A stretch of DNA of 64,000 nucleotides, taken from an uncultured Verrucomicrobiota bacterium. GTDB taxonomy: Bacteria > Verrucomicrobiota > Verrucomicrobiia > Opitutales > Opitutaceae. The DNA lies in the NCBI GenBank assembly GCA_903898675.1, contig CAIUGM010000033.1, positions 1-64,000 of the forward strand, in the 5' to 3' direction. The position numbers and the translations under genes are program-made. This document shows, piece by piece, positions 1 to 64,000 of this stretch; the first letter of the stretch is position 1; each line of letters begins with the position of its first letter. The notes under the pieces were generated by a model. The model did no database searches, was not told the origin of the DNA, and saw nothing but the letters and a program-made list of their open reading frames with translations.

Positions 1-24
1 CGGCCCCCACAAACAGGGGGCCGG
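1..24 (-). terminator. Probable terminator hairpin after TonB receptor 1
   Basis: Bases 1-8 (CGGCCCCC) pair perfectly with 16-23 around a 7-nt loop, 17 bases beyond the stop codon of the minus-strand receptor. The U-tract that would complete a rho-independent terminator would lie outside the window, so this is only the visible half of the evidence. Confidence 0.5.
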
Positions 25-40
25 ACATTCACCCCCGCCC

Positions 41-3000
41 TTAGAACGACAAGGTATTCGACAGCTGCCACTCCTGGATGGGCGCGATGCGCGCCGCGGC
101 CCAAGTATGGCCATCCGGTTCGACGGAAATCGGGATGAGCTTATCCTTCTTCCCGACGTTGTAGACGTTGAGCTGGATTCTCCAGTTGATCTTCTTCGTG
201 AGCTTCCGCTCATAGCTGACCCAGAGATCGAGGGCGTCTTCCGAGGGGCCGTAATAAGGCTTCGTCAGGTCGAAGCTGGCCAGGGCCGGGTTGGTCGCGT
301 TGGGAACCACCGGGTAGCCGATGACGACCTTGTCCTGCCAGCGATAGCCGGCGCCGACGCCGGCACCCCTCAGCAGGCCGCGGGTGAACGAGTAGTTCGA
401 GATGAAGTTGTACCGCCATTTGCGGAGCTCCGACGCCGCCGTGTTCTGCGTCAATTTCAACAAGGTATAATTGCCGCGCCAGGAATTCCACTCGGTGCGG
501 AGCAAGTTCGAGGCGGAGTACTCGGAGTTGAACCTGACCAGATCGCCGCCGGGCCCCGCCATGATACTGTCCAATTCGCTCACGAGTCCGTCGAGTGCGG
601 GGCCACCGACATTGCTGCGGACCGCGATGGTCTGGGCGGCGTTGAACGCGAGGCGCCAGTTCGGGGTCGGATTGGCCGTGAGTTCAAACTCATAGCCCTT
701 CGAATGGACATCGGACGTCACCCCGAATCCCTGCAACAGCGGAGCCGTGCGATAATCATACACACTCGCCGTATTGGGCTGGTGGGAGGCGGGATCGGCC
801 AGGTAGACCGAGGGGGTGGTGAGGGCCGCCAGCGTCGTGGGCCCGGCGCCGTAGTTCCAGGCCGAGAAATAGCCTTTGCCCGCAAGAAAGGACTCCAGGC
901 TGTTCAGGGCGGCAATCGAAGCATCCCGATGAGAATCGGCCTGCGCCTGGGTTTCCAAGGTGGCTCCGGCCGGGATGTTCGTATTGGTGGGGTTCCCCGA
1001 CGCGACCGGTCTCCCGGCCGCATCCACATAAGAGGGATCCCACTCATACCGAACTCCCTGGAAATGATTGAGGTTCGTCTGTCCAGCCGTGGACCAGGCA
1101 TAGCCGGACATGTAGTAGAGCTTGATATTGCGCCAGTTCATCGCATCCCGAATCGTGCCGTATAGGCCGCTGTTATCGAAGCCCGAGACGGTGACGCCAG
1201 TCGAGGCGGTGTCGTATTTCACCACGTGGAAGGAATACTTGCCGTCCTTCGTCGAAAGCGTCACGCCATATTCCTTGGTGGCCCCGGTCGGGTTGGCGAT
1301 CGGATTGCCGTAGATGTCCCGGCGGATGTCCGTGACCTGGAAGTTGCTCGACTTGTTATACGACAGGCTGACGTTGAACGGCAGGAAGTCGTGCGATTCG
1401 AGCAGCTGGTTCAGGTGCACCACCACGCCGCCCGAAGTGGAGTGGTCCTTGAAGATCTGGTTCGCCGGAAAGGCGTCGGGCAGCGCATAGACATTGGAGC
1501 TCAGGTTATACGCCCCGCGGGAGAGGCCGCCGCCGAGCAGCGGCGCGCTCACGCCCTTGCTTTTGACCTCGTCGTAGCGCCAACCCAGGGTCGGCACGAT
1601 GGCGTCATTCCAAAGGTAGCCCTGCCAGGAACCGGCATAGGACTTGGTCTCGCGCAGGCTCTTGGACGCGGCCGTGATCAGGCTCTGATCGGCGCCATTA
1701 TTATAGCTGAGCACGTTATCCACGAAGTTGCTGTTCCAACCGACATAGTTGGCGGGGTTGGAAACCTGCGTAAGCTGGGGATAAACGGCGCCGTTGGCGG
1801 GGTTGACCACCGGGGCGCCATTGAAGATCTGCTGCAAATTGGCCGGCACGTTCCACGGGGTGTTGAAGCTGACGCCCGTCGGACTTCTCCAGGTCTCGTC
1901 GAACTGATAGATATTGCCGCTCTGCAGGGTCACATTGGAGGTGATGCCGGGGACATGCGCGTTGGCCGCCGAGGCCGCGCTGGCCAGCGACCCGCCGAGG
2001 TAAACGACCCCCACCGGCGGCAGATTCTGAATGCCGTCGGTGTTCCCCTGCAGCTTGAAGGCCGAATAGGCCTCGGAGTTGGCATACATCTGCCAATTCC
2101 GGTTTTCGACGTAGTACTTCTCGTCGCTAAAGACCCCGTTGAAACGGTGCCGGCCAATCAGCTTCGCGAGGAAACTGTCCTTGGCGAAATAATCCGTGGC
2201 GCGAAGCTCGCCGAAGACCGATCCGCGGGTGTACTTGCGATCGGTTTCGTGGGAATTGCCGCTGCCCGGACCAACCGGGACGAAGGGCCGGCCGAAGTTG
2301 GGATTGCCGACGTTGCCGTTGGTGGTGTTGTTCGGCCCGACCACGTAGTCCTGAAAGTTCTGCAGGATGTCGATATTGAGCGTCGGGTTGCCGATCAACG
2401 CCTGGCCGCCATTCTTGTATTTCTGCCGGTCGTAGCTGAGCTCGACGCCGAGGCGATCATTCCAGAACGTCTGCGTGAGGTCGATGTTGGTGGCATTCCA
2501 CTTCTCGAATTCCGACTTGGTCGGACCGTCGATCAGGTTGTCGTAGAAGTCGAAGACCGTCGGGTCGGTCAACACGCGGTTGCGGTATTGGCCGTATTGG
2601 TAACCGGGCAGCTTCGCATTGGTGGCATATGAACTGTAGCTGCCGATATCGGAGAACGTGTCCGCATACCTTTGACCGATGAGACTGGTGGAGACCCCTT
2701 GGGGCACGCCGGCGGCATTCAGCGCACCGGTGTTAACGTAACCGCCGTAAATCCGGTAAAGCTGACTGGTCGCGCCGTCGACGAACCAGATGGGCTGCTG
2801 CTGGTTGGCGTAACCGCTCAACCAGGGGAAATAGGTCGAGGCGGATGCACCGAGGGTGTAGCCATTGGGGATCACCAGTTTGCCCAAGCCGCCGTTTGTG
2901 CTGGTGGTATCAGCCGCGGCGAACCACGGGGTGATGCTGTCGTAGGGGGGAATGATGCGCGGACGGTCGGCCTTGATGTCGCCGTTCTCGAACTTCACCT

Positions 3001-3802
3001 TGATGCTGGTGTGAAAGTCGCGGCGGTGGAAGAGATCCGGATCGTATTTGATCGCGCCATAGAAGCGCCTGTCATTTTGCCAGGCCTGCTGCTGCTCATA
3101 TTTGTGATTGTCCCACATCCCGTCCAGGCGGATGGCCAGCGTGTTCTCAATCAGGTCCTGGTTCAGGTCGAGGCTGCTGCGGAAGGTGCCGTAGGAGCCG
3201 GTGGTCGCATTGACGGAGCCGAAATTGCGAAACTCGGCATCGTGCGTCGCGGCGTTGATGATGCCCGCCGGGCTGCCGAGGCCGAACAGGATGGCGTTCG
3301 GGCCGCGCTGGATGTCGATGCGGTCAACATTGAAGCTGTCCCACGGGATGTCGGTGACAAAGAAATCGCGGGTGTTGTCGGCGGAGGCCAAACCGCGCAC
3401 CCGCTGCGCGCCCGAGGGATTGCGCAGATTGCCGGTCTCATCGACGGCGGTGGCGTTGCCCAAACCGGCGTAGGTGCCGCGCGTGCCGGCAACCTCCGCA
3501 TTGGTCGTGTATTGGAGCAGGCTGCCGGTATTGGTCGCGCCCACGTCCTGCATGAACTCCTTGGTGACGACCTGAATGGCCGAGGCGACGTCCTTCAGGT
3601 CGGTCCGGATGCGGGTGCCGGCCAGCGTTTCCGTGGCCTGGTATCCGTTGTCCTTGGAGGACGTGACCTCGAACGGGGAAAGCACGATGACCTTGTCCTG
3701 CTCGTCGAGGGCTTTGGGGGCGGGGGTTGCGGTTTGCGCGGCCAATGGCCAGGCACACGCCAGCAGGGCCAGCGCGGTTAGGAACGTTCTTGGTTTATTC
3801 AT
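41..3802 (-). CDS. TonB-dependent outer-membrane receptor (Opitutaceae type)
   Basis: A 1253-residue outer-membrane receptor that should import a large or scarce substrate by energy from TonB/ExbBD; the substrate is not readable from the sequence. Residues 1-22 are a signal peptide ending in LAAQ. The plug begins near residue 38 with VLSPFEVTSSKDNGYQA and continues with GTRIRTDLKDVASAI and RGPNAILFG, the signature of verrucomicrobial receptors. The rest is a long beta-barrel ending in a terminal phenylalanine, as usual for BamA substrates. It is much longer than a classical siderophore receptor (about 700 residues), typical of polymer-type receptors of this phylum. No SusD gene is adjacent. 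It is a distant paralogue of the receptor at 31206-35045. The leader just before the ATG contains CCCTAACCC, also present before the second receptor. Confidence 0.93.
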   Translation of the reverse strand: MNKPRTFLTALALLACAWPLAAQTATPAPKALDEQDKVIVLSPFEVTSSKDNGYQATETLAGTRIRTDLKDVASAIQVVTKEFMQDVGATNTGSLLQYTTNAEVAGTRGTYAGLGNATAVDETGNLRNPSGAQRVRGLASADNTRDFFVTDIPWDSFNVDRIDIQRGPNAILFGLGSPAGIINAATHDAEFRNFGSVNATTGSYGTFRSSLDLNQDLIENTLAIRLDGMWDNHKYEQQQAWQNDRRFYGAIKYDPDLFHRRDFHTSIKVKFENGDIKADRPRIIPPYDSITPWFAAADTTSTNGGLGKLVIPNGYTLGASASTYFPWLSGYANQQQPIWFVDGATSQLYRIYGGYVNTGALNAAGVPQGVSTSLIGQRYADTFSDIGSYSSYATNAKLPGYQYGQYRNRVLTDPTVFDFYDNLIDGPTKSEFEKWNATNIDLTQTFWNDRLGVELSYDRQKYKNGGQALIGNPTLNIDILQNFQDYVVGPNNTTNGNVGNPNFGRPFVPVGPGSGNSHETDRKYTRGSVFGELRATDYFAKDSFLAKLIGRHRFNGVFSDEKYYVENRNWQMYANSEAYSAFKLQGNTDGIQNLPPVGVVYLGGSLASAASAANAHVPGITSNVTLQSGNIYQFDETWRSPTGVSFNTPWNVPANLQQIFNGAPVVNPANGAVYPQLTQVSNPANYVGWNSNFVDNVLSYNNGADQSLITAASKSLRETKSYAGSWQGYLWNDAIVPTLGWRYDEVKSKGVSAPLLGGGLSRGAYNLSSNVYALPDAFPANQIFKDHSTSGGVVVHLNQLLESHDFLPFNVSLSYNKSSNFQVTDIRRDIYGNPIANPTGATKEYGVTLSTKDGKYSFHVVKYDTASTGVTVSGFDNSGLYGTIRDAMNWRNIKLYYMSGYAWSTAGQTNLNHFQGVRYEWDPSYVDAAGRPVASGNPTNTNIPAGATLETQAQADSHRDASIAALNSLESFLAGKGYFSAWNYGAGPTTLAALTTPSVYLADPASHQPNTASVYDYRTAPLLQGFGVTSDVHSKGYEFELTANPTPNWRLAFNAAQTIAVRSNVGGPALDGLVSELDSIMAGPGGDLVRFNSEYSASNLLRTEWNSWRGNYTLLKLTQNTAASELRKWRYNFISNYSFTRGLLRGAGVGAGYRWQDKVVIGYPVVPNATNPALASFDLTKPYYGPSEDALDLWVSYERKLTKKINWRIQLNVYNVGKKDKLIPISVEPDGHTWAAARIAPIQEWQLSNTLSF

Positions 3803-4140
3803 AGCGGGGTTAGGGTGAACAAAATGAACAGGCCGCCGGAGTCCGGGAGCAGCGGGTGGGGGTGGATGACGGCAAGCGGGGTGAGCCTACGGGGGTGGCA
3901 CCGGCGATGGGGGAGCCGGCACGTTGAACAGGAATACAAACGGGCGGATGAAATCAAAGGGCTGTTTGGTCTAACATTAGCACAATACCCCGCCGGCCCG
4001 GCAATTGGCCGCAATCCCTCCCGGCAATTTCCGCGGCGGCGCGGGGTGCACCTAACTGACCGTGATACTTCCGGCATTGACGCGGGGCGGCCCCGCCGGA
4101 ACCGTGCCTCGCCCTTGAACGCTTCTTTCCCGCGCACGCC
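3803..4140. other. Intergenic region between divergent genes, no gene seen
   Basis: 338 bases separate the receptor (minus) from the dimethylargininase-like gene (plus), so both promoters must lie here. It contains a GC-rich palindrome near 4082-4096. An open frame on the plus strand (3815-4144) has no family resemblance and overlaps the next start, so I treat it as chance. No convincing -35/-10 pair could be assigned. Confidence 0.5.
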
Positions 4141-4905
4141 ATGAAGTTCACGCACGCCATCACCCGCCAGCCCGGCCGGTCCCTGGCCGATGGCATCACG
4201 TCCGCCAGCCTCGGCCGGCCCGATCTGGCCCGGGCGCTTGACCAGCACGCCGCCTATGTGGCTGCGCTGCGCACGTGCGGGGTTGAGGTGACCGTCCTGT
4301 CCGCCCTCGACGATTACCCCGACTCCGTCTTCATCGAGGATGCGGCCCTCTGCACCCGCGCCGGGGCCATTTCCAGCCGGCCCGGGGCGGAAAGCCGGCG
4401 AGAGGAAGCCGCGCTCCTCGTCCCGGACCTCCGCCGGTTTTTCCCGGAGGTGGCCGCCATTGTCGCCCCCGGCACGCTGGACACGGGGGATGTCATGATG
4501 GTGGGGGATCATTTCTACATCGGCCGGTCGCAACGCACGAACGCCGCCGGCGCCGCGCAGCTGATCAGCTTCCTCGAGGCCCGCGGCCTGACCGGCTCGA
4601 CGGTCCCGATGTCGGAGGCGCTACACCTGAAGACCGGTCTCTCCTATTTGGAGAATGGCCACCTGCTGGCGTGCGGTGAATTCGTCGGCCGCGAGGAATT
4701 TCGCGCGCTCCAGGTGATCGAGGTCCCGGCGCGGGAGGCGTACGCGGCGAACAGCATCTGGGTCAACGGCCGGGTGATCATGCCCCAAGGCTACCCGGAA
4801 ACCCGCGGGCGCGTCGCGGCGCTCGGGTACACGGTCATCGAGGTCGACACCGCGGAGTTTCAAAAACTCGACGGCGGGGTCAGCTGCCTCTCGTTGCGCT
4901 TCTGA
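4141..4905 (+). CDS. Dimethylarginine dimethylaminohydrolase-like amidinotransferase-fold hydrolase
   Basis: A 254-residue cytoplasmic hydrolase of the arginine deiminase/DDAH superfamily. DDAH converts methylated arginines to citrulline plus methylamines; related enzymes deiminate arginine. Visible catalytic features are FIED (64-67), the acidic DTGD loop (114-117), the active-site histidine in LHLKTG (His162) and the nucleophile in DGGVSC (Cys249), followed by the short terminal strand usual for DDAH. Length matches bacterial DDAH (about 255) rather than ArcA (about 410). Its TGA stop overlaps the ATG of the downstream transporter by one base (TGATG at 4903-4907), so the two are translationally coupled. 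Substrate choice (dimethylarginine, arginine or another guanidino compound) is inferred and open. Confidence 0.85.
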   Translation: MKFTHAITRQPGRSLADGITSASLGRPDLARALDQHAAYVAALRTCGVEVTVLSALDDYPDSVFIEDAALCTRAGAISSRPGAESRREEAALLVPDLRRFFPEVAAIVAPGTLDTGDVMMVGDHFYIGRSQRTNAAGAAQLISFLEARGLTGSTVPMSEALHLKTGLSYLENGHLLACGEFVGREEFRALQVIEVPAREAYAANSIWVNGRVIMPQGYPETRGRVAALGYTVIEVDTAEFQKLDGGVSCLSLRF

Positions 4906-6329
4906 TGGAAGCACCCGCCCAGGCGCCGGTCCGGCTGGGCACGCTGGGTCTCACGGCCCTGGTGGTGAGCGCCATTTTGGGCAGCGGCATCTTCAGCCTG
5001 CCCCAGAACATGGCGGAGGGCGCCGGGGCCGGGGCCATCCTGCTGGCCTGGGGCGTGACCGGGCTCGGCATGTTCGCGCTCGCGCGGGTTTTTCAGCGGC
5101 TGACCATGGAGCGGGAGGATATTCGCGAGGGAATTTACGGCTACGCCCGCACGGGGTTCGGGGACTTCGTCGGGTTCAACGCCGCCTGGGGTTACTGGAT
5201 GTCGGTGATCATCGGGAGCACGGGCTACCTCGTTTTGATGTTCGGCGCGCTCGGTTCCCTGCCCGGGCTCGCTTTTTTCGGCGACGGCAGCGGGCGCGTC
5301 GCACTGGTCGCGGGTCTCGGGGTGCTGGGCCTGATGCATGCGCTGGTGCTGCGCGGAGTACGGGCGGCCTTTGCGCTCAACGTCGTGGTGACCGCGGCCA
5401 AGCTGATCCCGCTGCTGTTGTTTCTCCTGTTTGTCGCCCGGGCCTTCCGTCCCGACGTGCTGTTGGCCGACTGGCGCGGGGCCGCCACCAACACGACCCT
5501 CCCCGCCCAGACCAAGGCCACGATGCTCTACACGCTGTGGGCGTTCATGGGCGTCGAGTGCGCGACCATCTACACGGGCCGGGCGCGCAGCCCCGCGGCC
5601 GTGAGCCGGGCCACGATCCTGGGCTTCCTCATCACGCTCGGCCTGCTGGTGGCCGTGTCGCTCCTCTCGCTCGGGGTGATGCCCCGCGGGGAGCTCGCCC
5701 ACGCGCGGAATCCCTCGATGGCGGAGGTGATGACCCGCGCTACGGGCCCGTGGGGCGGGGTGCTGATCAACGTGGGCCTCGCGGTTTCGGTCGGCGGCGC
5801 GTTGCTCGCCTGGATTTTGATTTCCGCCGAATTGATCAGCCTGCTCGGCCGCGGCGCCCAGCCCACCGCCCCGGCCTGGCTGGGCCGGGTGGACGCGCGC
5901 GGCACGCCGCGGAACGCACTCTGGCTCACCAACGGGCTCACGGCCGCGCTGCTCATCCTGAATCATTTCTCCGAGGCCGGCTACAACCTGCTGATCCAGC
6001 TTTCGTCCGCGATGGCCCTCGTGCCGTATTTCCTGACGGCCCTGTTCGCCCTCAAGCTCGCCCGCGCACCCGCCACGCGGGGCCACCTCGCGTGGGCGGC
6101 GGTCGCCTGCGCGTACAGCGTGTGGATGCTCTACGCGGCCGGACCCAAGTACCTCATGCTCTCGCTGCTGCTCTACGCGCCCGGCTTCGCGCTCTTCGCC
6201 TCCGCCCGGCGGGAACAGCACCGACCCGCGCTGGAGGGAACCGGCGAGAAGCTGGCGGTCGCCCTGCTGTTCGCCGGCGCCCTGGCCGTGCTCGCCTGGG
6301 TGCTCGCCGGAAAACCCGGGCTGACCTGA
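4905..6329 (+). CDS. APC-family amino-acid permease, arginine/ornithine antiporter-like
   Basis: A 474-residue inner-membrane transporter with about 12 predicted hydrophobic segments. The first helix carries the APC substrate-loop signature GSGIFSLPQNMA (26-37), and the sequence style is that of the basic amino-acid antiporter (ArcD/ArgO-like APA) branch. It starts inside the stop codon of the dimethylargininase-like gene, so the pair is made together. By context it should import the guanidino amino acid used by the hydrolase or exchange it for the product (citrulline or ornithine). Specificity is inferred from the neighbour and general resemblance, not from diagnostic residues. Confidence 0.88.
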   Translation: MEAPAQAPVRLGTLGLTALVVSAILGSGIFSLPQNMAEGAGAGAILLAWGVTGLGMFALARVFQRLTMEREDIREGIYGYARTGFGDFVGFNAAWGYWMSVIIGSTGYLVLMFGALGSLPGLAFFGDGSGRVALVAGLGVLGLMHALVLRGVRAAFALNVVVTAAKLIPLLLFLLFVARAFRPDVLLADWRGAATNTTLPAQTKATMLYTLWAFMGVECATIYTGRARSPAAVSRATILGFLITLGLLVAVSLLSLGVMPRGELAHARNPSMAEVMTRATGPWGGVLINVGLAVSVGGALLAWILISAELISLLGRGAQPTAPAWLGRVDARGTPRNALWLTNGLTAALLILNHFSEAGYNLLIQLSSAMALVPYFLTALFALKLARAPATRGHLAWAAVACAYSVWMLYAAGPKYLMLSLLLYAPGFALFASARREQHRPALEGTGEKLAVALLFAGALAVLAWVLAGKPGLT

Positions 6330-6348
6330 GGGCGGCGCGGCGCCGGCC

Positions 6349-7722
6349 TCAAGTCCGCCAGACTTCGTGGCCGACATCCCAGCCATCGCGGGCGGGCTGG
6401 CGGACGATGTGCTCGAAGTCCGCGTGATTGGTGACCTGCATCTTGGCGGCGTCCCACTCGATTTCGCGGTTCGTCCGCTGGGCCATGACGCCGACCAGGG
6501 ACATCTCGGTCAGCCGGGCGGAATAGTCGAAATTGGAACCCGGCAGCGGGCCCTCGCCCTTGATCGCACGGATCCATTCCTGAAACGGCCCGCCCTTGAC
6601 GCGCGGGATCGTCTTCGCCGGCAGGTTGCGCTTGAACTCGTCCCATACCCCGTCGGGCAGGAGCCGCGGGCTGTCGGGCCGCTCGCCGGTCATCAGCGTC
6701 TGCTTGTCGCCGATCATCAGCATGCCGCCGCCGGGAAACGGCTTGGTGCGGTCCCAGTCGAGCGGCGGGGCCGGGTGCTGGCCGCCATCGTACCAGTGCA
6801 GGGCGACCGGCGGTTTCGCGCCGCGGGCCGGAAACTCGAACTTGATGTGCGAGGAGCGGGGCACAAAGCCCTCGGCGATCGGCTCGAGGTTGATGACCGA
6901 GACGCGCGTCGGCGCGTCGAGCTCCAGCGACCAGAACGGGGCGTCGAGGGTGTGGCAGGCCCAGTCACCGAGTTCGCCACAACCGAAGTCCCACCAGCCG
7001 CGCCAGGTCAGGGGCGCATAGGCCGGGCTGTACTTGCGCTTCTTGGCCGGCCCCAGCCAGAGATCCCAGTCGAGGGTGGCGGGCGGCGGGGATGCCGGGG
7101 CCGGAAAGGCGGACGGAATGCTGAAATAGGGCCCGTGGACAAAATCCGGGCCGTTGAACCACGCGTGAACCTCGCGCACGTCGCCGAGCACCCCCGCCTC
7201 ATACCATTCCTTGACCAGCCGGATGCCCTCGGTCGTGTGCCCCTGGTTGCCCATCTGGGAGATCACCTTGTAGTGGTGCGCGGCGCGGCGGAGAGTGCGC
7301 GCCTGCCAGATATCGTGGGTCAGGGGCTTCTGCACATAGACGTGCTTGCCCAGCTGCATCGAAAGGTAAGCGGCGGCAAAGTGGCTGTGATCCGGAATGG
7401 AAACGACGACCGCGTCGATCTCGTGCTGCATCTTGTCCAGCATCACGCGGTAATCCTTGAAACGTTTCGCGCCGGGATACTTGGCAAAATTCTCCGCGGC
7501 GCGCGCGTCGTCCACGTCACAGATCGCGACATAATTTTCCCCCACGCAGCCCTCGAACGCGATGTCGGCGATCCCGCCGCCGCCGATGAAGGCGAGATTG
7601 AGCCGGCGGCCGGCCGCGGGGCCGGCCTGGGCGATGGCAAAACGCGGCAGCGCAAACAGCGAGGCGGCCGCGGCGGACGTTTGCAGGAATTGACGGCGGG
7701 ACAGACGGGGGATCGAGGCCAT
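6349..7722 (-). CDS. Tat-exported Gfo/Idh/MocA-family oxidoreductase
   Basis: A 457-residue NAD(P)-dependent dehydrogenase-fold protein. Residues 1-31 form a twin-arginine signal (SRRQFLQT followed by a hydrophobic stretch ending AIAQA), so it is exported folded to the periplasm. The Rossmann nucleotide loop is FIGGGGIADIAF (about 44-55), and VQKPLTHDI corresponds to the family's EKP motif with Gln in place of Glu. The C-terminal alpha/beta domain contains the NQGHTTEGIR segment typical of the large exported subfamily abundant in Planctomycetota and Verrucomicrobiota, thought to act on sugars or sugar derivatives. It converges with the permease (19-base gap) and no substrate-specific partner is adjacent. 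Confidence 0.9.
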   Translation of the reverse strand: MASIPRLSRRQFLQTSAAAASLFALPRFAIAQAGPAAGRRLNLAFIGGGGIADIAFEGCVGENYVAICDVDDARAAENFAKYPGAKRFKDYRVMLDKMQHEIDAVVVSIPDHSHFAAAYLSMQLGKHVYVQKPLTHDIWQARTLRRAAHHYKVISQMGNQGHTTEGIRLVKEWYEAGVLGDVREVHAWFNGPDFVHGPYFSIPSAFPAPASPPPATLDWDLWLGPAKKRKYSPAYAPLTWRGWWDFGCGELGDWACHTLDAPFWSLELDAPTRVSVINLEPIAEGFVPRSSHIKFEFPARGAKPPVALHWYDGGQHPAPPLDWDRTKPFPGGGMLMIGDKQTLMTGERPDSPRLLPDGVWDEFKRNLPAKTIPRVKGGPFQEWIRAIKGEGPLPGSNFDYSARLTEMSLVGVMAQRTNREIEWDAAKMQVTNHADFEHIVRQPARDGWDVGHEVWRT

Positions 7723-7946
7723 GGGGTAAAATCGGACCTGGGGTAATCCGGCATCAACGGCAGGGCTGCAGGGACAACACCCGGAGTGACGCCGGCGAAA
7801 AGCAAATCCGACACCGGTGACATACGCCGCGCCCTTCCCTTTCGCAAGACCGCGCTGCTTTTTTCTCGGCCTGGACTGGTCGTTTCTTGCTCCCGGGCTG
7901 GCGCGCAGATTCCGCCTCGCCCGAAGTCACCGCGTCGCGATTCTTC

Positions 7947-8576
7947 CTACCTGGCGCCGGTGGGCACGATCTGGTCCGCGGGAGTACGCAGCATGATGGC
8001 ATACTCCGATCCCGTCACCGGCTCAAGGTGGGTCGCCCGGCACTGAAAGCCGAGCCGCTCGTAAAACCTCCGGCTGCGCGGTGAGAAGGTTTCCAGGTAG
8101 CAACTGGCGCCGGCGCCATCCGCCTCGGCGAGCGTGGGCGCGAGCAAGCGGGCGCCCGCCCCCTGCCCCTGCGCCGCCGGGGCGACGCCCGCAATGGACA
8201 GGTACCACGCCGACTCACCCACGAGGGCCGCCGCGCGCGGGAGCATGAACTGCAGGATCCGGTGGTAGTTCGCGTTGCCGCGGGTACCGAGCCGGGTCCC
8301 CAGGTAGTGCGCCTTGGCCGCGTCGAGCGCGGCCTGCTGCTCGGGTGCAACCGGCAGCAACCAGATCGCCGCGGCCGCGGGCTCGCGCAGCAGCACGCGC
8401 CGGCCAAACTGCAGCCCCTCGCCCAGTGAATAATCGAAGTAGCGCGCCAGGATTTCGCGCCGGTTGGTTTCATCGCCGGAGAAATCGACCGTGATCGCCT
8501 GATAAAACGGATCCTCCGCCAGGGCGTCCACCAACGCCCAGACGACCGCCGACGGATTGGAAAAAAGCCTGCTCAT
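7947..8576 (-). CDS. GNAT-family N-acetyltransferase
   Basis: A 209-residue acetyltransferase. I chose the ATG at 8576 (MSRLFSNPS...) because the longer open frame upstream has no family resemblance and runs back through the phosphoesterase gene. The acetyl-CoA loop is visible as VAPAAQGQGAGARLLAPTL (Q/R-x-x-G-x-G/A), preceded by the strand containing WYLSIAGV and followed by CYLETFSPRSRRFYERLGF, the usual GNAT motif B. The N-terminal half resembles YdaF/PA2271-type enzymes without specifying a substrate. It lies 53 bases after the phosphoesterase on the same strand and may be co-transcribed. The acceptor substrate is unknown. Confidence 0.85.
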   Translation of the reverse strand: MSRLFSNPSAVVWALVDALAEDPFYQAITVDFSGDETNRREILARYFDYSLGEGLQFGRRVLLREPAAAAIWLLPVAPEQQAALDAAKAHYLGTRLGTRGNANYHRILQFMLPRAAALVGESAWYLSIAGVAPAAQGQGAGARLLAPTLAEADGAGASCYLETFSPRSRRFYERLGFQCRATHLEPVTGSEYAIMLRTPADQIVPTGAR

Positions 8577-8629
8577 CCTGGTCGCTCCCGTTCTCGATGG
8601 CCAGGGTGTACCAGTCAAATCCCGCCGGC

Positions 8630-11173
8630 TCAATCCTCGTCGCGATCGCCGGCCGGGTGCGCCTGGAAAAAAGCCGCGCGCAACGGCGCCGGCATCGGGT
8701 GGTCCGCGCCCTTGACCGAGCGCCAGATGATTTCGTTGAGCACAATGTCGTCCGCCCGGTCGGCCCCGCGGAAATCCATCCGCAGGGAAACCTTGGCGCC
8801 CCACGCCTCCTTGGGATTGCGCGCATCGAGATTCACCCGCGCCGGCACCGCGGTGAACGCCGTGAGGTCAGGCTGCGCCTGGAAGGACCCGAGCATCGGC
8901 CGCGCGGCCGCATCGTATTGGGACATGGGCTGCAGACCCAAGATTAGCTCGATCGTCCGCAGCATGCTGGTGGTCGAGTACAGGGACGAATCGATTTTTC
9001 CCCGGCGCGTGTAGGGGCTGATGACAAAGGCCGGGATCCGGTGGGCGTCCACGTGGTCGGGGCCGTTCTGGGCGTCATCCTCCAGCACAAAGATCGCGGT
9101 CTCGGCCCAGAACTTGGAATGTGAAACCGCCTCAATCACCTGGCCGAGCGCGAGGTCGTTGTCGGCCACGGCCGCCGTCGGGGTGACCGCGCCCGGCCGG
9201 GTGCCCTGGGTGTGGTCGGAACTCAGGCGGACAACTTGCAGGCGCGGCATCGCACCCTCCGCCTCGAAGCGGTGCAGCTCGGCGATGAAGCGGGCGCCCC
9301 GCTTCACGTCCGGGTAGTTCATGTCGAAGCCGCGGTAAGCTGGATCGATGTGGCCGCGCAAAATGGGCAGGCTGGGCTGCATGACCCCGGGGTCATTCCG
9401 GCCCTCGCTGACAAATTCCCCGTAACTGCGGTAAGTCAGCCCGGCCTCGGCCGCGCGGTTCCACAGGTAGCCGTTGGCCGGGTAGGCCACCGGAAATTCC
9501 CCTTCGCTCGGGTAGTTGATCTTGCCCCGCTGGTTGTGCCCGTAGTTCAGCGGCCACGCCTTCTCGACGAAATCAGTGGCGAACGCGCCCATCGACCACT
9601 CGTGGCCGTCGGCACTCACCTCGCCATCGGCATAGAAATTATCGAGCGTGACGAAGGCGCGGGCGAGCGCGTGCTGGTTCGGCGTCACGGTCTCGCCAAA
9701 AAGACAGAGCGAGGGATCGCCCTGGCCGCGGCCGAGGTCGCCCAAGATCTGGTCGTAGGTCCGGTTTTCCTTGATGACGTAGATCACGTATTTGATCGGG
9801 GAAGGGTCACCGATTTTCCCGGGGATCGGGCTGTCAGCGGGCCGCTCGTCCGGTTGGCCGCGCGGGCCGTTGAGAAAGGCGAGTCGGCTGAATTCGCCAA
9901 AACGCGCCGGCCGGTCCGCCACCGCCGGCAGATCCACAAAGGCCACCGTTCCCTGCATCAGCCCGCCGATGTACTGCTGCAGGTTCTCCGGGCGCGTGTC
10001 GCCGGGAAACGGACCGTGCGGGTTGGCCGGGGAGGCGAGGCCCTTGCCATTGGCGACCAGCAGGCGGCGGCCATCGGGACTCACGCGTACGGAGGTCGGA
10101 AACCAGCCGGTCGGAATAAAACCGAGCGAACGGCTGTGGCCGGGGTCTTCGATGCCGAAGATCGCGAGGTTGTTGTTGGTCGCGTTGGCCACAAACAGGA
10201 GCTGGCCGTCCGGGCTCAAAGCCAGGCTGTTGGGCATGGACCCGGGCGGGGCGGCTGGATCGAGCGAGGAGGAAAGTTTTTCCAGGACGCGGCCGTCCCT
10301 GACCCGGACGACCGACACGGTGTTGCGGTTGGCCTCGGCGACAAAGAGCCGCCCGTCCGCCGACAGCACCATCTCGTTGGGGTGTTCGCCCACCGGCCAG
10401 CGGGCCAGCTCGCGGCCGTTATCTGCATCGAGTACGAGCACGGCCGCCGCCGCCCAAAGGCTCACATACAGGCGGCCGTTTTTTTCGTCGGCGACGCAGG
10501 CGTAGGGGAAGGGCGCGTCCGGTGCATCGGACGGCTGCCAGCGCTGGCCCTGCGGATCGGTCACGGCCGGGCCCGAGGCCGGGGCCAGCGAAAGCTCCCA
10601 GAGACGACGCCCGTCCTTGGTGGAGATTTTTTCCACGCGCTGGCCCCAGGCCTCGGCGATGTAGAGCGCCCGGCCATTGGCCGACAGCGCGAGCCCGGCC
10701 GGCACGCCCTGTTCCTTGGGATCGCGCAGGGTCAGGACGCGCGGATGCGAAAGCACCCCGCGCTCAAAATCGAAAACGTGGATTACCTCGCCGCCCGCGC
10801 CGCTGACGAACAGCCGGCCGCCGTCGGGCGACCACGCGAGACCGTAGAAGGCCTCGTCAATCGCCTGCCGGGAAACCTCCGTCTCGGTCTCCGCGTCGAG
10901 AATGCGCACCTCGTGCCGGCTGTAACCGCAGTGGAGGACCGCCACGTAGCGGCCGGCCGGATGCAGCGCGAGATTCACCGGAAAATCGCCGACGGCCACC
11001 TGCCGCCCGACCGGCTGGATGGTCCACTGATTGGGCAGCAGCACCGAGCCGTCGGTCTGCCGGCCGGGCCACTGCGGTCCCGCGGCGGGACTCGCCGCCG
11101 CAGAAAGCCAGACTGAACAGAGCCCGGCGACCACCAGCGCCCGGGCGGATTTCCACGCAGAGAAAATCGACAT
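8630..11173 (-). CDS. Secreted YVTN beta-propeller fused to AcpA-type phosphoesterase
   Basis: An 847-residue two-domain protein. The ATG at 11173 gives a clean signal peptide (MSIFSAW... to LSAAASPA); two ATGs 9 and 12 bases upstream and a TTG further up are alternatives. The N-terminal half contains about seven 40-residue blades with motifs such as HPAGRYVAVLHCG, SPDGRRLLVANG and NEMVLSADGRLFVAEAN, as in YVTN/lactonase-like propellers. The C-terminal half is a phosphoesterase of the acid phosphatase/phospholipase C family, with metal-site segments KENRTYDQILGD, EVSADGHEWS and VLEDDAQNGPDHVDAH. The same fusion is widespread in Acidobacteria and Verrucomicrobia. It lies downstream of the SGNH hydrolase on the same strand. 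Its natural phosphoester is unknown. Confidence 0.88.
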   Translation of the reverse strand: MSIFSAWKSARALVVAGLCSVWLSAAASPAAGPQWPGRQTDGSVLLPNQWTIQPVGRQVAVGDFPVNLALHPAGRYVAVLHCGYSRHEVRILDAETETEVSRQAIDEAFYGLAWSPDGGRLFVSGAGGEVIHVFDFERGVLSHPRVLTLRDPKEQGVPAGLALSANGRALYIAEAWGQRVEKISTKDGRRLWELSLAPASGPAVTDPQGQRWQPSDAPDAPFPYACVADEKNGRLYVSLWAAAAVLVLDADNGRELARWPVGEHPNEMVLSADGRLFVAEANRNTVSVVRVRDGRVLEKLSSSLDPAAPPGSMPNSLALSPDGQLLFVANATNNNLAIFGIEDPGHSRSLGFIPTGWFPTSVRVSPDGRRLLVANGKGLASPANPHGPFPGDTRPENLQQYIGGLMQGTVAFVDLPAVADRPARFGEFSRLAFLNGPRGQPDERPADSPIPGKIGDPSPIKYVIYVIKENRTYDQILGDLGRGQGDPSLCLFGETVTPNQHALARAFVTLDNFYADGEVSADGHEWSMGAFATDFVEKAWPLNYGHNQRGKINYPSEGEFPVAYPANGYLWNRAAEAGLTYRSYGEFVSEGRNDPGVMQPSLPILRGHIDPAYRGFDMNYPDVKRGARFIAELHRFEAEGAMPRLQVVRLSSDHTQGTRPGAVTPTAAVADNDLALGQVIEAVSHSKFWAETAIFVLEDDAQNGPDHVDAHRIPAFVISPYTRRGKIDSSLYSTTSMLRTIELILGLQPMSQYDAAARPMLGSFQAQPDLTAFTAVPARVNLDARNPKEAWGAKVSLRMDFRGADRADDIVLNEIIWRSVKGADHPMPAPLRAAFFQAHPAGDRDED

Positions 11174-11259
11174 GCCTGACATCATACCACCGGACCGACC
11201 GAACGGCGAGTGACAATCCGGCAACCACCCGTGGTTGGATCGATGGGCTGCGGGCAGGT

Positions 11260-12504
11260 TCAGGGAACCATGATCACCTGATAGTGCCGCGGCTTCGGCT
11301 TGATCCCGGCGGAACGGGCGCGCTGGTCGGATTCATCCCGGGCCGCCAACACCTCCGCGGCGGCGCTCAAGCCCGGGTCACTGCCGGCCGCGAACTGCAG
11401 GCCGCGCCGCACCCGTTGCACTTCGTGTCCGTTTTCCGCACCCCAGCGGACCGAGAAGGCCTGCCAGCGCATCGGGGTATTCTCGCGCGCGAGATTCACG
11501 CCGCCGGCCAGTTCGCCCGCGTTGAAAGTACCGATCTGCTCGTCATCAATCCGGACTTCATACCGGCCGGCCGGCAGACCCGTGATAACCAGCGGCTCAT
11601 CATCAAGTGATTCCAGCCGCGCTCCCGCCATTTGCGCCAACTCCGTATCGCCATCGGTCCAGTTCAGTGGCAGCGACAGAGCCTCGTCGAGTTCACTCCA
11701 TTCGATCTTACCCGGCGCAATTGACAATGCGGTGACCTGGGTGCGCTCTGCGTTGACCAGCTTGCCCGCCTGGGCATCAAGCTGGACGCGGGCCACCAGC
11801 GCGGGCGCATGCCAGGCCCGCAACAGGGTCGCGGCCATAATCAGGTGGCCGGCCGGACCCGGATGCACCCGGTCCGGGAGAATCTGCCGGGCGAGTCCGC
11901 GACTATCCTTGGCGACGGCCCGGATGCCGTCGTTCACCGCCTGTCCGAAATCGATCACCTCCAACTGCTGCTCCCGGCCGATCGCCGTGACGGCTTCGCC
12001 CAGCTGGCGGAGCGTCTCATCGTAACCCGGATCGAAATCCGGTGCGCGGGCCAGGTCGTCGAACGGGGACGTCCGGATCAAATAAATCCGCACGCCCGGC
12101 AGTGCCGCCTTCAGCTTCACGACCATCGCCCGCAACCGCTCGGTGAATCCCGTCAGGGTCGCAGCGTCCAGTTTCCGGTACCCACCGTCGTTCATGCCCA
12201 GCATGATCGTCACGACCGTGGGCTTGAGACTGATGACATCGCGCTCGAGCCGGAGGCCGACGTCCCCCGACCCGCCGCCCTTGGTTGTGTCACCGCCGAC
12301 CCCGGCGTTATAAAATCGCAGGTCCCAGGCGGGAAACCGGCTGCGGGCATACGCCTCGACCAGCCGGGTGTAGCCGCCGTTCTGCGTGATGCTGTCGCCA
12401 TAAAAAACCACGCGATCACCATCATGGAGGGCAAAGCCCGGCGCCGTTTCCTGGGCGCGCGCCGCAGCCAGACCGCAAAGCAAAATCAGGGTAAGCAGTT
12501 TCAT
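11260..12504 (-). CDS. Secreted SGNH/GDSL-family hydrolase
   Basis: A 414-residue exported esterase. The ATG at 12504 gives signal peptide MKLLTLILLCGLAAARAQ. SGNH block I is YGDSITQNGGY with the catalytic serine, block II has the glycine in YNAGVGGDTT, block III is MLGMNDGGY with the oxyanion asparagine, and block V is DRVHPGPAGH with the Asp-x-x-His pair. Beyond about residue 225 a further region of roughly 190 residues looks like a beta-sandwich accessory domain. The organisation resembles plant-polymer deacetylases and rhamnogalacturonan acetylesterases. It sits 67 bases below the P450 gene and 86 above the propeller-phosphoesterase, all on the minus strand. Confidence 0.88.
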   Translation of the reverse strand: MKLLTLILLCGLAAARAQETAPGFALHDGDRVVFYGDSITQNGGYTRLVEAYARSRFPAWDLRFYNAGVGGDTTKGGGSGDVGLRLERDVISLKPTVVTIMLGMNDGGYRKLDAATLTGFTERLRAMVVKLKAALPGVRIYLIRTSPFDDLARAPDFDPGYDETLRQLGEAVTAIGREQQLEVIDFGQAVNDGIRAVAKDSRGLARQILPDRVHPGPAGHLIMAATLLRAWHAPALVARVQLDAQAGKLVNAERTQVTALSIAPGKIEWSELDEALSLPLNWTDGDTELAQMAGARLESLDDEPLVITGLPAGRYEVRIDDEQIGTFNAGELAGGVNLARENTPMRWQAFSVRWGAENGHEVQRVRRGLQFAAGSDPGLSAAAEVLAARDESDQRARSAGIKPKPRHYQVIMVP

Positions 12505-12571
12505 GTCCGGCAAGTCTGAACGCAGGATGGCCCGCGAGGCAAACGATTGCTGGCCGGCCCGGCTGGTCCGC

Positions 12572-13714
12572 CTACCGGGGCGCGAGCCTGACCTTCAAGG
12601 ACTCGAAGCCGGCCAGGCGGTGGTAACTCGCTTCCTCTTCGACCCGCTCCACGGCTTCCAGCACGGTGATGCTTCCGACCCGCTCGGTGCATTTCTGGAG
12701 CAAGGTGCGGACCAGCAGTCGGGCGTGGGGGGCGCCCAGGCAGACATGCGCCCCGATCCCGAACGCCAGGTGGGGATTGGGTTTGCGGTCGAGCCGGACT
12801 TCCCCGGGTTCAGGAAAGGCCGTCTCATCCTGATTGGCGGAAGCCCAGCAGAGCGAAACGCGGTCGCCGGCCTTCACGCTCACGCCTTTCACCTCGGTGT
12901 CCACCGGGCACACCCGCCCGATGTGGGTCAGCGGGCTGATGACGCGGAAAAATTCCTCGCTCGCATGCACGATGCGCGACGGATCCTGGCGCAGGAACTC
13001 CAGGGCCTCCGGGCGCCGGCCGAGATAGGCCATGACGGACGAGACCGTGTGGATGATGGTGTCGCGGCCGCCGGCGAAGGTCAGGTTGGCGAAGCCCATC
13101 ATCTCCTCGCGCGTCAGGAGCCGCCCGCGAAACGTGGCCTGCGTGAGGGCGCTGAAAAAATCTTCGCCGGGTTTTTCCGCCGCGCGATCCAGCTGCTGCT
13201 GCAGGTAAGCCTCCAGGGCGGCCCCCTTCTTTTTGCCATCGCCGCCGTCGCGAAACACATGGATGCCCCAGCCGATCCACGTCTCGGCCTCCGCCTCGGG
13301 CAGGTTGAGGAGGTGCGTCAGTGCGCGGGACTGCAGCGGCAGCGCGAATTCCCGGACCACCTCGATCGACGTGCGGTTCATCGCGTCGGCCAGCATGCCC
13401 TCGATCAGCGCCTCCACCCGGGCCACCACCGCGTGATCCTTCGCCCGCCGGAAGAACGGCTCGACGATGTCGCGGTACTCGGTGTGCTCCGGGGGATTGG
13501 TCTCGATCGGCAGCTGGCGCATCGTGCGGACATCCTCCTCCGCGGGGATCGGCACGCGGCACGGCGCGTCCGAGCTGAACGTCGCCCAATCCTTCGCCGC
13601 CTGGCGCACGTCGGCATGGCGGAGCAGCATGGGGATTTGCTCCCCTTGGAATTCACCCACGAGGACACCGGACTTCAGGCGTTGCTCGCGGAAGGGATCA
13701 GGAACTGGGTTCAT
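12572..13714 (-). CDS. Cytochrome P450
   Basis: A 380-residue soluble bacterial class I P450. The ATG at 13714 (MNPVPDPFREQRL) is preferred over an upstream extension that resembles nothing. The oxygen-activating I-helix reads FAGGRDTIIH, the K-helix ExxR is in ASEEFFRVISP, and the haem-binding loop is AFGIGAHVCLGAPHARL with the axial cysteine. It is a little shorter than typical CYPs (about 400), but all key residues are present. No ferredoxin or ferredoxin reductase gene is nearby, so electrons must come from elsewhere; the divergent nitroreductase-family flavoenzyme at 13899 is the only redox neighbour. The substrate cannot be told. Confidence 0.92.
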   Translation of the reverse strand: MNPVPDPFREQRLKSGVLVGEFQGEQIPMLLRHADVRQAAKDWATFSSDAPCRVPIPAEEDVRTMRQLPIETNPPEHTEYRDIVEPFFRRAKDHAVVARVEALIEGMLADAMNRTSIEVVREFALPLQSRALTHLLNLPEAEAETWIGWGIHVFRDGGDGKKKGAALEAYLQQQLDRAAEKPGEDFFSALTQATFRGRLLTREEMMGFANLTFAGGRDTIIHTVSSVMAYLGRRPEALEFLRQDPSRIVHASEEFFRVISPLTHIGRVCPVDTEVKGVSVKAGDRVSLCWASANQDETAFPEPGEVRLDRKPNPHLAFGIGAHVCLGAPHARLLVRTLLQKCTERVGSITVLEAVERVEEEASYHRLAGFESLKVRLAPR

Positions 13715-13861
13715 GGGGCTGGGGGTTGCCGCTGGACGAAAGCAATGGGGCTGACTTTCTGCTTCCACGGTCGTCCTGCGGAAGGCACGGAGCAAGGCGC
13801 AATCCGGGTGAAAACGTCCGGGAGGCACTGCGCATTCCTTGTTAAATCTCCTGCCCGCGCT

Positions 13862-13890
13862 TTGACAAAGCCGACCGGCGGCATTCCGTC
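13862..13890 (+). promoter_or_regulatory. Candidate promoter of the nitroreductase gene
   Basis: TTGACA at 13862-13867 is a perfect -35 box. A weak -10-like TCCGTC follows after 17 bp and ends 8 bases before the ATG at 13899. The -10 resembles the TCCCAT boxes of the UnbV genes more than TATAAT. The implied leader is very short. Confidence 0.35.
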
Positions 13891-13898
13891 ATCCGTCC

Positions 13899-14549
13899 AT
13901 GACCCCCATCTCCGCTGCCACGCTCTCGTCCGCCCTTCACTGGCGCTACGCCACCAAGAAATTTGATCCGGCCAGGAAAATCCCGGCCGACACCTGGACC
14001 GCCCTGGAGCAGGCCCTGGTGCTGGCCCCTTCCAGCTACGGCCTGCAGCCCTGGAAATTCATCGTGGTCCGCGACCCCGCCAAGCTCGAGCAGCTGTCGG
14101 CGGCCGCGTACGGCCAGCGGCAACCGGCCGACTGTTCCCACTTCGTGGTCTTTGCCGTCCGCAAGAATTACAGCGAGGCGGACCTGGCGCACTTCATCGC
14201 CCGCACGGCGGAAGTCCGCGGGACCACGCCCGACGCCCTGAAGGGCTACTCCGACATCATCACGGGCAGCCTGGTGCGCGCCCGGCAGGCCGGTTACCTC
14301 GACACCTGGATGGGCAAGCAGGCTTACATTGCCCTCGGCCAGTTTCTCACCTCCGCCGCGCTGCTCGGCATCGACACCTGCCCGATGGAGGGCATCGAGC
14401 CGGCGAAGTTCGACGAGATCCTTGGCCTGCCCGCCCTCGGCTACACCACCCTCTGCGCCGCCCCCGCCGGCTACCGCGCGACCGATGACAAATATGCCGC
14501 GCTGCCCAAGGTCCGCTTCGAGGCAAATGAAGTGATCATTCACGCGTGA
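13899..14549 (+). CDS. NfsB-type NAD(P)H-dependent nitroreductase family flavoprotein
   Basis: A 216-residue FMN enzyme that reduces nitro compounds, quinones or pterins with NAD(P)H. The start HWRYATKKFDP followed by SSYGLQPWKFIVV is the classic N-terminal FMN-binding signature of E. coli NfsB-like enzymes, and DTWMGKQAYIALGQFL and CPMEGIEPAKFDEILGL are the matching later blocks. Length equals that of NfsB (217), and the protein should be a cytoplasmic homodimer. It is divergent from the P450 gene with 184 bases between the two starts. The physiological substrate is unknown. Confidence 0.92.
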   Translation: MTPISAATLSSALHWRYATKKFDPARKIPADTWTALEQALVLAPSSYGLQPWKFIVVRDPAKLEQLSAAAYGQRQPADCSHFVVFAVRKNYSEADLAHFIARTAEVRGTTPDALKGYSDIITGSLVRARQAGYLDTWMGKQAYIALGQFLTSAALLGIDTCPMEGIEPAKFDEILGLPALGYTTLCAAPAGYRATDDKYAALPKVRFEANEVIIHA

Positions 14550-14616
14550 ACCCCAGACTGAGCAGCGCGCTTGCCTGGCTAAAAATCCCGCGAGGCGACT
14601 GACACGCCGAAACCAG

Positions 14617-17043
14617 CTAGAGCCGGCTGCGCAGGTCGGCCGGCAAAAGCTCGAGCGCCTGGTCCCGCAGGCGCTGGTCGGTGATGGCCAGGCTGTACGC
14701 CTTGCCGAGCACCTGCAGCCGGAAGAGTGAAACGGTGGTGAGCGAACGCAGTTTCGCGTCGTCCGCCTCGGCCAGGCAGCGCCGCACCTGCTCGCGGGCG
14801 AGCTCCGGCAACTTGGCGCGCGCGAGCACCACCGCGAGACTGGCCCGCCGGTCCCACGGCAACCCGCGGTCGGCGCCGGCGGTCAGCCGCCGCCGCAGCG
14901 ATTCAAGCGTGCGGTCGAAGCCGGCGCGATCGCCGCGCGCGAGATCCACCTGCGCCCGGGCCGTCAGCGCGCCGAGATCGGCCGGATACCGCCGCAAGAC
15001 CTGCGCCACCGCCGTCGCCTGCTCAAGGTCGCCCATCTCGACAAAGTATTCCGCCGTCCGGCTCAGCGCCGCGGCATCGTCCTGGTCCTCGACCACCTCG
15101 AGGATCTTGACCGACTGCCCCTCGAATCCCGGGATGACCGGGAGCTGGTAAGGCACCGGCTTGAGCCAGGGCGGCAGCCGCCAGTTTGTGATCCGCTCGA
15201 AAAATGTGCCCTCGATCTTGCCGATGCCCATGCGTGTGTAGGCATCGAGGTAGTTATCCCAGGACGGAATGATGATATGCGTCACCCCGCGCTGGTCGAT
15301 CAACTCCTTTGCCTCCTCGAGCGTTGACGCACTGACGATCCGGATGGCCGCCCCGAGCCCGTCGAGGTTTTCCCGGCTGAGGGTCGCCAGCCCGCGCACC
15401 CCGCCGTAGTAATAAAGGGTAACGGTTTGGTTATGCGGCGCCAGGATCACCGCCCCGTCAGGCCCGGCATGCACTGCCAGCCAGCGGGCCAGGTCCCGCT
15501 CCACCAGGCCCAGGATTTCGGATTCATCGAGGACATTCTTGTCGCCGGCCGGCCCGGAGGGCGCGACCTGGACGGCGCCCAGCAGGAAGACCGCCGCCAG
15601 CAGTGCGGCCCAGAGCGAAAGCACCAGCCGTGGTCGCAGGAAATCGCGCCAAGCCGCCGTCGCCGCGACCAACAGGACGAGCAGCAGCGCATCGACCGTG
15701 TGCCACCAGCTGAGCTGGTGGCCGGCAAATCCCATGGCGACTCCCATCGGGAGCAATGCGATCGCCAGTGAAACCCGGCCCGCCAGCGCCGTGCGCCGGC
15801 GCCAGATCAACCAGGCGGCCGGCAAGATCAGGAACGCCGGCGCCAGCGTGGCGCACGCGCGCGGGGTGAGACCGTCATGGATCAACCAAGCCCAGAGATT
15901 CGCGGTCGGGGTGTCGCCGGGCAGGCGGGTCAGGCGGAACGCCGGCAGATTTGCATCGAGAAAACCCCAGCTGTGGGTCCGCCACAGCGCAAAAGGCAGG
16001 GCGAGAAATGCGGCGGCAAATATCACCCCGAGGCCGATGGTGCGCAGGTCACGCCGGGGGGCCTGGCCCTGAACCCAGCCCGCCGCCGCCGCCAGCAAGG
16101 CGCCGCCACCCAACCAGGCGAGGCCGTAGAGCGGGTGCACGACCCTTAATTCCCATGATCCCAGATGGGCGGGAAAATACTCCGCCAGGTACCCCGCAAA
16201 CGTGGCGGTCGCCCCGCCCAGGGCCCAGGCCAGCCACGGCAATTTTACCGCCGTCGCCTGACCCCGCGCCACCCACGCCGCGAGCAATCCGCCGAGGGCG
16301 ATGCCGCCAAGGACCGGCGCCTGGACGGCCACCCCGATCCAGAGTCCGAGTCCGCCGGCGATGCCGCCGAGGAAAAACCAGCGGCGGGCGCTGCGCTCCC
16401 TCGACGCGGCGGTGCCATGTGCCGCCCTGGCTCCGGCCAGCAGCAGCAGCACGCTCCAGCATACCGCGACCTGCCCGAGCCCGGCATCGTCGGGTGCACC
16501 CGGCAGGAACCCTGCGCCAAACGGGAAAAGGGTCACGGCTCCCGCCGCCAGCAAGGCGGCCGGCCAGGCACCGAACTGCCACGCCACGAAGATTGTCCCG
16601 CCGATGAGGAGCAGCAACAGCAGCAGCGGGTCGGCGATCAGGGCCGCGCGTTCGAGGGCCGCGCTGATCGGCCGGCCGGAAACTGACCGGTCAATCCACG
16701 CGATAGCACCAAGCCACCACCGGTAAGGTGAGGCCGCATCGACGGCCCGGCCATAGGGCGCATTTTCGTAGTCGATATGCCGCACCCGCCACGTCCGCTG
16801 GGCGAACATTTGCTGCGTCTGGTCGAGCCATTCGTAACTGGCATTCTCATGCCCCGGCACGATCAAGCGCGTCTGGGCCCCGGCCGGGGCGGCCTGTTCG
16901 GCCGTGGCCGAAACATATTCCACCCGGCGGGCCCGGAGCGCACCGGTCCAGACGAGAAAGGTCACGGCCCCGAGCAGGACCGCCACCCAGGCAAGGGCGG
17001 AAAATCGGAAGGGCTGGCTCACTGGGGTCGGTGCGTTGGCCAC
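14617..17043 (-). CDS. GT-C-like multi-pass membrane protein, copy A
   Basis: An 808-residue inner-membrane protein. A first hydrophobic helix (about 15-33) is followed by a large extracytoplasmic loop with EWLDQTQQMF, HIDYENAPYGR and ASPYRWWLGAIAW, resembling the first loop of STT3/PMT-type GT-C glycosyltransferases, where acidic residues bind metal and lipid donor. About ten further hydrophobic segments run to roughly residue 500. The last 300 residues are soluble: an alpha/beta part (AVILAPHNQTVTLYYYGGVRG, THIIIPSWDNYLD) and a TPR-like helical tail. It is divergent from the first UnbV gene (119 bases between starts) and has a close paralogue at 24608-27052 in the same relation to another UnbV gene. 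Glycosyltransferase activity is inference only. Confidence 0.75.
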   Translation of the reverse strand: MANAPTPVSQPFRFSALAWVAVLLGAVTFLVWTGALRARRVEYVSATAEQAAPAGAQTRLIVPGHENASYEWLDQTQQMFAQRTWRVRHIDYENAPYGRAVDAASPYRWWLGAIAWIDRSVSGRPISAALERAALIADPLLLLLLLIGGTIFVAWQFGAWPAALLAAGAVTLFPFGAGFLPGAPDDAGLGQVAVCWSVLLLLAGARAAHGTAASRERSARRWFFLGGIAGGLGLWIGVAVQAPVLGGIALGGLLAAWVARGQATAVKLPWLAWALGGATATFAGYLAEYFPAHLGSWELRVVHPLYGLAWLGGGALLAAAAGWVQGQAPRRDLRTIGLGVIFAAAFLALPFALWRTHSWGFLDANLPAFRLTRLPGDTPTANLWAWLIHDGLTPRACATLAPAFLILPAAWLIWRRRTALAGRVSLAIALLPMGVAMGFAGHQLSWWHTVDALLLVLLVAATAAWRDFLRPRLVLSLWAALLAAVFLLGAVQVAPSGPAGDKNVLDESEILGLVERDLARWLAVHAGPDGAVILAPHNQTVTLYYYGGVRGLATLSRENLDGLGAAIRIVSASTLEEAKELIDQRGVTHIIIPSWDNYLDAYTRMGIGKIEGTFFERITNWRLPPWLKPVPYQLPVIPGFEGQSVKILEVVEDQDDAAALSRTAEYFVEMGDLEQATAVAQVLRRYPADLGALTARAQVDLARGDRAGFDRTLESLRRRLTAGADRGLPWDRRASLAVVLARAKLPELAREQVRRCLAEADDAKLRSLTTVSLFRLQVLGKAYSLAITDQRLRDQALELLPADLRSRL

Positions 17044-17121
17044 GGGTCGGAGCCGGCATGCAATTGCACGCGAAAGCAGCGCGCAAGCAAAGTTCTGTCA
17101 CGCGTCCCGGATCGGGAAACC

Positions 17122-17150
17122 TTGACTCTCCCGAGGGGGGTTCGTCCCAT
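17122..17150 (+). promoter_or_regulatory. Conserved promoter of UnbV gene copy 1
   Basis: TTGACT (17122-17127), a 17-bp spacer and TCCCAT (17145-17150), ending 12 bases before the ATG at 17163. The same layout precedes copies 2 and 3. No Shine-Dalgarno sequence fits in the remaining leader. Confidence 0.5.
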
Positions 17151-17162
17151 TCGGGCCGCACG

Positions 17163-20100
17163 ATGTTAGCCCCCGAGCATTGCCATCGCCTCCGCGTGAG
17201 GACTGCCGTCGATCACATCCTCCGGTGGGTATTGCTGGTGGGAACCTTGTGCGCCGGTCCGGTCGGGCACGCCGCCGAGACCGCACCCGGCCTCAGTGCA
17301 AAGCCGCTCGCCCCCCACCCCTCTCCCCCGGGAAAAACCATGTTCGTCCAGCTGCCCCCGGAACAGACCGGCGTGGTCACCACGAACAACTTTGCCGATC
17401 CCCGGATGTGGGGCGACCTTTACCAGGAATTCGAGAGCGGCTCGATCGGCACGGGCGTCGCCATCGGGGACTACGACGGGGACGGGCGGCCCGATATCTT
17501 TGTCGTCAGCATGACCGAGAGCTGCCGCCTCTTCCGCAACCTCGGGAACTTCAAGTTTGAGGATGTCACGGCCAAGGCCGGCGTCGGCGACATCGGGCCG
17601 GCGGCCGGCGTCTGGAAGCACGGCGTCACCTTCGTCGACGTGAACAACGACGGCCGGCTCGACCTTTATGTCTGCCGCTACAACGCCCCGAACCTGCTCT
17701 ATATCAACCAGGGCGACGGCACGTTCAAGGAGATGGCGCACGCCTACGGGCTCGACGTGAAGGACGCCTCCGTGATGGCCTCGTTCTGCGACTACGACCG
17801 CGACGGCTGGCTCGATGTGTACATCGCGACCAACCTGCTCGACAACACGAAGCACCCGAACGGCCAGCGCGGCATTTTGCTCCACAATAATCGCGACGGC
17901 ACCTTCACCAACGTCACGGAGAGCAGCGGCATCGCCGGCGAATCGCAGAGCCATTCGGCCACGTGGTGGGATTTCGACAACGACGGCTGGCCCGACCTTT
18001 ATGTCGCCAACGACTACGGGGTGCCCGACAAGCTGTACCACAATAACCGTGACGGGACCTTTACCGACGTGATCAACCAGGTCCTGCCGCACACCTCGTA
18101 TTACTCGATGGGTTCGGACCTCGGCGACGTGAACAATGACGGTCTGGTTGACTTTCTCGTGGCCGACATGGCCACGTCCACGCATTACAAGGACCAGAAC
18201 TCCATCGCCGAGGCGCGCGAAAAGGCCCAAGACATGGATGGCACCGGGCAGACGCCGAAATTTCACCGCAGCGCCCTTTACCTGAACACCGGCGGAGCTC
18301 ACCTGCTGGAAGGCGCGTACCTCACCGGCTTTGCGGCCACCGACTGGACGTGGTCGGTGCGCCTCGAGGACCTCGACAACGACGGTCGCCTCGACCTGGC
18401 CGTCACGAACGGTTTCAACCGGGATCCGAACCCCGATGTTTACGCGCGCGCGATGAACGCCAGCAGCCCGGCCGAGCGCACGCGGATCTTCCACGACAGC
18501 CCGGTGCTGAACGAAACCCACCTGGCGTTCCGGAATCTCGGCGACCTGCAGTTTGAAAACGTCAGCACCGCCTGGGGCCTGGACCAGAAGGGCGTCAGCT
18601 TTGGCGCCGCGTTCGGCGATCTCGGCGGCGACGGAAACCTCGACCTGGTTTACGCCAACTACGAGGGAGGCGTTACGGTCCTGCGCAACGACAACAACAC
18701 CGGGCACCGGGTGATCATCGATCTGCGCGGAACAGTTTCCAACCGGTTCGGCGTCGGCGCCAAGGTCAGGATCGAAAGCGCCCTGGGTACCCAGGTACGC
18801 GAACTGACGCTCGCGCGCGGCTACGCCTCCAGCAGCGAGCCGGCGGTACATTTCGGGCTCGGCGCCGATACGCTGATCAAGCGGATGACGGTCACCTGGC
18901 CGAGCGGCCACGTGCAGACTTTTGCCCAGCTGCCGGTCGACCAGCGATTCACGATCACGGAGCCCGCGGGTGTTCCGCCCGCGTCGGCCCGGCAGGGCCC
19001 GCCGGCGCCGGCCGGCCAATTCACCGAGGTCGGCCAAAACACCGGTCTGCTGCGGGGCTCGCGCGAGGAGCCGGTCGACGAGTCCTCGCTGCAACGACTC
19101 GTGCCGTTTCGCCTGAACCGCCGGGGCCCGGGCCTGGCCGTCGGTGATGTCGACGGCCACGGCCGCGATGCCGTGGTGCTCGGCGGAACCACCCTGGATC
19201 CCCTGCGGATCCTGCACGAAACCGCCGCGGGGCAATTCAGCGCCGGCGAGGCCAAGGCACCGGCATCCGGCAGCGAGGTCAACGACGGGCCGGTGCTCCT
19301 GTTTGATGCCGAGGGCGGGGGCCGGAACGATTTGCTGGTGACCAAGGGCGGCAGCGCGCTGCCCGCGGGTGCGCCGGAATACCAACCCCGCTTGTTCCTG
19401 AACGACGGGCATGGCGGTTTTCACGCGGCTCCCGAGGGTACGCTGCCGGTCCTCTCCATCAGTGCGGGGACGGCGGTGGCCGCTGACTTTGATCACGACG
19501 GCCGACTCGACCTCTTCATCGGCGGGCGGGTTGCACCCGGCCAGTATCCCTTCGCACCACAGAGCGTGCTGCTCGCGAACCGCGGCGGGAAGTTTGAGGA
19601 TGTCACCGATGCGCTCGCGCCGGGACTGAAGGACGTCGGCATGGCGACCTCCGCGCTTTGGAGCGATGTCGACGGAGACGGCTGGGTCGACCTGCTGGTC
19701 ACGCTCGACTGGGGCGGCGTAAAGTATTTCCACAACGACCAGGGCAAGGGCTTCACCGACTGGTCCGAACGCGCCGGCTTTGCCGCCGCCGGCTCCGGCT
19801 GGTGGACGTCGATCACGGGCGCAGATTTCAATGGCGACGGCCGCATCGACTACGTCGTCGGCAATCTCGGGCTCAACACCCAGTACCACGCCGATCCCGC
19901 GCACCCCGCGCTGCTCTTCTCCGGCGACTTCAAGGGCGACGGCTCGACGCAGCTCATCGAGGGGTACTATGAGGGCGAAAAAATCTACACCTGGCGCAGC
20001 CGCAAGGGCCTGGCTGCAACCCTGCCGTCGATCCTGAAGCGCTTTCCCAAGAACGACGCTTACGCCCGGGCCACCCTCGGCGAGATCGTGGGTGAAGCCA

Positions 20101-20792
20101 AACTCGCCGCCGCGCAGCGCTTCGCCGCGACGGAATTGCGCAGCGGCGTGTTCCTCAGCCAGCCGGATGGCACGTACCGTTTCGAGCCCCTGCCCCGCCT
20201 GGCCCAGATCGCCCCGTTGCAGGGTATTGTCGCCGGTGATTTCGATGGTGACGGACACGCCGACATCTACGCGGTCCAGAATTCCTACGCACCCATCTCC
20301 TCAATCGGCCGGTTCAACAACGGGCTAAGCCAGTTGCTACGGGGCGACGGGCACGGTCATTTCACGGCGGTGCCAGTGGCCGAGAGCGGCTTGATCGTCC
20401 CCGGCGACGCCAAGGCGCTGGCGGTGCTGGACATTGGGAACGACGGCTGGCCTGACTTCCTGATTTCGCGCAATAACAACACCACGCTCGCCTTTCAGAA
20501 TCGCGGTGTGGCCGGCCATCACCCGTTGCGCGTCGCCTTGCGCGGACCGGCGGGCAATCCCACCGCGGTCGGCGCACGGATCACGGTCGAGCTCGCCGAT
20601 GGCTCGATCCAGACCAGCGAGGTCTACGCCGGCTCGGGTTACTACAGCCAGTCTTCCGCTGCGTGTTTCTTCGGCTACACCGACGCCAATCCGCCCAAGG
20701 CGGTCCGCGTCCGCTGGCCTTCCGGCGCCACGACCCGGCACGCGGTTCCAGCCGCGGCCACCAACCTGACGCTGACTGCGCCCGACTCTTAA
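17163..20792 (+). CDS. Secreted FG-GAP/VCBS repeat and double ASPIC/UnbV protein, copy 1
   Basis: A 1209-residue exported protein. The ATG at 17163 is set by the aligned start of copy 2 and by the promoter just upstream; the open frame extends further but only as noise. A signal peptide ends near HAA (38). At least twelve integrin-type calcium loops of D-x-D/N-x-DG-x-x-D form are visible (for example DYDGDGRPDIF, DYDRDGWLDVYI, DVDGDGWVDLLV), building two beta-propeller blocks. Each block is followed by an ASPIC/UnbV domain: about 514-585 (RGTVSNRFGVGAKVRIES) and 1118-1195 (NPTAVGARITVELADGS). The family binds calcium at or outside the cell surface; no enzymatic role is established. It is divergent from membrane protein A. 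Confidence 0.88.
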   Translation: MLAPEHCHRLRVRTAVDHILRWVLLVGTLCAGPVGHAAETAPGLSAKPLAPHPSPPGKTMFVQLPPEQTGVVTTNNFADPRMWGDLYQEFESGSIGTGVAIGDYDGDGRPDIFVVSMTESCRLFRNLGNFKFEDVTAKAGVGDIGPAAGVWKHGVTFVDVNNDGRLDLYVCRYNAPNLLYINQGDGTFKEMAHAYGLDVKDASVMASFCDYDRDGWLDVYIATNLLDNTKHPNGQRGILLHNNRDGTFTNVTESSGIAGESQSHSATWWDFDNDGWPDLYVANDYGVPDKLYHNNRDGTFTDVINQVLPHTSYYSMGSDLGDVNNDGLVDFLVADMATSTHYKDQNSIAEAREKAQDMDGTGQTPKFHRSALYLNTGGAHLLEGAYLTGFAATDWTWSVRLEDLDNDGRLDLAVTNGFNRDPNPDVYARAMNASSPAERTRIFHDSPVLNETHLAFRNLGDLQFENVSTAWGLDQKGVSFGAAFGDLGGDGNLDLVYANYEGGVTVLRNDNNTGHRVIIDLRGTVSNRFGVGAKVRIESALGTQVRELTLARGYASSSEPAVHFGLGADTLIKRMTVTWPSGHVQTFAQLPVDQRFTITEPAGVPPASARQGPPAPAGQFTEVGQNTGLLRGSREEPVDESSLQRLVPFRLNRRGPGLAVGDVDGHGRDAVVLGGTTLDPLRILHETAAGQFSAGEAKAPASGSEVNDGPVLLFDAEGGGRNDLLVTKGGSALPAGAPEYQPRLFLNDGHGGFHAAPEGTLPVLSISAGTAVAADFDHDGRLDLFIGGRVAPGQYPFAPQSVLLANRGGKFEDVTDALAPGLKDVGMATSALWSDVDGDGWVDLLVTLDWGGVKYFHNDQGKGFTDWSERAGFAAAGSGWWTSITGADFNGDGRIDYVVGNLGLNTQYHADPAHPALLFSGDFKGDGSTQLIEGYYEGEKIYTWRSRKGLAATLPSILKRFPKNDAYARATLGEIVGEAKLAAAQRFAATELRSGVFLSQPDGTYRFEPLPRLAQIAPLQGIVAGDFDGDGHADIYAVQNSYAPISSIGRFNNGLSQLLRGDGHGHFTAVPVAESGLIVPGDAKALAVLDIGNDGWPDFLISRNNNTTLAFQNRGVAGHHPLRVALRGPAGNPTAVGARITVELADGSIQTSEVYAGSGYYSQSSAACFFGYTDANPPKAVRVRWPSGATTRHAVPAAATNLTLTAPDS

Positions 20793-20799
20793 TTCCGCC

Positions 20800-20874
20800 G
20801 GTAGGGGCGCAGACTTGCTGCGCCCTCGAACGCGATGCCACCCACGCAGGGCGCAGCAAGTCTGCACCCCTACC
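20800..20874. repeat. REP-like inverted repeat (REPIN-type) between UnbV copies 1 and 2
   Basis: A 27-bp arm starting GGTAGGGGCGCAGACTTG (20800-20826) is repeated in inverse orientation at 20848-20874 with one mismatch, separated by 21 bp. Each arm contains its own short palindrome (GGCGCAG-ACTTG-CTGCGCC). This two-REP arrangement resembles REPIN/BIME elements. It could also act as a terminator-like hairpin after UnbV copy 1. Confidence 0.75.
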
Positions 20875-20924
20875 ATCCAATTCGGGCTTTATCATGGGAT
20901 AAATCCCCCAACTAAAAACCTGCC

Positions 20925-20953
20925 TTGACTCCCCAGAGTGCGGTTCGTCCCAT
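20925..20953 (+). promoter_or_regulatory. Conserved promoter of UnbV gene copy 2
   Basis: TTGACT (20925-20930), a 17-bp spacer and TCCCAT (20948-20953), ending 13 bases before the ATG at 20967. The spacer end GGTTCG is also shared with copy 1. The TTG of the -35 box is in frame with the gene but is not the likely start. Confidence 0.5.
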
Positions 20954-20966
20954 CACTCCGATTACC

Positions 20967-23900
20967 ATGCTAGCCCCCAAGCATCGCCAAGTCCCCAAGG
21001 TGCGGGGCGCAACTCAACGGGCCTTGGTCTGCGCCCTCCTGGTAGGCGTTCTGTTCACGGGCGCCACGGCCGCGGATTCCACGGCCGGCCTCACTGAAAA
21101 ACCGCTCGCGCCCCACCCGTTTCCGCGCGGGAAAACCATGTTCACCCTACTGCCGCCCGAGCAGACCGGCGTGGTTACGACCAATAATTTCGCGGACCCG
21201 AAGATGCGCAGTGAACTCTACCAGGAGTTCGAGACCTCCTCGATCGGCACGGGGGTCGCCATCGGCGATTACGACGGCGACGGCCGGCCGGATATTTTCG
21301 TAGTGAGCAAGACCGAGAGCTGCCGGTTGTTCCGCAACCTCGGCAACTTCAAGTTCGAGGATGTGACGGAAAAGGCCGGCGTCGCGGATCACGGCGCGGA
21401 CGCGCTGGCCTGGAAGCAGGGGGTGACCTTTGTCGACATCAACAATGACGGCCTGCTGGACATCTACGTCTGCCGGACCCGGGCGCCCAATCTCCTCTAC
21501 ATCAACCAGGGCGACGGCACGTTCAAGGAAATGGGCCACGCCTATGGACTCGACGTCAACGACGCGAGCGTGATGGCGTCCTTCTGCGACTACGACCGTG
21601 ACGGCTGGCTCGATGTGTATATCACCACCAACGTCCTCGACATCGTGAAGCACCCGCACGGGCAGCGCGGCTACCTTTTCCACAACAACCGCGACGGCAC
21701 CTTCACCAACGTCACCGAACACGCCGGCATCGCGGGTGAGACGCAGAGTCATTCCGCGACCTGGTGGGACTACGACAACGATGGCTGGCCCGACCTGTAC
21801 GTCGCCTACGACTACGGCGTGCCCGACAGCCTCTATCACAACAATCGCGACGGAACCTTTACCGAGGTCATCGACCAGGTTGCCCCGCACACCTCGTTCT
21901 CCTCGATGGGCGCAGATTACGGCGACGTGAACAACGATGGCCTGATCGACTTCCTGGTCGCCGACATGGCAGCCACCACCCACCGCGTTGACCACCATTC
22001 CCTGGCGGATGCGCGCGGCCGGACCGAAGAGCCGGCCAACGACTTCACCGGCGCGCCGAAATACCACCGCAACGCCCTGCTCCTGAACACCGGCACCGGC
22101 CACGCCATGGAAGGAGCGTTTCTGGCCGGCCTGGCCGCCACCGACTGGACCTGGTCGCTGCGCTTTGAGGATCTCGACAATGACGGCCGCCTTGACCTCC
22201 ATGTGACCAACGGTTTCCCGCGCGATCCCGGCGAAGATGTCATCCGGCGCATGATGAAGGCGGAAACCCCCGCCGAGCGGGTCAGGATCATGTATGCGAG
22301 TCCGCCGCAGGCCGAGGTCCACCTGGCACTGCGTAATCTCGGTGACCTGCAGTTTGAAAACGTGAGCGCGACGTGGGGCCTTGACCAGAAGGGCGTGAGT
22401 TTCGGCGCCGCGTTTGGCGATCTGGGCGGCGACGGCAACCTGGACCTGGTTTACGCCAATTTTCACGCCGGCGCCACCTTGTTGCGCAATGACAACGACA
22501 CCGGCCACCGGGTGATGATCGACCTCCGTGGCACGGTCTCCAACCGCTTCGGCATTGGCGCGACCGTGAAGATTGAAAGCGCACTGGGCGTGCAGATCCG
22601 CCAGCTCTGGCTCGCCCGCGGGTACATGTCCAGCAGCGAGCCGGCGGTTCATTTCGGACTCGGCGCCGACACGCAAATCAAGCGACTGACCGTCACCTGG
22701 CCGAGCGGCCACGTGCAGACCTTTGCAAATCTCGGCGTGGACCGGCGCTTCACCATCACGGAGCCCGCCGGGGCTACGCCCGCCGCAGCCCCGCCAACCA
22801 CGGCACTCACGACCCAGTTCAGCGAGGTCGGCAAATCCACGGGCCTCGCGCTTCGGTCCCGCGAGGAGTTTGTCGACGAACTCGCCCAGCAACGCCTGCT
22901 GCCCATCAGGCTGAACCGCCGCGGTCCCGGCCTGGCGATCGGGGACATTGAGGGCACCGGATCGGACAACACCGCCGTGCTGGGCGGTACCACGCTGGAT
23001 CCCCTGCGCATTCTCCGCGGCACCCCGGCCGGGCAGTTTGCCCTCGCCGCAGGCGCCGGACCCACCACCGGCAACACCGTGAACGACGGACCGGTCCTGC
23101 TCTTCGATGCGGATGGTGATGGCAAAAATGACCTGCTTGTCACCAAGGGCGGCAACTCACTCCCGGCCGGCGAACCGGAATACCAACCCCGCTTGTTCCT
23201 GAACGACGGGCATGGCGGTTTTCACGCGGCTCCCGAGGGTACGCTGCCGGTCCTCTCCATCAGTGCGGGGACGGCGGTGGCCGCTGACTTTGATCACGAC
23301 GGCCGGCTCGACCTCTTCATCGGTGGGCGCGTCCTGCCCGGGCAATACCCGCTCCCGCCCCAGAGCGCGCTCCTGGCGAACCGCGGCGGGAAGTTTGAGG
23401 ACGTCACCGAAGCGCTCGCCCCCGGGCTGAAGGAAGTCGGCATGGTGACCTCCGCGCTTTGGAGCGATGTCGACGGAGACGGCTGGGTCGACCTGCTGGT
23501 CACGCTCGACTGGGGCGGCGTCAAGTATTTCCACAACGATCAGGGCAAGGGCTTCACCGACTGGTCGGAGCGCGCCGGCTTTGCCGCCGCCGGCACCGGC
23601 TGGTGGACCTCCATCACCGGCGCGGACTTCAACGGCGACGGCCGCATCGACTACGTCGTCGGCAATCTCGGGCTCAACACCCAGTACCACGCCGATCCCG
23701 CACACCCCGCGCTGCTCTTCTCCGGCGACTTCAAGGGCGACGGCTCGACGCAGCTCATCGAGGGCTATTACGAGGGCGAAAAACTCTATCCCTGGCGCAC
23801 GCGTCGGGACATGAGCGCTATTTTCCCGGCAGTTAAAAAGCAGTACCCTTGGGCGGACAACTACGCGCCGGCCACCCTCGAGCAGATCTTCGGCGCCGCC

Positions 23901-24593
23901 AAACTTGCCGCGGCGCAGCGCTTCGCCGCGACGGAATTCCGGAGCGGTGTGTTCCTGAGCCAGCCAGATGGCACCTATCATTTTGAGCCGCTCCCGCGGC
24001 TGGCGCAGATCGCGCCATTCCAAGGTCTCGTGACCGGCGACTTCGATGGCGACGGTCATGCGGACATCTACGCGGTCCAGAATTCCTACGCGCCGATTCC
24101 TGCAGTCGGCCGCTTTGACGGCGGCCTAAGCCAGTTGCTGCGCGGCGACGGGCACGGGCATTTCACCGCGGTGCCGGTCGCGGAGAGCGGCCTCATCGTT
24201 CCCGCCGACGCCAAGGCCCTGGTCGTGCTCGATCTCGATAACGACGGCTGGCCCGACTTCCTGGTAACCCAAAATCACAACACGACCCTCGCGTTCCATA
24301 ATCGCGGAGTCGCCGGGCATCATCCGCTCCGCATCGCCCTGCACGGACCGGCGGGCAATCCCACCGCGGTCGGCGCGCGGATCACGGTCGAGCTCGCCGA
24401 TGGCTCGATCCAGACCAGTGAAGTCTACGCCGGCTCGGGTTATTACAGCCAGTCCTCGGCTGCGTGCTTCTTCGGTTACACCGACGCCAATCCGGCCAAG
24501 ACGGTCCGCGTCCGCTGGCCCAATGGCGCCACGACCCAGCACCCGGTGCCGACCGCAGCCACGATGCTGACACTGGCTGCGCCCGGCTCCTAA
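20967..24593 (+). CDS. Secreted FG-GAP/VCBS repeat and double ASPIC/UnbV protein, copy 2
   Basis: A 1208-residue tandem paralogue of copy 1, in the same orientation and 174 bases downstream. The start ATG at 20967 (MLAPKHRQ) aligns with copy 1 (MLAPEHCH); the signal peptide ends near GATAA. The domain plan is the same: propeller block, UnbV, second propeller block, UnbV. Differences cluster in the first propeller, including an ANDFTGAPKYHRN segment and FHAGATLL instead of YEGGVTVL. Several stretches match copy 1 at the DNA level without change, the longest found being 131 bp at 23175-23305, which suggests gene conversion or recent duplication. Unlike copies 1 and 3 it has no divergent membrane gene; its 3' end faces membrane protein B with a gap of only 14 bases. 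Confidence 0.88.
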   Translation: MLAPKHRQVPKVRGATQRALVCALLVGVLFTGATAADSTAGLTEKPLAPHPFPRGKTMFTLLPPEQTGVVTTNNFADPKMRSELYQEFETSSIGTGVAIGDYDGDGRPDIFVVSKTESCRLFRNLGNFKFEDVTEKAGVADHGADALAWKQGVTFVDINNDGLLDIYVCRTRAPNLLYINQGDGTFKEMGHAYGLDVNDASVMASFCDYDRDGWLDVYITTNVLDIVKHPHGQRGYLFHNNRDGTFTNVTEHAGIAGETQSHSATWWDYDNDGWPDLYVAYDYGVPDSLYHNNRDGTFTEVIDQVAPHTSFSSMGADYGDVNNDGLIDFLVADMAATTHRVDHHSLADARGRTEEPANDFTGAPKYHRNALLLNTGTGHAMEGAFLAGLAATDWTWSLRFEDLDNDGRLDLHVTNGFPRDPGEDVIRRMMKAETPAERVRIMYASPPQAEVHLALRNLGDLQFENVSATWGLDQKGVSFGAAFGDLGGDGNLDLVYANFHAGATLLRNDNDTGHRVMIDLRGTVSNRFGIGATVKIESALGVQIRQLWLARGYMSSSEPAVHFGLGADTQIKRLTVTWPSGHVQTFANLGVDRRFTITEPAGATPAAAPPTTALTTQFSEVGKSTGLALRSREEFVDELAQQRLLPIRLNRRGPGLAIGDIEGTGSDNTAVLGGTTLDPLRILRGTPAGQFALAAGAGPTTGNTVNDGPVLLFDADGDGKNDLLVTKGGNSLPAGEPEYQPRLFLNDGHGGFHAAPEGTLPVLSISAGTAVAADFDHDGRLDLFIGGRVLPGQYPLPPQSALLANRGGKFEDVTEALAPGLKEVGMVTSALWSDVDGDGWVDLLVTLDWGGVKYFHNDQGKGFTDWSERAGFAAAGTGWWTSITGADFNGDGRIDYVVGNLGLNTQYHADPAHPALLFSGDFKGDGSTQLIEGYYEGEKLYPWRTRRDMSAIFPAVKKQYPWADNYAPATLEQIFGAAKLAAAQRFAATEFRSGVFLSQPDGTYHFEPLPRLAQIAPFQGLVTGDFDGDGHADIYAVQNSYAPIPAVGRFDGGLSQLLRGDGHGHFTAVPVAESGLIVPADAKALVVLDLDNDGWPDFLVTQNHNTTLAFHNRGVAGHHPLRIALHGPAGNPTAVGARITVELADGSIQTSEVYAGSGYYSQSSAACFFGYTDANPAKTVRVRWPNGATTQHPVPTAATMLTLAAPGS

Positions 24594-24607
24594 GATCAGG
24601 CCAGCAA

Positions 24608-27052
24608 CTAAAGCCCGCTGCGCACGTCCGGCGGCAACAGCGCCAGCGCGAGGTCGTGCAACCTGGCATCCGCCATCGGCAAGCCAAACGACTGGCCCAG
24701 GACCAGCAGACCATAAAGGGCGTCTGTCGACAGCGACCGGATCTTCTGTTCATCGATCTCCGCCAGACAGCGCCGCGTCTGCTCGCGAGCCGGCTCGATC
24801 CGCTCTCCCCGGGCCAGCGCAATCGCGAGACTGACCCGCCGGTCCCACGGCAGGAAACGGTCGGCGCCAGCGGACAAACGGGAGAGGAGTGCATCCAGGG
24901 TTTGGGTTGTGCCGCCACTGTCGCTCCGGGCATTGAGCACCTGCACGCGGGCCGCCATCGCGCCCACGTCGCCCGGGAAACGTCGCAAGGCCTCCCCGAC
25001 GGAGGCAGCCCGGTCAAGGTCTCCCGTTTCAACAAAGTATTCCGCGAGGCGGCTGAGGGCCACCGCAGGCTTCTGCTCGTCCACCACCTCAAACAGCAGC
25101 ACCGATTGTTTTTCGAAGCCCGGGATCACCGGCATCGGATACGCCACCGGCCGCAACCAGAGCGGCAGGTTCCAGCGGCGCAGTTCGCCGACAAAATAGC
25201 TCTTCCGGTTGGAAAACTGCGCCGCCAGATAAAGCCGCCCGAATTCCTCGAAAAACGGATCCCACGAGGGAATGACGAGGTACTTGATTTCCCGGGCCTG
25301 GACCAGGGCCTGCACATCTTGCATGCTGTTGGCGCCGCTGATCATCAGGGCCGTGCCGAAGCCGGCGTGGTTATCGGCTGAAAACGTCCCGACACCGCGC
25401 AGCCCGCCATAGAAACCCAAGGCGAGCGTCTGGTGCGGGGGCGCAAACACCACGGCACCACTTTCGCCCGCATGACTGGCCAGCCAGTGGGCGAGGTCCC
25501 GCTCCACCAATTCCTCCGTCTCGGCCGGCGTCAGGACCAGGTTGGCATCGATCGAGCGTTCCGGCCAAAGCTGGCCCAGCCCGGGTAGTGCGTACAGGGC
25601 GAGCAGAGCCGTCCAAAGCCATGGGTTGGGCTTGGACTCCGCCGGCGGGCGCTCCGCCGTGGCTGCGACCATCACACCGAGAAGCATTCCGTCGAGGACG
25701 CTCCACCAGGCCAATTGTTGGGTCGCAAACCCAAGCGCGATCAGCACGGGGCCGAGCGCAACGGCCAGCGAGATCCGCAACCGTAGCCCCAACCGGCCGG
25801 ACATGACCATCCACCCCGCCGGAAGCAGTGTGACCAGCGGCAGCAGTGTGGCCCAGGCCAGCCCGGTCAGGCCGCTGCGCGACAACCAGCCCCAGGAACT
25901 GGCGGCCACCAGGCCGCCCGGCAGATTGGTCAGCCGGACCGAGAGGAGATCGCGCGCCAGATATCCCCGGCTGCCGGACCAGCTCATGGCAACGGGGACG
26001 GCCACGACGGCGGCAACCGCGAGGGCCAGACGCACCAGGCGCCCTGTTGACCAGGGTGGATTTTCCCGTCGGCCCCACCCGGTCGTCAGTACGAGCAATT
26101 CACCCAGCCCCAGCCACGCCAGACCATAGAGCGGGTGCGGAAAATCCAAATGCCAGCCGCCAAGAAAGGACGGAAAGTATTCCACCAGATAAACCGCGCA
26201 GACTGTGACTGCCCCACCCAAGCCCCAGTGCCGCCAGCAACGGCCGGATAAAACCAAAGCCGGAATCCCGGCCGGATTCCGGCGCATGATTCCAGCGGCA
26301 ATCAGGCCGCCCAACCCCACGCCCGCGAGCAGCGGCACCTGGGTCGGCACATCCAGCCACAGACCCACTCCACCCACGACGCCGGCAAGCGCAAACCAGC
26401 GGGCCGTCCGCCGGTTATCACGCAACCCGGCCAGCAACAGCAAAACCCCGGCCAAGCCGCAGGCCCGGGCGAGTCCGTGCTGGTCCGGCACGCCGGGAAG
26501 AAACCCCGCGGCAAAAGGAAAGATCGTGACCAACCCGATCGAAAACAACGCCGCCGCAAAACCGCCGAAGCGCCACGCCACCAGTCCCGAAGCGAAAACC
26601 AGCAGCAACCCGTGCGCCAGCGGCTCGGCATAGAGCGACGCCCGCTCCACCGCAAGACCCACGGGCCGGCCGGATAGAAGATGATCCGCCCACGCCACGG
26701 CACCAAGCCACCACCGGTAGGGCGACGTGGCGCGTACCTCGCGGCCCAGCGGGGCGTTGTCGTATGCAACCTGCCGCACCCGCATCTCCCCTTGCGCCAG
26801 CATCTGCTGGGTCTGCGCAATCCACTCGAAGCTGGTTTCATTGCGCTCGGGCACAATCAACTGGCGCTGGCCGTTGGCGTAGCCGGTGGGCGACGACGGC
26901 GCGACGGCATCCGCGGACCCGGCCCGGCCCGCCAGACCCGACACATACTCCACCCGCCTGATCCGCTCGTGGTTGCTCCAGGCCAGAAAGGCGCAGGCAC
27001 ACACGGGGGCAATCAGCCAAACGCGCAGGAGAATCCGGGGTGATAGGCTCAT
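24608..27052 (-). CDS. GT-C-like multi-pass membrane protein, copy B
   Basis: An 814-residue paralogue of membrane protein A. I chose the ATG at 27052 (MSLSPRILLRVW) because it aligns best with copy A; an ATG at 27094 and a farther start are possible. It shares RRVEYVSG, the loop EWIAQTQQML...YDNAPLGREV...SPYRWWLGAVAWAD, about ten later hydrophobic segments, the soluble part with VVFAPPHQTLALGFYGGLRG and YLVIPSWDPF, and the TPR-like tail ending LLPPDVRSGL. It is divergent from UnbV copy 3 and converges with copy 2. The repeated pairing with UnbV genes suggests a joint role, perhaps lipid-linked glycan transfer, but no enzymatic residue can be proven from sequence. Confidence 0.73.
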   Translation of the reverse strand: MSLSPRILLRVWLIAPVCACAFLAWSNHERIRRVEYVSGLAGRAGSADAVAPSSPTGYANGQRQLIVPERNETSFEWIAQTQQMLAQGEMRVRQVAYDNAPLGREVRATSPYRWWLGAVAWADHLLSGRPVGLAVERASLYAEPLAHGLLLVFASGLVAWRFGGFAAALFSIGLVTIFPFAAGFLPGVPDQHGLARACGLAGVLLLLAGLRDNRRTARWFALAGVVGGVGLWLDVPTQVPLLAGVGLGGLIAAGIMRRNPAGIPALVLSGRCWRHWGLGGAVTVCAVYLVEYFPSFLGGWHLDFPHPLYGLAWLGLGELLVLTTGWGRRENPPWSTGRLVRLALAVAAVVAVPVAMSWSGSRGYLARDLLSVRLTNLPGGLVAASSWGWLSRSGLTGLAWATLLPLVTLLPAGWMVMSGRLGLRLRISLAVALGPVLIALGFATQQLAWWSVLDGMLLGVMVAATAERPPAESKPNPWLWTALLALYALPGLGQLWPERSIDANLVLTPAETEELVERDLAHWLASHAGESGAVVFAPPHQTLALGFYGGLRGVGTFSADNHAGFGTALMISGANSMQDVQALVQAREIKYLVIPSWDPFFEEFGRLYLAAQFSNRKSYFVGELRRWNLPLWLRPVAYPMPVIPGFEKQSVLLFEVVDEQKPAVALSRLAEYFVETGDLDRAASVGEALRRFPGDVGAMAARVQVLNARSDSGGTTQTLDALLSRLSAGADRFLPWDRRVSLAIALARGERIEPAREQTRRCLAEIDEQKIRSLSTDALYGLLVLGQSFGLPMADARLHDLALALLPPDVRSGL

Positions 27053-27153
27053 TCGGGTAATGGCAAACCGCGCCAAGACTGGAGTGGGGGTCATAGAATC
27101 GTGCGGCAGGACGGGCGCAAGAAAAGTCCAGACCAGATCGGACCAAGTCACTC

Positions 27154-27182
27154 TTGACTCACCTATTTGGGCCCTGCTGCAT
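27154..27182 (+). promoter_or_regulatory. Conserved promoter of UnbV gene copy 3
   Basis: TTGACT (27154-27159), a 17-bp spacer and CTGCAT (27177-27182), ending 10 bases before the ATG at 27193. The spacer sequence is unrelated to copies 1 and 2, but the -35 box and spacing are kept, which argues that the element is functional and not merely a relic of duplication. Confidence 0.5.
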
Positions 27183-27192
27183 GATCAGGCGC

Positions 27193-30100
27193 ATGCCTCC
27201 CCCGGCCCACTCCCCGCGCCCCCTTACCAGGAGTTTCGCGCGATGCGTCATCCGTTACGGGTTGCTCGGTTTAATCCCCTTCCTCGCGGAGCCCGCTCGG
27301 TCCGCCGGGGCTGTGCCCGGCATCAGCGACCAGCCCCTGGCCCCGCGTTCCGGCCCGCGCGGGCACACGATGTTCACCGAGCTGCCACCAGAGCAGACCG
27401 GTATTGTAACCACCAACAACTACGCGGACCCAAGGATGTGGGGCGAGCGCAACCGCGAGTTTGAAGTGGGGTCGATCGGCACCGGGGTGGCGATCGGCGA
27501 CTACGACGGAGACGGCCGGCCCGATATCTTCGTGGTGAGCAAAACCGAGAGCTGCCGGCTCTTCCGCAACCTCGGGGGCTTCAAGTTTGAGGATGTGACC
27601 GACAAGGCCGGCGTCGGCGACAAGGGTGAAGCTGCGGGCGTCTGGAAACAGGGGGCGACTTTCGTCGACATCAACAACGACGGCCGCCTCGACATCTATG
27701 TGTGCCGCTTTAATGCCCCGAACCTGCTCTATATCAACCAGGGTGACGGCACGTTCAAGGAAATGGCCCACGCCTACGGCCTCGATGTCAACGACGCGAG
27801 CGTGATGGCGTCCTTCTGCGACTACGACCGGGATGGGTGGCTGGATGTCTTCATCCAAACGAACCTGTTGGACGCCAACCTGCATCCGGGCGGCCAGCGC
27901 AACTACCTGTTTCATAACAATCGTAACGGCACCTTCACCAACGTGACCGAACAAGCAGGAATCTCCGGCGAAGGCCAGGGCCACTCCGCCACTTGGTGGG
28001 ACTTCGATAACAACGCGTGGCCGGACCTGTACGTCGCGAATGACTTCGCGCAGCCCGACAAACTCTACCGCAACAACCGGGATGGCACCTTCACCAATGT
28101 CCTCAACGAGGTAGTGCCCCACACGCCATTTTCTTCCATGGGCTCGGACCTGGGCGACGTGAACAATGACGGGCTGCTTGATCTGTTCGTCCCAGACATG
28201 GCCGCCACAACGCACGAGAAGGACCAGCGCGGCATGGCGGATTCCCGCAGCCGCACCACCGAGGATGACCAAAATCCCGGCCGGGCGCCCCAGTACGAAC
28301 GCAATGCGCTGTACCTCAACACCGGCACCGGTCGCTGCCTTGAGGCTGCAAACCTGACCGGTCTCGCCGCCACGGACTGGACCTGGTCACCCCGTTTTGA
28401 GGATCTGGATGATGACGGCCGGATCGACCTTTTCGCGACCAACGGCATGTACCGGGAGGCAACCAACCTGGATCTGATGGCGCGCCAGCTGAGTGCGCAG
28501 ACTGCCGCCGAACGAATACGGGTGATGCACGACAGCCTCCCCTTGGCCGAGTCCCACCTCGCTTTTCGTAATTTGGGCGACCTGCAGTTTGAAAACGTCA
28601 GCGCCGCCTGGGGCCTGAATCAAAAGGGCGTGGCGTTCGGTTCGGCCCTCGGCGATCTGGACGGCGATGGCGACCTCGACCTGGTCTATGCCAACTACCA
28701 GAAGGGCGTGACCGTGCTCCGAAACGACAATCAAACCGGGCACTGCGTGAACCTCGACCTGCGCGGCACGGTCTCCAACCGTTTCGGCGTCGGGGCGACC
28801 GTGACAATCGAAAGCGCGGCCGGCCGGCAGGTTCGTCAGCTCTGGCTCGCCCGCGGGTACATGTCGAGCAGCGAGCCCATGCTCCACTTCGGCCTCGGTC
28901 CGGATACGATGATCTATCGCCTGACGGTGCAGTGGCCCAGCGGAGGCCGGCAGGTTTTCGAAAATCTTCCGGTGGACCGCCGGTTCACCATCACCGAATC
29001 GCCCGGCAGCCTGCCGGCATTGTCCACGGCCCAGCCACCTACCGGCCAATTCACCGAGATCAGTGCGGCCGCCGGCTTGGCGGTTGGTTCCCAGGAGGAA
29101 ACCGTGGATGAGACCTCCATCCAGCGCCTGCTTCCACGGCGCTTGAATCGCCGCGGCCCGGGCTTGGCGGTGGGCGATATCGACGGCAGCGGGCAGGACG
29201 CTGTGATCATCGGCGGGACTACCCTGACTCCGCTCCGCATTCTGCGGCCCGCCCAGGGAAAGTTCGCCGAGCCGGTTGCCCCGGCTGTTGAAGCCGTCAC
29301 GGCGGTCGATGATGGTCCGCTGGTTCTGTTCGACGCCGCCGGGAATGGCGCCAATGACCTGTTGGTCACCCGGGGCGGAAGCACCCTGCCGGCCGGTGCC
29401 GTGGAGTACCAACCGCGGCTTTTCCTCAACGACGGCCGGGGCAACTTTCGCCCGGCGGCGGACGGTACCCTGCCACCGTTGCCCATCAGCGCCGGGGCGG
29501 TGGCCGTGGCTGACTTCGATCACGATGGCCGGCTCGATGTGTTCATTGGCGGCCGCGTGCTGCCCGGACAATACCCACAGGCGCCCCGGAGTGCCCTGCT
29601 GGCCAATCGCGGCGGTAAGTTCGAGGATGTGACCGACACGCTGGCCCCCGAGTTGCGCGAGGTCGGGATGGTCACCGCGGCATTGTGGAGCGATGTGGAT
29701 GGCGATGGCTGGGTGGATCTGGTGCTCACACTCGAATGGGGTGGCGTGAAATACTTCCACAACAATCAAGGGAAAGGCTTCAGCGACTGGTCCGGGCGAT
29801 CGGGTTTCGCCACGGCGGGCACTGGCTGGTGGACCTCGATCGCTTCGGCTGACTTTAATGGTGACGGCCGGCCGGATTACGTGGTCGGCAATGTGGGACT
29901 AAACACCCAATATCAGGCCTCCCCGGAGCATCCCGCGCTGCTATTTGTCGGTGACTTCAAGGGCGATGGCGATGAACCACAGATCGTCGAGGCCTACTAC
30001 GAGGGAGAAAATCTCTTTCCCTGGCGCACCCGCCACGATCTGGGCGCGGTGATCCCCTCCATCTTGAAGCGCTATCCCCGCAACGACTATTATGCCCGTG

Positions 30101-30822
30101 CCCCGCTGGACGCACTGCTGGGTGCGGGGAAGCTGGCCGCGGCGCAAAAGTTCGCCGCCACGGAGCTTCGGAGCGGGGTTTTCCTTAGCCAGGACGACGG
30201 CACCTACCGCTTCGAGCCCCTGCCCCGTCTCGCACAGGTCGCACCGTTGCAAGGCATGGTCGCCGGAGACTTTGACGGTGACGGGCGGGCGGACATCTAC
30301 GCCGTGCAAAACTCTTATGCGCCCATTCCCGCGGTCGGCCGCTATGACGGCGGCCTCAGCCTGATGCTGCGCGGCGATGGCCATGGCCACTTCACGGCGG
30401 TAACTCCGGCGGAGAGCGGGCTCATCGTGCCTGGTGATGCCAAGGCGCTGGCAGCGCTCGACCTCGGCCACGATGGGTGGCCCGATTTCATGGTCACCCG
30501 CAACAACTCCACTACGCTCGCCTTTCGAAACCAAGGCGTCTCCGGCCGGCATTCACTGAGGGTGCATCTGGAAGGCGCACCCGGAAATCCCCGTGGTATC
30601 GGCGCCCGTATCACCGTCGAATTTCAAGACGGTTCCGACGAAACCACCGAAGTCTGCGCCGGATCCGGTTACTACAGTCAGTCAACCCCCACCTGCTTCT
30701 TCGGCTATTTGGAGTCGAACCCACCAAAGAAGATCCACGTCCGCTGGCCAAATGGTATCACGACCGAATACGTCGCCCCCAACGGATCGTCCAGTCTCAC
30801 CCTCACCGGGCCAAAGTCTTGA
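27193..30822 (+). CDS. Secreted FG-GAP/VCBS repeat and double ASPIC/UnbV protein, copy 3
   Basis: A 1209-residue, more diverged paralogue of copies 1 and 2. The ATG at 27193 (MPPPAHSPRP) is preferred because it lies 10 bases below the conserved -10 box; an ATG at 27181 overlaps that box. A hydrophobic signal segment (GLLGLIPFLAEPARSAG) precedes the shared TMFTELPPEQTGIVTTNNYADPRMWG block. Two propeller blocks with calcium loops (DYDGDGRPDIF, DLDGDGDLDLVY, DFDHDGRLDVFI) are each followed by an UnbV domain. One loop reads DFDNNAWPDLYV, where the usual Asp-Gly is replaced by Asn-Ala, so that blade may have lost calcium binding. Divergent from membrane protein B. Its 3' end faces TonB receptor 2 across a bidirectional terminator. 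Confidence 0.88.
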   Translation: MPPPAHSPRPLTRSFARCVIRYGLLGLIPFLAEPARSAGAVPGISDQPLAPRSGPRGHTMFTELPPEQTGIVTTNNYADPRMWGERNREFEVGSIGTGVAIGDYDGDGRPDIFVVSKTESCRLFRNLGGFKFEDVTDKAGVGDKGEAAGVWKQGATFVDINNDGRLDIYVCRFNAPNLLYINQGDGTFKEMAHAYGLDVNDASVMASFCDYDRDGWLDVFIQTNLLDANLHPGGQRNYLFHNNRNGTFTNVTEQAGISGEGQGHSATWWDFDNNAWPDLYVANDFAQPDKLYRNNRDGTFTNVLNEVVPHTPFSSMGSDLGDVNNDGLLDLFVPDMAATTHEKDQRGMADSRSRTTEDDQNPGRAPQYERNALYLNTGTGRCLEAANLTGLAATDWTWSPRFEDLDDDGRIDLFATNGMYREATNLDLMARQLSAQTAAERIRVMHDSLPLAESHLAFRNLGDLQFENVSAAWGLNQKGVAFGSALGDLDGDGDLDLVYANYQKGVTVLRNDNQTGHCVNLDLRGTVSNRFGVGATVTIESAAGRQVRQLWLARGYMSSSEPMLHFGLGPDTMIYRLTVQWPSGGRQVFENLPVDRRFTITESPGSLPALSTAQPPTGQFTEISAAAGLAVGSQEETVDETSIQRLLPRRLNRRGPGLAVGDIDGSGQDAVIIGGTTLTPLRILRPAQGKFAEPVAPAVEAVTAVDDGPLVLFDAAGNGANDLLVTRGGSTLPAGAVEYQPRLFLNDGRGNFRPAADGTLPPLPISAGAVAVADFDHDGRLDVFIGGRVLPGQYPQAPRSALLANRGGKFEDVTDTLAPELREVGMVTAALWSDVDGDGWVDLVLTLEWGGVKYFHNNQGKGFSDWSGRSGFATAGTGWWTSIASADFNGDGRPDYVVGNVGLNTQYQASPEHPALLFVGDFKGDGDEPQIVEAYYEGENLFPWRTRHDLGAVIPSILKRYPRNDYYARAPLDALLGAGKLAAAQKFAATELRSGVFLSQDDGTYRFEPLPRLAQVAPLQGMVAGDFDGDGRADIYAVQNSYAPIPAVGRYDGGLSLMLRGDGHGHFTAVTPAESGLIVPGDAKALAALDLGHDGWPDFMVTRNNSTTLAFRNQGVSGRHSLRVHLEGAPGNPRGIGARITVEFQDGSDETTEVCAGSGYYSQSTPTCFFGYLESNPPKKIHVRWPNGITTEYVAPNGSSSLTLTGPKS

Positions 30823-31205
30823 GTTTCGGCCGGCGCGGGGCGCGGATCCAGGCTGCCGGAGATTACTGATCGCCTCCTAGCGTGAGGCTATGCCCTGAAC
30901 GAATCCGCCCATAGCATCCACCTAAAACCAATTGCCCGTGCCGGACAAAATGTACCGCAAGAAAGTTGCGTGACTAAGAATAGCCACTGACCGACGTGAC
31001 CGGGGAAGTTCCGGCCATGCGCAAAGGCCGCAGGTCCGAGTGTACCTGCCGCTACATAATGCTTACCCCCATCGCGTATATTAGGCGAATGGCCGAGGTG
31101 CCGCGTTCAGCCATACCCGACAACAAAAAGTCCGGTGGCTTGCGCCACCGGACTTGAATTTTTGTCTGTTAACTGAGGAAGCGAAGTCCCTCAGGACAGA
31201 TTAGC
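30823..31205. other. Intergenic region after UnbV copy 3, no gene seen
   Basis: 383 bases between converging genes. It holds a small GCCTC/GAGGC hairpin near 30872-30888, a strong bidirectional terminator at 31125-31163, and a 6-bp CTGAGG/CCTCAG hairpin near 31173-31195. The middle part is less GC-rich than its surroundings. No open frame with family resemblance, RNA gene or repeat was recognised. Confidence 0.5.
31125..31163. terminator. Bidirectional rho-independent terminator
   Basis: A perfect 12-bp stem (AAGTCCGGTGGC with its complement, 31128-31155) closes a TTGC loop. A T-run follows on the plus strand (31159-31163) and, on the minus strand, five Ts correspond to A31125-A31129. It can end transcripts of both UnbV copy 3 and TonB receptor 2. 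Confidence 0.9.
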
Positions 31206-34200
31206 TTAGAAGTCGAACGAGTTCGTCAACTGCCAGCCCATCCCTTGCGAGATGCTGGCGAGGGCCAGGCTGCCGTCGGGATTGAAACGGGAAGCGATCA
31301 GCTTATCCTTCTCGCCCACATTTCTCACGTTGACTTGAATGCGCCAGTTGACCGTGCGCGTCAGTTTCCGCGAGTAGCCAACCCAAGCATCGATATGATG
31401 ATCGTTAGGCCCGACGAACGGCTGAGTGACGTTAAGACCGCCCAGGGTGAGCGAGACAACGTCCGAGAAGTTCGGATCGGTCGAGATCGAGTTCTTGAAG
31501 TTCGGATCGAACTTATAGCCAATGATGCGGCCGGCTTCCTCGCGGAAGGCGCCACCGACGAACACGCCCTTAAGGGTGCCATGATCGAAGTTGTACGTCG
31601 ACACGAGGTTCAGGCGCCAGGGGGACAGCTCGGGAACTTGGTGACCAAGCTCGTTAACCGTCACCGCGTAGGGAGCAACAATGCTGCCATTCCAATCCGC
31701 GCCGAGGTCTCCGCCGCCGTTATACCACATACGCAGCTGACCGCCAGGTCCGTTCATGAACTTGGTGAGTGCGCCGATAAAGGCGATTGATGTCGGATCG
31801 ATGTTCTCGTGCTTCGCCTGCGTTTTAGCGTAGTTCGCCGTGATATTCCAGTTCTTGGTCGGCTGATAGCTAAGCTCGATTTCCGTACCGGATGATAGGT
31901 TATCAACAGTAGTCTGGTGATTACCGAAGCTGGACCCGCCGCCCAGCTGAGGGCCGCTGGCATCATTATAACCGGTCGTGTAGGAATCACGCAGGTTGCC
32001 CGTGCGCTTTGCGATCGTCGGATCGATGGCTGGCGTCAGGTTATAACTTGAGAAGAACGTCGAAGGAAATACGGCGTTCACCCAAGCATTCACCACAGCC
32101 AAACCACCGGCATACTTGCGGCCGTCACTGAGGCCAGTGCCGCCGTTGGTGTTGAAGTTGTCGTATGCCACGGCATTGGCCGGGGTGTTGCGGTCGTAGC
32201 CGCTCGAACCGGCAAAGTCACCGTAGGTGGACAAGGTGGCGCCATTGGTACCGCGTAGTGCATCCTGCAGGTAAGTGGCCCAACCGTAGCCCCAGATGTT
32301 ACCGTCAGCGATGAAGTAGGCGTTGCTGCCCAGACCGCCGATCGAGTTGCCTTGGGTATCAGCCAGAGTCGCGTTGGCGACTTTGGTGCTGTACTTGGCG
32401 AACTTGAGGCTGAGTTTGTCGTTCAGCGTGGTGATCGTGATACCATATTCCTTGGTGGTGCCGTTCGCATTCGGGATCGGCCGGCCGGCCAAGTCGAGGC
32501 GGGAGGCATCAGCCTTGAAGTTCACGCCACGGTCATAGAAGAAGCTGACCGTCGAACCCCAGGGGAGATTCTTGGTGAGCGACTTCGGCAGATGGTAGAC
32601 GATACCCCAGGTCTTGCTCTCGCCGCGAACGTCGGAGCGGGACTTCGGATCATCGACGAAATCAAGACTGGTGAAGCCAGTGATTGGGTCAGTCTGGGCA
32701 CTGGTCTGATAGTTCGTGATGATGTCCTTGCGCCAACCGAAGGTCGGAACGAGGTCGCCGCCAAGCAGGTAACCCTGCCAGGTAAAGCCTTGCGAAGTGT
32801 CACGGAAGCGGGTCCGGTTGGCACTTTCGTTCAAGCTAGCCTGTTCGGCTGGGTTGGTGTAGCGCATCCAATTGATGTTCTCAGATGTCCAGCCCACATA
32901 GTTGGCGGTATTGTCAACCTGGGTGCCGTTGATCGTCGCACCGGTCTGGTAATTCGTATAGGTATACGGGGCGGTCGGATCGACATAACCAGGTGCACCT
33001 GGGGTCGTGGGCTTGTTCCAGCGAGCATTGAAGTTCGTGGCCGTCTGGGAGGCGGGAGGCGCCACGACATATTGGATGTTCGTCAGGTTGGCGCCAGAGC
33101 CGGTTGACTTGTTGAGCAAGCTGGGCCCGAGATAAACGAGCCACTCGAAACTACGGTCCTGGGCAAGCTGGCCAGTGACAGGAATGTGGGTCGCATCGTT
33201 ACGGCGATTATCCAGCATGTACTGGGGAGTGGTCGCGAACTCAGCGAAGTTCTTGTAGTTCTTCACAACCGTCGAACGCTCATACACACCAGTAAAGACA
33301 TGCCGGCCGAGGATCTTGGCGAGCGTGGTGTCGCCCAAGAAGTCGGAAGCACGAATATCAGCGGTCGGCGTGAAGCGGATGCCTTCGCGCACCGTGGTGG
33401 TCTCATTGTTGAGACCGGGAGCAGACGCACCGTTACCGGCATAAGGACGACCGACGTTCGGATTAGCCGTACCGTCAGCATACGTCGCATTGATGTCGAT
33501 GTTGATGTTGTAGTTTTCACCCGACATCCAACCGAAGTTACCGTTGGTGTAGGACTGGTGGTCATAGGCGACCTGGAAAGCCAGGCGGTCATTGAAGAAG
33601 CTCTGCTCAGCAATGAAGTTGAAGGCTGACCATTTCTGCCATTCCTTCTTGTTCGGACCATCCAGCAGCTTCTTGTAGAAGTCGAAGATGGTCGGGTCGG
33701 TCATGACCACGTTGGCGTAGTAAACACCACCGGGAATAGAGCTCACCCCTGAGGTCCCAGAGAAGCCGGGGAAACCAGAAGTAGCACCGGCACCATTCGC
33801 GTAGGAACTCATTTGCGGAATAGCACGGGCCAGGAAGGACGCGTTCACGCCACCGAGCGTATTGCCGTTCGCATCGCGCACACCAAGATCTGTTTGTGGC
33901 TGGGCCACGATTGTCTTGATCGGAGTGCCAGACGGATAGGCTGCGTTAGGAATGTTATTGATGTTCTTATTTGTGCCCTCGTAGAAGTTCACGACATCAG
34001 GCCAGTAGGAGCGGACCGCGTTCGCGAGTGCCAAACCGTTGGTCAGCGTGCCACCAATGCCACCGGGCAGCGTACCGCCGCCGGGGCTCGGGTTAGCCGT
34101 ATTGAAGGCATTGATGATGACTTTATTGTAAGCCGGGTTGCCATAGGCATCCGTGCCGGTCTTGAACCACATCGAGTAGTTGTCACCGGGCGGGATCGAA

Positions 34201-35045
34201 CGCGGGTTGTTCGAGTCGACCTTGCCGGTCTCATACTTGACGCGGAACGACGTGTGGTTGTCCTCGCCGAACAGCTTCGGATCGAAGCGCAGCGCGCCGT
34301 ACCAGCGGGTGCTGTTGTTGAAGGCGGGCTTCTGCTCGTACTTCTCGTCGTCCTTCACGCCAGCGATGCGAATCGCGAGCACACCTTTGATGAGCTCTTG
34401 ATTCAGGCTGAGCTGATTACGGAACGAACCGTATTGATCGATGCGATTCTCAACATTGTAGGCCGTCTTGAAAGACGCATCGTTCACGCTGGTGTTGATG
34501 ATACCGGCAGGGCTGCCGATACCGAAGAGGATCGAGTTCGGTCCGCGCTGCAGGTCGACGCGACCGACGTTGAAACCGTCCCATGGAATATCGCTCAGGA
34601 AGTAATCACGGGTGTTGTCAGCGGAGTCCAAACCGCGGACGCGGGTTGTGCTGCTGATCGTATTTTCCTGGTAAATTCCCGTGCCGGCGACACCGCTGAA
34701 ATTACCACGAATACCAGCGACCTCGGTGCTTGGGGTGTAAACCAGCAGGTCGGCGCTGTTCTTGGCGCCGGTGTCCTTCAGGAACTGCTGCGTTACGACG
34801 GAAATAGCCGAAGCAACGTCTTTCAGTTCGGTACGGACGCGGGTGCCGGCGAGAGTGTCCTTGGCAGAGTAGCCTTGGTCTTCATTCGGCTCGACGACGA
34901 ACGGGGACAAGACAATCGTTTCCTCATCGGCTGACTTGCCGGCAGCAGGTGCGGCAGCGGTTTGCGCCGACAGGCGCCCCGCGGTAACTAGACACAACGC
35001 GGATGTGAGCGCATAGGCTCCCAGACGCGAATACAATCGATTCAT
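31206..35045 (-). CDS. TonB-dependent outer-membrane receptor of the mannan locus
   Basis: A 1279-residue outer-membrane importer. Residues 1-28 form a signal peptide ending LSAQ. The plug contains IVLSPFVVEPNEDQGYSAKDTLAGTR, RTELKDVASAI and RGPNSILFGIGSPAGI; the barrel ends ...GWQLTNSFDF with terminal Phe. It is the last gene of the minus-strand sugar locus, 220 bases after the regulator, with its own candidate promoter and a strong terminator, so it can be made at higher levels than the enzymes. By location it probably imports manno-oligosaccharides. No SusD-like partner exists here, as is usual in this phylum. Base composition is visibly less GC-rich than in neighbouring genes, possibly through high expression or later acquisition. 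Confidence 0.92.
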   Translation of the reverse strand: MNRLYSRLGAYALTSALCLVTAGRLSAQTAAAPAAGKSADEETIVLSPFVVEPNEDQGYSAKDTLAGTRVRTELKDVASAISVVTQQFLKDTGAKNSADLLVYTPSTEVAGIRGNFSGVAGTGIYQENTISSTTRVRGLDSADNTRDYFLSDIPWDGFNVGRVDLQRGPNSILFGIGSPAGIINTSVNDASFKTAYNVENRIDQYGSFRNQLSLNQELIKGVLAIRIAGVKDDEKYEQKPAFNNSTRWYGALRFDPKLFGEDNHTSFRVKYETGKVDSNNPRSIPPGDNYSMWFKTGTDAYGNPAYNKVIINAFNTANPSPGGGTLPGGIGGTLTNGLALANAVRSYWPDVVNFYEGTNKNINNIPNAAYPSGTPIKTIVAQPQTDLGVRDANGNTLGGVNASFLARAIPQMSSYANGAGATSGFPGFSGTSGVSSIPGGVYYANVVMTDPTIFDFYKKLLDGPNKKEWQKWSAFNFIAEQSFFNDRLAFQVAYDHQSYTNGNFGWMSGENYNINIDINATYADGTANPNVGRPYAGNGASAPGLNNETTTVREGIRFTPTADIRASDFLGDTTLAKILGRHVFTGVYERSTVVKNYKNFAEFATTPQYMLDNRRNDATHIPVTGQLAQDRSFEWLVYLGPSLLNKSTGSGANLTNIQYVVAPPASQTATNFNARWNKPTTPGAPGYVDPTAPYTYTNYQTGATINGTQVDNTANYVGWTSENINWMRYTNPAEQASLNESANRTRFRDTSQGFTWQGYLLGGDLVPTFGWRKDIITNYQTSAQTDPITGFTSLDFVDDPKSRSDVRGESKTWGIVYHLPKSLTKNLPWGSTVSFFYDRGVNFKADASRLDLAGRPIPNANGTTKEYGITITTLNDKLSLKFAKYSTKVANATLADTQGNSIGGLGSNAYFIADGNIWGYGWATYLQDALRGTNGATLSTYGDFAGSSGYDRNTPANAVAYDNFNTNGGTGLSDGRKYAGGLAVVNAWVNAVFPSTFFSSYNLTPAIDPTIAKRTGNLRDSYTTGYNDASGPQLGGGSSFGNHQTTVDNLSSGTEIELSYQPTKNWNITANYAKTQAKHENIDPTSIAFIGALTKFMNGPGGQLRMWYNGGGDLGADWNGSIVAPYAVTVNELGHQVPELSPWRLNLVSTYNFDHGTLKGVFVGGAFREEAGRIIGYKFDPNFKNSISTDPNFSDVVSLTLGGLNVTQPFVGPNDHHIDAWVGYSRKLTRTVNWRIQVNVRNVGEKDKLIASRFNPDGSLALASISQGMGWQLTNSFDF

Positions 35046-35141
35046 GGTCTTTAGGGTTAGGGGTGTATCAGCTAAAACGACCTGACATAAAGGGGTGAGG
35101 TCGTGCGCAATCGAGTGGGTTTTCCCGATTACAACGCTCGC

Positions 35142-35179
35142 ACTATACGGAATGCGCGGCCAGACGTGAATGAGTTCAC
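35142..35179 (-). promoter_or_regulatory. Promoter and palindromic operator candidate for TonB receptor 2
   Basis: On the minus strand TTCACG (35170-35165) and TATAGT (35147-35142) are spaced by 17 bp, a good sigma-70 type pair. The -35 box is embedded in the palindrome GTGAATGAGTTCAC (35166-35179), which could be an operator. The palindrome differs from the direct repeats upstream of GH1, so a different regulator may act here. Confidence 0.45.
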
Positions 35180-35265
35180 TTGCTCACGAATTGAGATTCT
35201 TTGCCGAGGGCAATTTTGCTTTCTCCCTCAGGATATGGCAATTACGCCAAGCAGCTACGCCGGGA

Positions 35266-36429
35266 TTATTGAGCGACTTTAGCCTGCATCTTCTTCCGAT
35301 AAATTCCCGGCGAATCCCCGGTGATGCGCTTAAAAAGCACGCACATGTATTCCACGTGCTCAAACCCGGTCAGTTCGGCGATTTTTTTCAGGGGGAAGTC
35401 CGTTTCGATAAGAAGTTGCCGAATCTTTCCGACCTGAACGCGGCGAATTTCGGCCTGCGGGGAGCGCCCAAGGTGATGGCGGAATTTTTTCTCGAGCTGG
35501 CTGCGGGATGCGTGAGAATGTTTTACTACTTGTTCCACCGTAATGCCTTGACAGGCTCTTTCCCGGATAAAACTGAGCGCGGTCGCCACGTTTCGATCAT
35601 CGATTGCCAGCACGTCAGTAGATAATCTGGTAACCACTCCGATCGGCTCAATGCGCTGATCATAGTTGGTCGGTTTACCCCCGGCAAGCATCGTGGCCAG
35701 AAGCTCGGCGGCGCGATAGCCCGATTGAAAACCATTGGGCGCGACGCTGGAAAGCGGGGGATACGCCATTTCGCAGCGAATGGGGTCATTATTCACCCCC
35801 AGAATTGCGACTTCTTCCGGCACCAGGATATCGCTGGCTTGGGCGGCAGTTATGATCTGTTGCGCCCGCAGATCCATGCAGGCCATGACGCCAACCGGCT
35901 TGGGCAGGCGCTTAAGCCAGCCAGCCAGGGACGTAATCTGCTCCACATCCCAAACCGGCGTCAGATCCCCAGGGTAGTTGACATCAAACACATCGCACTG
36001 GCGGCCGGCCAGGCGCAGGGCTTCCACAAACCCGTCCCGCCGCTCACAGGACCAGGCGTCGTTGGAAAATCCAGTGAAGCCGAAATACTGGTGCCCGCGC
36101 TCGAGAAAATGCTCGGCGCCCAGGTGGCCGAGCCCGACGTTGTCCGGCCGGATCTTGGGGACGCCGGGAAACGGGGCGACGTCGTTGAGATCCACCAGGG
36201 GAATTTTCTGCTCGGCGCAGATCTGGACCAGGCCGGGCGTCGTGTGCCGGCTGATCACGCCATGCCATTTCTTGCTCCTGAGCCAGTGGGGTTCGGTCTC
36301 GGCCCGGGCCTGGTCGTCGTGAAAAGCGGCCCAGAGTGGATGCGTCCGCTCATAATGCGCGATGCCCTTGAGCATGGACATGCTTTCCTCAAAGCGGGTC
36401 ATGAAAACGAGTAGAACCTGCGGTCGCAC
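35266..36429 (-). CDS. XylR-type regulator: LacI-like sensor plus AraC-type DNA-binding domain
   Basis: A 387-residue transcription factor. It starts at GTG 36429, since the conserved sensor strand (MRPQVLLVF) begins at once. Residues 1-275 form a periplasmic-binding-protein-like sugar sensor (VDLNDVAPFPGVPKIRPDNVGLGHLGAEHF, ILGVNNDPIRCEMAYPPLSSVAP), as in E. coli XylR. Residues about 285-387 form two helix-turn-helices of AraC type (ITVEQVVKHSHASRSQLEKKF and PLKKIAELTGFEHVEYMCVLFK). There is no N-terminal LacI helix-turn-helix. It lies between GH2 (91-base gap) and the TonB receptor. XylR-type proteins bind direct repeats about two helical turns apart, matching the repeat pair at 42726-42757. 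The ligand is probably a mannose- or mannoside-type sugar (inferred). Confidence 0.9.
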   Translation of the reverse strand: MRPQVLLVFMTRFEESMSMLKGIAHYERTHPLWAAFHDDQARAETEPHWLRSKKWHGVISRHTTPGLVQICAEQKIPLVDLNDVAPFPGVPKIRPDNVGLGHLGAEHFLERGHQYFGFTGFSNDAWSCERRDGFVEALRLAGRQCDVFDVNYPGDLTPVWDVEQITSLAGWLKRLPKPVGVMACMDLRAQQIITAAQASDILVPEEVAILGVNNDPIRCEMAYPPLSSVAPNGFQSGYRAAELLATMLAGGKPTNYDQRIEPIGVVTRLSTDVLAIDDRNVATALSFIRERACQGITVEQVVKHSHASRSQLEKKFRHHLGRSPQAEIRRVQVGKIRQLLIETDFPLKKIAELTGFEHVEYMCVLFKRITGDSPGIYRKKMQAKVAQ

Positions 36430-36520
36430 CCCTCATAAAGTGGCAAGCTTCCCGCGACTGGCAAGCCGGCATCCCTGCCGGTCTTGCTCCACCGCCCAAG
36501 GAGCGAGTGCCCGCGCCGCT

Positions 36521-39031
36521 TCAGTAAGTATCAACCAGGGAGTGGAACGTCAGGCCCGCGCGCAACCGGGCGGCAGTCTGGGGCCGGGCAAAACCGACCT
36601 CGATCGTCCTTGGTTCGCCCGCAAACAGCTCGAAATAATTGTCGCTGCTGGAATGCGCCATGCCGGGGAAATCGAACGCAAACCGGTGCTGGAAAGCCGA
36701 GGACGTAAACGTCAGCCGCGCGCGCCGCGGATCAATTTGCTCGATCCCGACCTTGGTCCGGGCCTTCGGCAGGGCCAGAAACCGCGGGGGCGCCAGCAGC
36801 ACCGAGTCCTCGCTGACACAGCGCCCGCCCACATCAAGGGCGAGCCGCAGCACCAGGTTGTCGCGACCGTGACGGGCCAGCAGCCGCGCCAGCCGCAGGG
36901 TTTTTTGCCTCACGCTCTGGCCGTAATGCAACCGCACCCGCTTGCGGCCGCGCAGGAGCACGCGGCCGTCGACGTGAAAGAGATCCCAGCGCAGGAGACC
37001 GGTCGCGCGTTCCGGCCGGTCGTAAACCGTGTGGATCAAAACCTCGTCCACGGTCGACCGCCGGTAGTTGCCGATGCTGGTGCCTTCATCCCCCGGCACC
37101 AGCGCGCTCACCAGCGCCGGCGCGAAAAACCGGCGGGCCACATGGTGCAGGGCCCGCCAGCGCCCCGTGAACTCAATCGAGCTCCACGAGGCCACCGGCC
37201 AGCAGTCGTTGAGCTGCCAGTAAAGCGCGCCCATGCAATGCGGCATCAGCCGCCGGTAGTGCTCCACCCCCACCTGCATGCAATGGGCCTGGTTGAGCTG
37301 CGAGAGATAGATAAGGTCGGCCTGCGACTTGGGGAACCGGTAGCGCCGCGAAACGTAATCGAGGATGATCTGGTTGCCGAACTGGTTCTTCTGGTGGTTC
37401 TCCATCTCCTGGGAGAAAACGTTGCCGGCTTTCGGCGGACAAAACGTGGCGTTGGTCGCGGGCGAACTGTAGCTCTGCATGCCGAACTCCGAGCAGAAGC
37501 GAAACCGCCATTTCTCGTAGGCCTTCACGGGATGGCGCGCATGCCATACGTCCCAGAAATGCGTGTCGCCGCGCTTCTCGCCCTCGGGCAGCGTCGCGCT
37601 GACGGAGTTCGAGTCGGCAAAGTTGCTCCGCCACTGGGAGGACGGCCAGTAACTGACGGCTCCATCCCCGGTGCGCACGGCCTGCGGCAGGATGCGGTGG
37701 AACACCGCCTCATAGGCCCGGCGATGCGGGCCGGATTTCTGCAGGTTGATCGCGCCGTGGCTGCCGGCATTGAGCTGGGCGATCTCGTTGTTGCCGCACC
37801 AGAGCGCGAGGCTCGCGTGGTGCCGCAAACGCCGCACCTGGTGACCGGCCTCGGCCTGCACACTGCGGAGAAACGCCCGGTCGCCCGGATAAATTGCGCA
37901 AGCAAACATGAAGTCCTGCCAGACCAGCAGGCCGAGCTCGTCGCACAGGTCGTAGAAATCCTCGCTCTCATAGATCCCGCCGCCCCACACGCGGATCATG
38001 TTCATGTGGGCCGCCCGGGCGCTGCCCAGGTCGCGCGCGTAGTGCTCGCGGGTCAGGCCCGCGACGAAACTGTGGACGGGAATCCAGTTGGCGCCCTTCG
38101 CAAAAACCGGCCGGCCGTTCACCACAAACTGAAAGGTCTCTCCCGCCGCGTCCGGGTGCCGGTCGAGCTTGATCGTGCGCAGGCCGATCCGGCGCAGCCA
38201 GTGCCCGAAGCGGGTGCCGTCCGCATGCAAGGCTTCAATTTCCAGCGTGTAGAGCGGCTGCGCGCCCTGGCCGCTGGGCCACCACAGCTGCGGATGCCTG
38301 ACCAGGATTTTCGCCCCCGGGCCTTCTGCCACCACCACGCGATCCAGGGAAAGCCGGTGGCGGTACGTCACCCCGGCTTCGCGCCGGGCCAGTTCGGGCG
38401 CGAGCCGCAGCGTGACGTCACCTTCCGGCGCATGTTCCTGGGTGAGACGCACCCCTTCCAGCCGGTTACGGCTCCAGCCTTCAAGGCGGATATCGCGCCA
38501 GATGCCCGCCGTGACGAAACGCGGACCCCAGTCCCAGCCAAACTGACACTGCTGCTTGCGCATCACCTGACTGCGCCCCACCGGATCGTTGAACTCGCGC
38601 GGCCGGTGCGAGAGCCGGTGGGTGCGGATGTATTCCATCGCACTGGCAAAGCGAATCGTCAGCTCGTTGCGGCCGGGGCGCAGGTGTTGCCTGACCGGCC
38701 AGCGGTAGCCGATGAACATGTTTTCCGTCCGGGCGATCTCCCGGCCGTTGAGGCTGACCGTGGCCAGGGTGTCCAGGCCGTCGGCGACCAGCTCCACGGT
38801 CTCCTCCGCCAGCATTTCGGCCGGGAGGTTGAAAGTCGCGCGGTATTCCCAATCGCGCTCTTCGATCCACTGCAGGCCGAGTTCATTCGTGCCCCAGAAC
38901 GGATCGGGAATGACGCCGGCCCGCCGCAGGTCGGCGTGCACACAGCCGGGCACCACGGCCGCCGCCCAGGGCGAACGCTGCGTCGCATCACGAAACTGCC
39001 ACGCTGCGGGACCGAGGGGAAGCAAGCGCAT
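36521..39031 (-). CDS. Glycoside hydrolase family 2 beta-mannosidase
   Basis: An 836-residue exo-beta-mannosidase releasing mannose from the non-reducing end of manno-oligosaccharides. The order is sugar-binding jelly-roll (1-185, with WEYRATFNLP and QCQFGWDWGPRFVTAGIWRDI), immunoglobulin-like domain, TIM barrel and C-terminal beta-domains. The acid/base is Glu416 in WCGNNE and the nucleophile is Glu515 in FCSEFG, matching bacterial GH2 beta-mannosidases; FGWDWGP is also typical of that branch, not of beta-galactosidases. No signal peptide, so it should be cytoplasmic. It is 29 bases downstream of GH130 and belongs to the same operon. Confidence 0.88.
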   Translation of the reverse strand: MRLLPLGPAAWQFRDATQRSPWAAAVVPGCVHADLRRAGVIPDPFWGTNELGLQWIEERDWEYRATFNLPAEMLAEETVELVADGLDTLATVSLNGREIARTENMFIGYRWPVRQHLRPGRNELTIRFASAMEYIRTHRLSHRPREFNDPVGRSQVMRKQQCQFGWDWGPRFVTAGIWRDIRLEGWSRNRLEGVRLTQEHAPEGDVTLRLAPELARREAGVTYRHRLSLDRVVVAEGPGAKILVRHPQLWWPSGQGAQPLYTLEIEALHADGTRFGHWLRRIGLRTIKLDRHPDAAGETFQFVVNGRPVFAKGANWIPVHSFVAGLTREHYARDLGSARAAHMNMIRVWGGGIYESEDFYDLCDELGLLVWQDFMFACAIYPGDRAFLRSVQAEAGHQVRRLRHHASLALWCGNNEIAQLNAGSHGAINLQKSGPHRRAYEAVFHRILPQAVRTGDGAVSYWPSSQWRSNFADSNSVSATLPEGEKRGDTHFWDVWHARHPVKAYEKWRFRFCSEFGMQSYSSPATNATFCPPKAGNVFSQEMENHQKNQFGNQIILDYVSRRYRFPKSQADLIYLSQLNQAHCMQVGVEHYRRLMPHCMGALYWQLNDCWPVASWSSIEFTGRWRALHHVARRFFAPALVSALVPGDEGTSIGNYRRSTVDEVLIHTVYDRPERATGLLRWDLFHVDGRVLLRGRKRVRLHYGQSVRQKTLRLARLLARHGRDNLVLRLALDVGGRCVSEDSVLLAPPRFLALPKARTKVGIEQIDPRRARLTFTSSAFQHRFAFDFPGMAHSSSDNYFELFAGEPRTIEVGFARPQTAARLRAGLTFHSLVDTY

Positions 39032-39060
39032 GGCAGCCGAATCAGGCCGGGCGGACCCGG

Positions 39061-40050
39061 CTATTTCTTGAGCGGATGGTCCTTGATGAACTGCACCACC
39101 TCATGCGCATCGCAGAAGCACAGCGCGGAGAAGGTGTCAGCCGCCCCATAGTAGATCGCAATGCGGCCCGTGGCGGAGTCGCAGAGACAGCCGACGGGAA
39201 AGCAGACGCCGGGGACAAAGCCCGACAATTCATAAGGCGCCTCGGGACACAGCAGTGCCTGGTTGGCGGAGGCGATGACCTTGGACGGATTCTCCAGGTC
39301 GAGCAGCATGGCGCTCATCGAGTAGACGAAGCCGTTGCAGGTGCCGGTGACCGCGTGATAGAACAGCAGCCAGCCTTCGTTGGTCTCGATCGGCGAGGGA
39401 CCGGCGCCAATCTTCGTGCCTTGGAACCAGGGCCAGCCCTTGCCCATGACATGGCGGTGCTTGCCCCAGTAAGTCATGTCGGGCGACTCACTGACGAAGA
39501 TGTCGCCGAACGGCGTGTGACCGGTGTCGGAGGGCCGGCTCAGCATGAGGTAGTTGCCGTTCACCTTGCGCGGGAAGAGCACGCCATTGCGATTGTACGG
39601 GAGAAACGCGTTCTCGAGCTGCTCGAAATGCACGAAGTCGGTCGTCTTCGCGATGCCGATGGTCGGCCCGTGATAGCCGTTGCACCAGGTGACGTAGTGC
39701 ACGCCATCGATCAACGTGACGCGCGGGTCGTAGGCGTATTCGAATTTTGCGACCTCCGCATCGTCGCATTTGAATTTGATCGGCTCGGGCTCGAAGGTGA
39801 ATTTGAAACCATCCGGGCTGCGGCCGACATGCAGGTGCGGGATGCGGTCCATGCCCTCGGTGCGAAACACCCCGATAAAGCCGCCCTGCCAGGGCACCAC
39901 CGCGCTGTTATAAATACCGGTGACCCGCGGCAGGGGCCGCCGGCCGACCACCGGGTTGGCGTCGTAGCGCCACATGATGTCGGGATTGCCGGCAGGCTTG
40001 GGCTGCCAGGGAATGTTGGGGAGGGCGGGACCGGCGATCTTGAGCTTCAT
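39061..40050 (-). CDS. Glycoside hydrolase family 130 beta-mannoside phosphorylase
   Basis: A 329-residue five-bladed propeller enzyme. GH130 enzymes phosphorolyse beta-1,4-mannosidic bonds with inversion, giving mannose 1-phosphate. The proton donor Asp is in YAYDPRVTLIDG (the family's E/Y-DPR motif); arginine and histidine phosphate-site segments appear as FRTEGMDRIPHLHVGRS and FYHAVTGT. The length of about 330 without the longer N-terminal extension fits GH130_2-type manno-oligosaccharide phosphorylases better than GH130_1 (about 390). No signal peptide. It sits between GH27 (21-base gap) and GH2 (29-base gap), so intracellular mannosides can be split by hydrolysis or by phosphorolysis. 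The preferred substrate needs biochemistry. Confidence 0.88.
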   Translation of the reverse strand: MKLKIAGPALPNIPWQPKPAGNPDIMWRYDANPVVGRRPLPRVTGIYNSAVVPWQGGFIGVFRTEGMDRIPHLHVGRSPDGFKFTFEPEPIKFKCDDAEVAKFEYAYDPRVTLIDGVHYVTWCNGYHGPTIGIAKTTDFVHFEQLENAFLPYNRNGVLFPRKVNGNYLMLSRPSDTGHTPFGDIFVSESPDMTYWGKHRHVMGKGWPWFQGTKIGAGPSPIETNEGWLLFYHAVTGTCNGFVYSMSAMLLDLENPSKVIASANQALLCPEAPYELSGFVPGVCFPVGCLCDSATGRIAIYYGAADTFSALCFCDAHEVVQFIKDHPLKK

Positions 40051-40071
40051 GGGGGTGGGCGGGCTGGAAAA

Positions 40072-41280
40072 TTACGACTTGGTGGGAGTTAAGCGGAAGA
40101 GCACCACATCGTGGGAATCCACGCGCGCCGTCAGCGACTTGCCGGTGTCGCCGGCGGCCTTGTTGGCCCAGACGTCATGCACGCTGAACTTTCCCTGGAT
40201 GGTCCACAGCCGCGACCACTCCACGGTGAGGTCGGCGGCCGCGGAACTCGTGTTAAGCGCACACACCGCCCACTCGCCGTTGCTGAGCTCGCGCACCCAG
40301 ATCTCGATGTTCTTGCCCGGGTCGGCCAGCGCCCGGAAGCCCTGCTTGCCGAGCGCGTCCTGGTCGATGGCGAGGACATCCTTGTTGGTCAGCATGTCGC
40401 GATAAACGGGTTCCATGTGCCGCACGTCGTTGCCCGCGATCAGCGGGGCGGCCACAATGCACCACAGGCTGAAGTGGGCGCGCGATTCGCCGAAGGTCAG
40501 GCCCTCGGTGCCGACCTCGAGCATGTCGGGGTCGTTCCAGTGCCCGGGACCGGCATACTTGCCGATGCCGTCCGGGCCGTTGCTCTCCACGAGCGTGTAT
40601 TGCAAGTCGAGATTGCGCTTCCAGCCGCTCTCCCAGCCCTTGCGCCCGTCGTAGGAGGAATAGATGTCACCGGTCGTGCGCCACATGTGGCCGACGTCGC
40701 CGGCCCATTCCCAGGGCTTGTTCTGGCCCCATTCGCACAGGCTGAAGATCATCGGCCGGCCGGCGGCGTGGATCGCATCGCGCATCGTCTTGTAGGTCTC
40801 CCGGGCATCGGCCGTGCCGTGCTCGCACCAGTCGTACTTGAGGAAATCGATGCCCCAGGAGGCATAGGCCAGCGCATCCTGGAATTCATGCCCGCGGCCG
40901 CCGGGATAACCGCCGCAGGTCTTGGTCCCGGCGCAGCTGTGGATGCCGAACTTGAAACCCTTCGCGTGCAGGTAGTCACCGAGCGCCTTCATCCCGCTCG
41001 GGAATTTCTTCGGGTCGGGCACGAGGTTACCCCTGGCGTCGCGCTCCATGGTCTCCCAGCAGTCATCGACCACGATGTAGGTGTAGCCGGCGTCGCGCAT
41101 GCCGTTCGCGATCATCGCGTCGGCCGTTTCCTTCACGAGATTCTCGTTAATGTTCGCGGCAAAGGTATTCCAGCTGTTCCAGCCCATCGGCGGGGTGAGG
41201 GCGAGGCCCGGGAATTTCTGGGCGGACGCGGTGACGGCCGCGCACAGGGCGAGGACGAGGGTCAGTCTTTTGATGGTCAT
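40072..41280 (-). CDS. Glycoside hydrolase family 27 alpha-galactosidase, exported
   Basis: A 402-residue alpha-galactosidase. Signal peptide MTIKRLTLVLALCAAVTASAQ directs it to the periplasm or outside. The barrel begins with LTPPMGWNSWNTF, the GH27 signature. The nucleophile is Asp150 in LKYDWC and the acid/base is Asp205 in RTTGDI. VDDCWE and HSCAGTKTCGGYPGGRG are further family segments. Its likely task is to strip alpha-1,6-galactose from galactomanno-oligosaccharides entering through the TonB receptor. It is 12 bases below GH1 and 21 above GH130, clearly in one operon. Confidence 0.92.
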   Translation of the reverse strand: MTIKRLTLVLALCAAVTASAQKFPGLALTPPMGWNSWNTFAANINENLVKETADAMIANGMRDAGYTYIVVDDCWETMERDARGNLVPDPKKFPSGMKALGDYLHAKGFKFGIHSCAGTKTCGGYPGGRGHEFQDALAYASWGIDFLKYDWCEHGTADARETYKTMRDAIHAAGRPMIFSLCEWGQNKPWEWAGDVGHMWRTTGDIYSSYDGRKGWESGWKRNLDLQYTLVESNGPDGIGKYAGPGHWNDPDMLEVGTEGLTFGESRAHFSLWCIVAAPLIAGNDVRHMEPVYRDMLTNKDVLAIDQDALGKQGFRALADPGKNIEIWVRELSNGEWAVCALNTSSAAADLTVEWSRLWTIQGKFSVHDVWANKAAGDTGKSLTARVDSHDVVLFRLTPTKS

Positions 41281-41292
41281 ACTGGGTCGGGG

Positions 41293-42654
41293 TTAAAGCT
41301 TGGCACCGCCGGAGCGGATGAAATCGCGGTACCAATAAAAGGAATCCTTCGGCGTGCGCTTCTGCGTCTGGTAATCGACATGGACCAGGCCGAAGCGGTC
41401 CTTGTAGCCCTCGGCCCACTCGAAGTTGTCCATGATCGACCAGTAGAAGTAGCCGGCGACCGGCACGCCCTCGTCCGTCGCGCGGCGGATGGCGCGAAGA
41501 TAGCGCGCCATGAAATCGATGCGCTGCGGGTCGTGGACCTTGCCGTCGAGGTGCACGAAGTCGGTGTTGCAGTAGCCATTCTCCGAGAAGACCAGCGGCA
41601 GGCCGTAGCGCTGCGCCTGAAAACGGGCGGCCCAGTAGGGCGCCTCCGGGGCAATCTCGAGCCACGAGAGCGTGCCGCGCGGATTCCCCGTGCCCCAGCC
41701 GCCGGGCAGTCGCTCCGCGTTGCCCTTCGCGTCGGCGCGCACCTGCCAGCCGGAGTAGCAATTGTAGGCGAGGAAATCGATTTTCTGGGCAATGAGCTTC
41801 AGGTCCGCGGCCGTCACCTTCGGCATGTCGGCGCCGAAGGCCTTCACGCCGTCCGCCGGGTAATGCCCGAACATGATCGGGTCGGCCCACCACGAAAGAT
41901 TCCACATCACGCGTTCCGTGCTCGCGAAATAATCGTGCCGCGCCGCCTCGATGTCGCGCTTGCTCTCGGTGGCCGGGATGCGCTCCCGGCTGGTGTGGGC
42001 GAGGGAAATCTTCACCGGGCCGGTGCAACCCGCGCGCAGCGCCTGCACGCCGCGGCCGTGGGCCATCAGCAGGTGGTGGGCCCCCAGCAGGCAGTCGGCA
42101 AACGGCAGCTTCAGGCCGGGGGCGAACTTACCTTCATGGTAACCCAGGCCCATCACCACCGGAGGCTCGTTGAAAGTCATCCAGTGCTTGACGCGGTCGC
42201 CGAGCCGCGCCGCGACGATCTCGGCATAGTCGCCGAACCACTCGACCATCTCCCGGTTGAGAAAACCCCCGCGCTGCTGCAGCGCCTGCGGCATGTCCCA
42301 ATGATAAAGGGTGACCCACGGCGTGATGCCCGCCTCCAGCAACCCGTCGACCAGGCGGTCATAGAAGGCGAGGCCCTTGGCGTTGGGTTTGCCGGTCCCG
42401 GTCGGCTGGATGCGGGGCCAGGCGAGCGAAAGCCGGTAGGCCTTCAGCCCGAGGTCGCGCATGAGGCCGATGTCCTCGCGCCACCGGTGGTAATGATCGC
42501 AGGCGACGTTGCCGTTGTGGTTCTCAAAAATCTTGCCGGGCTCCTGCGAAAACACGTCCCAGATGGACGGTCCGCGTCCGTCGACATTCCAGGCGCCTTC
42601 AATCTGGTAGGCAGCGGCGGCAGCGCCCCACACAAAGTTTTTGGGGAAAGACAT
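41293..42654 (-). CDS. Glycoside hydrolase family 1 beta-glycosidase
   Basis: A 453-residue beta-glucosidase/beta-mannosidase-type enzyme. The ATG at 42654 (MSFPKNFVWGAAAAAYQIEGAW) is the family start; an in-frame extension upstream is discarded. The acid/base is Glu163 in TFNEPP and the nucleophile Glu358 in VFSENGY, where the usual I/V-T-E-N-G carries Ser for Thr, a tolerated change. The length is normal for GH1 and there is no signal peptide, so it is cytoplasmic. As first gene of the tight GH1-GH27-GH130-GH2 run, with a candidate activator site 72-103 bases upstream, it marks an operon head. In this context it may cleave the glucose-mannose bonds of glucomannan fragments (inferred). Confidence 0.92.
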   Translation of the reverse strand: MSFPKNFVWGAAAAAYQIEGAWNVDGRGPSIWDVFSQEPGKIFENHNGNVACDHYHRWREDIGLMRDLGLKAYRLSLAWPRIQPTGTGKPNAKGLAFYDRLVDGLLEAGITPWVTLYHWDMPQALQQRGGFLNREMVEWFGDYAEIVAARLGDRVKHWMTFNEPPVVMGLGYHEGKFAPGLKLPFADCLLGAHHLLMAHGRGVQALRAGCTGPVKISLAHTSRERIPATESKRDIEAARHDYFASTERVMWNLSWWADPIMFGHYPADGVKAFGADMPKVTAADLKLIAQKIDFLAYNCYSGWQVRADAKGNAERLPGGWGTGNPRGTLSWLEIAPEAPYWAARFQAQRYGLPLVFSENGYCNTDFVHLDGKVHDPQRIDFMARYLRAIRRATDEGVPVAGYFYWSIMDNFEWAEGYKDRFGLVHVDYQTQKRTPKDSFYWYRDFIRSGGAKL

Positions 42655-42697
42655 AAGGGGTAATGAAGAATCGGCCAGCGGGCCCGGGGGAGGGTTC

Positions 42698-42757
42698 ATG
42701 CTAGCCGATGCTACCCCCCGAGGTAATGAGAACCTTTGTCCCATACATGAGAACCTT
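42698..42757 (-). promoter_or_regulatory. AraC/XylR-type tandem operator and promoter upstream of GH1
   Basis: The 11-mer ATGAGAACCTT occurs twice in the same direction (42726-42736 and 42747-42757), exactly 21 bp apart, i.e. two helical turns. The promoter-proximal copy touches a -35-like TTACCT (minus strand, 42726-42721), followed after 17 bp by TAGCAT (42703-42698). An activator site overlapping the -35 is the normal geometry for AraC-family activators. Confidence 0.5.
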
Positions 42758-42783
42758 GAAACCCGCTAGGCCGCGGGCCGGGC

Positions 42784-44139
42784 TCATTTCAGGCCGAGAA
42801 ACTTGACCGCCCAGTCGTTGATCGCCGCGCCTTGCTCGGGGGGATAGCTGTGTCCCTGCTCAAACTCCACCGCGAGTTTCTTGGGGGCGGTGATCACATT
42901 ATAGGCCGCGAAAGTCGACGTCGGCGGGCAGGTCTCGTCGTTGTAGCCCCAGATATAAAAACCGGGCACTTTCAGACGGCGCGCGAAGTTCACCGTGTCG
43001 TAGTAGGTGGCCGTCTCGATCTTCGCCGGCGTGGTCTGAAGCGAGGGCTTGCCGGTCACCTTGTCCGGCATGAACGGGTGCGGCCAGCCACCGGCCCGCC
43101 CGTGCAACTCCGCCGAGACATCACAGAAGGCCGGATGGGTCGCCGACAGCCCGGTCACCCGCGGATCGAGCGCCGCCGTGACGATCGTCAGTTGGCCGCC
43201 CTGGCTGGCGCCCATGACAATAAGATCCTTTCCATTCCACATTTCCCGCGACGTGAGGAAATCGTTGGCCCGGACGCAGCCGAGATAGATGCGATGGTAA
43301 TAATAGGTCTCCTTGTTGTCGAAATTGAAGAGCCAGTAGCCGTTGAGCGCACCGGCTGAGAGGGAATCGTACACGGACTGGGCCAGGTTCACGGGAATGC
43401 CATGAACCCCGATCTCCAGAGTGATCACGCCCCGCGCCGCGAGATCCTTGTCGCCAAAATACGGCCGTACGCCCGCGCCGGGCACGCGCAGGACCGCCGG
43501 GTATTTGCCGGGGACCTTGGGCTCGCACAAGATGCCGTAAACCCGGGAAGGCACCGCCGCCCAGGCCGGGCCCACGTTGCGGAAGCTGACGTGATAGACG
43601 TTCACCTTGTCGGTGCAGGCGTCCGGCAGCAGCGTCAGCAGCGGCTCGAGCGGCACCTTCGCGAGCTCGGCTTTCTGCGCCTGCCAGAACGTATCAAAGT
43701 CCGCCGGCTCAACCTGCGTGGCCACGATCTTCTCGGGCGCAAACGCCGCCGTTGCCAGCCCGCGATAGGTGCGGCCCGCCACTTCCGCGGTGACAATGCA
43801 GCGCAGAAACCCCGGCTCCGTCATCGTGCCGCCGTCAACCACCAGGCCTTCCAGCGGGACTGGCGCCGTCTGGGCGGTTCCCGGCATCAGGTCGGGGGCC
43901 ACCGTGTAGCTCACCGTGAGGTTATCGATGGGTTCATTGTCCGCGGTAACCATGACCCGGAAGCGGACCGGTTCGCCAACCTGGTAGGTCCAGTCGCGAT
44001 GGTCGGGCGCAACCCGCACCTGCACGGTCGCAACGCGCATGGCGGCCTGGGGCGGCACGGGAGAGATCGGTTGTTCGCCGCGGGCGAAACCGGCACCGGC
44101 GACGAGCAGGCCGGCAATCAAGAGGTAACGAAGGGACAT
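42784..44139 (-). CDS. Exported CE7-like (acetyl xylan) esterase
   Basis: A 451-residue alpha/beta-hydrolase with signal peptide MSLRYLLIAGLLVAGAGFARG. Residues about 30-135 form an N-terminal beta-sandwich (YQVGEPVRFRVMV...), followed by the AXE1/CE7-type hydrolase domain. The catalytic triad is visible as Ser312 in GASQGG, Asp401 in GYNDETCPP and His430 in EQGHSY; GASQGG and the preceding RVPGAGVRPYFGD strand/oxyanion region are typical. CE7 enzymes remove acetyl groups from xylan, cephalosporins and related sugars. Here the neighbours suggest acetylated mannan oligosaccharides. It is 129 bases above GH1 with its own copy of the operator-like motif upstream (44219-44233). Confidence 0.85.
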   Translation of the reverse strand: MSLRYLLIAGLLVAGAGFARGEQPISPVPPQAAMRVATVQVRVAPDHRDWTYQVGEPVRFRVMVTADNEPIDNLTVSYTVAPDLMPGTAQTAPVPLEGLVVDGGTMTEPGFLRCIVTAEVAGRTYRGLATAAFAPEKIVATQVEPADFDTFWQAQKAELAKVPLEPLLTLLPDACTDKVNVYHVSFRNVGPAWAAVPSRVYGILCEPKVPGKYPAVLRVPGAGVRPYFGDKDLAARGVITLEIGVHGIPVNLAQSVYDSLSAGALNGYWLFNFDNKETYYYHRIYLGCVRANDFLTSREMWNGKDLIVMGASQGGQLTIVTAALDPRVTGLSATHPAFCDVSAELHGRAGGWPHPFMPDKVTGKPSLQTTPAKIETATYYDTVNFARRLKVPGFYIWGYNDETCPPTSTFAAYNVITAPKKLAVEFEQGHSYPPEQGAAINDWAVKFLGLK

Positions 44140-44218
44140 GACAGGGGCGGTTGAGGGTTCAGGCGCGGACTTTCCGCCAGCCAGTCCTCATCGCTACCAA
44201 AAGGCCCGCGGCATGTAA

Positions 44219-44233
44219 ATGAGAGCCTTTGTC
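44219..44233 (-). promoter_or_regulatory. Single copy of the locus operator motif upstream of the esterase
   Basis: ATGAGAGCCTTTGTC differs from the GH1-proximal repeat ATGAGAACCTTTGTC by one base and lies 80 bases above the esterase start, in the same orientation relative to the gene. A TTACAT (-35-like) directly follows on the minus strand, as TTACCT does at GH1. A second half-site at 21 bp is not clear. Confidence 0.4.
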
Positions 44234-44260
44234 ACCCGCCGGCGGCTCACCCTGCCGCGA

Positions 44261-45217
44261 TCAGGCGCCGGTCAGTTCGTCGTAAGCGGCCCCGAGATTG
44301 CCGGCCAACCGATTACCCGGCCCGGGCGGAACGTGCAGATCGGGAAATCCAGGAAGGTTGTCCAGCTTGACGATCTCTTCCCTGCTCTGGCCGGCCTTGA
44401 TTCCGCTTTCGACGTGGGCCAGCAGCGCCGCGAGGTAGTCGCGGAACGCGAGCATGTCGGCCTGGCCGCCTGTGACGCCAAACTTCGCATTGCCGTGGCC
44501 GAAGAGGTAGATGGCGTCAGCCGGGTACGTCCTGACCAGCTCCTCCAGCGTAATGACCCAGCCTTTGAAACGGCCGCCGGCCACCCGGTCGATCACCGGA
44601 TACATCCGGTTGAACATCAGGTCGCCGGTGTGGACGACATTGGCATGCTCGAAATGCACGACGATGTCCCCGCCGGTGTGCGCCGGCCGGAAATAGCGCG
44701 CGCTCACCGTTTCGCGGCCGAACTCGCGCCGCCAGGTCTCCGGAAACGTCGCATCCGGCAGGGTCGGCGCCGGGGCATTGGGCGCGCGCTTCGCCGCGGC
44801 GAGCATGAGGCCGGGCACATTGGCCTGCGCCACGATGGTCCCGGTGGCCGGCTGGAAAACCCCGTTCCCACCCGTGTGATCGCCGTGGTGATGGGTGTTG
44901 ATCACGGCGTCGAGCTTCCGCCCGTTACGGCCCGGCAGGCCTTGCAGGAAAATCGCCGCCGTGTCCGGAAACTGGGTGTCCACCGCCACCAGACCGTCCG
45001 GCGCGGCCAGCCAGCCGATGGTGCCGCCGCGACCGGTGAAATAACCCGTATCACTTCTTAGCGGGTGGAATTCCGTCACCAAGGTGGGCGCCTGCACCGG
45101 CACGGTGGTTTGGGCGGTCACGGGAGCGGCCGGGGCGGTCTGCGCGGGCAGCAAGCCCCTGGCCAGTACGCCCGCAGAGACGGCGGCACCGGATTTGAGG
45201 AATTCACGGCGATTCAT
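44261..45217 (-). CDS. Tat-exported metallo-beta-lactamase-fold hydrolase
   Basis: A 318-residue MBL-fold protein. The ATG at 45217 opens a twin-arginine signal (NRREFLKSG, then a hydrophobic stretch ending LLPAQ). The zinc-binding motif HHHGDH is at 109-114, followed by the second-site residues in RPAHTGGDIVVHF, VVHTGDLMFN and LFGHG. This resembles periplasmic class B-like hydrolases of unknown substrate, including quinoprotein-relay SoxH-like and related proteins, not clinical carbapenemases. It stands first on the minus strand, 121 bases above the esterase, and is divergent from the ECF sigma gene. Whether it belongs to the sugar locus is uncertain; an ACCTTTG motif similar to the locus operator lies at 45276-45282. 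Confidence 0.83.
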   Translation of the reverse strand: MNRREFLKSGAAVSAGVLARGLLPAQTAPAAPVTAQTTVPVQAPTLVTEFHPLRSDTGYFTGRGGTIGWLAAPDGLVAVDTQFPDTAAIFLQGLPGRNGRKLDAVINTHHHGDHTGGNGVFQPATGTIVAQANVPGLMLAAAKRAPNAPAPTLPDATFPETWRREFGRETVSARYFRPAHTGGDIVVHFEHANVVHTGDLMFNRMYPVIDRVAGGRFKGWVITLEELVRTYPADAIYLFGHGNAKFGVTGGQADMLAFRDYLAALLAHVESGIKAGQSREEIVKLDNLPGFPDLHVPPGPGNRLAGNLGAAYDELTGA

Positions 45218-45398
45218 GGGGTAAAAACTAGCCCAAGCCTGCCGGCGCGCCAGTCGATTCCCGCAATAACCTGTAACCTTTGCCCTGCTGGAAGGTATTC
45301 CCTGCGCACACCGCCTATGACCGCCTTCCATGCTCCTCGCTCCGTCCATTCAATTACGAGTTCACTCCGGGCCCATCGCGCCTAGTCTGACTGACGCC

Positions 45399-45962
45399 GT
45401 GGAAGCCCCCACCGACCACGAACTCATGATTGCTGTCCGCGCCGGCGAGATCCGGCGCCTCGGCGAACTGTTCGAGCGCCATCACCGGCCGCTCTACGGT
45501 TTCTTTGTGCGCCTGACCGGCCAGCCGTCCGTCAGCGAGGATCTCGTGCAAATCGTCTTCTACCGCATTCTTAAGTACCGGCATACCTACCGCGACGAGG
45601 GCAAGTTTTCCGCGTGGATCTACCACCTCGCCCGCAAGGTGACCGCCGACCATTTCCGGAAGCACGCCTCGACCCCCACCCCCACGGACCCGGCGAACCT
45701 GCCCGACCACGGGGACTCTGGCCCGCTGCCCTCGGCCCAGGCCGAGACGGCCGAGGACGTCGCCCTGCTTCACACTGCCCTCGCCCGCCTGCCGCTCGAG
45801 CAGCGCGAGGTGCTGGTCCTGTCCCGTTTCCAAAATCTCGAGCACAAGGAGATCGCCCTGCTCCTCGATTGCACCGTCGGCGCCGTCAAGGTCCGCGCCC
45901 ACCGCGCCCTGAAGGAATTGCGCGAGCTCTATTTCAAAATCCGCCGGGAACACGCGGCCTAG
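45399..45962 (+). CDS. ECF-type RNA polymerase sigma factor
   Basis: A 187-residue sigma-70 family regulator. I prefer GTG 45399, giving VEAPTDHELM, where the family's conserved N-terminus begins; an ATG at 45330 would add 23 unlike residues. Sigma-2 is at about 15-80 (LFERHHRPLYGFFVRL, SEDLVQIVFYRILKY, FSAWIYHLARK) and sigma-4 at about 125-180 (LPLEQREVLVLSRFQNLEHKEIALLLDCTVGAVKVRAHRAL). It is followed after 43 bases by an anti-sigma gene, the usual partner order. Its target promoters may include its own operon. The stimulus is not readable, but the downstream periplasmic and lipoprotein genes suggest the cell envelope. Confidence 0.93.
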   Translation: MEAPTDHELMIAVRAGEIRRLGELFERHHRPLYGFFVRLTGQPSVSEDLVQIVFYRILKYRHTYRDEGKFSAWIYHLARKVTADHFRKHASTPTPTDPANLPDHGDSGPLPSAQAETAEDVALLHTALARLPLEQREVLVLSRFQNLEHKEIALLLDCTVGAVKVRAHRALKELRELYFKIRREHAA

Positions 45963-46005
45963 CCCGGCCGCCGCCTGACCCGCCCACTTCAATCCCACCG
46001 ATCCC

Positions 46006-46914
46006 ATGAACTGCCAACGCGTCCAGGATAGTTTCCTCGATTACCAGGACGGCACGCTGCCCGCCGATGCCGCCGCGCAGCTGCGCGCCCACCTCACCAG
46101 CTGCCCCGCGTGCCAGCGCGAATGGTCCGCCCTGCAGGAAATCACGCGCAAGCTGGACACCCTCGGCGGCGCCCCGGAGCCCAGCCCGCGGCTGCGCGAG
46201 CAATTCTACGCGATGCTCGAGACCCACCAGCGCGAGGCCGACGCGCCCAGCCCCTTCGTTCTCGCCCGCGGCCGGATCGACCGGTTCTTCGCCGCGCTCC
46301 TGCCCGCCGCCCCGACCCTGCAGTTCGCCCTGTCGCTCGCGCTGCTGCTCGGCGGCCTGTTCGCCGGCCAGCGCTTCCTGGCCAAGCCGCCGGTCGCCGC
46401 CCCCGTGGACAACTCCGCCAAGGTCGAGCTCGCCGCCCTCAAGGCCCAGATGGACTCCATGGGCCAGCTCGTCACCTACTCGCTGCTCCAGCAGCAATCC
46501 ACCAGCGATCGCATGAAGACCGTGCTCGCCACGATGGATCTCAAGACGCCCGACCGGAAGGTGCTCACCGATCTCGTCGGCTCGCTCGCCTTCGACCCGT
46601 CGATCAATGTCCGCCTGTCCGCCGTCGAGGCACTTTCCCAGCACGCCGACGACTCGCTCGTCCGCGCCGGCGTCCTCTCCGCCCTCCCGCGCGAGAACGC
46701 GCCGCTGGTGCAGGTCGCCATGATCGAGCTGCTCGCCGGGGCCCGCGAACAGGCGGCCCAACCGGTCTTCGAGAAGCTCAGCCGCGACGAGAATCTTGAC
46801 CGCAATGTGCGCGACGCCGCCCGCCGTGCCCTCGCCGTGCTGCGCCTGCCCGCCCAACCCGCGGGCAACCCCACCGCCAACCTTAAACCGAATCCCACTC
46901 CCACCCTTACATGA
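46006..46914 (+). CDS. Zinc-finger anti-sigma factor with HEAT-like periplasmic tail
   Basis: A 302-residue membrane-anchored anti-sigma protein. The N-terminal ZAS/zf-HC2 domain has Cys3, His29, Cys33 and Cys36 (HLTSCPAC). A single membrane helix is at about 105-125 (LQFALSLALLLGGLFAGQRFL). The periplasmic part begins with a short coiled coil (AKVELAALKAQMDSMGQLV) and ends with HEAT-like helical repeats (SLAFDPSINVRLSAVEALSQH, NAPLVQVAMIELLAG, NLDRNVRDAARRALAVL). It should hold the upstream sigma factor at the membrane until a signal is sensed; the HEAT-like tail is a plausible protein-binding sensor (inferred). Its stop overlaps the next start as ATGA (46911-46914). Confidence 0.88.
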   Translation: MNCQRVQDSFLDYQDGTLPADAAAQLRAHLTSCPACQREWSALQEITRKLDTLGGAPEPSPRLREQFYAMLETHQREADAPSPFVLARGRIDRFFAALLPAAPTLQFALSLALLLGGLFAGQRFLAKPPVAAPVDNSAKVELAALKAQMDSMGQLVTYSLLQQQSTSDRMKTVLATMDLKTPDRKVLTDLVGSLAFDPSINVRLSAVEALSQHADDSLVRAGVLSALPRENAPLVQVAMIELLAGAREQAAQPVFEKLSRDENLDRNVRDAARRALAVLRLPAQPAGNPTANLKPNPTPTLT

Positions 46915-48533
46915 AAACCAATATCCCCTCCCAACTGCTGCGCCTGCTGGTGGCGGCCAACCTTTCCCTCTTCGCCCTGACCCGGGCGCATGCGGATGAG
47001 GATGGCTCGACGGTCACGGCCAACCTCTCCGCCCCCGGCAAACCCGCCACCCTCCGGATCAACATGCCCTGGGCCGATATTCACATCGTCGGCGTCGGCG
47101 GCAACACGGTCACCGTCCAGTCCACTCTCAACCAGAAGGGCGCGAAGCCCAGGCGCGAGGACGGTCTCCGCCGCCTCGACGACGAGCTCACCTTCGAGCT
47201 CACCGAGAAGAACAATGTGGTCACCCTGGGCATCGCCGGAGACAACCCTTGGTCCAGCCACGACGCCGAGTTCAATGTCTCCGTGCCGCGCACGATGGCG
47301 CTGGACGTCAAGACCGAGGCCGGCGGCGACCTCACGGTCAAGGACATCGAGGGCGACATCGACGTGAGCAACATGAACGGCGAGGTGCGCCTCGAGGGCA
47401 TCAGCGGCTCCACTGTCGTCAGCACCATGAACGGCGAGGTGCACGCCGTCTACTCCAAGGCCCCGCAGAAACTCGTCTCGATCACCTCGATGAACGGCGA
47501 GGTCGAACTCCGCGTGCCGGCCGAGACGAAGGCGAACGTCCGCCTCCGCACCCACAACGGCTCGATCCTCACGGATTTCGACGAGGCCGTCCTGAAAACC
47601 AAGACCGAGGGCAAGTCCGGCGGCTACAGTTATGGTTACAGCGGCGACGCCCGCGAGGCCGCCCGGGCTGCCACCGATGCCGCCAAGATGGCCATTCAGG
47701 TGGCGGTGGATATCGGTCGCGATGTCGCCCACCAGGTCGCCATGGACATGAAGATGGCCGACGAACAGGCGCACCTGGCCAAGGTGCAGGCCGAGGATCA
47801 GGCCAAGGCGGACAGCGATCAGGCCAAAGCCGACGCGGACGAGGCCAAGGCCGAAAAGGAGGCCGATGAGGCCGAAGCCTCGGCTCCCGCAACCGCCACG
47901 GCCGGCTCCGCCACCTTGGTGGCCCCCGTCGCACCCAAGGCGCCGCACACCCCGCGGGCCGCCCACGCCCCGCGGCCGCCGATGCCCCCGATGACCGGTG
48001 GCAAGACCGTCACCGGCACGCTCAACGGCGGCGGCGTCGACATCAAGATCTCCACCATGAACGGCGAGATCACCCTTCGCCAGACTGGCGCCGCCGGGGC
48101 CAAGACCACGGACAACGTCACGGTGAAGTTCGAGGAGCCGGACCGCTTCACCGACGTCCGCGAGAACCACAGCTCCTCCAACAGCACCGACTATCTGGAC
48201 GCGTTGAGCAACTATCTCCAGGAAACCGCCGCGGCCCGGCTCGGCGCCGGCCAGAAGCTTGTGATCACGGTCACGGACATCGACCTCGCCGGCGACAACA
48301 TGCTCGGCTCGCCGGACATGATCCGGGTGATGAAGGACATTTATTCGCCAAAAATTAAGCTGAAGTTCCAGCTGCTCGGCGCCGACGGCAAGGTCGTGAA
48401 GGAAGGCGAGCGCCGCTTGAACGACACGAATTACCTGACGCAGGCCGGCCGGCCCGGCAGCAGCGAGCCGCTCTACTACGACAAACAGCTCCTCAAGCAG
48501 TGGGTGCAGGACGAGTTCGGCGGCAAATCCTGA
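46911..48533 (+). CDS. Exported DUF4097-like beta-solenoid / coiled coil / DUF3016 fusion protein
   Basis: A 540-residue periplasmic protein, signal peptide ending near THAHA/ADE (residue 28). Residues about 35-225 are a DUF4097-type beta-solenoid with recurring MNGE turns at 155, 173 and 194. At about 245-325 an Ala/Lys/Glu/Asp-rich helix forms a long coiled coil, then a Pro/Ala-rich linker to 362. A further solenoid rung with MNGE (383) follows, so the helix looks inserted into the solenoid. Residues 403-540 are a DUF3016 domain (VTVKFEEPDRFTDVREN, ITVTDIDLAGDN) closely matching the lipoprotein at 49252. Translationally coupled to the anti-sigma gene. No enzymatic residues are evident; a structural or sensor role is inferred. 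Confidence 0.85.
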   Translation: MKTNIPSQLLRLLVAANLSLFALTRAHADEDGSTVTANLSAPGKPATLRINMPWADIHIVGVGGNTVTVQSTLNQKGAKPRREDGLRRLDDELTFELTEKNNVVTLGIAGDNPWSSHDAEFNVSVPRTMALDVKTEAGGDLTVKDIEGDIDVSNMNGEVRLEGISGSTVVSTMNGEVHAVYSKAPQKLVSITSMNGEVELRVPAETKANVRLRTHNGSILTDFDEAVLKTKTEGKSGGYSYGYSGDAREAARAATDAAKMAIQVAVDIGRDVAHQVAMDMKMADEQAHLAKVQAEDQAKADSDQAKADADEAKAEKEADEAEASAPATATAGSATLVAPVAPKAPHTPRAAHAPRPPMPPMTGGKTVTGTLNGGGVDIKISTMNGEITLRQTGAAGAKTTDNVTVKFEEPDRFTDVRENHSSSNSTDYLDALSNYLQETAAARLGAGQKLVITVTDIDLAGDNMLGSPDMIRVMKDIYSPKIKLKFQLLGADGKVVKEGERRLNDTNYLTQAGRPGSSEPLYYDKQLLKQWVQDEFGGKS

Positions 48534-48565
48534 GCGGGTTCGTTGCCCGGCCGACAAAACCCATT

Positions 48566-49135
48566 GTGAGCAAGATTCTCCTTCTCTTTACCCTGGCCCT
48601 GTTGGCTGGCTCGCAGCTCTGTTCCGCGGCAACAGAGAACCGAAAATGCGTGTTCTCCATAGTGATCACCCAAAATGGAGGCGGGGCAAGCCGCCCCGGC
48701 GATAGCCGGATCGGTGACGGGCTGTTTTTGTATGAGTATGAAGGCGGTTGGATCACCGGAGAGCGGCGCGAAGCCTGGCATGGTATGTTTGGACCGGTGC
48801 AGGAACCCGTAACCGATCTATTTGGTGGCGGACCCGAATTTACAGGGAGGATTCGAGAAATCTTCCGGAAGAGCCAAATCCATGGAATTGATTTTGCCGC
48901 GGCTGTCGCGGCTGCGCGCCAGCGGGCGGCAGCTGACGGAAAAATCCATTGGCTTGATGGGCCGACAACCGTGGAGGTTTTTGCCGACCTCGAAGGCACC
49001 CATCTCTCCCTGACCGCTGTCGGTCTGGGGGCGGAATTGGACTTCTTCTCGCCCTATAATCCCGAGCTGCAGCAGTTGAAGGCACTGCTCGATGCGATGG
49101 CTATGGAATATGGCCGGCACCGAATATTTCTCTGA
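48566..49135 (+). CDS. Small exported protein of unknown family
   Basis: A 189-residue protein I do not recognise. GTG at 48566 gives the only sensible signal peptide (VSKILLLFTLALLAGSQLCSA); the open frame extends upstream but without hydrophobic start. The mature part is mixed alpha/beta with GGWITGERREAWHGMFGP, an amphipathic helix FAAAVAAARQRAAADGK and a C-terminal LKALLDAMAMEYGRHRIFL. One Cys remains after cleavage. Base composition is slightly less GC-rich than the flanks. It lies 32 bases behind the DUF4097/DUF3016 gene and 116 before the DUF3016 lipoprotein, so it may be part of the sigma-controlled operon. Confidence 0.65.
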   Translation: MSKILLLFTLALLAGSQLCSAATENRKCVFSIVITQNGGGASRPGDSRIGDGLFLYEYEGGWITGERREAWHGMFGPVQEPVTDLFGGGPEFTGRIREIFRKSQIHGIDFAAAVAAARQRAAADGKIHWLDGPTTVEVFADLEGTHLSLTAVGLGAELDFFSPYNPELQQLKALLDAMAMEYGRHRIFL

Positions 49136-49251
49136 TGAAGCAGCCGAGCTGCTGGCCAAACCGATCTTTATACGCCGCACCCCGGCACGCCCACACCCCG
49201 CAAAACCATTTGCGACACTTTCCCCGCTGATTATTGTCTGCATCAATCGCC

Positions 49252-49764
49252 ATGAAAACACGCCTCATCCTATCCCTCCTCGCCAGTCTGGCCCTGCTGG
49301 CCGGCTGTGCCTCGCCGGCCGCCAAGCCCGCGAAAGTCCCGACCAACGTCACGGTGCAGTTTCAGGATCCCGACAAGTTCACCGATGTTCGCGAAAACAA
49401 CAGCACCATCACCAGCACCTATTACCTGGACACGCTGCGCGACTACCTGATCCAGACCGCCTCGCCCATGCTCGGCGAGGGCCAGAAGCTCTCGATCACC
49501 GTCACGGACATCGACCTCGCCGGGGAAAATCTTTTCAACCAGCCGAACATGATCCGCATCATGAAGGATATCTACACCCCGAAGGTGAAGCTGACCTTCC
49601 AGTTGGTAGGGGCCGACGGCAAGGTGCTCAAGGAAGGCGACCGCCAGCTCATCGACCTCAACTACATGCTGCTCGGCGGGCGGCCCGGCAGCAACGAGCC
49701 GCTCTATTACGACAAGATGCAGCTCAAGCAGTGGCTCAAGGCCGAGTTCGGCGCCAAGTTCTGA
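49252..49764 (+). CDS. DUF3016 lipoprotein
   Basis: A 170-residue lipoprotein. The ATG at 49252 gives MKTRLILSLLASLALLAGC with lipobox LAGC (16-19), so it is acylated at Cys19. The mature part is one DUF3016 domain (VTVQFQDPDKFTDVREN, ITVTDIDLAGEN, MIRIMKDIYTPKVKLTFQLVGADGKV, EPLYYDKMQLKQWLKAEFG). The domain matches the C-terminus of the fusion protein at 46911-48533 over its full length, with long identical DNA runs, so one arose from the other by local duplication. The family's function is unknown. It ends the module and is followed by a strong terminator. Confidence 0.88.
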   Translation: MKTRLILSLLASLALLAGCASPAAKPAKVPTNVTVQFQDPDKFTDVRENNSTITSTYYLDTLRDYLIQTASPMLGEGQKLSITVTDIDLAGENLFNQPNMIRIMKDIYTPKVKLTFQLVGADGKVLKEGDRQLIDLNYMLLGGRPGSNEPLYYDKMQLKQWLKAEFGAKF

Positions 49765-49791
49765 GCCTTCCCCCGGCTGTTTTATCCGACT

Positions 49792-49821
49792 GCGGAAGGC
49801 CCACCGGCCTTCCGCTTTTTT
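49792..49821 (+). terminator. Rho-independent terminator after the sigma-factor module
   Basis: A perfect 10-bp stem (GCGGAAGGCC with its complement, 49792-49801 and 49806-49815), a CACC loop and six Ts (49816-49821), 28 bases beyond the DUF3016 lipoprotein stop. It separates this module from malQ. Confidence 0.93.
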
Positions 49822-49888
49822 GTGCCCGCGGCCGGGCAAACGGTGGTGGACGCCTGCGGCGGCGGCCGTTTAATTCCCCGCACCGACG

Positions 49889-51451
49889 ATGCCTTCCCAC
49901 AAGAAAATTTCCGCCCGGCCCGCGCCAGCCGCCGAACCGCTCTTCAACTGGCTGCAAACGCGCGGGGCCGGCGTGCTGCTCCACCCGACGTGCCTGCCGG
50001 GCGAGCAGGGGTGCGGCGTGTTCGACGCGCACGCCGTGCGCTTCCTCGACTTCCTCAAGGCGGCCGGCGTCAAATACTGGCAGGTCTGCCCGCTCGGCCC
50101 CACCGGTTACGGCGACTCGCCGTACCAGTGTTTCTCCGCCTTCGCCGGCAATCCCTACCTGGTGGATCTCGCCGTGCTGGTCCGCTTCGGCCTGCTCGCC
50201 GCGTCCGACCTCACCGAGCTGGCCGCGCTTTCCGCCGACCGCGTGGACTACGGCGCGCTCTACCGGCTGAAGCCCCGGCTGCTGCAATCCGCCCACCAGC
50301 AGTTCACGCGGCGAAATCCGACCCTGCCCTACGGCGACTTCGCCGCCTTCTGCCGCCAGCAGGCCCACTGGCTGGAGGACTACGCGTATTTCCGCGCGCT
50401 GAAGGATCATTTCGACGGCCTGACGTGGTGGGAATGGCCCGCGGCGGTCCGCGACCACCGGCGCGCCCAGAAATCACCGCTGCGCGGACAACTCGCCGCG
50501 GCCATCGCCGCCTACCAGTTCGGCCAGTATCTTTTCTTCGGCCAGTGGGCGCTGATCCGCGCCGCGGCCCGCGAGCGGGGCGTCGAGATCATCGGCGACC
50601 TGCCCATCTTCGTCGCCGCCGACTCGGCGGACGCCTGGGCCAACCCCGCGCTCTTCGAGCTCGACCCGAAGACCCTGCAGCCCCTCGCCGTGGCCGGCGT
50701 GCCGCCGGATTATTTCTCGGCGGACGGCCAGCTCTGGGGCAATCCGCTCTACCGCTGGTCCGCGCACCAGGCCGACGGCTACGCGTGGTGGATCGCCCGC
50801 ATGCGCGCGTCCTTCGAGCTCTGCGACATCGTGCGCATCGACCATTTCCGCGGCTTCGACGCGTACTGGCGGATTCCCTACCCCGCGCAGACCGCGCGGG
50901 TCGGCGCGTGGGTGCCCGGACCGGGCCTGGACCTGTTCCGCGCGTTTCATGCCGCGTTCCCCGCGGCGCGCATCATCGCGGAGGATCTCGGCGTGCTCAC
51001 CGACTCGGTGCTGAAGCTCCGCGCGGACTCCGGGCTGCCCGGCATGCTCGTGCTGCAGTTCGCGTGGGGCGGCGACGCCACGAACTCCTACCTGCCGCAC
51101 AACGCCGTGCCGAATTCCGTCATCTACCCGGGCACGCACGACAACGACACCACGCGCGGCTGGTACCAGGCCGCGACCGAGGCGGAGCGCAACCACGTGC
51201 GCCGCTACCTGCGCATCTCCGGCGAGGACCTGCCGTGGGATTTCATCCGCACCAGCTACGCCAGCGTCGCGCGGCTGGCGGTCGTGCCGCTGCCGGATGT
51301 TTTCTCGCTCGATACCACAGCGCGCTTCAACACGCCCGCGTCGGCCGCGGGCAACTGGCAGTGGCGCTACCGCGCGCCCGCGCTCGAAAAACTTTTCGGC
51401 GCGACGACGGAATATTTGCGCGCGCTCGCGCAGCTTTACGGACGCGGCTGA
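49889..51451 (+). CDS. malQ: 4-alpha-glucanotransferase (amylomaltase)
   Basis: A 520-residue GH77 enzyme that transfers alpha-1,4-glucan segments between maltodextrins, acting in glycogen or maltodextrin turnover in the cytoplasm. The GH77 order is complete: LLHPTCLPGEQGCGVFD and GPTGYGDSPYQCFSAFAGNP at the N-terminus, IGDLPIFVAADSADAWANP, catalytic nucleophile Asp318 in RIDHFRG, acid/base Glu365 in AEDLG and the third carboxylate Asp418 in GTHDNDTTRGW. Length is that of Thermus/plant-type amylomaltases (about 500), without the E. coli N-terminal extension. It stands alone, with a terminator before it and no other glycogen gene in the window. Confidence 0.96.
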   Translation: MPSHKKISARPAPAAEPLFNWLQTRGAGVLLHPTCLPGEQGCGVFDAHAVRFLDFLKAAGVKYWQVCPLGPTGYGDSPYQCFSAFAGNPYLVDLAVLVRFGLLAASDLTELAALSADRVDYGALYRLKPRLLQSAHQQFTRRNPTLPYGDFAAFCRQQAHWLEDYAYFRALKDHFDGLTWWEWPAAVRDHRRAQKSPLRGQLAAAIAAYQFGQYLFFGQWALIRAAARERGVEIIGDLPIFVAADSADAWANPALFELDPKTLQPLAVAGVPPDYFSADGQLWGNPLYRWSAHQADGYAWWIARMRASFELCDIVRIDHFRGFDAYWRIPYPAQTARVGAWVPGPGLDLFRAFHAAFPAARIIAEDLGVLTDSVLKLRADSGLPGMLVLQFAWGGDATNSYLPHNAVPNSVIYPGTHDNDTTRGWYQAATEAERNHVRRYLRISGEDLPWDFIRTSYASVARLAVVPLPDVFSLDTTARFNTPASAAGNWQWRYRAPALEKLFGATTEYLRALAQLYGRG

Positions 51452-51559
51452 GATTTTTCCGCGTGGATTTTTTTTCGGCGTGATTTTCACGCGGAAATAA
51501 ATCTGCGCAGAAACGCAAATTATTAGTGCAACCGCGCGGAATATTTCCGACACTGCGTC

Positions 51560-51619
51560 ATGGCCAAGAAAAAACCTGCCAAGAAAAAGGCTAAGAAAGC
51601 CGGCAAAAAGAAGAAGTAA
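51560..51619 (+). CDS. 19-residue lysine-rich peptide gene
   Basis: ATG at 51560 opens a 19-codon frame (MAKKKPAKKKAKKAGKKKK) ending in TAA. Thirteen of 19 residues are Lys, with Ala, Pro and Gly between; it resembles the tail of bacterial histone-H1-like proteins. A strong terminator begins 29 bases after the stop and AT-rich DNA precedes the start, so it looks like an independent transcription unit. Being so short, it could instead be a leader or part of a small RNA. A nucleic-acid or ribosome-binding role is plausible but unproven. Confidence 0.6.
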   Translation: MAKKKPAKKKAKKAGKKKK

Positions 51620-51648
51620 CGTTCGCGTTGCTCCTTCTCTCTCCCTCA

Positions 51649-51677
51649 ACGCCGGCTCTTTGAGCCGGCGTTTTTTT
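51649..51677 (+). terminator. Rho-independent terminator after the lysine-rich peptide gene
   Basis: A 10-bp stem (ACGCCGGCTC with its complement, 51649-51658 and 51662-51671), a TTT loop and seven Ts (51671-51677). It supports the 19-codon gene upstream being transcribed. Confidence 0.93.
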
Positions 51678-51721
51678 CTGCCCGCGCGGATGATATCGGG
51701 CGCGATGCGATGATCAGAGAT

Positions 51722-51776
51722 GTGGGAGCGAGCTTGCTCGCGAGATCGGGAAAGTCGCGAGCAAGCTCGCTCCCAC
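51722..51776. repeat. REPIN-like pair of inverted REP sequences
   Basis: A 22-bp arm beginning GTGGGAGCGAGCTTGCTC (51722-51743) is repeated perfectly inverted at 51755-51776, with 11 bp between. Each arm contains the internal palindrome GCGAGC-TT-GCTCGC. From memory the arm is very like Pseudomonas REP elements mobilised by RAYT transposases. It lies in a convergent gap, the usual REP location. Confidence 0.88.
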
Positions 51777-51794
51777 CACGAACAATCATCCGGC

Positions 51795-52526
51795 TTACTT
51801 CACGGCGGCCCAGACGCGCTGCACGTCGTCGTGGTCCTCGAGTTCCTGCAAAAACTCCCCGACCTCGGACCGCGCCGCGTCGTCCAGCTCGGGGTACTGC
51901 TTCGCCGTGTAGCCGATCTCGCTCGTGATCACGTGCCAGCCGTGCTGCTTCAGCCACACCGAGACCGCGTGCACCGCGGTGCGCTCGGTCACGAAATGCG
52001 CGCCCGTGGCGGTTTCCGGAATGTCGTCGTTCTGCGCGTGGGTGAGCGGCGTGAAGTCATTCGCCCCGGCCTCGATCGCGACGGCCTCTAGGTCCGGGTT
52101 CGCCTCGGTCGTGTAGGCCTCGACGATCCCGACGTGGTCGAAGAGGAACTTGTTGCTGCCGGCCGCGCCGAGCACGCCCTTCTTGAAAAGCTGGCGGATC
52201 TCGGGGGCGGTCCGCTGGTGGTTGTCGGTGTAAACCTCGACGACGAGCGGCACCTTGTGCGGTGCATAGCCCTCGTAGACGACGTGGTCCATGACCATCT
52301 TCTCGCTCCCGGTGCCGGTGCCCTTGGCGATCGCGCGCTCAATCGCGTCGCGCGTGACGTTGGCCTTGCGGGCCTTCTCGAGCACGGCGTGCAGGCGGGC
52401 GTTGCCCGCCGGATCACCGCCACCGAGCTTGGCGGCCACCGCGATTTCCTTCACCAGTTTGCCGACCGTCTGGCCCTTCTTCAGGTTGACGATCGCGCGT
52501 TTCGCATGAAGCCATTGGCGTCCCAT
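51795..52526 (-). CDS. YebC/PmpR-family regulatory protein
   Basis: A 243-residue protein of the YebC/PmpR family, known as transcription regulators in some bacteria and as ribosome-linked factors for difficult (proline-rich) sequences in others. The ATG at 52526 begins MGRQWLHAKRAIVNLKKGQ; most family members read GHSKWxxIK here, so this N-terminus belongs to the variant branch. Three domains are present: helical (1-75, ending NVTRDAIERAIAKGTG), and two alpha/beta parts (VVYEGYAPHKVPLVVEVYTDN, RQLFKKGVLGAAGSNKFLFDHVG). Length is normal. It stands alone, convergent with the lysine-rich peptide gene and divergent from the propeller protein. Confidence 0.92.
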   Translation of the reverse strand: MGRQWLHAKRAIVNLKKGQTVGKLVKEIAVAAKLGGGDPAGNARLHAVLEKARKANVTRDAIERAIAKGTGTGSEKMVMDHVVYEGYAPHKVPLVVEVYTDNHQRTAPEIRQLFKKGVLGAAGSNKFLFDHVGIVEAYTTEANPDLEAVAIEAGANDFTPLTHAQNDDIPETATGAHFVTERTAVHAVSVWLKQHGWHVITSEIGYTAKQYPELDDAARSEVGEFLQELEDHDDVQRVWAAVK

Positions 52527-52630
52527 AAGGCGGAAGGGTATAACCGGCCCGCCCCCGCGCGGGCAAGGGCGAAGAAGACCTGGCCGGAATTTTCCGTGCG
52601 CCCTCCGCACTTTTCGGCCAGCTTGCGCGC

Positions 52631-53530
52631 ATGCCCCTCACCCCGCTTCCGCGTTGGCTTGCCGCCCTGCTGGCGTTTCCCGTGCTCCTGTCCGCCGCCC
52701 ACCCGTTCCTTTGCACCGATTCCGCCGGCAACAAGGTGGCGCTCGTCACCGCCGACGGCCGCGTCGAGTGGGAATATCCGTGCGCCCATCCGCAGGACTG
52801 CTGGGTGCTGCCCAACGGCAATTTTCTTTTCTGCTATGCCTCCGGCGCGCGGGAAATGACCCGCGATCACCAGACGGTGTGGGAATACCGCGCCGGCGAG
52901 TCGACCGAGGTGCACGCCTGCCAGCCCCTGCCCGACGGTCGCGTGCTGTTGGTGGAAAACGGTCCCTGCCGGATCATCGAGGTCGACCGCGCGGGCCGGA
53001 TCGCGAAGGAAATCAAACTCACGCCGCCGCCGGCCGCGGTGAGCGTGCACGACCAGTTCCGCGGGACCCGGAAGACCGTCGCCGGCCACTATCTCGTCTC
53101 CCGCAAGGGCGAGCACCAGGTGGAGGAACTGGACGCGGACGGCCGGAGCCTGCGCCGGATTCCCATACCCGGTGATGTGCATGAAGCGCTCCTCCTGCCC
53201 GACGGACACCTGCTCGTCGCGTGCGGCGACGGGCACAAGATCGTGGAGCTCGACGCCGCGCTGCAGGTGGTGTGGTCGCTGGACGAGCACGAGCTGCCCG
53301 GCAATCCCCTGCGCCTGATGGCCGGCGTCCAGCGCCTGCCGAACGGCCACACGATTTTCTGCAATTACCTCGGTCACGGCCATCTGGGGGAACAGCCGCA
53401 GTTTTTCGAGATCACGCGCGACAAGCAGGTCGTCTGGGAGTTCACCGACCACGTGCATTTCAAGACCGTCAACCAGATCCAGCTGCTCGACGTGCCGGGT
53501 GACGCGACCAAGGGCGAAATCCTGCGCTGA
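52631..53530 (+). CDS. Exported PQQ/NHL-like beta-propeller protein
   Basis: A 299-residue protein with signal peptide ending near LLSAAHP. It consists of repeating four-stranded blades with Asp-Gly turns and W/L endings (TADGRVEWEYP, LPNGNFLFCY, LPDGRVLLVENG, LDADGRSLRRI, LPDGHLLVACGDG, LPNGHTIFCN, ITRDKQVVWEF), about six in number. This pattern is shared by PQQ-like, NHL and arylsulfotransferase-type propellers. No catalytic residues of quinoprotein dehydrogenases are apparent, and at this length it is a bare propeller, likely for binding. It is followed by the EamA transporter gene 48 bases on. The specific function is unknown. Confidence 0.75.
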   Translation: MPLTPLPRWLAALLAFPVLLSAAHPFLCTDSAGNKVALVTADGRVEWEYPCAHPQDCWVLPNGNFLFCYASGAREMTRDHQTVWEYRAGESTEVHACQPLPDGRVLLVENGPCRIIEVDRAGRIAKEIKLTPPPAAVSVHDQFRGTRKTVAGHYLVSRKGEHQVEELDADGRSLRRIPIPGDVHEALLLPDGHLLVACGDGHKIVELDAALQVVWSLDEHELPGNPLRLMAGVQRLPNGHTIFCNYLGHGHLGEQPQFFEITRDKQVVWEFTDHVHFKTVNQIQLLDVPGDATKGEILR

Positions 53531-53578
53531 GTTGCGGCCTTGCCCCCGCTGGCGCGAGGCGGCACACCTCGTCGCTTG

Positions 53579-54475
53579 ATGCCGTGGATCGCCGCCAGCC
53601 TGATTTCCGCCCTCTTCCTCGGGTGCTACGAGCTGAGCACCAAGCATGCGGTACGTGACAACGCCGTACTGCCGGTGTTGTTTTTTGCCAATGTGTGCAG
53701 CACCGCCGTGTGGGCCGGCCTGCTGATGGTGCCGGTCCTGGCCCCGGGCGTCCTGCCGGCCGGCCTGTTGGTCGCGCCCCTGACCGGCCTCCAACACGTC
53801 CAGTTGCTCGGCAAGTCCGCCCTCGTCGCCTTCTCCTGGGTCTGCACCTATTTCGCGGTCAAGCACCTTCCCGTGTCCCTGGCCTCGCCGGTCCGCGCCA
53901 CCGGGCCGATGTGGACGCTGCTCGGCGCCGTGCTGGTGCTGGGTGAGCGTCCGTCCTGGCTGGAAGGCCTGGGCATCGCCATCACGCTCGCCTCATTCGT
54001 GGGCCTGTCCTTCGCCGGCCGCCGGGAAGGCATTCACTTTCACCGCGACAAGTGGTTCGGTTTTCTGTTCGCCGGGACGCTGCTGGGGTCGTTGAGCGGA
54101 CTCTACGATAAATTTTTGCTCGGGCACGCCGGCTTCAGCGCGGCGACAGTGCAGTGCTGGTTCTCGATCTACCTCGCCTTGCTGTTCCTGCCGCTGGCGG
54201 TCGGCTGGAAACTCCGCTGGTGGCCGCGCCACCTCTTCCAGTGGCGGTGGAGTATCCTCGGCATCTCGCTGTTCCTGCTGGTCGCCGACTTCGTCTACTT
54301 CGACGCACTGCGCAACCCCGCGGCGCTCGTCTCGCTGGTTTCCAGCCTGCGGCGCGGCAGCGTGCTCGTGGCGTTTGCTGGCGGCTTGTTTCTCTTCAAG
54401 GAGGCGCATGGCCTGGCCAAGCTCCCCGCCGTAATCGGAGTGTTGGTGGGCATCGTGCTGACGATCCTCGGGTGA
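53579..54475 (+). CDS. EamA/DMT-family transporter
   Basis: A 298-residue inner-membrane protein with ten predicted helices in two EamA halves, each beginning with a small-molecule transporter pattern (AASLISALFLGCYELSTKHAV; GFLFAGTLLGSLSGLYDKFLL). The ATG at 53579 (MPWIAASLI) is chosen because the upstream in-frame ATG adds only a hydrophilic tail. The conserved end-of-half motifs PVRATGPMWTLLGAVLVLGERPS and SLVSSLRRGSVLVAFAGGLFLFKEA are clear. DMT transporters export metabolites such as amino acids or purines; the substrate is unknown. It may be co-transcribed with the propeller gene upstream. Confidence 0.9.
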   Translation: MPWIAASLISALFLGCYELSTKHAVRDNAVLPVLFFANVCSTAVWAGLLMVPVLAPGVLPAGLLVAPLTGLQHVQLLGKSALVAFSWVCTYFAVKHLPVSLASPVRATGPMWTLLGAVLVLGERPSWLEGLGIAITLASFVGLSFAGRREGIHFHRDKWFGFLFAGTLLGSLSGLYDKFLLGHAGFSAATVQCWFSIYLALLFLPLAVGWKLRWWPRHLFQWRWSILGISLFLLVADFVYFDALRNPAALVSLVSSLRRGSVLVAFAGGLFLFKEAHGLAKLPAVIGVLVGIVLTILG

Positions 54476-54537
54476 CTGGCCCGACGCTGGCCGGAATCCG
54501 GGATTGCGACGCCCGCGGGTCGGATCAAGGTGCCGGC

Positions 54538-55929
54538 ATGCCCTACCCCGCATGTCTCCCGTCACGGTTTTATCTTTTGCCGGCACTCCTGGCCGCGTTG
54601 TTCCTGAGCGGCTGCGTTTCCACGCCGAAGCCGCCGGTCACGGCCGTTGCGCCTGATCCGCGTTTTGAGCTGCCCGCGACGGACGAAGGCCTGCCCGGCG
54701 CAGGTCCGATCCGGCGGGCCGACTGGTTCCGTCACGTCTGGCGCGAACGCCGCTCGGGGTGGTCGTCGCAGGTCGCGCAAGACCAACAGGCCGTTGTTTT
54801 CCTCGGCGACTCCATCACGCAGGGTTGGGGCGAGGGCCTGGCGGGATATTTCCCGGGCCTCAAGGTCGCCAACCGCGGCATCAGCGGCGACACCAGCCGC
54901 GGGGTGCTCATCCGCCTGGCCGCCGACGTCAGCATCCTGCACCCCGCCGGCGTCGTGCTGCTCATCGGCACCAACGATCTCGAGGATGGCGCCGCGCCCG
55001 AGGTGATCGCGGGCAACATCGGGCTGATCATCGCCGCATTAAGGGAACAGAACCCCGCGATGCCCGTGGTGCTGTGCGAAATCCTCCCGAGTTCCGCCAC
55101 CAAGAAGCGGCCCGCCGCGCAGATCGAGCGGACCAACCAATTGCTCAAGACCATCGTGAAGGACCAACCGCAGGTGACCTACCTCGATACGTGGACACTC
55201 TTCGCCAACGCCGAGGGCGACGCCACCTTGCCCGAGTTTCCCGACCTGCTGCATCCCAATGCCGCCGGCTATACGAAATGGGCCGTGGCCATTCGCCCGG
55301 TGCTGGCCACGCTCGGTTTCCTCGACACCGCGGCCGATACCTTCGAGCCCGAGCCGGGCTTTGTCAGTCTCTTCAACGGCCACGATCTCACCGGCTGGGG
55401 CTACCGGCCAACCACCGCGCAGGATATCGCGGATGCGGCGAACTGGCGGAAAGCGGACCCGGAAGGTGCCGCCGCCTGGCCGGTCGTGACGCAGCCGGTC
55501 ACTTTTGACGGCCTGACCGCCAGCCCCGACGGGCGCTTTGTCGCGCAGCACGGCCGGCTGATCGTCACCACCCCGCATGAGGGCCGGAAAATCCAGCAGC
55601 TCTGGACCACGCGCACGTTCCCGCAGGATTTTGTCCTGAAGCTGGAATTCCGTGCCACGCCCAACACCGACAGCGGCATCTACGTCCGCGGCCCGCAACT
55701 CCAGTGCCGCGACTACCTGCTTGCTGGTCCTTATAAGCAGTTGAAACTTTACCGGGCCGGCGAGTGGAACGAGATCGTGATCACGGTCAAGGGCGGCGCC
55801 GCCCACTGCACCTGCAACGGTGAAATCCTCGAGGACGCCATGCCGGTCCCGGCGGACGGCCCCCTCGGCGTGGAGGGCGACCGCGGCCAGATGGAATACC
55901 GTCGCATCCGGATCCAGGTGCTGCCGTAA
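54538..55929 (+). CDS. Lipoprotein fusing an SGNH hydrolase to a DUF1080 domain
   Basis: A 463-residue lipoprotein. ATG 54538 gives a signal with lipobox LSGC (about 23-26). The first half is an SGNH esterase like the GDSL/PAF-acetylhydrolase type: FLGDSITQGWGE (Ser), RGISGDTS (Gly), LIGTNDLED (Asn) and DLLHPNAAGY (Asp-x-x-His). After a linker a DUF1080 (3-keto-glucoside hydrolase/LamG-like jelly-roll) domain begins with FVSLFNGHDLTGWGY and includes TDSGIYVRGPQLQCRDY and NEIVITVKGGAAHCTCNGE. Each domain is common alone in this phylum. The fusion suggests a carbohydrate deacylase tethered to a sugar-binding or sugar-cleaving module. Not obviously linked to its neighbours. Confidence 0.88.
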   Translation: MPYPACLPSRFYLLPALLAALFLSGCVSTPKPPVTAVAPDPRFELPATDEGLPGAGPIRRADWFRHVWRERRSGWSSQVAQDQQAVVFLGDSITQGWGEGLAGYFPGLKVANRGISGDTSRGVLIRLAADVSILHPAGVVLLIGTNDLEDGAAPEVIAGNIGLIIAALREQNPAMPVVLCEILPSSATKKRPAAQIERTNQLLKTIVKDQPQVTYLDTWTLFANAEGDATLPEFPDLLHPNAAGYTKWAVAIRPVLATLGFLDTAADTFEPEPGFVSLFNGHDLTGWGYRPTTAQDIADAANWRKADPEGAAAWPVVTQPVTFDGLTASPDGRFVAQHGRLIVTTPHEGRKIQQLWTTRTFPQDFVLKLEFRATPNTDSGIYVRGPQLQCRDYLLAGPYKQLKLYRAGEWNEIVITVKGGAAHCTCNGEILEDAMPVPADGPLGVEGDRGQMEYRRIRIQVLP

Positions 55930-55956
55930 CCCCGGATTCATTGGATTAGTTTTTGT

Positions 55957-55984
55957 GATGGCAGGGCCGGATGGCCCTGTCATT
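55957..55984 (+). terminator. Weak terminator-like hairpin after the SGNH-DUF1080 gene
   Basis: A 12-bp stem with two G-T pairs (55957-55968 and 55973-55984, GGAT loop), 28 bases after the stop codon. The following run is only TTTCG, so termination may be partial. Confidence 0.4.
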
Positions 55985-56000
55985 TCGCCAAGGATTGGCA

Positions 56001-56029
56001 TTGTGACACCGGGGCTCCGCGCCTACTAT
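56001..56029 (+). promoter_or_regulatory. Candidate promoter of the PEP-CTERM autotransporter-repeat gene
   Basis: TTGTGA (56001-56006), a 17-bp spacer and TACTAT (56024-56029), 4/6 matches each to sigma-70 consensus. The -10 ends only 8 bases before the ATG at 56038, so transcription would begin at or next to the start codon (leaderless). Confidence 0.45.
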
Positions 56030-56037
56030 TTGCGCCC

Positions 56038-59000
56038 ATGAAACGCTCCCCACGCCACGTTTTCTGCGCGCTCATGCTTGCCGTACTCGCGCTGACGGCT
56101 CGCGCGCAGACGAATTATTTTTGGAGTGGCATCGGCACCGGCTGGCAGGGGCAGGTCACGCCGACCAATAGCAGCACGGACGAACTTTACTTCTTAAACA
56201 ACGTCCTGCCGACCATTCCGATGTCTGGCATCACCACGGCCGACAACCTGATTTTCGCGGACAATGATGACTATGTCCTAAGCGGTACAACCACCCTGAC
56301 CCTGACCAATGGATTTAACATCTTCAGCACGGGTTCGGGCGGATACAACCGGGTCAAGTTCGGCTCCGGCATCACGCTCGACCTCACGGGATCGAATTCG
56401 ATTTGGGATTCCGGCTACAACAGCGTGATCATCTCCGGCAAGGTCACAGGCGCAAACGCCACGCCCCTCCAGTTGAATCTGACTTCCGACAATAACGGAT
56501 CCAGCAGTTTCATTTTCAACAACTCCAGCCCGGCCAACGATTACACCGGCGGAACCGTGATCAATTCGGTCGGCACCAACGGGGGCGGGACCGTCGCATT
56601 CTGGAACAGCACGCCTTTCGGCGCCACCAGCGGCGGGGTAACCATCACGAATGGCGTCTACTTCGCCGCGCACAATACGCTCACCCTCGCCAACAATTTC
56701 ACCGTCACCTCCACTTCATCCAATCCCTGGGCCTTCCGCAATTGGGACGCGCCCCTGACCCTCAGTGGCTCAATCACCCTAGCTTCGAACGCCTTTTTCA
56801 ACTCACGCTACGCGTTTGCCGCACTGCCGGCCTCGAACAACGAGGGCAGTTATCCCATCCCGGGGCCGCTAACCCGGAATCCAACCATTATCACGGGCAA
56901 TGTCGGAGAGGCGGCCGGCGGCACGATGCTGACGGTCAGCGGCCCAGGCATCACGATCCTGAACCCCACCACCGGCAGCAACACCTACACCGGAGGCACG
57001 ACGGTCTTCGGCACGCTGATTTTTGCCAGTAGCAACGCCCTGCCCGCCACCGGGGCGGTCCAGGTCGGGTCGACCAACACCAACTTCGCCTCAGGCTACG
57101 CCGGCAGTGCCGATGGCGCCGCTGGGCATTTCGCAACGTTTCTCAGCAAGCTGTCCCCGACCTCATCGGGTGCGGTGGGCATCGATACCTTGCCGGGCTT
57201 CAGCACCGTCGTGTTGGGCGACAACATCAACCTGACCGGTTTCACGACCACGGCACAGGACGGCATCCGGCTCGGGACCGCTACGAGTGCGTTTCTGACG
57301 GGTACCATCACCCCGCAGGGTAACAATTACCATTTCGGCAATGGCGGCGGCACGCTCACCGTGGTCTCCAACCTCGCCAACATCACCCCGCCCTCGAAAG
57401 TGGTGCTGGATGACAACAGCATCGTTCCGCTGAAGCTGTTTCTCCAAGGGTCCAATACCTACACCGGCGGTACTTTCGCGAATGCCGGTTTTATTATCTT
57501 CGACGGGGCCGCGGCCATTCCGGCTTCGGGCCAGCTCAATCCCGGGGGCTCAAGCACCAGTGTCGGCAACAGTTACATCGGTTACACCGACAGCACCGGC
57601 ACCACTCCCGCGGCATTTCTGGCCAAGTTCAATGCCGGCACCACCTGGGGCATCATCGGCTTCGATACCCACCCCTTCAATTCGACGGTCACCATCTCCA
57701 GCCCCATCAACCTTACCGGCTTCAATGATGGCGTCTACCTCGGGACGGCAACTTCCGCCAAACTGACCGGATCGATCACCCCCTCAACCGTCACGAATTC
57801 CTACAACACCGCCAACACCCTGCGCTTCACCGCCGGCAACGGCGGGACGCTGACGGTCAACAGCCCCACTTCGCTGTCCGGTGCGGTCAAGGTCGAGATC
57901 GGGACTCCTGCATCATTATCCAGCAGCCCGGCGTATTCCGACGGCACCGTGATCCTCGATGGCAACAACATCTATTCCGGCGGCACCACCCTGCATCCGG
58001 ACAACGGCATCACCCTTGGTCTGACCAACAACAATGCCCTCGGCACCGGTACCCTGACCATCGGGACCAGCACCGGAGTCGTGGGCGTCGCCGGTCTGCA
58101 GGCCACGACCGGCGGCGTAGTGGTACCCAACGCGATCAATTTCGTTAACCCAAACTACACAACCAACAGCTCGGCTTCGCTCGCTTTCACCGGTTCGCAG
58201 TCATTCGAGCTCGCCGGGGCCCTCACCTCCGGACCGATCACGGGTCAGAGCACTCCCGCCAACCTTATCCTGTATAACAGCTCGCCCATCAACGTCACCC
58301 TGAGCGGTGACAACAGCGGGTACTTCGGCTCCATCCAGGCGTTTAACGGCACGCTGTTCCTCGCGAACAACACCGGTGGCATCAACAACGCTGCCGGCCG
58401 CGGACCGCTCTCCCTTGAATCGCCCTCCGCCACGGTGCAGTTCACTGGCAGCGCCACCAACGAGGTTTTATACGGCCTGAAGGGCGCCGCCGGCAGCCTG
58501 GTGCTCCCCTCGAACTCCAATCTCACCGTCTATACGGACAACGCCAACACCTTGAACGGCGGCTTTGAATTTGGCGGCGTGATCTCGGGCAGCGGCGCCA
58601 CCCTCACCGTCGATGGGACGTCGACCAATACCGAGATCCTCTACCTGTACGGCAACAACACCTATAACGGTGGCACCAGCATCACGGGCAACGGCGCCCT
58701 TGGCCTCGGCACGGGCAACTCGGCCGGCACCGGCGCGATCACGATCAACGCGCCACAGGGCGGCCTCGTCATCAACACCGGCGTCACCCTCACCAACCCG
58801 ATCATCCTGACCGCCGGCGGCCTTGGCGGGTTGGGCACTTTCGCCCCCAGCAAGTTCAACTTCGTCGTGGGCGGCCCGATCACCATCGGGGCCAACCAGA
58901 AGATTCTCCCCGGCATTCCCGGCGACAACCAGAAGACCCCCGGCACCCTCACCCTGCAGAGCAATGTGATCTTCGCCAACGGCGGGACGTACGGCTGGGT

Positions 59001-59409
59001 GTTGCAGGACTCGACGTTGAGCGACGGCTACTCGCAGCTCCAGATCACTGGCAACCTCGACCTGACCACCATCAGCGCCGCGAGTTTTACGATGCAGCTC
59101 TACTCCGTCGACGCGTATGGCGCGCCGGGCTACGCGAACCTGACCCTGGGCCAGTCGTATATGCTGCCGTTCCTGCACACCACCGGCACCATCAGCGGCT
59201 TTAGCCCGACCCTGTTCACCTTTGATGTGTCCAAGTTCGCCGGCGGGGTGATCCCGACCAATCAGTTCAGTGTCTCCATCGACGGCACGAACCAGACGCT
59301 GTATCTGAACTTCACCGCCGTGCCGGAACCCTCCACGTATGCCCTGCTGGGGCTTGGTTTGGGGGTTGTGATTCTTCCGGTCCTGCGCCGGCGGAAATGC
59401 CGGGTGTAG
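56038..59409 (+). CDS. Autotransporter-repeat (PATR) protein with PEP-CTERM sorting signal
   Basis: A 1123-residue surface protein. Signal peptide 1-23 ends ARAQ. The body is a beta-helix rich in Gly, Thr, Asn and Ser with PATR units (NTYTGGTTV, NTYTGGTFA, NIYSGGTTL, NTYNGGTSI). Two tandem units of about 135 residues, coded near 56980-57400 and 57450-57890, share SGS/NTYTGGT...TLIF...INLTGF...LGTATSA-LTG-ITP and stem from internal duplication. The C-terminus is a complete PEP-CTERM signal: VPEPSTYALLGLGLGVVILPVLRRRK. It should therefore be processed by an exosortase and linked to an exopolysaccharide-bearing surface; no exosortase gene is in the window. No autotransporter barrel exists, so the term describes only the repeats. 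The stop codon lies inside a REP-like element. Confidence 0.92.
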   Translation: MKRSPRHVFCALMLAVLALTARAQTNYFWSGIGTGWQGQVTPTNSSTDELYFLNNVLPTIPMSGITTADNLIFADNDDYVLSGTTTLTLTNGFNIFSTGSGGYNRVKFGSGITLDLTGSNSIWDSGYNSVIISGKVTGANATPLQLNLTSDNNGSSSFIFNNSSPANDYTGGTVINSVGTNGGGTVAFWNSTPFGATSGGVTITNGVYFAAHNTLTLANNFTVTSTSSNPWAFRNWDAPLTLSGSITLASNAFFNSRYAFAALPASNNEGSYPIPGPLTRNPTIITGNVGEAAGGTMLTVSGPGITILNPTTGSNTYTGGTTVFGTLIFASSNALPATGAVQVGSTNTNFASGYAGSADGAAGHFATFLSKLSPTSSGAVGIDTLPGFSTVVLGDNINLTGFTTTAQDGIRLGTATSAFLTGTITPQGNNYHFGNGGGTLTVVSNLANITPPSKVVLDDNSIVPLKLFLQGSNTYTGGTFANAGFIIFDGAAAIPASGQLNPGGSSTSVGNSYIGYTDSTGTTPAAFLAKFNAGTTWGIIGFDTHPFNSTVTISSPINLTGFNDGVYLGTATSAKLTGSITPSTVTNSYNTANTLRFTAGNGGTLTVNSPTSLSGAVKVEIGTPASLSSSPAYSDGTVILDGNNIYSGGTTLHPDNGITLGLTNNNALGTGTLTIGTSTGVVGVAGLQATTGGVVVPNAINFVNPNYTTNSSASLAFTGSQSFELAGALTSGPITGQSTPANLILYNSSPINVTLSGDNSGYFGSIQAFNGTLFLANNTGGINNAAGRGPLSLESPSATVQFTGSATNEVLYGLKGAAGSLVLPSNSNLTVYTDNANTLNGGFEFGGVISGSGATLTVDGTSTNTEILYLYGNNTYNGGTSITGNGALGLGTGNSAGTGAITINAPQGGLVINTGVTLTNPIILTAGGLGGLGTFAPSKFNFVVGGPITIGANQKILPGIPGDNQKTPGTLTLQSNVIFANGGTYGWVLQDSTLSDGYSQLQITGNLDLTTISAASFTMQLYSVDAYGAPGYANLTLGQSYMLPFLHTTGTISGFSPTLFTFDVSKFAGGVIPTNQFSVSIDGTNQTLYLNFTAVPEPSTYALLGLGLGVVILPVLRRRKCRV

Positions 59410-59531
59410 CCGCGTCGGAGCGGCTTGTCCGCCATAAGCCCTGCGACGGCGGAAGGCTTGGCGAAGGTTGAAGCGACGAGGTGGCCGGTTGTCGGCCGGA
59501 ACCACACTTTCGCAGACTCAAGCGCAGCTAC
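59406..59531. repeat. REP-like dispersed element with imperfect terminal repeats
   Basis: The 126-bp segment begins GTAGCCGCG and ends CGCAGCTAC (a 9-bp inverted repeat with one mismatch). Its left part, GTCGGAGCGGCTTGTCCGCC (59414 onward), has the same design as the REP arms at 51722 and 20800 (GTNGGRGCG...CTTG...CGC). It covers the TAG stop of the upstream gene. Its mobile origin is inferred from form only. Confidence 0.55.
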
Positions 59532-59542
59532 GCAGGAATCCC

Positions 59543-59782
59543 CTACCCCCCGGCCTTGTGCCAGAGGTAGAGCTCCTCGACTTTTTTCCGCGCCCACGGG
59601 GTTTTGCGCAGGAACTGCAGGCTCGATTTGATGCTGGGGTCGAAGTTGAAGCAGCGGATGTCGATCCGGCCGCCCAGTTCCTTCCAGCCATACGCCGCGA
59701 CCAGCTCGGTCAGCAACGCCTCCAGCGTCACCCCGTGCAGCGGGTCCTTCGGATGCGGGTCGGGAACGGTCACGGGCGCCAC
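59543..59782 (-). CDS. VF530/DUF2132-family small DNA-binding protein
   Basis: A 79-residue protein of the VF530 family (DUF2132), whose Vibrio fischeri member was solved as a small alpha-helical protein thought to bind DNA. The family core is nearly complete: [39 protein letters not shown] and [17 protein letters not shown]. The first dozen residues are a variable Pro-rich tail. Single gene on the minus strand, just beyond the REP-like element. The cellular role is not established. Confidence 0.92.
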
Positions 59783-59901
59783 TGAAACGGGTTTGGCGCC
59801 GGCGGCAACCTGTCACTTGCCTCCCGCGTCCATCCCCGCTCGCCTTTTCCCCTCTTTCTCCCTTACCTCTTAAACCTCCTAAACCTTATCCACTTCACCT
59901 C

Positions 59902-60351
59902 ATGCCCACTCTCTACGAAACCCTCCGCGCCGACATCATCACCGCCATGAAGGCCCGCGACACGGTCACGGCCACTGCCCTCCGCACCATGGATGCCGCC
60001 ATCCAGCGCGCCGCCATGGACACGAGCAAGCCCATCGACGAGGCCCTCACGCTCGCGACGTTCCGCAAGGCGGTGAAGAACCTCACCGACGCCCGCACCG
60101 AATTTGAAAAGGGCGGCCGGGCCGACCTGGTCGCCGCCAACACGGCGGAGATCACCATCCTGGAAAAATACCTGCCCAAGGGACTCGATGCCGCCAAGCT
60201 CGAGGCCCTTGTCGTCGAGGTCATCGCGGCCACCGGTGCCACGTCCAAAAAGGAGATGGGCAAGGTCATCGGCGCACTGAAGCAGCGGCCCGAGGCCGGG
60301 CTGATCGACTTCGGCGCCGCCAGCAAACTTATCCAGGCCAAGCTGCCCTGA
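59902..60351 (+). CDS. GatB/YqeY-domain protein
   Basis: A 149-residue YqeY family protein. The fold has an N-terminal helical part (LYETLRADIITAMKARDTVTATALRTM) and a C-terminal three-helix bundle homologous to the tail of GatB, the subunit of tRNA-dependent amidotransferase that positions tRNA (LEKYLPKGLDAAKLEALVVEVI, KEMGKVIGALKQRPEAGLIDFGAASKLI). Free YqeY proteins lack the amidotransferase catalytic part; their function is unsettled. Length is normal and the start ATG is unambiguous. Confidence 0.95.
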   Translation: MPTLYETLRADIITAMKARDTVTATALRTMDAAIQRAAMDTSKPIDEALTLATFRKAVKNLTDARTEFEKGGRADLVAANTAEITILEKYLPKGLDAAKLEALVVEVIAATGATSKKEMGKVIGALKQRPEAGLIDFGAASKLIQAKLP

Positions 60352-60407
60352 CATAGAGCCGTTCAACCGGGAATTAACCCCGTACCGAGCGCAGCGAGAT
60401 CAGACAA

Positions 60408-60501
60408 CACACGAAGGGCACGAAATGCTGCAGCCCAAAACACCTGCTTCCTCCAAGACTTTTCGTGTATTTGGCGTGTTTCGTGGTGGCCGCTGAAAAT
60501 T
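60408..60501. repeat. Possible dispersed intergenic repeat (CACGAA type)
   Basis: Between YqeY and the DTW gene, CACACGAAGGGCACGAAA (60411 on) is followed about 50 bases later by TTCGTGTATTTGGCGTGTTTCG, its approximate inverted counterpart. It resembles the 'CACGAA' intergenic repeats seen in several bacterial phyla, but only one copy occurs here. Confidence 0.3.
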
Positions 60502-60519
60502 GCGCCACTCAAGGCTGAA

Positions 60520-61257
60520 TCATTCAGCCGCCCCCGCCGGCTTGCGCATGAAATTGTCGCGGCGGGCCACGCCCTCACCCCGCACCTTCCGGCGGTCGGC
60601 CGGATCACTGTAAGGCTGTCGCCGATAACCGGGCCGCGTCGGATCGGCGGCACAGCTGATCTGGAATTCCTGCATGCGCTGAAAAATACCCAGCAGCTGT
60701 TCGGGTTGCGCATACCGGTCAAGCCCGGCGCGTTCCAGGACCGTCAGCAACTCGTGAACCGCCTCCAGCGTCGACAGGCACCCTTCCTGCGGCTGCTGCT
60801 TGATGATGTAGCGACTCGGCGCCGCGGGCGTGAACATGATCCGCGGCAACCGCTGCAGGCTCGGACTCAGCCGCAGCATCTTCCGCGCGCCGCTCCAGGT
60901 GGCGTCGAGCAGGATGACGACAAGCCGGCGGCTCTGCAGTTGAGAGTTGAAAGCTGAGAGCTGAGTGTTTTCGGAAAGATTCGTCGCCGCGACTCCTGGA
61001 TAGAGCAGGACGCAATGATTGCGCGTATCGTTGAGCAAGCCCTGGACAGTCTCGTGTTCATCGAATCCCTTGCCCATGTGCAGCTCGCTGTTGGGCAGGC
61101 AGAGGTGCGTGAGCCGGCCGGTGCCGGCCTTCTCCTCCTTGAATTCCTTCGGGTGCATGAGGAAGACAAACCTGGTTCGCGTCTCCATCGGCCGCAGCGA
61201 TGCACACCAGCACAGTCGCTGGGGCCAGAAGCATCGGTAGCACATGAGGCGGCTCAT
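60520..61257 (-). CDS. DTW-domain tRNA-uridine aminocarboxypropyltransferase
   Basis: A 245-residue SPOUT-like enzyme of the DTW family (TapT/DTWD), which adds the 3-amino-3-carboxypropyl group of S-adenosylmethionine to tRNA uridine (acp3U). N-terminal metal-binding cysteines are visible in MCYRCFWPQRLCWC. LMHPKEFKEEKAGTGRLTHLCLPNSEL and VVILLDATWSGARKML contain the conserved HP-E-K-T-R-L and D-x-T-W motifs; PSRYIIKQQPQEGCLSTLEAV is the matching third block. The C-terminal arginine-rich tail is variable. At 60939-60966 four 7-bp repeats (consensus on the coding strand W-Y-TCARC) encode the odd stretch QLSAFNSQL, apparently an inserted repeat in a loop. Confidence 0.9.
   Translation of the reverse strand: MSRLMCYRCFWPQRLCWCASLRPMETRTRFVFLMHPKEFKEEKAGTGRLTHLCLPNSELHMGKGFDEHETVQGLLNDTRNHCVLLYPGVAATNLSENTQLSAFNSQLQSRRLVVILLDATWSGARKMLRLSPSLQRLPRIMFTPAAPSRYIIKQQPQEGCLSTLEAVHELLTVLERAGLDRYAQPEQLLGIFQRMQEFQISCAADPTRPGYRRQPYSDPADRRKVRGEGVARRDNFMRKPAGAAE
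60939..60966. repeat. Four tandem heptamers inside the DTW gene
   Basis: On the coding (minus) strand the units are ACTCAGC, TCTCAGC, TTTCAAC and TCTCAAC in direct succession. The 28 bp are not a multiple of three, so flanking changes must keep the frame. Similar heptamer runs occur elsewhere in bacteria as short tandem repeats. Confidence 0.6.
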
Positions 61258-61482
61258 CTCCGCGGATTCTTCCGCAGTTTTTTAGTAAATCGACCCTAGA
61301 AGCAGTCAGGGCGCGGATTCCCGTTGGCCTCTCCGGGTAGCCGCGTTTGAGGGCGCAGCCCGAAAAGGTGGCGGGGCGACGATCGAACCCTCCCTCTTCC
61401 CGAGAAATCGTAACATTCCAACTGTTGCCACTCCGGACCAGTGGGCCGAATATGCCGGTTGAAACCCTCCCGTCCCCTGCCC

Positions 61483-61875
61483 ATGAAGACCACCCCAGCC
61501 AGCCACGCCCCGGTCAAGGTCGGCGCCAGCCCGCGCCAGCTCCTCGCGAAGATTTCCACGGCCAAGAAAAAAGCCGACACCGCCGAACGGACCGCCTCGG
61601 CCGCGAAGGCCGTCTACAAAAAGGTCCGCAAGACCCACAAGCAGGCCAAGAAGTCGGCCAAGGAGGCCCGCCGCGAACTCAAGGCCCTGAAGAAGGCCCT
61701 GCTGGCCGCCAAGGCCGCCGCCGCGCGGACCAAATCGGCCAAGGCCCGAAAACCGGTTCGCGTGCGCAAGCCGGCCCCGATCCCAGTCGCCGTGGAGCCC
61801 GTGGTTGAAACCGGCGTGGCGCCGCCGCCACTTTCCCAGCCGGTGCAAACGGATACGACGTCACCTTCCGCCTGA
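61483..61875 (+). CDS. Alanine/lysine-rich histone-H1-like protein
   Basis: A 130-residue basic protein. The ATG at 61483 (MKTTPASHAPVKVG) is preferred to an in-frame GTG at 61441. Residues about 20-85 form a long Lys/Ala/Arg-rich helix (KKKADTAERTASAAKAVYKKV, KALKKALLAAKAAAARTKSAKARKP) like the C-terminal domain of histone H1 or bacterial Hc1/AlgP-type proteins; the end is Pro/Val-rich and acidic. It may bind nucleic acid in the cytoplasm. Low-complexity proteins are hard to classify, so the function is inferred from composition only. It converges with PPK2, 24 bases between stops. Confidence 0.7.
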   Translation: MKTTPASHAPVKVGASPRQLLAKISTAKKKADTAERTASAAKAVYKKVRKTHKQAKKSAKEARRELKALKKALLAAKAAAARTKSAKARKPVRVRKPAPIPVAVEPVVETGVAPPPLSQPVQTDTTSPSA

Positions 61876-61899
61876 AGCCGGTCGGGCGCTTTCCGCCGC

Positions 61900-62829
61900 T
61901 CAATAAATCTGCGGGATCTGGATCTCCTCCGGGATCGGGGCGCGCATGTAGTCGGGCCGGTGCACGCGTTGCGGCAGCACGATCAACTCGCGCTCCACCT
62001 CCTTGTACGGCACCTGGCCCAGCAGGTGATGGATGCAGTTGAGCCTGGTCTTCTTCTTGTCCACCGCCGGCACCACCCACCACGGCGCCTCGGGAATGTG
62101 CGTGCGCTGCAGCATGACCTCCTTCGCCTTGGTGTAGTCCTCCCAGCGCTTGCGTGACTCCAGGTCCATCGGGCTGAGTTTCCACTGTTTCAACGGATCG
62201 TTGATCCGGCAGCGGAACCGGAACTCCTGCTCCTCGTCGGAAATCGAGAACCAGTACTTGATCACCTGGATGCCCGAGCGCACGAGCATCTTCTCGAACT
62301 CGGGCACGGTGCGGAAAAACTCCTCGTATTGCTCGTCGGAGCAGAAGCCCATGACGCGCTCGACACCGGCCCGGTTGTACCAGCTGCGGTCGAAGAGCAC
62401 GATCTCGCCCGCCGCCGGCAGGTGCGCGATGTAACGCTGGAAATACCACTGCGTCTTCTCGCGGTCCGTCGGCGCCGGCAGCGCGGCCACGCGGCACACG
62501 CGCGGGTTGAGCCGCTGCGTGATCCGCTTGATCACGCCGCCCTTGCCCGCCGCGTCGCGCCCCTCGCAGACGATCACCATCCGGTGGCCGGTCTCGACCA
62601 CCCAGTCGTGCAGCTTCACCAGCTCGCCCTGCAGCCGGTAGAGCTCCTTGAAGTAATGCTGCCGCGCCGCCCGGTCGCTGTGGTCCTCGGTCGGCCGCGG
62701 CGCGGCACCGGGCTCGGGTATTTCCCAATCCTCCCGCTCCATTTCCAGCTCCTCGTCGAAGTCATCGACCAGGTCGCGCTGAATGCGCTTGAACAGAACA
62801 TCATCATTGGCGGGCGAGGGCGTGGACAT
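61900..62829 (-). CDS. ppk2: Polyphosphate kinase 2
   Basis: A 309-residue PPK2 enzyme using polyphosphate to phosphorylate nucleotides (or the reverse). The ATG at 62829 (MSTPSPANDD) is the sensible start. Walker A is EGRDAAGKGG (89-98) and the Walker B/lid region is LFDRSWYNRAGVERVMGF (from 145), followed by FEKMLVRSGIQVIKYWFSIS and KRWEDYTKAKEVMLQRT, all typical of one-domain PPK2. The N-terminal extension of about 55 acidic residues (DDFDEELEMEREDWEIPEP) is typical of the class that makes GTP/ATP from diphosphates (class I), but the class cannot be fixed by eye. Cytoplasmic. Confidence 0.93.
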   Translation of the reverse strand: MSTPSPANDDVLFKRIQRDLVDDFDEELEMEREDWEIPEPGAAPRPTEDHSDRAARQHYFKELYRLQGELVKLHDWVVETGHRMVIVCEGRDAAGKGGVIKRITQRLNPRVCRVAALPAPTDREKTQWYFQRYIAHLPAAGEIVLFDRSWYNRAGVERVMGFCSDEQYEEFFRTVPEFEKMLVRSGIQVIKYWFSISDEEQEFRFRCRINDPLKQWKLSPMDLESRKRWEDYTKAKEVMLQRTHIPEAPWWVVPAVDKKKTRLNCIHHLLGQVPYKEVERELIVLPQRVHRPDYMRAPIPEEIQIPQIY

Positions 62830-62974
62830 GGGTCGTGGGGGACCGGCGCGGCATTGCGCAGGGTTGCCCGTGATCAAACCACCGCAGTTTTGGTGCGGTC
62901 AAGAAACCGGACCGGGGCAGACCCCAGATTTAACCTGAACGACACAATTCCCCGCCGGCAGCCGGGCCCGCCGC

Positions 62975-63268
62975 TCAAATCCGTCCGGCCAGCCTCAGCG
63001 CACCCGCGACCAGCGCGGCCCACACAAAAAAGGCCGCGGCAAACTTGAGCTGAAAGGACGCCTTCGCCGACTTGTGCCGGAACAGGATGATGGCTAGAAA
63101 TCCACCGGGCCACCCGCCCAGCGCACTGGCCAGCCACAACGAAGACTCGGCTACGCGCGCACCACCGCGGCCGGCCTGCCACTTGTCGAACCCAAACATG
63201 ATGATCGCCCAGACCGTGGTCACGCCCAGCCACCCCAGCAGAATTTGATCGCCCGGGGTCAGGGTCAT
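62975..63268 (-). CDS. DUF1294 small membrane protein
   Basis: A 97-residue membrane protein of the DUF1294 family. The start is the ATG at 63268, overlapping the TrmO stop as ATGA, so the two are translationally coupled. The family core is visible: IIMFGFDKWQAGRGGARVAESSLWLASALGGWPGGFLAIILFRHKSAK in segments, i.e. a DKxxA motif after helix 1 and a GG-x-x-G...FRHKS/T-x-K motif. Four hydrophobic segments are predicted. Function unknown; in some proteins the domain is fused to a cold-shock domain, which is absent here. Confidence 0.9.
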   Translation of the reverse strand: MTLTPGDQILLGWLGVTTVWAIIMFGFDKWQAGRGGARVAESSLWLASALGGWPGGFLAIILFRHKSAKASFQLKFAAAFFVWAALVAGALRLAGRI

Positions 63269-64000
63269 GCGCGTTCCGGCCAGAGTTCTAGAAACGCGAG
63301 CTGCGCGTCCCGATCGGGCAGGCCGTTCCGCTTGGCCGGATCGTTCAGGAACCGTTGCGGGTAACCGGGCTCGATCACCTCCACGGTCACGGCGTTTTCC
63401 GCGACCGTGAACCCGGCGCGCCAGGCACCGCAGCCAATGAGAAATTCCCGGTCGTCGCGTCGCGTGATCCGCCGCGTGCGGTGCGGGCTGGGATCGCGGG
63501 CCAGCAACTCCACCAGCCGCGGCCGAAAGTCGATCTGCCAGCCGGCCTGCAGCCACTCCGCCTGTTTTTCCGCGAGGGGTGCAAACGCGACGGTGAACTC
63601 CGGCGGCACCGCGAGCGCCGCATCCACCTGGGCGATCCAACCGGCGCTCTCGCCAGGAAAGGCATCATACGCCGGAATGTACGGCTTGATGTCGAAGACC
63701 GGCGTGCCGTCCACCAGGTCACACGGACCCAAGATGAGCTTCCGTCCCTCCACCTTGATCAGCTGCACCGGCGTCAGCCCGAGTGGATTCGGCCGGTGGG
63801 GCGAGCGCGTGGCAAAGACGCCGCGCCGCCGCGCCGGTCCGCGCGGGGGCATCACCCGCGGCCGCCAGTCGGTGTTGCGGTGAAACCACCAGACCAGCCA
63901 GACGCGGGAAAAGCCAGTCAGGTCCTGCAAGGCCTGCTCGTAGTTGGCCCCGGGCAGGAGCTCGAGGACGTTGCGTTCCGCCTCGATTTCCGCCGGCTGG
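63265..64000 (-). CDS. trmO: tRNA (t6A37) N6-methyltransferase TrmO, 5' end beyond the window
   Basis: A partial gene: the frame runs through to the window edge, giving at least 244 residues. TrmO (TsaA/YaeB) methylates N6 of threonylcarbamoyladenosine at tRNA position 37 with S-adenosylmethionine. The visible part begins in the conserved QPAEIEAERNVLEL region and continues with DLTGFSRVWLVWWFHRN, VFATRSPHRPNPLGLTPVQL and DLVDGTPVFDIKPYIPAYD, all hallmark segments. The C-terminal domain ends with KRNGLPDRDAQLAFLELWPE. A TTG at 63930 could be mistaken for the start, but homology clearly extends above it. Missing are about the first 20-30 residues. Confidence 0.93.
   Translation of the reverse strand, partial: QPAEIEAERNVLELLPGANYEQALQDLTGFSRVWLVWWFHRNTDWRPRVMPPRGPARRRGVFATRSPHRPNPLGLTPVQLIKVEGRKLILGPCDLVDGTPVFDIKPYIPAYDAFPGESAGWIAQVDAALAVPPEFTVAFAPLAEKQAEWLQAGWQIDFRPRLVELLARDPSPHRTRRITRRDDREFLIGCGAWRAGFTVAENAVTVEVIEPGYPQRFLNDPAKRNGLPDRDAQLAFLELWPERA

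Follow-up and report, generated by a model that had tools for sequence, protein, structure and literature searches.

What does a polytopic membrane protein do for the giant secreted protein whose gene lies beside its own? A locus in the window analysed here, 64,000 nucleotides of contig CAIUGM010000033.1 from an uncultured verrucomicrobial bacterium of the Opitutaceae, raises this question. The stretch from 14.6 to 30.8 kb is occupied by five genes, three encoding secreted FG-GAP/double-UnbV proteins of ~1209 aa (U) and two encoding polytopic membrane proteins (M), in the order M1|U1 U2 M2|U3. An earlier note had described three U of ~1209 and two M of ~810 residues with no other gene, and this was borne out: the U are 1208-1209 aa and the M 808 and 828 aa long, and no further gene was seen between the five (positions 14617-30822). 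The features are:

14617..17043, minus strand: M1, membrane protein with a predicted STT3/AglB fold and catalytic motifs lost, 808 aa (ORF, AF2 model, fold match, motif states)
17044..17162, no strand: divergent M1|U1 intergenic region (sequence)
17122..17150, plus strand: promoter-like element TTGACTC-N19-CAT before U1, the U1 ATG lying 41 nt past the element's first base
17163..20792, plus strand: U1, secreted double CRTAC1-type protein (FG-GAP plus UnbV, twice), 1209 aa (Pfam, AF2 model, CRTAC1 fold match)
20800..20874, no strand: inverted repeat with 27-nt arms, a palindrome repeated in the genome (sequence)
20925..20953, plus strand: promoter-like element TTGACTC-N19-CAT before U2 (sequence)
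20967..24593, plus strand: U2, like U1, 1208 aa (ORF, Pfam)
24608..27094, minus strand: M2, M1 paralogue with catalytic motifs lost, 828 aa from the chosen ATG
27154..27182, plus strand: promoter-like element TTGACTC-N19-CAT before U3 (sequence)
27193..30822, plus strand: U3, like U1, 1209 aa (ORF, Pfam)
31206..35045, minus strand: T, TonB-dependent receptor (Plug domain), convergent with U3 (Pfam, linkage)

Two U genes are indeed divergent from an M, as had been noted, but the gap of 120-140 bp given for them did not hold: we measured 119 bp between the starts of M1 and U1 and 98 bp between those of M2 and U3, the latter with our choice of M2 start, an ATG inside a longer ORF that reaches 27151. 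U2 and M2 converge, 14 bp apart. The 174-bp spacer between U1 and U2 contains the palindrome that recurs in the genome, which we take to be separate from the module proper. M1 and M2 are 48-49% identical, and the comparison confirmed the large first loop and TPR-like tail described for both copies. By eye, the N-terminus of U1 resembles a signal peptide. In each of U1-U3, Pfam recognises UnbV_ASPIC twice and FG-GAP_3 in 10-12 stretches, and Foldseek matched an AF2 model of the mature part of U1 (1172 residues) to murine CRTAC1 (9etn) over 581 alignment columns at E 2.5e-27. U thus resembles the CRTAC1/ASPIC-UnbV FG-GAP proteins in Pfam domains and fold but differs from them in having two FG-GAP/UnbV units per ~1209-aa chain and in its pairing with M.

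The membrane protein had been described as GT-C-like, and structure prediction agreed. The AF2 model of M1 (pLDDT 93.2, pTM 0.91) has a GT-C fold, specifically that of the STT3/AglB oligosaccharyltransferases (OSTs). In the VIA-align comparison its best match was AfAglB (3wak; Z 21.4, rmsd 4.4, 569 aligned residues), and rows 1-14 of the table were all OST entries, with 520-580 residues aligned to STT3/AglB; DPY19 (a C-mannosyltransferase, Z 17-18), ArnT and PglB followed, and the GPI transamidase chain 9ub7_B also appeared (Z 10.4). The C-terminal globular domain of the model spans about 507-651 and the TPR tail about 655-800. Pfam STT3 (PF02516) matched neither M1 nor M2 at E 0.1 and nothing in their own genome at E 0.01; among ten intact homologues only one (L107) matched, below the cut-off (18 of 24.5 bits). 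An M profile searched against PDB sequences gave 183 matches at E 1, and the best 60 of the 183 hit the TPR tail only. The OST kinship of M therefore rests on fold.

We then compared the active-site residues. The catalytic subunits of oligosaccharyltransferases, STT3, AglB and PglB, constitute family GT66. According to PMC8342417, the metal ligands of AfAglB are Asp47 and Asp161/His163 (of an Asp-His-His motif), with Glu360 participating via water and the phosphate flanked by the nearby His81 and Arg426. The order and spacing of these sites agree between AfAglB (34, 80, 199, 66) and M (34, 83, 194, 66), and M homologues not paired with U have Asp-His-His at the matching position. In the intact homologues D68, D185-H-H187, E379 and R445 were all kept (37/37). 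M1, by contrast with STT3, AglB and PglB, reads A68, D185-D-A187, P379 and S445, and M2 reads T68, D185-Q-H187, V379 and A445. Both therefore lack the DXD Asp, Asp-His-His, the TIXE Glu and the donor-phosphate Arg, with only D185 left in both window copies; they also have a TPR tail, no Pfam STT3 match, and no WWDYG in either translation.

The same erosion was evident throughout the clade of M that is linked to U. Among its members the first DXD Asp in EL1, D68 (Asp47 of AfAglB), was kept in 5/65; of the second DXD in EL2, which is Asp-His-His in AfAglB, D185 was kept in 37/65, H186 in 4/65 and H187 in 18/65; and the TIXE/SVSE Glu of EL5, E379, in 6/64, the donor-phosphate R445 in 25/65 and the first-loop tryptophan W103 in 0/65. 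No member had more than three of the five residues D68, D185, H187, E379 and R445, and none of the 65 had all three AglB catalytic motifs, which 37 other homologues did. (The counts cover 65 clade and 37 intact sequences out of 108 M, leaving out L060, L061 and L062, with Q at the Glu column, L103, with G-H-H, and the partial L104 and L172.) Loss was uneven: four members kept the whole Asp-His-His (L116, L118, L120, L140), the second copy of L093 was alone in having both D68 and E379, and L120, L123 and L127 had three potential metal ligands (D/E68, D/E185, D/E/H187) without E379.

These findings bear on whether M still transfers sugar, with a different catalytic arrangement, to U or to a glycan bound by it. 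The GT-C/OST fold is retained, E replaces D68 in 23/65 members, an acid stands at 93 in 64/65 and E131 in 63/65, and a C-mannosyltransferase is among the fold matches; yet no acid is clade-wide at the old sites 68 and 379, and D185 persists only in part. In the 59 paired U, N-x-S/T sequons were fewer than expected from shuffled sequence (250 versus 332), and no sequon column was common to 30 of the 59. D-S/T-x, the Bacteroidetes O-glycosylation motif, was likewise below the shuffled expectation (109 versus 246). On the motif loss and the missing sequon signal we rejected an active OST acting on U, and the proposal that M modifies its partner found no support; an enzyme of altered chemistry we regard as unlikely.

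Could the M genes instead be decaying pseudogenes of an ancestral oligosaccharyltransferase? Their catalytic motifs are lost and a few copies are broken, namely fragments beside a full M in L094 and L129. However, full-length frames were present in about 30 genomes, the fold is predicted with high confidence, and of nine clade pairs compared, the eight for which dS was finite gave dN/dS values of about 0.14 to 0.4, so that purifying selection acts on the clade. The clade has also fixed new residues: W386 (62/65 versus 0/37 intact), P593 (58/65 versus 0/37), W595 (64/65 versus 14/37) and D596 (62/65 versus 8/37). Decay is thus extremely improbable. Acids conserved among clade members (D or E at 93, E131, E577 in 64/65, and D596) leave room for unusual chemistry in M.

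Linkage to U recurs across the family and is more than chance. The earlier expectation that the paired families would be neighbours in other genomes proved correct: 60 of 108 M homologues, at least, have a giant U within 1 kb (Fisher p 3.7e-17, relatedness ignored). Carriers of the pair include Opitutaceae bacterium EW11 (L195) and Pelagicoccus sp. SDUM812005 (L227), neither of which has a record labelled as a MAG. The input was 115 M and 129 U rows, shorter fragments left out, with part of the gene calls from a purpose-made codon-usage caller; at most the best six or two M and four U candidates were taken per genome, which makes copy numbers and adjacency lower bounds. Fifty-nine of the 65 clade members adjoin a giant U, as does one intact M (L115; <1 kb). 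The M linked to U group in a single clade, which takes up 65 of the 107 rows of a tree built from 110 sequences less two duplicates (108) and the partial L104; a single change suffices for the intact/degenerate state on this tree, a count that excludes rows with two motifs and is made on a "quick" tree with 30/104 inner branches open and 26 rows of odd composition. Distances between M and between U co-varied pairwise (Mantel r 0.90, in a set where both M of L044 are matched to the same U), and shuffling partners within genomes gave a mean r of 0.63, with 0/2000 shuffles reaching 0.90.

Tightly linked genes may co-diverge from co-inheritance alone. On this account M and U need have no functional tie, their pairing being left over from tandem duplication and joint inheritance, and the modules are multi-copy; but the linkage persists in both divergent (45/59) and tandem (14/59) layouts, catalytic loss and linkage arose once on the same tree branch, and in G135, whose six M copies are scattered over four or five places in >3 Mb, five of the six abut a giant U. 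We consider a by-product very unlikely. In six of the 38 genomes with a giant U, no M scored above 430 bits (at most the best six M candidates per genome), and two further giant U of the window's own genome, C4 and C7, have no adjoining M, so U is not strictly in need of an adjoining M.

The neighbourhood offers a hint of where the pair works. Among 62 loci in which M was flanked by 6.5 kb of sequence on either side, a TonB-dependent receptor lay within 6.5 kb in 28/41 degenerate U-linked loci versus 5/21 intact loci (Fisher p 0.0012, relatedness ignored). From this proximity, the envelope is the probable place of work of the module. In combining a TonB-dependent receptor with a large secreted protein nearby, the locus recalls the SusC/SusD-type pairs for glycan uptake at the outer membrane; unlike those, U1-U3 contain no SusD family (Pfam, E 0.1). 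Among 114 neighbour proteins of up to 23 paired loci, TPR proteins numbered 11 (6/116 near intact loci), small FG-GAP proteins were among the commonest (6), and Peripla_BP_3 sugar-type regulators were equal, with five near paired and five near intact loci.

The window also adjoins a mannan-type cluster (GH2, GH130, GH27, GH1, AXE1 and an AraC/LacI-type regulator). Near several other paired loci (L048, L095, L120, L127, L132, L144 and L152) there are relatives of the cluster's regulator or of its GH2 or GH130, and weaker regulator relatives (47-48%) lie near the intact unpaired L111 and L112 too. The 25 commonest families in the 114 neighbour proteins included no CAZyme family. With regulator relatives also at intact loci and CAZymes not common, the module as a general part of glycan-use loci was unsupported.

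A selected, non-catalytic OST fold could also bind a lipid-linked glycan or peptide without transfer, and M would then serve U as an anchor, sensor or retention site and not as an assembly factor. The TonB receptor and the TPR tail fit such a role; the donor site, though, looks eroded, given how few members keep R445 and that none keeps W103. This version is rather unlikely. There is a precedent for a silent fold of this kind in PIGU, a non-catalytic GT-C-like subunit of GPI transamidase, a eukaryotic multi-subunit complex, in which the fold is kept without catalysis as proposed for M.

The fold, motif loss, selection, linkage and pairwise co-divergence established here are best explained, at a probability of roughly 0.55, by M being a pseudo-OST kept as a dedicated partner of U for non-catalytic assembly or holding work. 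Of the suggestions made earlier, "assemble or anchor its partner" is the reading we prefer. It is very probable that M is dedicated to U and has an OST fold without activity; its assembly or holding role is more tentative, at somewhat below even odds. In the preferred reading, the metal site, catalytic acids and donor-phosphate arginine eroded and M was retained as an inner-membrane partner, which would take up U, hold it or help it fold during its passage across, or exit from, the inner membrane. Contact might be made by the cavity that once held the catalytic site, by the reshaped globular domain with its new PSWD motif and by the TPR tail, and U would then act in the envelope beside the TonB-dependent receptor. 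A bolder and rather doubtful extension is that the pseudo-OST clade has turned into a nascent-chain receptor or foldase, which would employ the acceptor-scanning machinery of the OST fold at the export site to take in and mature one class of giant secreted propellers in matched M-U pairs, within an envelope system that includes the TonB receptor.

In the open-licence PMC literature we found neither STT3 as a pseudoenzyme with altered catalytic residues nor CRTAC1 in Verrucomicrobia. Matches there to FG-GAP, ASPIC and UnbV together were, by their titles, on other subjects; those to UnbV with TonB-dependent were, in the excerpts returned, gene-name tables only; and a search of PMC9098846 gave no passage on GT-C or glycosyltransferases. 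If the preferred reading is true, an OST fold in bacteria has outlived its catalytic function and become bound, each copy to its own secreted partner. The giant UnbV/FG-GAP proteins would gain a specific candidate partner, intact M relatives in neighbouring genomes provide a comparison set, and the matched, swappable M-U pairs within single genomes form a natural series. The evidence points to the M clade as a former enzyme turned dedicated helper, kept beside U through repeated duplication in one bacterial family.

The module occupies 16 kb of the window, which is the start of contig C33 of this 3.5-Mb genome, in the gene order M1(-)|U1(+) U2(+) M2(-)|U3(+), where M is the polytopic membrane protein and U the giant secreted protein, and is followed by a receptor gene:

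31206-35045, minus strand, TonB-dependent receptor (T), after U3

By Pfam, each of U1-U3 has numerous FG-GAP repeats and a pair of UnbV_ASPIC stretches, and no family scores above its cut-off in M1 or M2, which are 49% identical. Two M genes were seen in the genome, along with five double-UnbV U genes, two of which (contigs C4 and C7) have no adjoining M. A REP-like palindrome with 27-nt arms lies at 20800-20874; its 19-nt core occurs 36 times in the genome. Beside the module, 35266-44139 holds a mannan-type utilisation cluster (AraC/LacI-type regulator, GH2, GH130, GH27, GH1, AXE1 esterase), and its regulator and GH2 recur beside an M-U pair at locus L048.

We found M1 matches in 14 of 177 genomes of the order; named relatives of M are mostly from Opitutaceae and other Verrucomicrobia. 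Of 150 genomes in the family, 69 matched a profile built from 17 M sequences and, under identical settings, 38 matched a U profile at E 1e-100. With at most the six best M and four best U candidates scored per genome, at least 56 of 115 M rows had a U row no more than 1 kb away, and 41 of these M were divergent to the nearest U. Re-annotation of 105 fetched regions yielded 108 distinct M, 60 of them with a giant U within 1 kb. The M-U pair proposed in the earlier note is real. U with both UnbV domains abutted M in 50 of 83 cases, compared to 5/39 for U ending near profile position 1110 and 2/7 for partial U. A PAP2/vanadium chloroperoxidase-like gene (L055:11334-12578) adjoins a shorter U, and by eye its N-terminus resembles that of L040:6531-7793, beside U-like genes on the module's own contig. 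M homologues also stand in tandem at loci without a giant U (L157, L166, L054).

The AF2 model of M1, built on an alignment of 83 rows, had a mean pLDDT of 93.2. Foldseek placed archaeal AglB first (3wak, E 8.9e-11), followed by human and yeast STT3. VIA-align gave Z 21.4 over 569 residues; its rows 1-14 are exclusively oligosaccharyltransferase (OST) entries, with DPY19, ArnT and PglB coming after. The GT-C resemblance noticed earlier holds as to fold. A TPR-like region spans residues ~655 to 800. A study of AfAglB (PMC8342417) gives Asp47 (first DXD, EL1) and Asp161 and His163 (second DXD, Asp-His-His) as metal ligands, Glu360 (TIXE, EL5) as participating via water, and His81 and Arg426 as close to the phosphate. 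In 37 M homologues, hereafter intact, D, D-H-H and E occupy M1 columns 68, 185-187 and 379; column 102 is H (31) or Y (4), and 445 is R in 37/37. The spacing of 68, 102, 185, 379 and 445 is 34, 83, 194 and 66 residues, and 34, 80, 199 and 66 in AglB. From order, spacing, motif and fold, we infer that these sites correspond.

In the U-linked clade of 65 M, this set is eroded: D68 is retained in 5/65, D185 in 37/65, H186 in 4/65, H187 in 18/65, E379 in 6/64, R445 in 25/65 and W103 in 0/65. Asp-His-His is complete in four members and two motifs survive in one; no member has all three. Among the 60 U-adjacent M, 49 have no motif left, 10 have a single motif and 1 has the full three; among the 48 not adjoining a giant U, 36 keep three, 6 two, 3 one and 3 none. 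The sole intact U-adjacent M (L115), convergent and last in a U/M cluster, groups with intact rows on the tree. The unexpected result is that U-paired M are, judged by sequence, dead OSTs.

A quick tree of 107 M, built without the motif columns, placed degenerate M in a single clade of 65 (SH-aLRT 100), and one change between the intact and degenerate states sufficed, two-motif rows not being counted. A giant U abuts 59 of the 65. The others are L045 and the second copy at L093, each beside a small FG-GAP gene, the second copy at L132, in tandem with a linked M, and L096, L110 and L101 (contig edge). Pairwise dN/dS was ~0.14 to 0.4 in nine clade pairs (one pair lacked a finite dS) and 0.08-0.26 in four intact pairs. 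The clade has also fixed several residues: W386 (62/65 versus 0/37 intact), P593 (58/65 versus 0/37), W595 (64/65 versus 14/37), D596 (62/65 versus 8/37) and W521 (64/65 versus 9/37). The 59 degenerate pairs are divergent in 45 cases and co-directional in 14, the U-then-M tandem order marking one subclade (L050, L055, L146, L148-L151, L153). M and U distances correlated with r 0.90 (59 pairs, 30 genomes); partner shuffles within genomes averaged 0.63, and 0/2000 reached the observed value. By hand count of fetched loci, 5 of the 31 genomes in which degenerate M were read also hold an intact M (G190, G199, G220, G224, G248); in most cases, then, M does not accompany an intact paralogue as its accessory. 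PF02516 had no match in the module's own genome. Across 384 genomes of the class, the clade profile scored 820-1111 bits in eight, seven from the family and one (G003) from the order; the other 31 matching genomes scored at most 620 bits, with motif states read for a minority of these lower hits. In a survey of 387 genomes of the phylum the same eight came up, together with G114, which has an intact M (L053).

A promoter-like element, TTGACTC-N19-CAT, precedes each U of the module:

17122-17150, before U1
20925-20953, before U2
27154-27182, before U3

It starts 39-42 nt upstream of the ATG in all three, a spacing that suggests very short leaders, and these are three of its six matches in the genome. 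Across the family, TTGACTC is present in the 400 nt preceding 19/45 divergent U, 2/18 otherwise adjacent U and 2/18 unpaired U, one of the latter being the C4 gene, and in the 400 nt preceding 0/78 M and 0/36 T. At 28/41 degenerate U-linked loci a T is found no more than 6.5 kb from M, versus 5/21 intact loci. A small FG-GAP gene is near 14/65 degenerate versus 0/37 intact M, in some loci with a TPR gene following it. This cassette, encoding FG-GAP (420-439 aa) and TPR (482-605 aa) proteins, adjoins the pair or M:

L045:11250-14359, FG-GAP/TPR cassette
L048:15219-17905, FG-GAP/TPR cassette
L051:5638-8738, FG-GAP/TPR cassette

Near T and M, L045:14460-16787 and L047:2083-4014 encode membrane proteins with TPR tails and weak, below-cut-off PMT_2 matches, which we take to be TMTC-like.

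The model of mature U1 (pLDDT 86.5) matched murine CRTAC1 (9etn, E 2.5e-27). The N-x-S/T sequons of the 59 paired U number fewer than those of shuffled sequence (250 versus 332), and not one sequon column is common to 30 of the 59, which disfavours U as an N-glycosylation substrate. Of the three roles the earlier note offered for M, modifying its partner is accordingly the least likely, given the eroded catalytic motifs and the lack of a sequon signal in U. The fold, catalytic-set loss, single origin on the tree, selection and matched pairing of M are established, and we infer that M has lost sugar transfer and now works in the service of U. The main rival is that M anchors U, or binds a glycan without transferring it. 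OSTs such as STT3A act on chains leaving the export channel, and the fold-match table for M1 includes translocon entries that contain OST chains. A non-catalytic protein of OST fold could therefore take up or retain U at its exit from that channel, and this is the model that we tentatively favor for M. Candidate contact sites are the TPR tail and the newly acquired PSWD motif.
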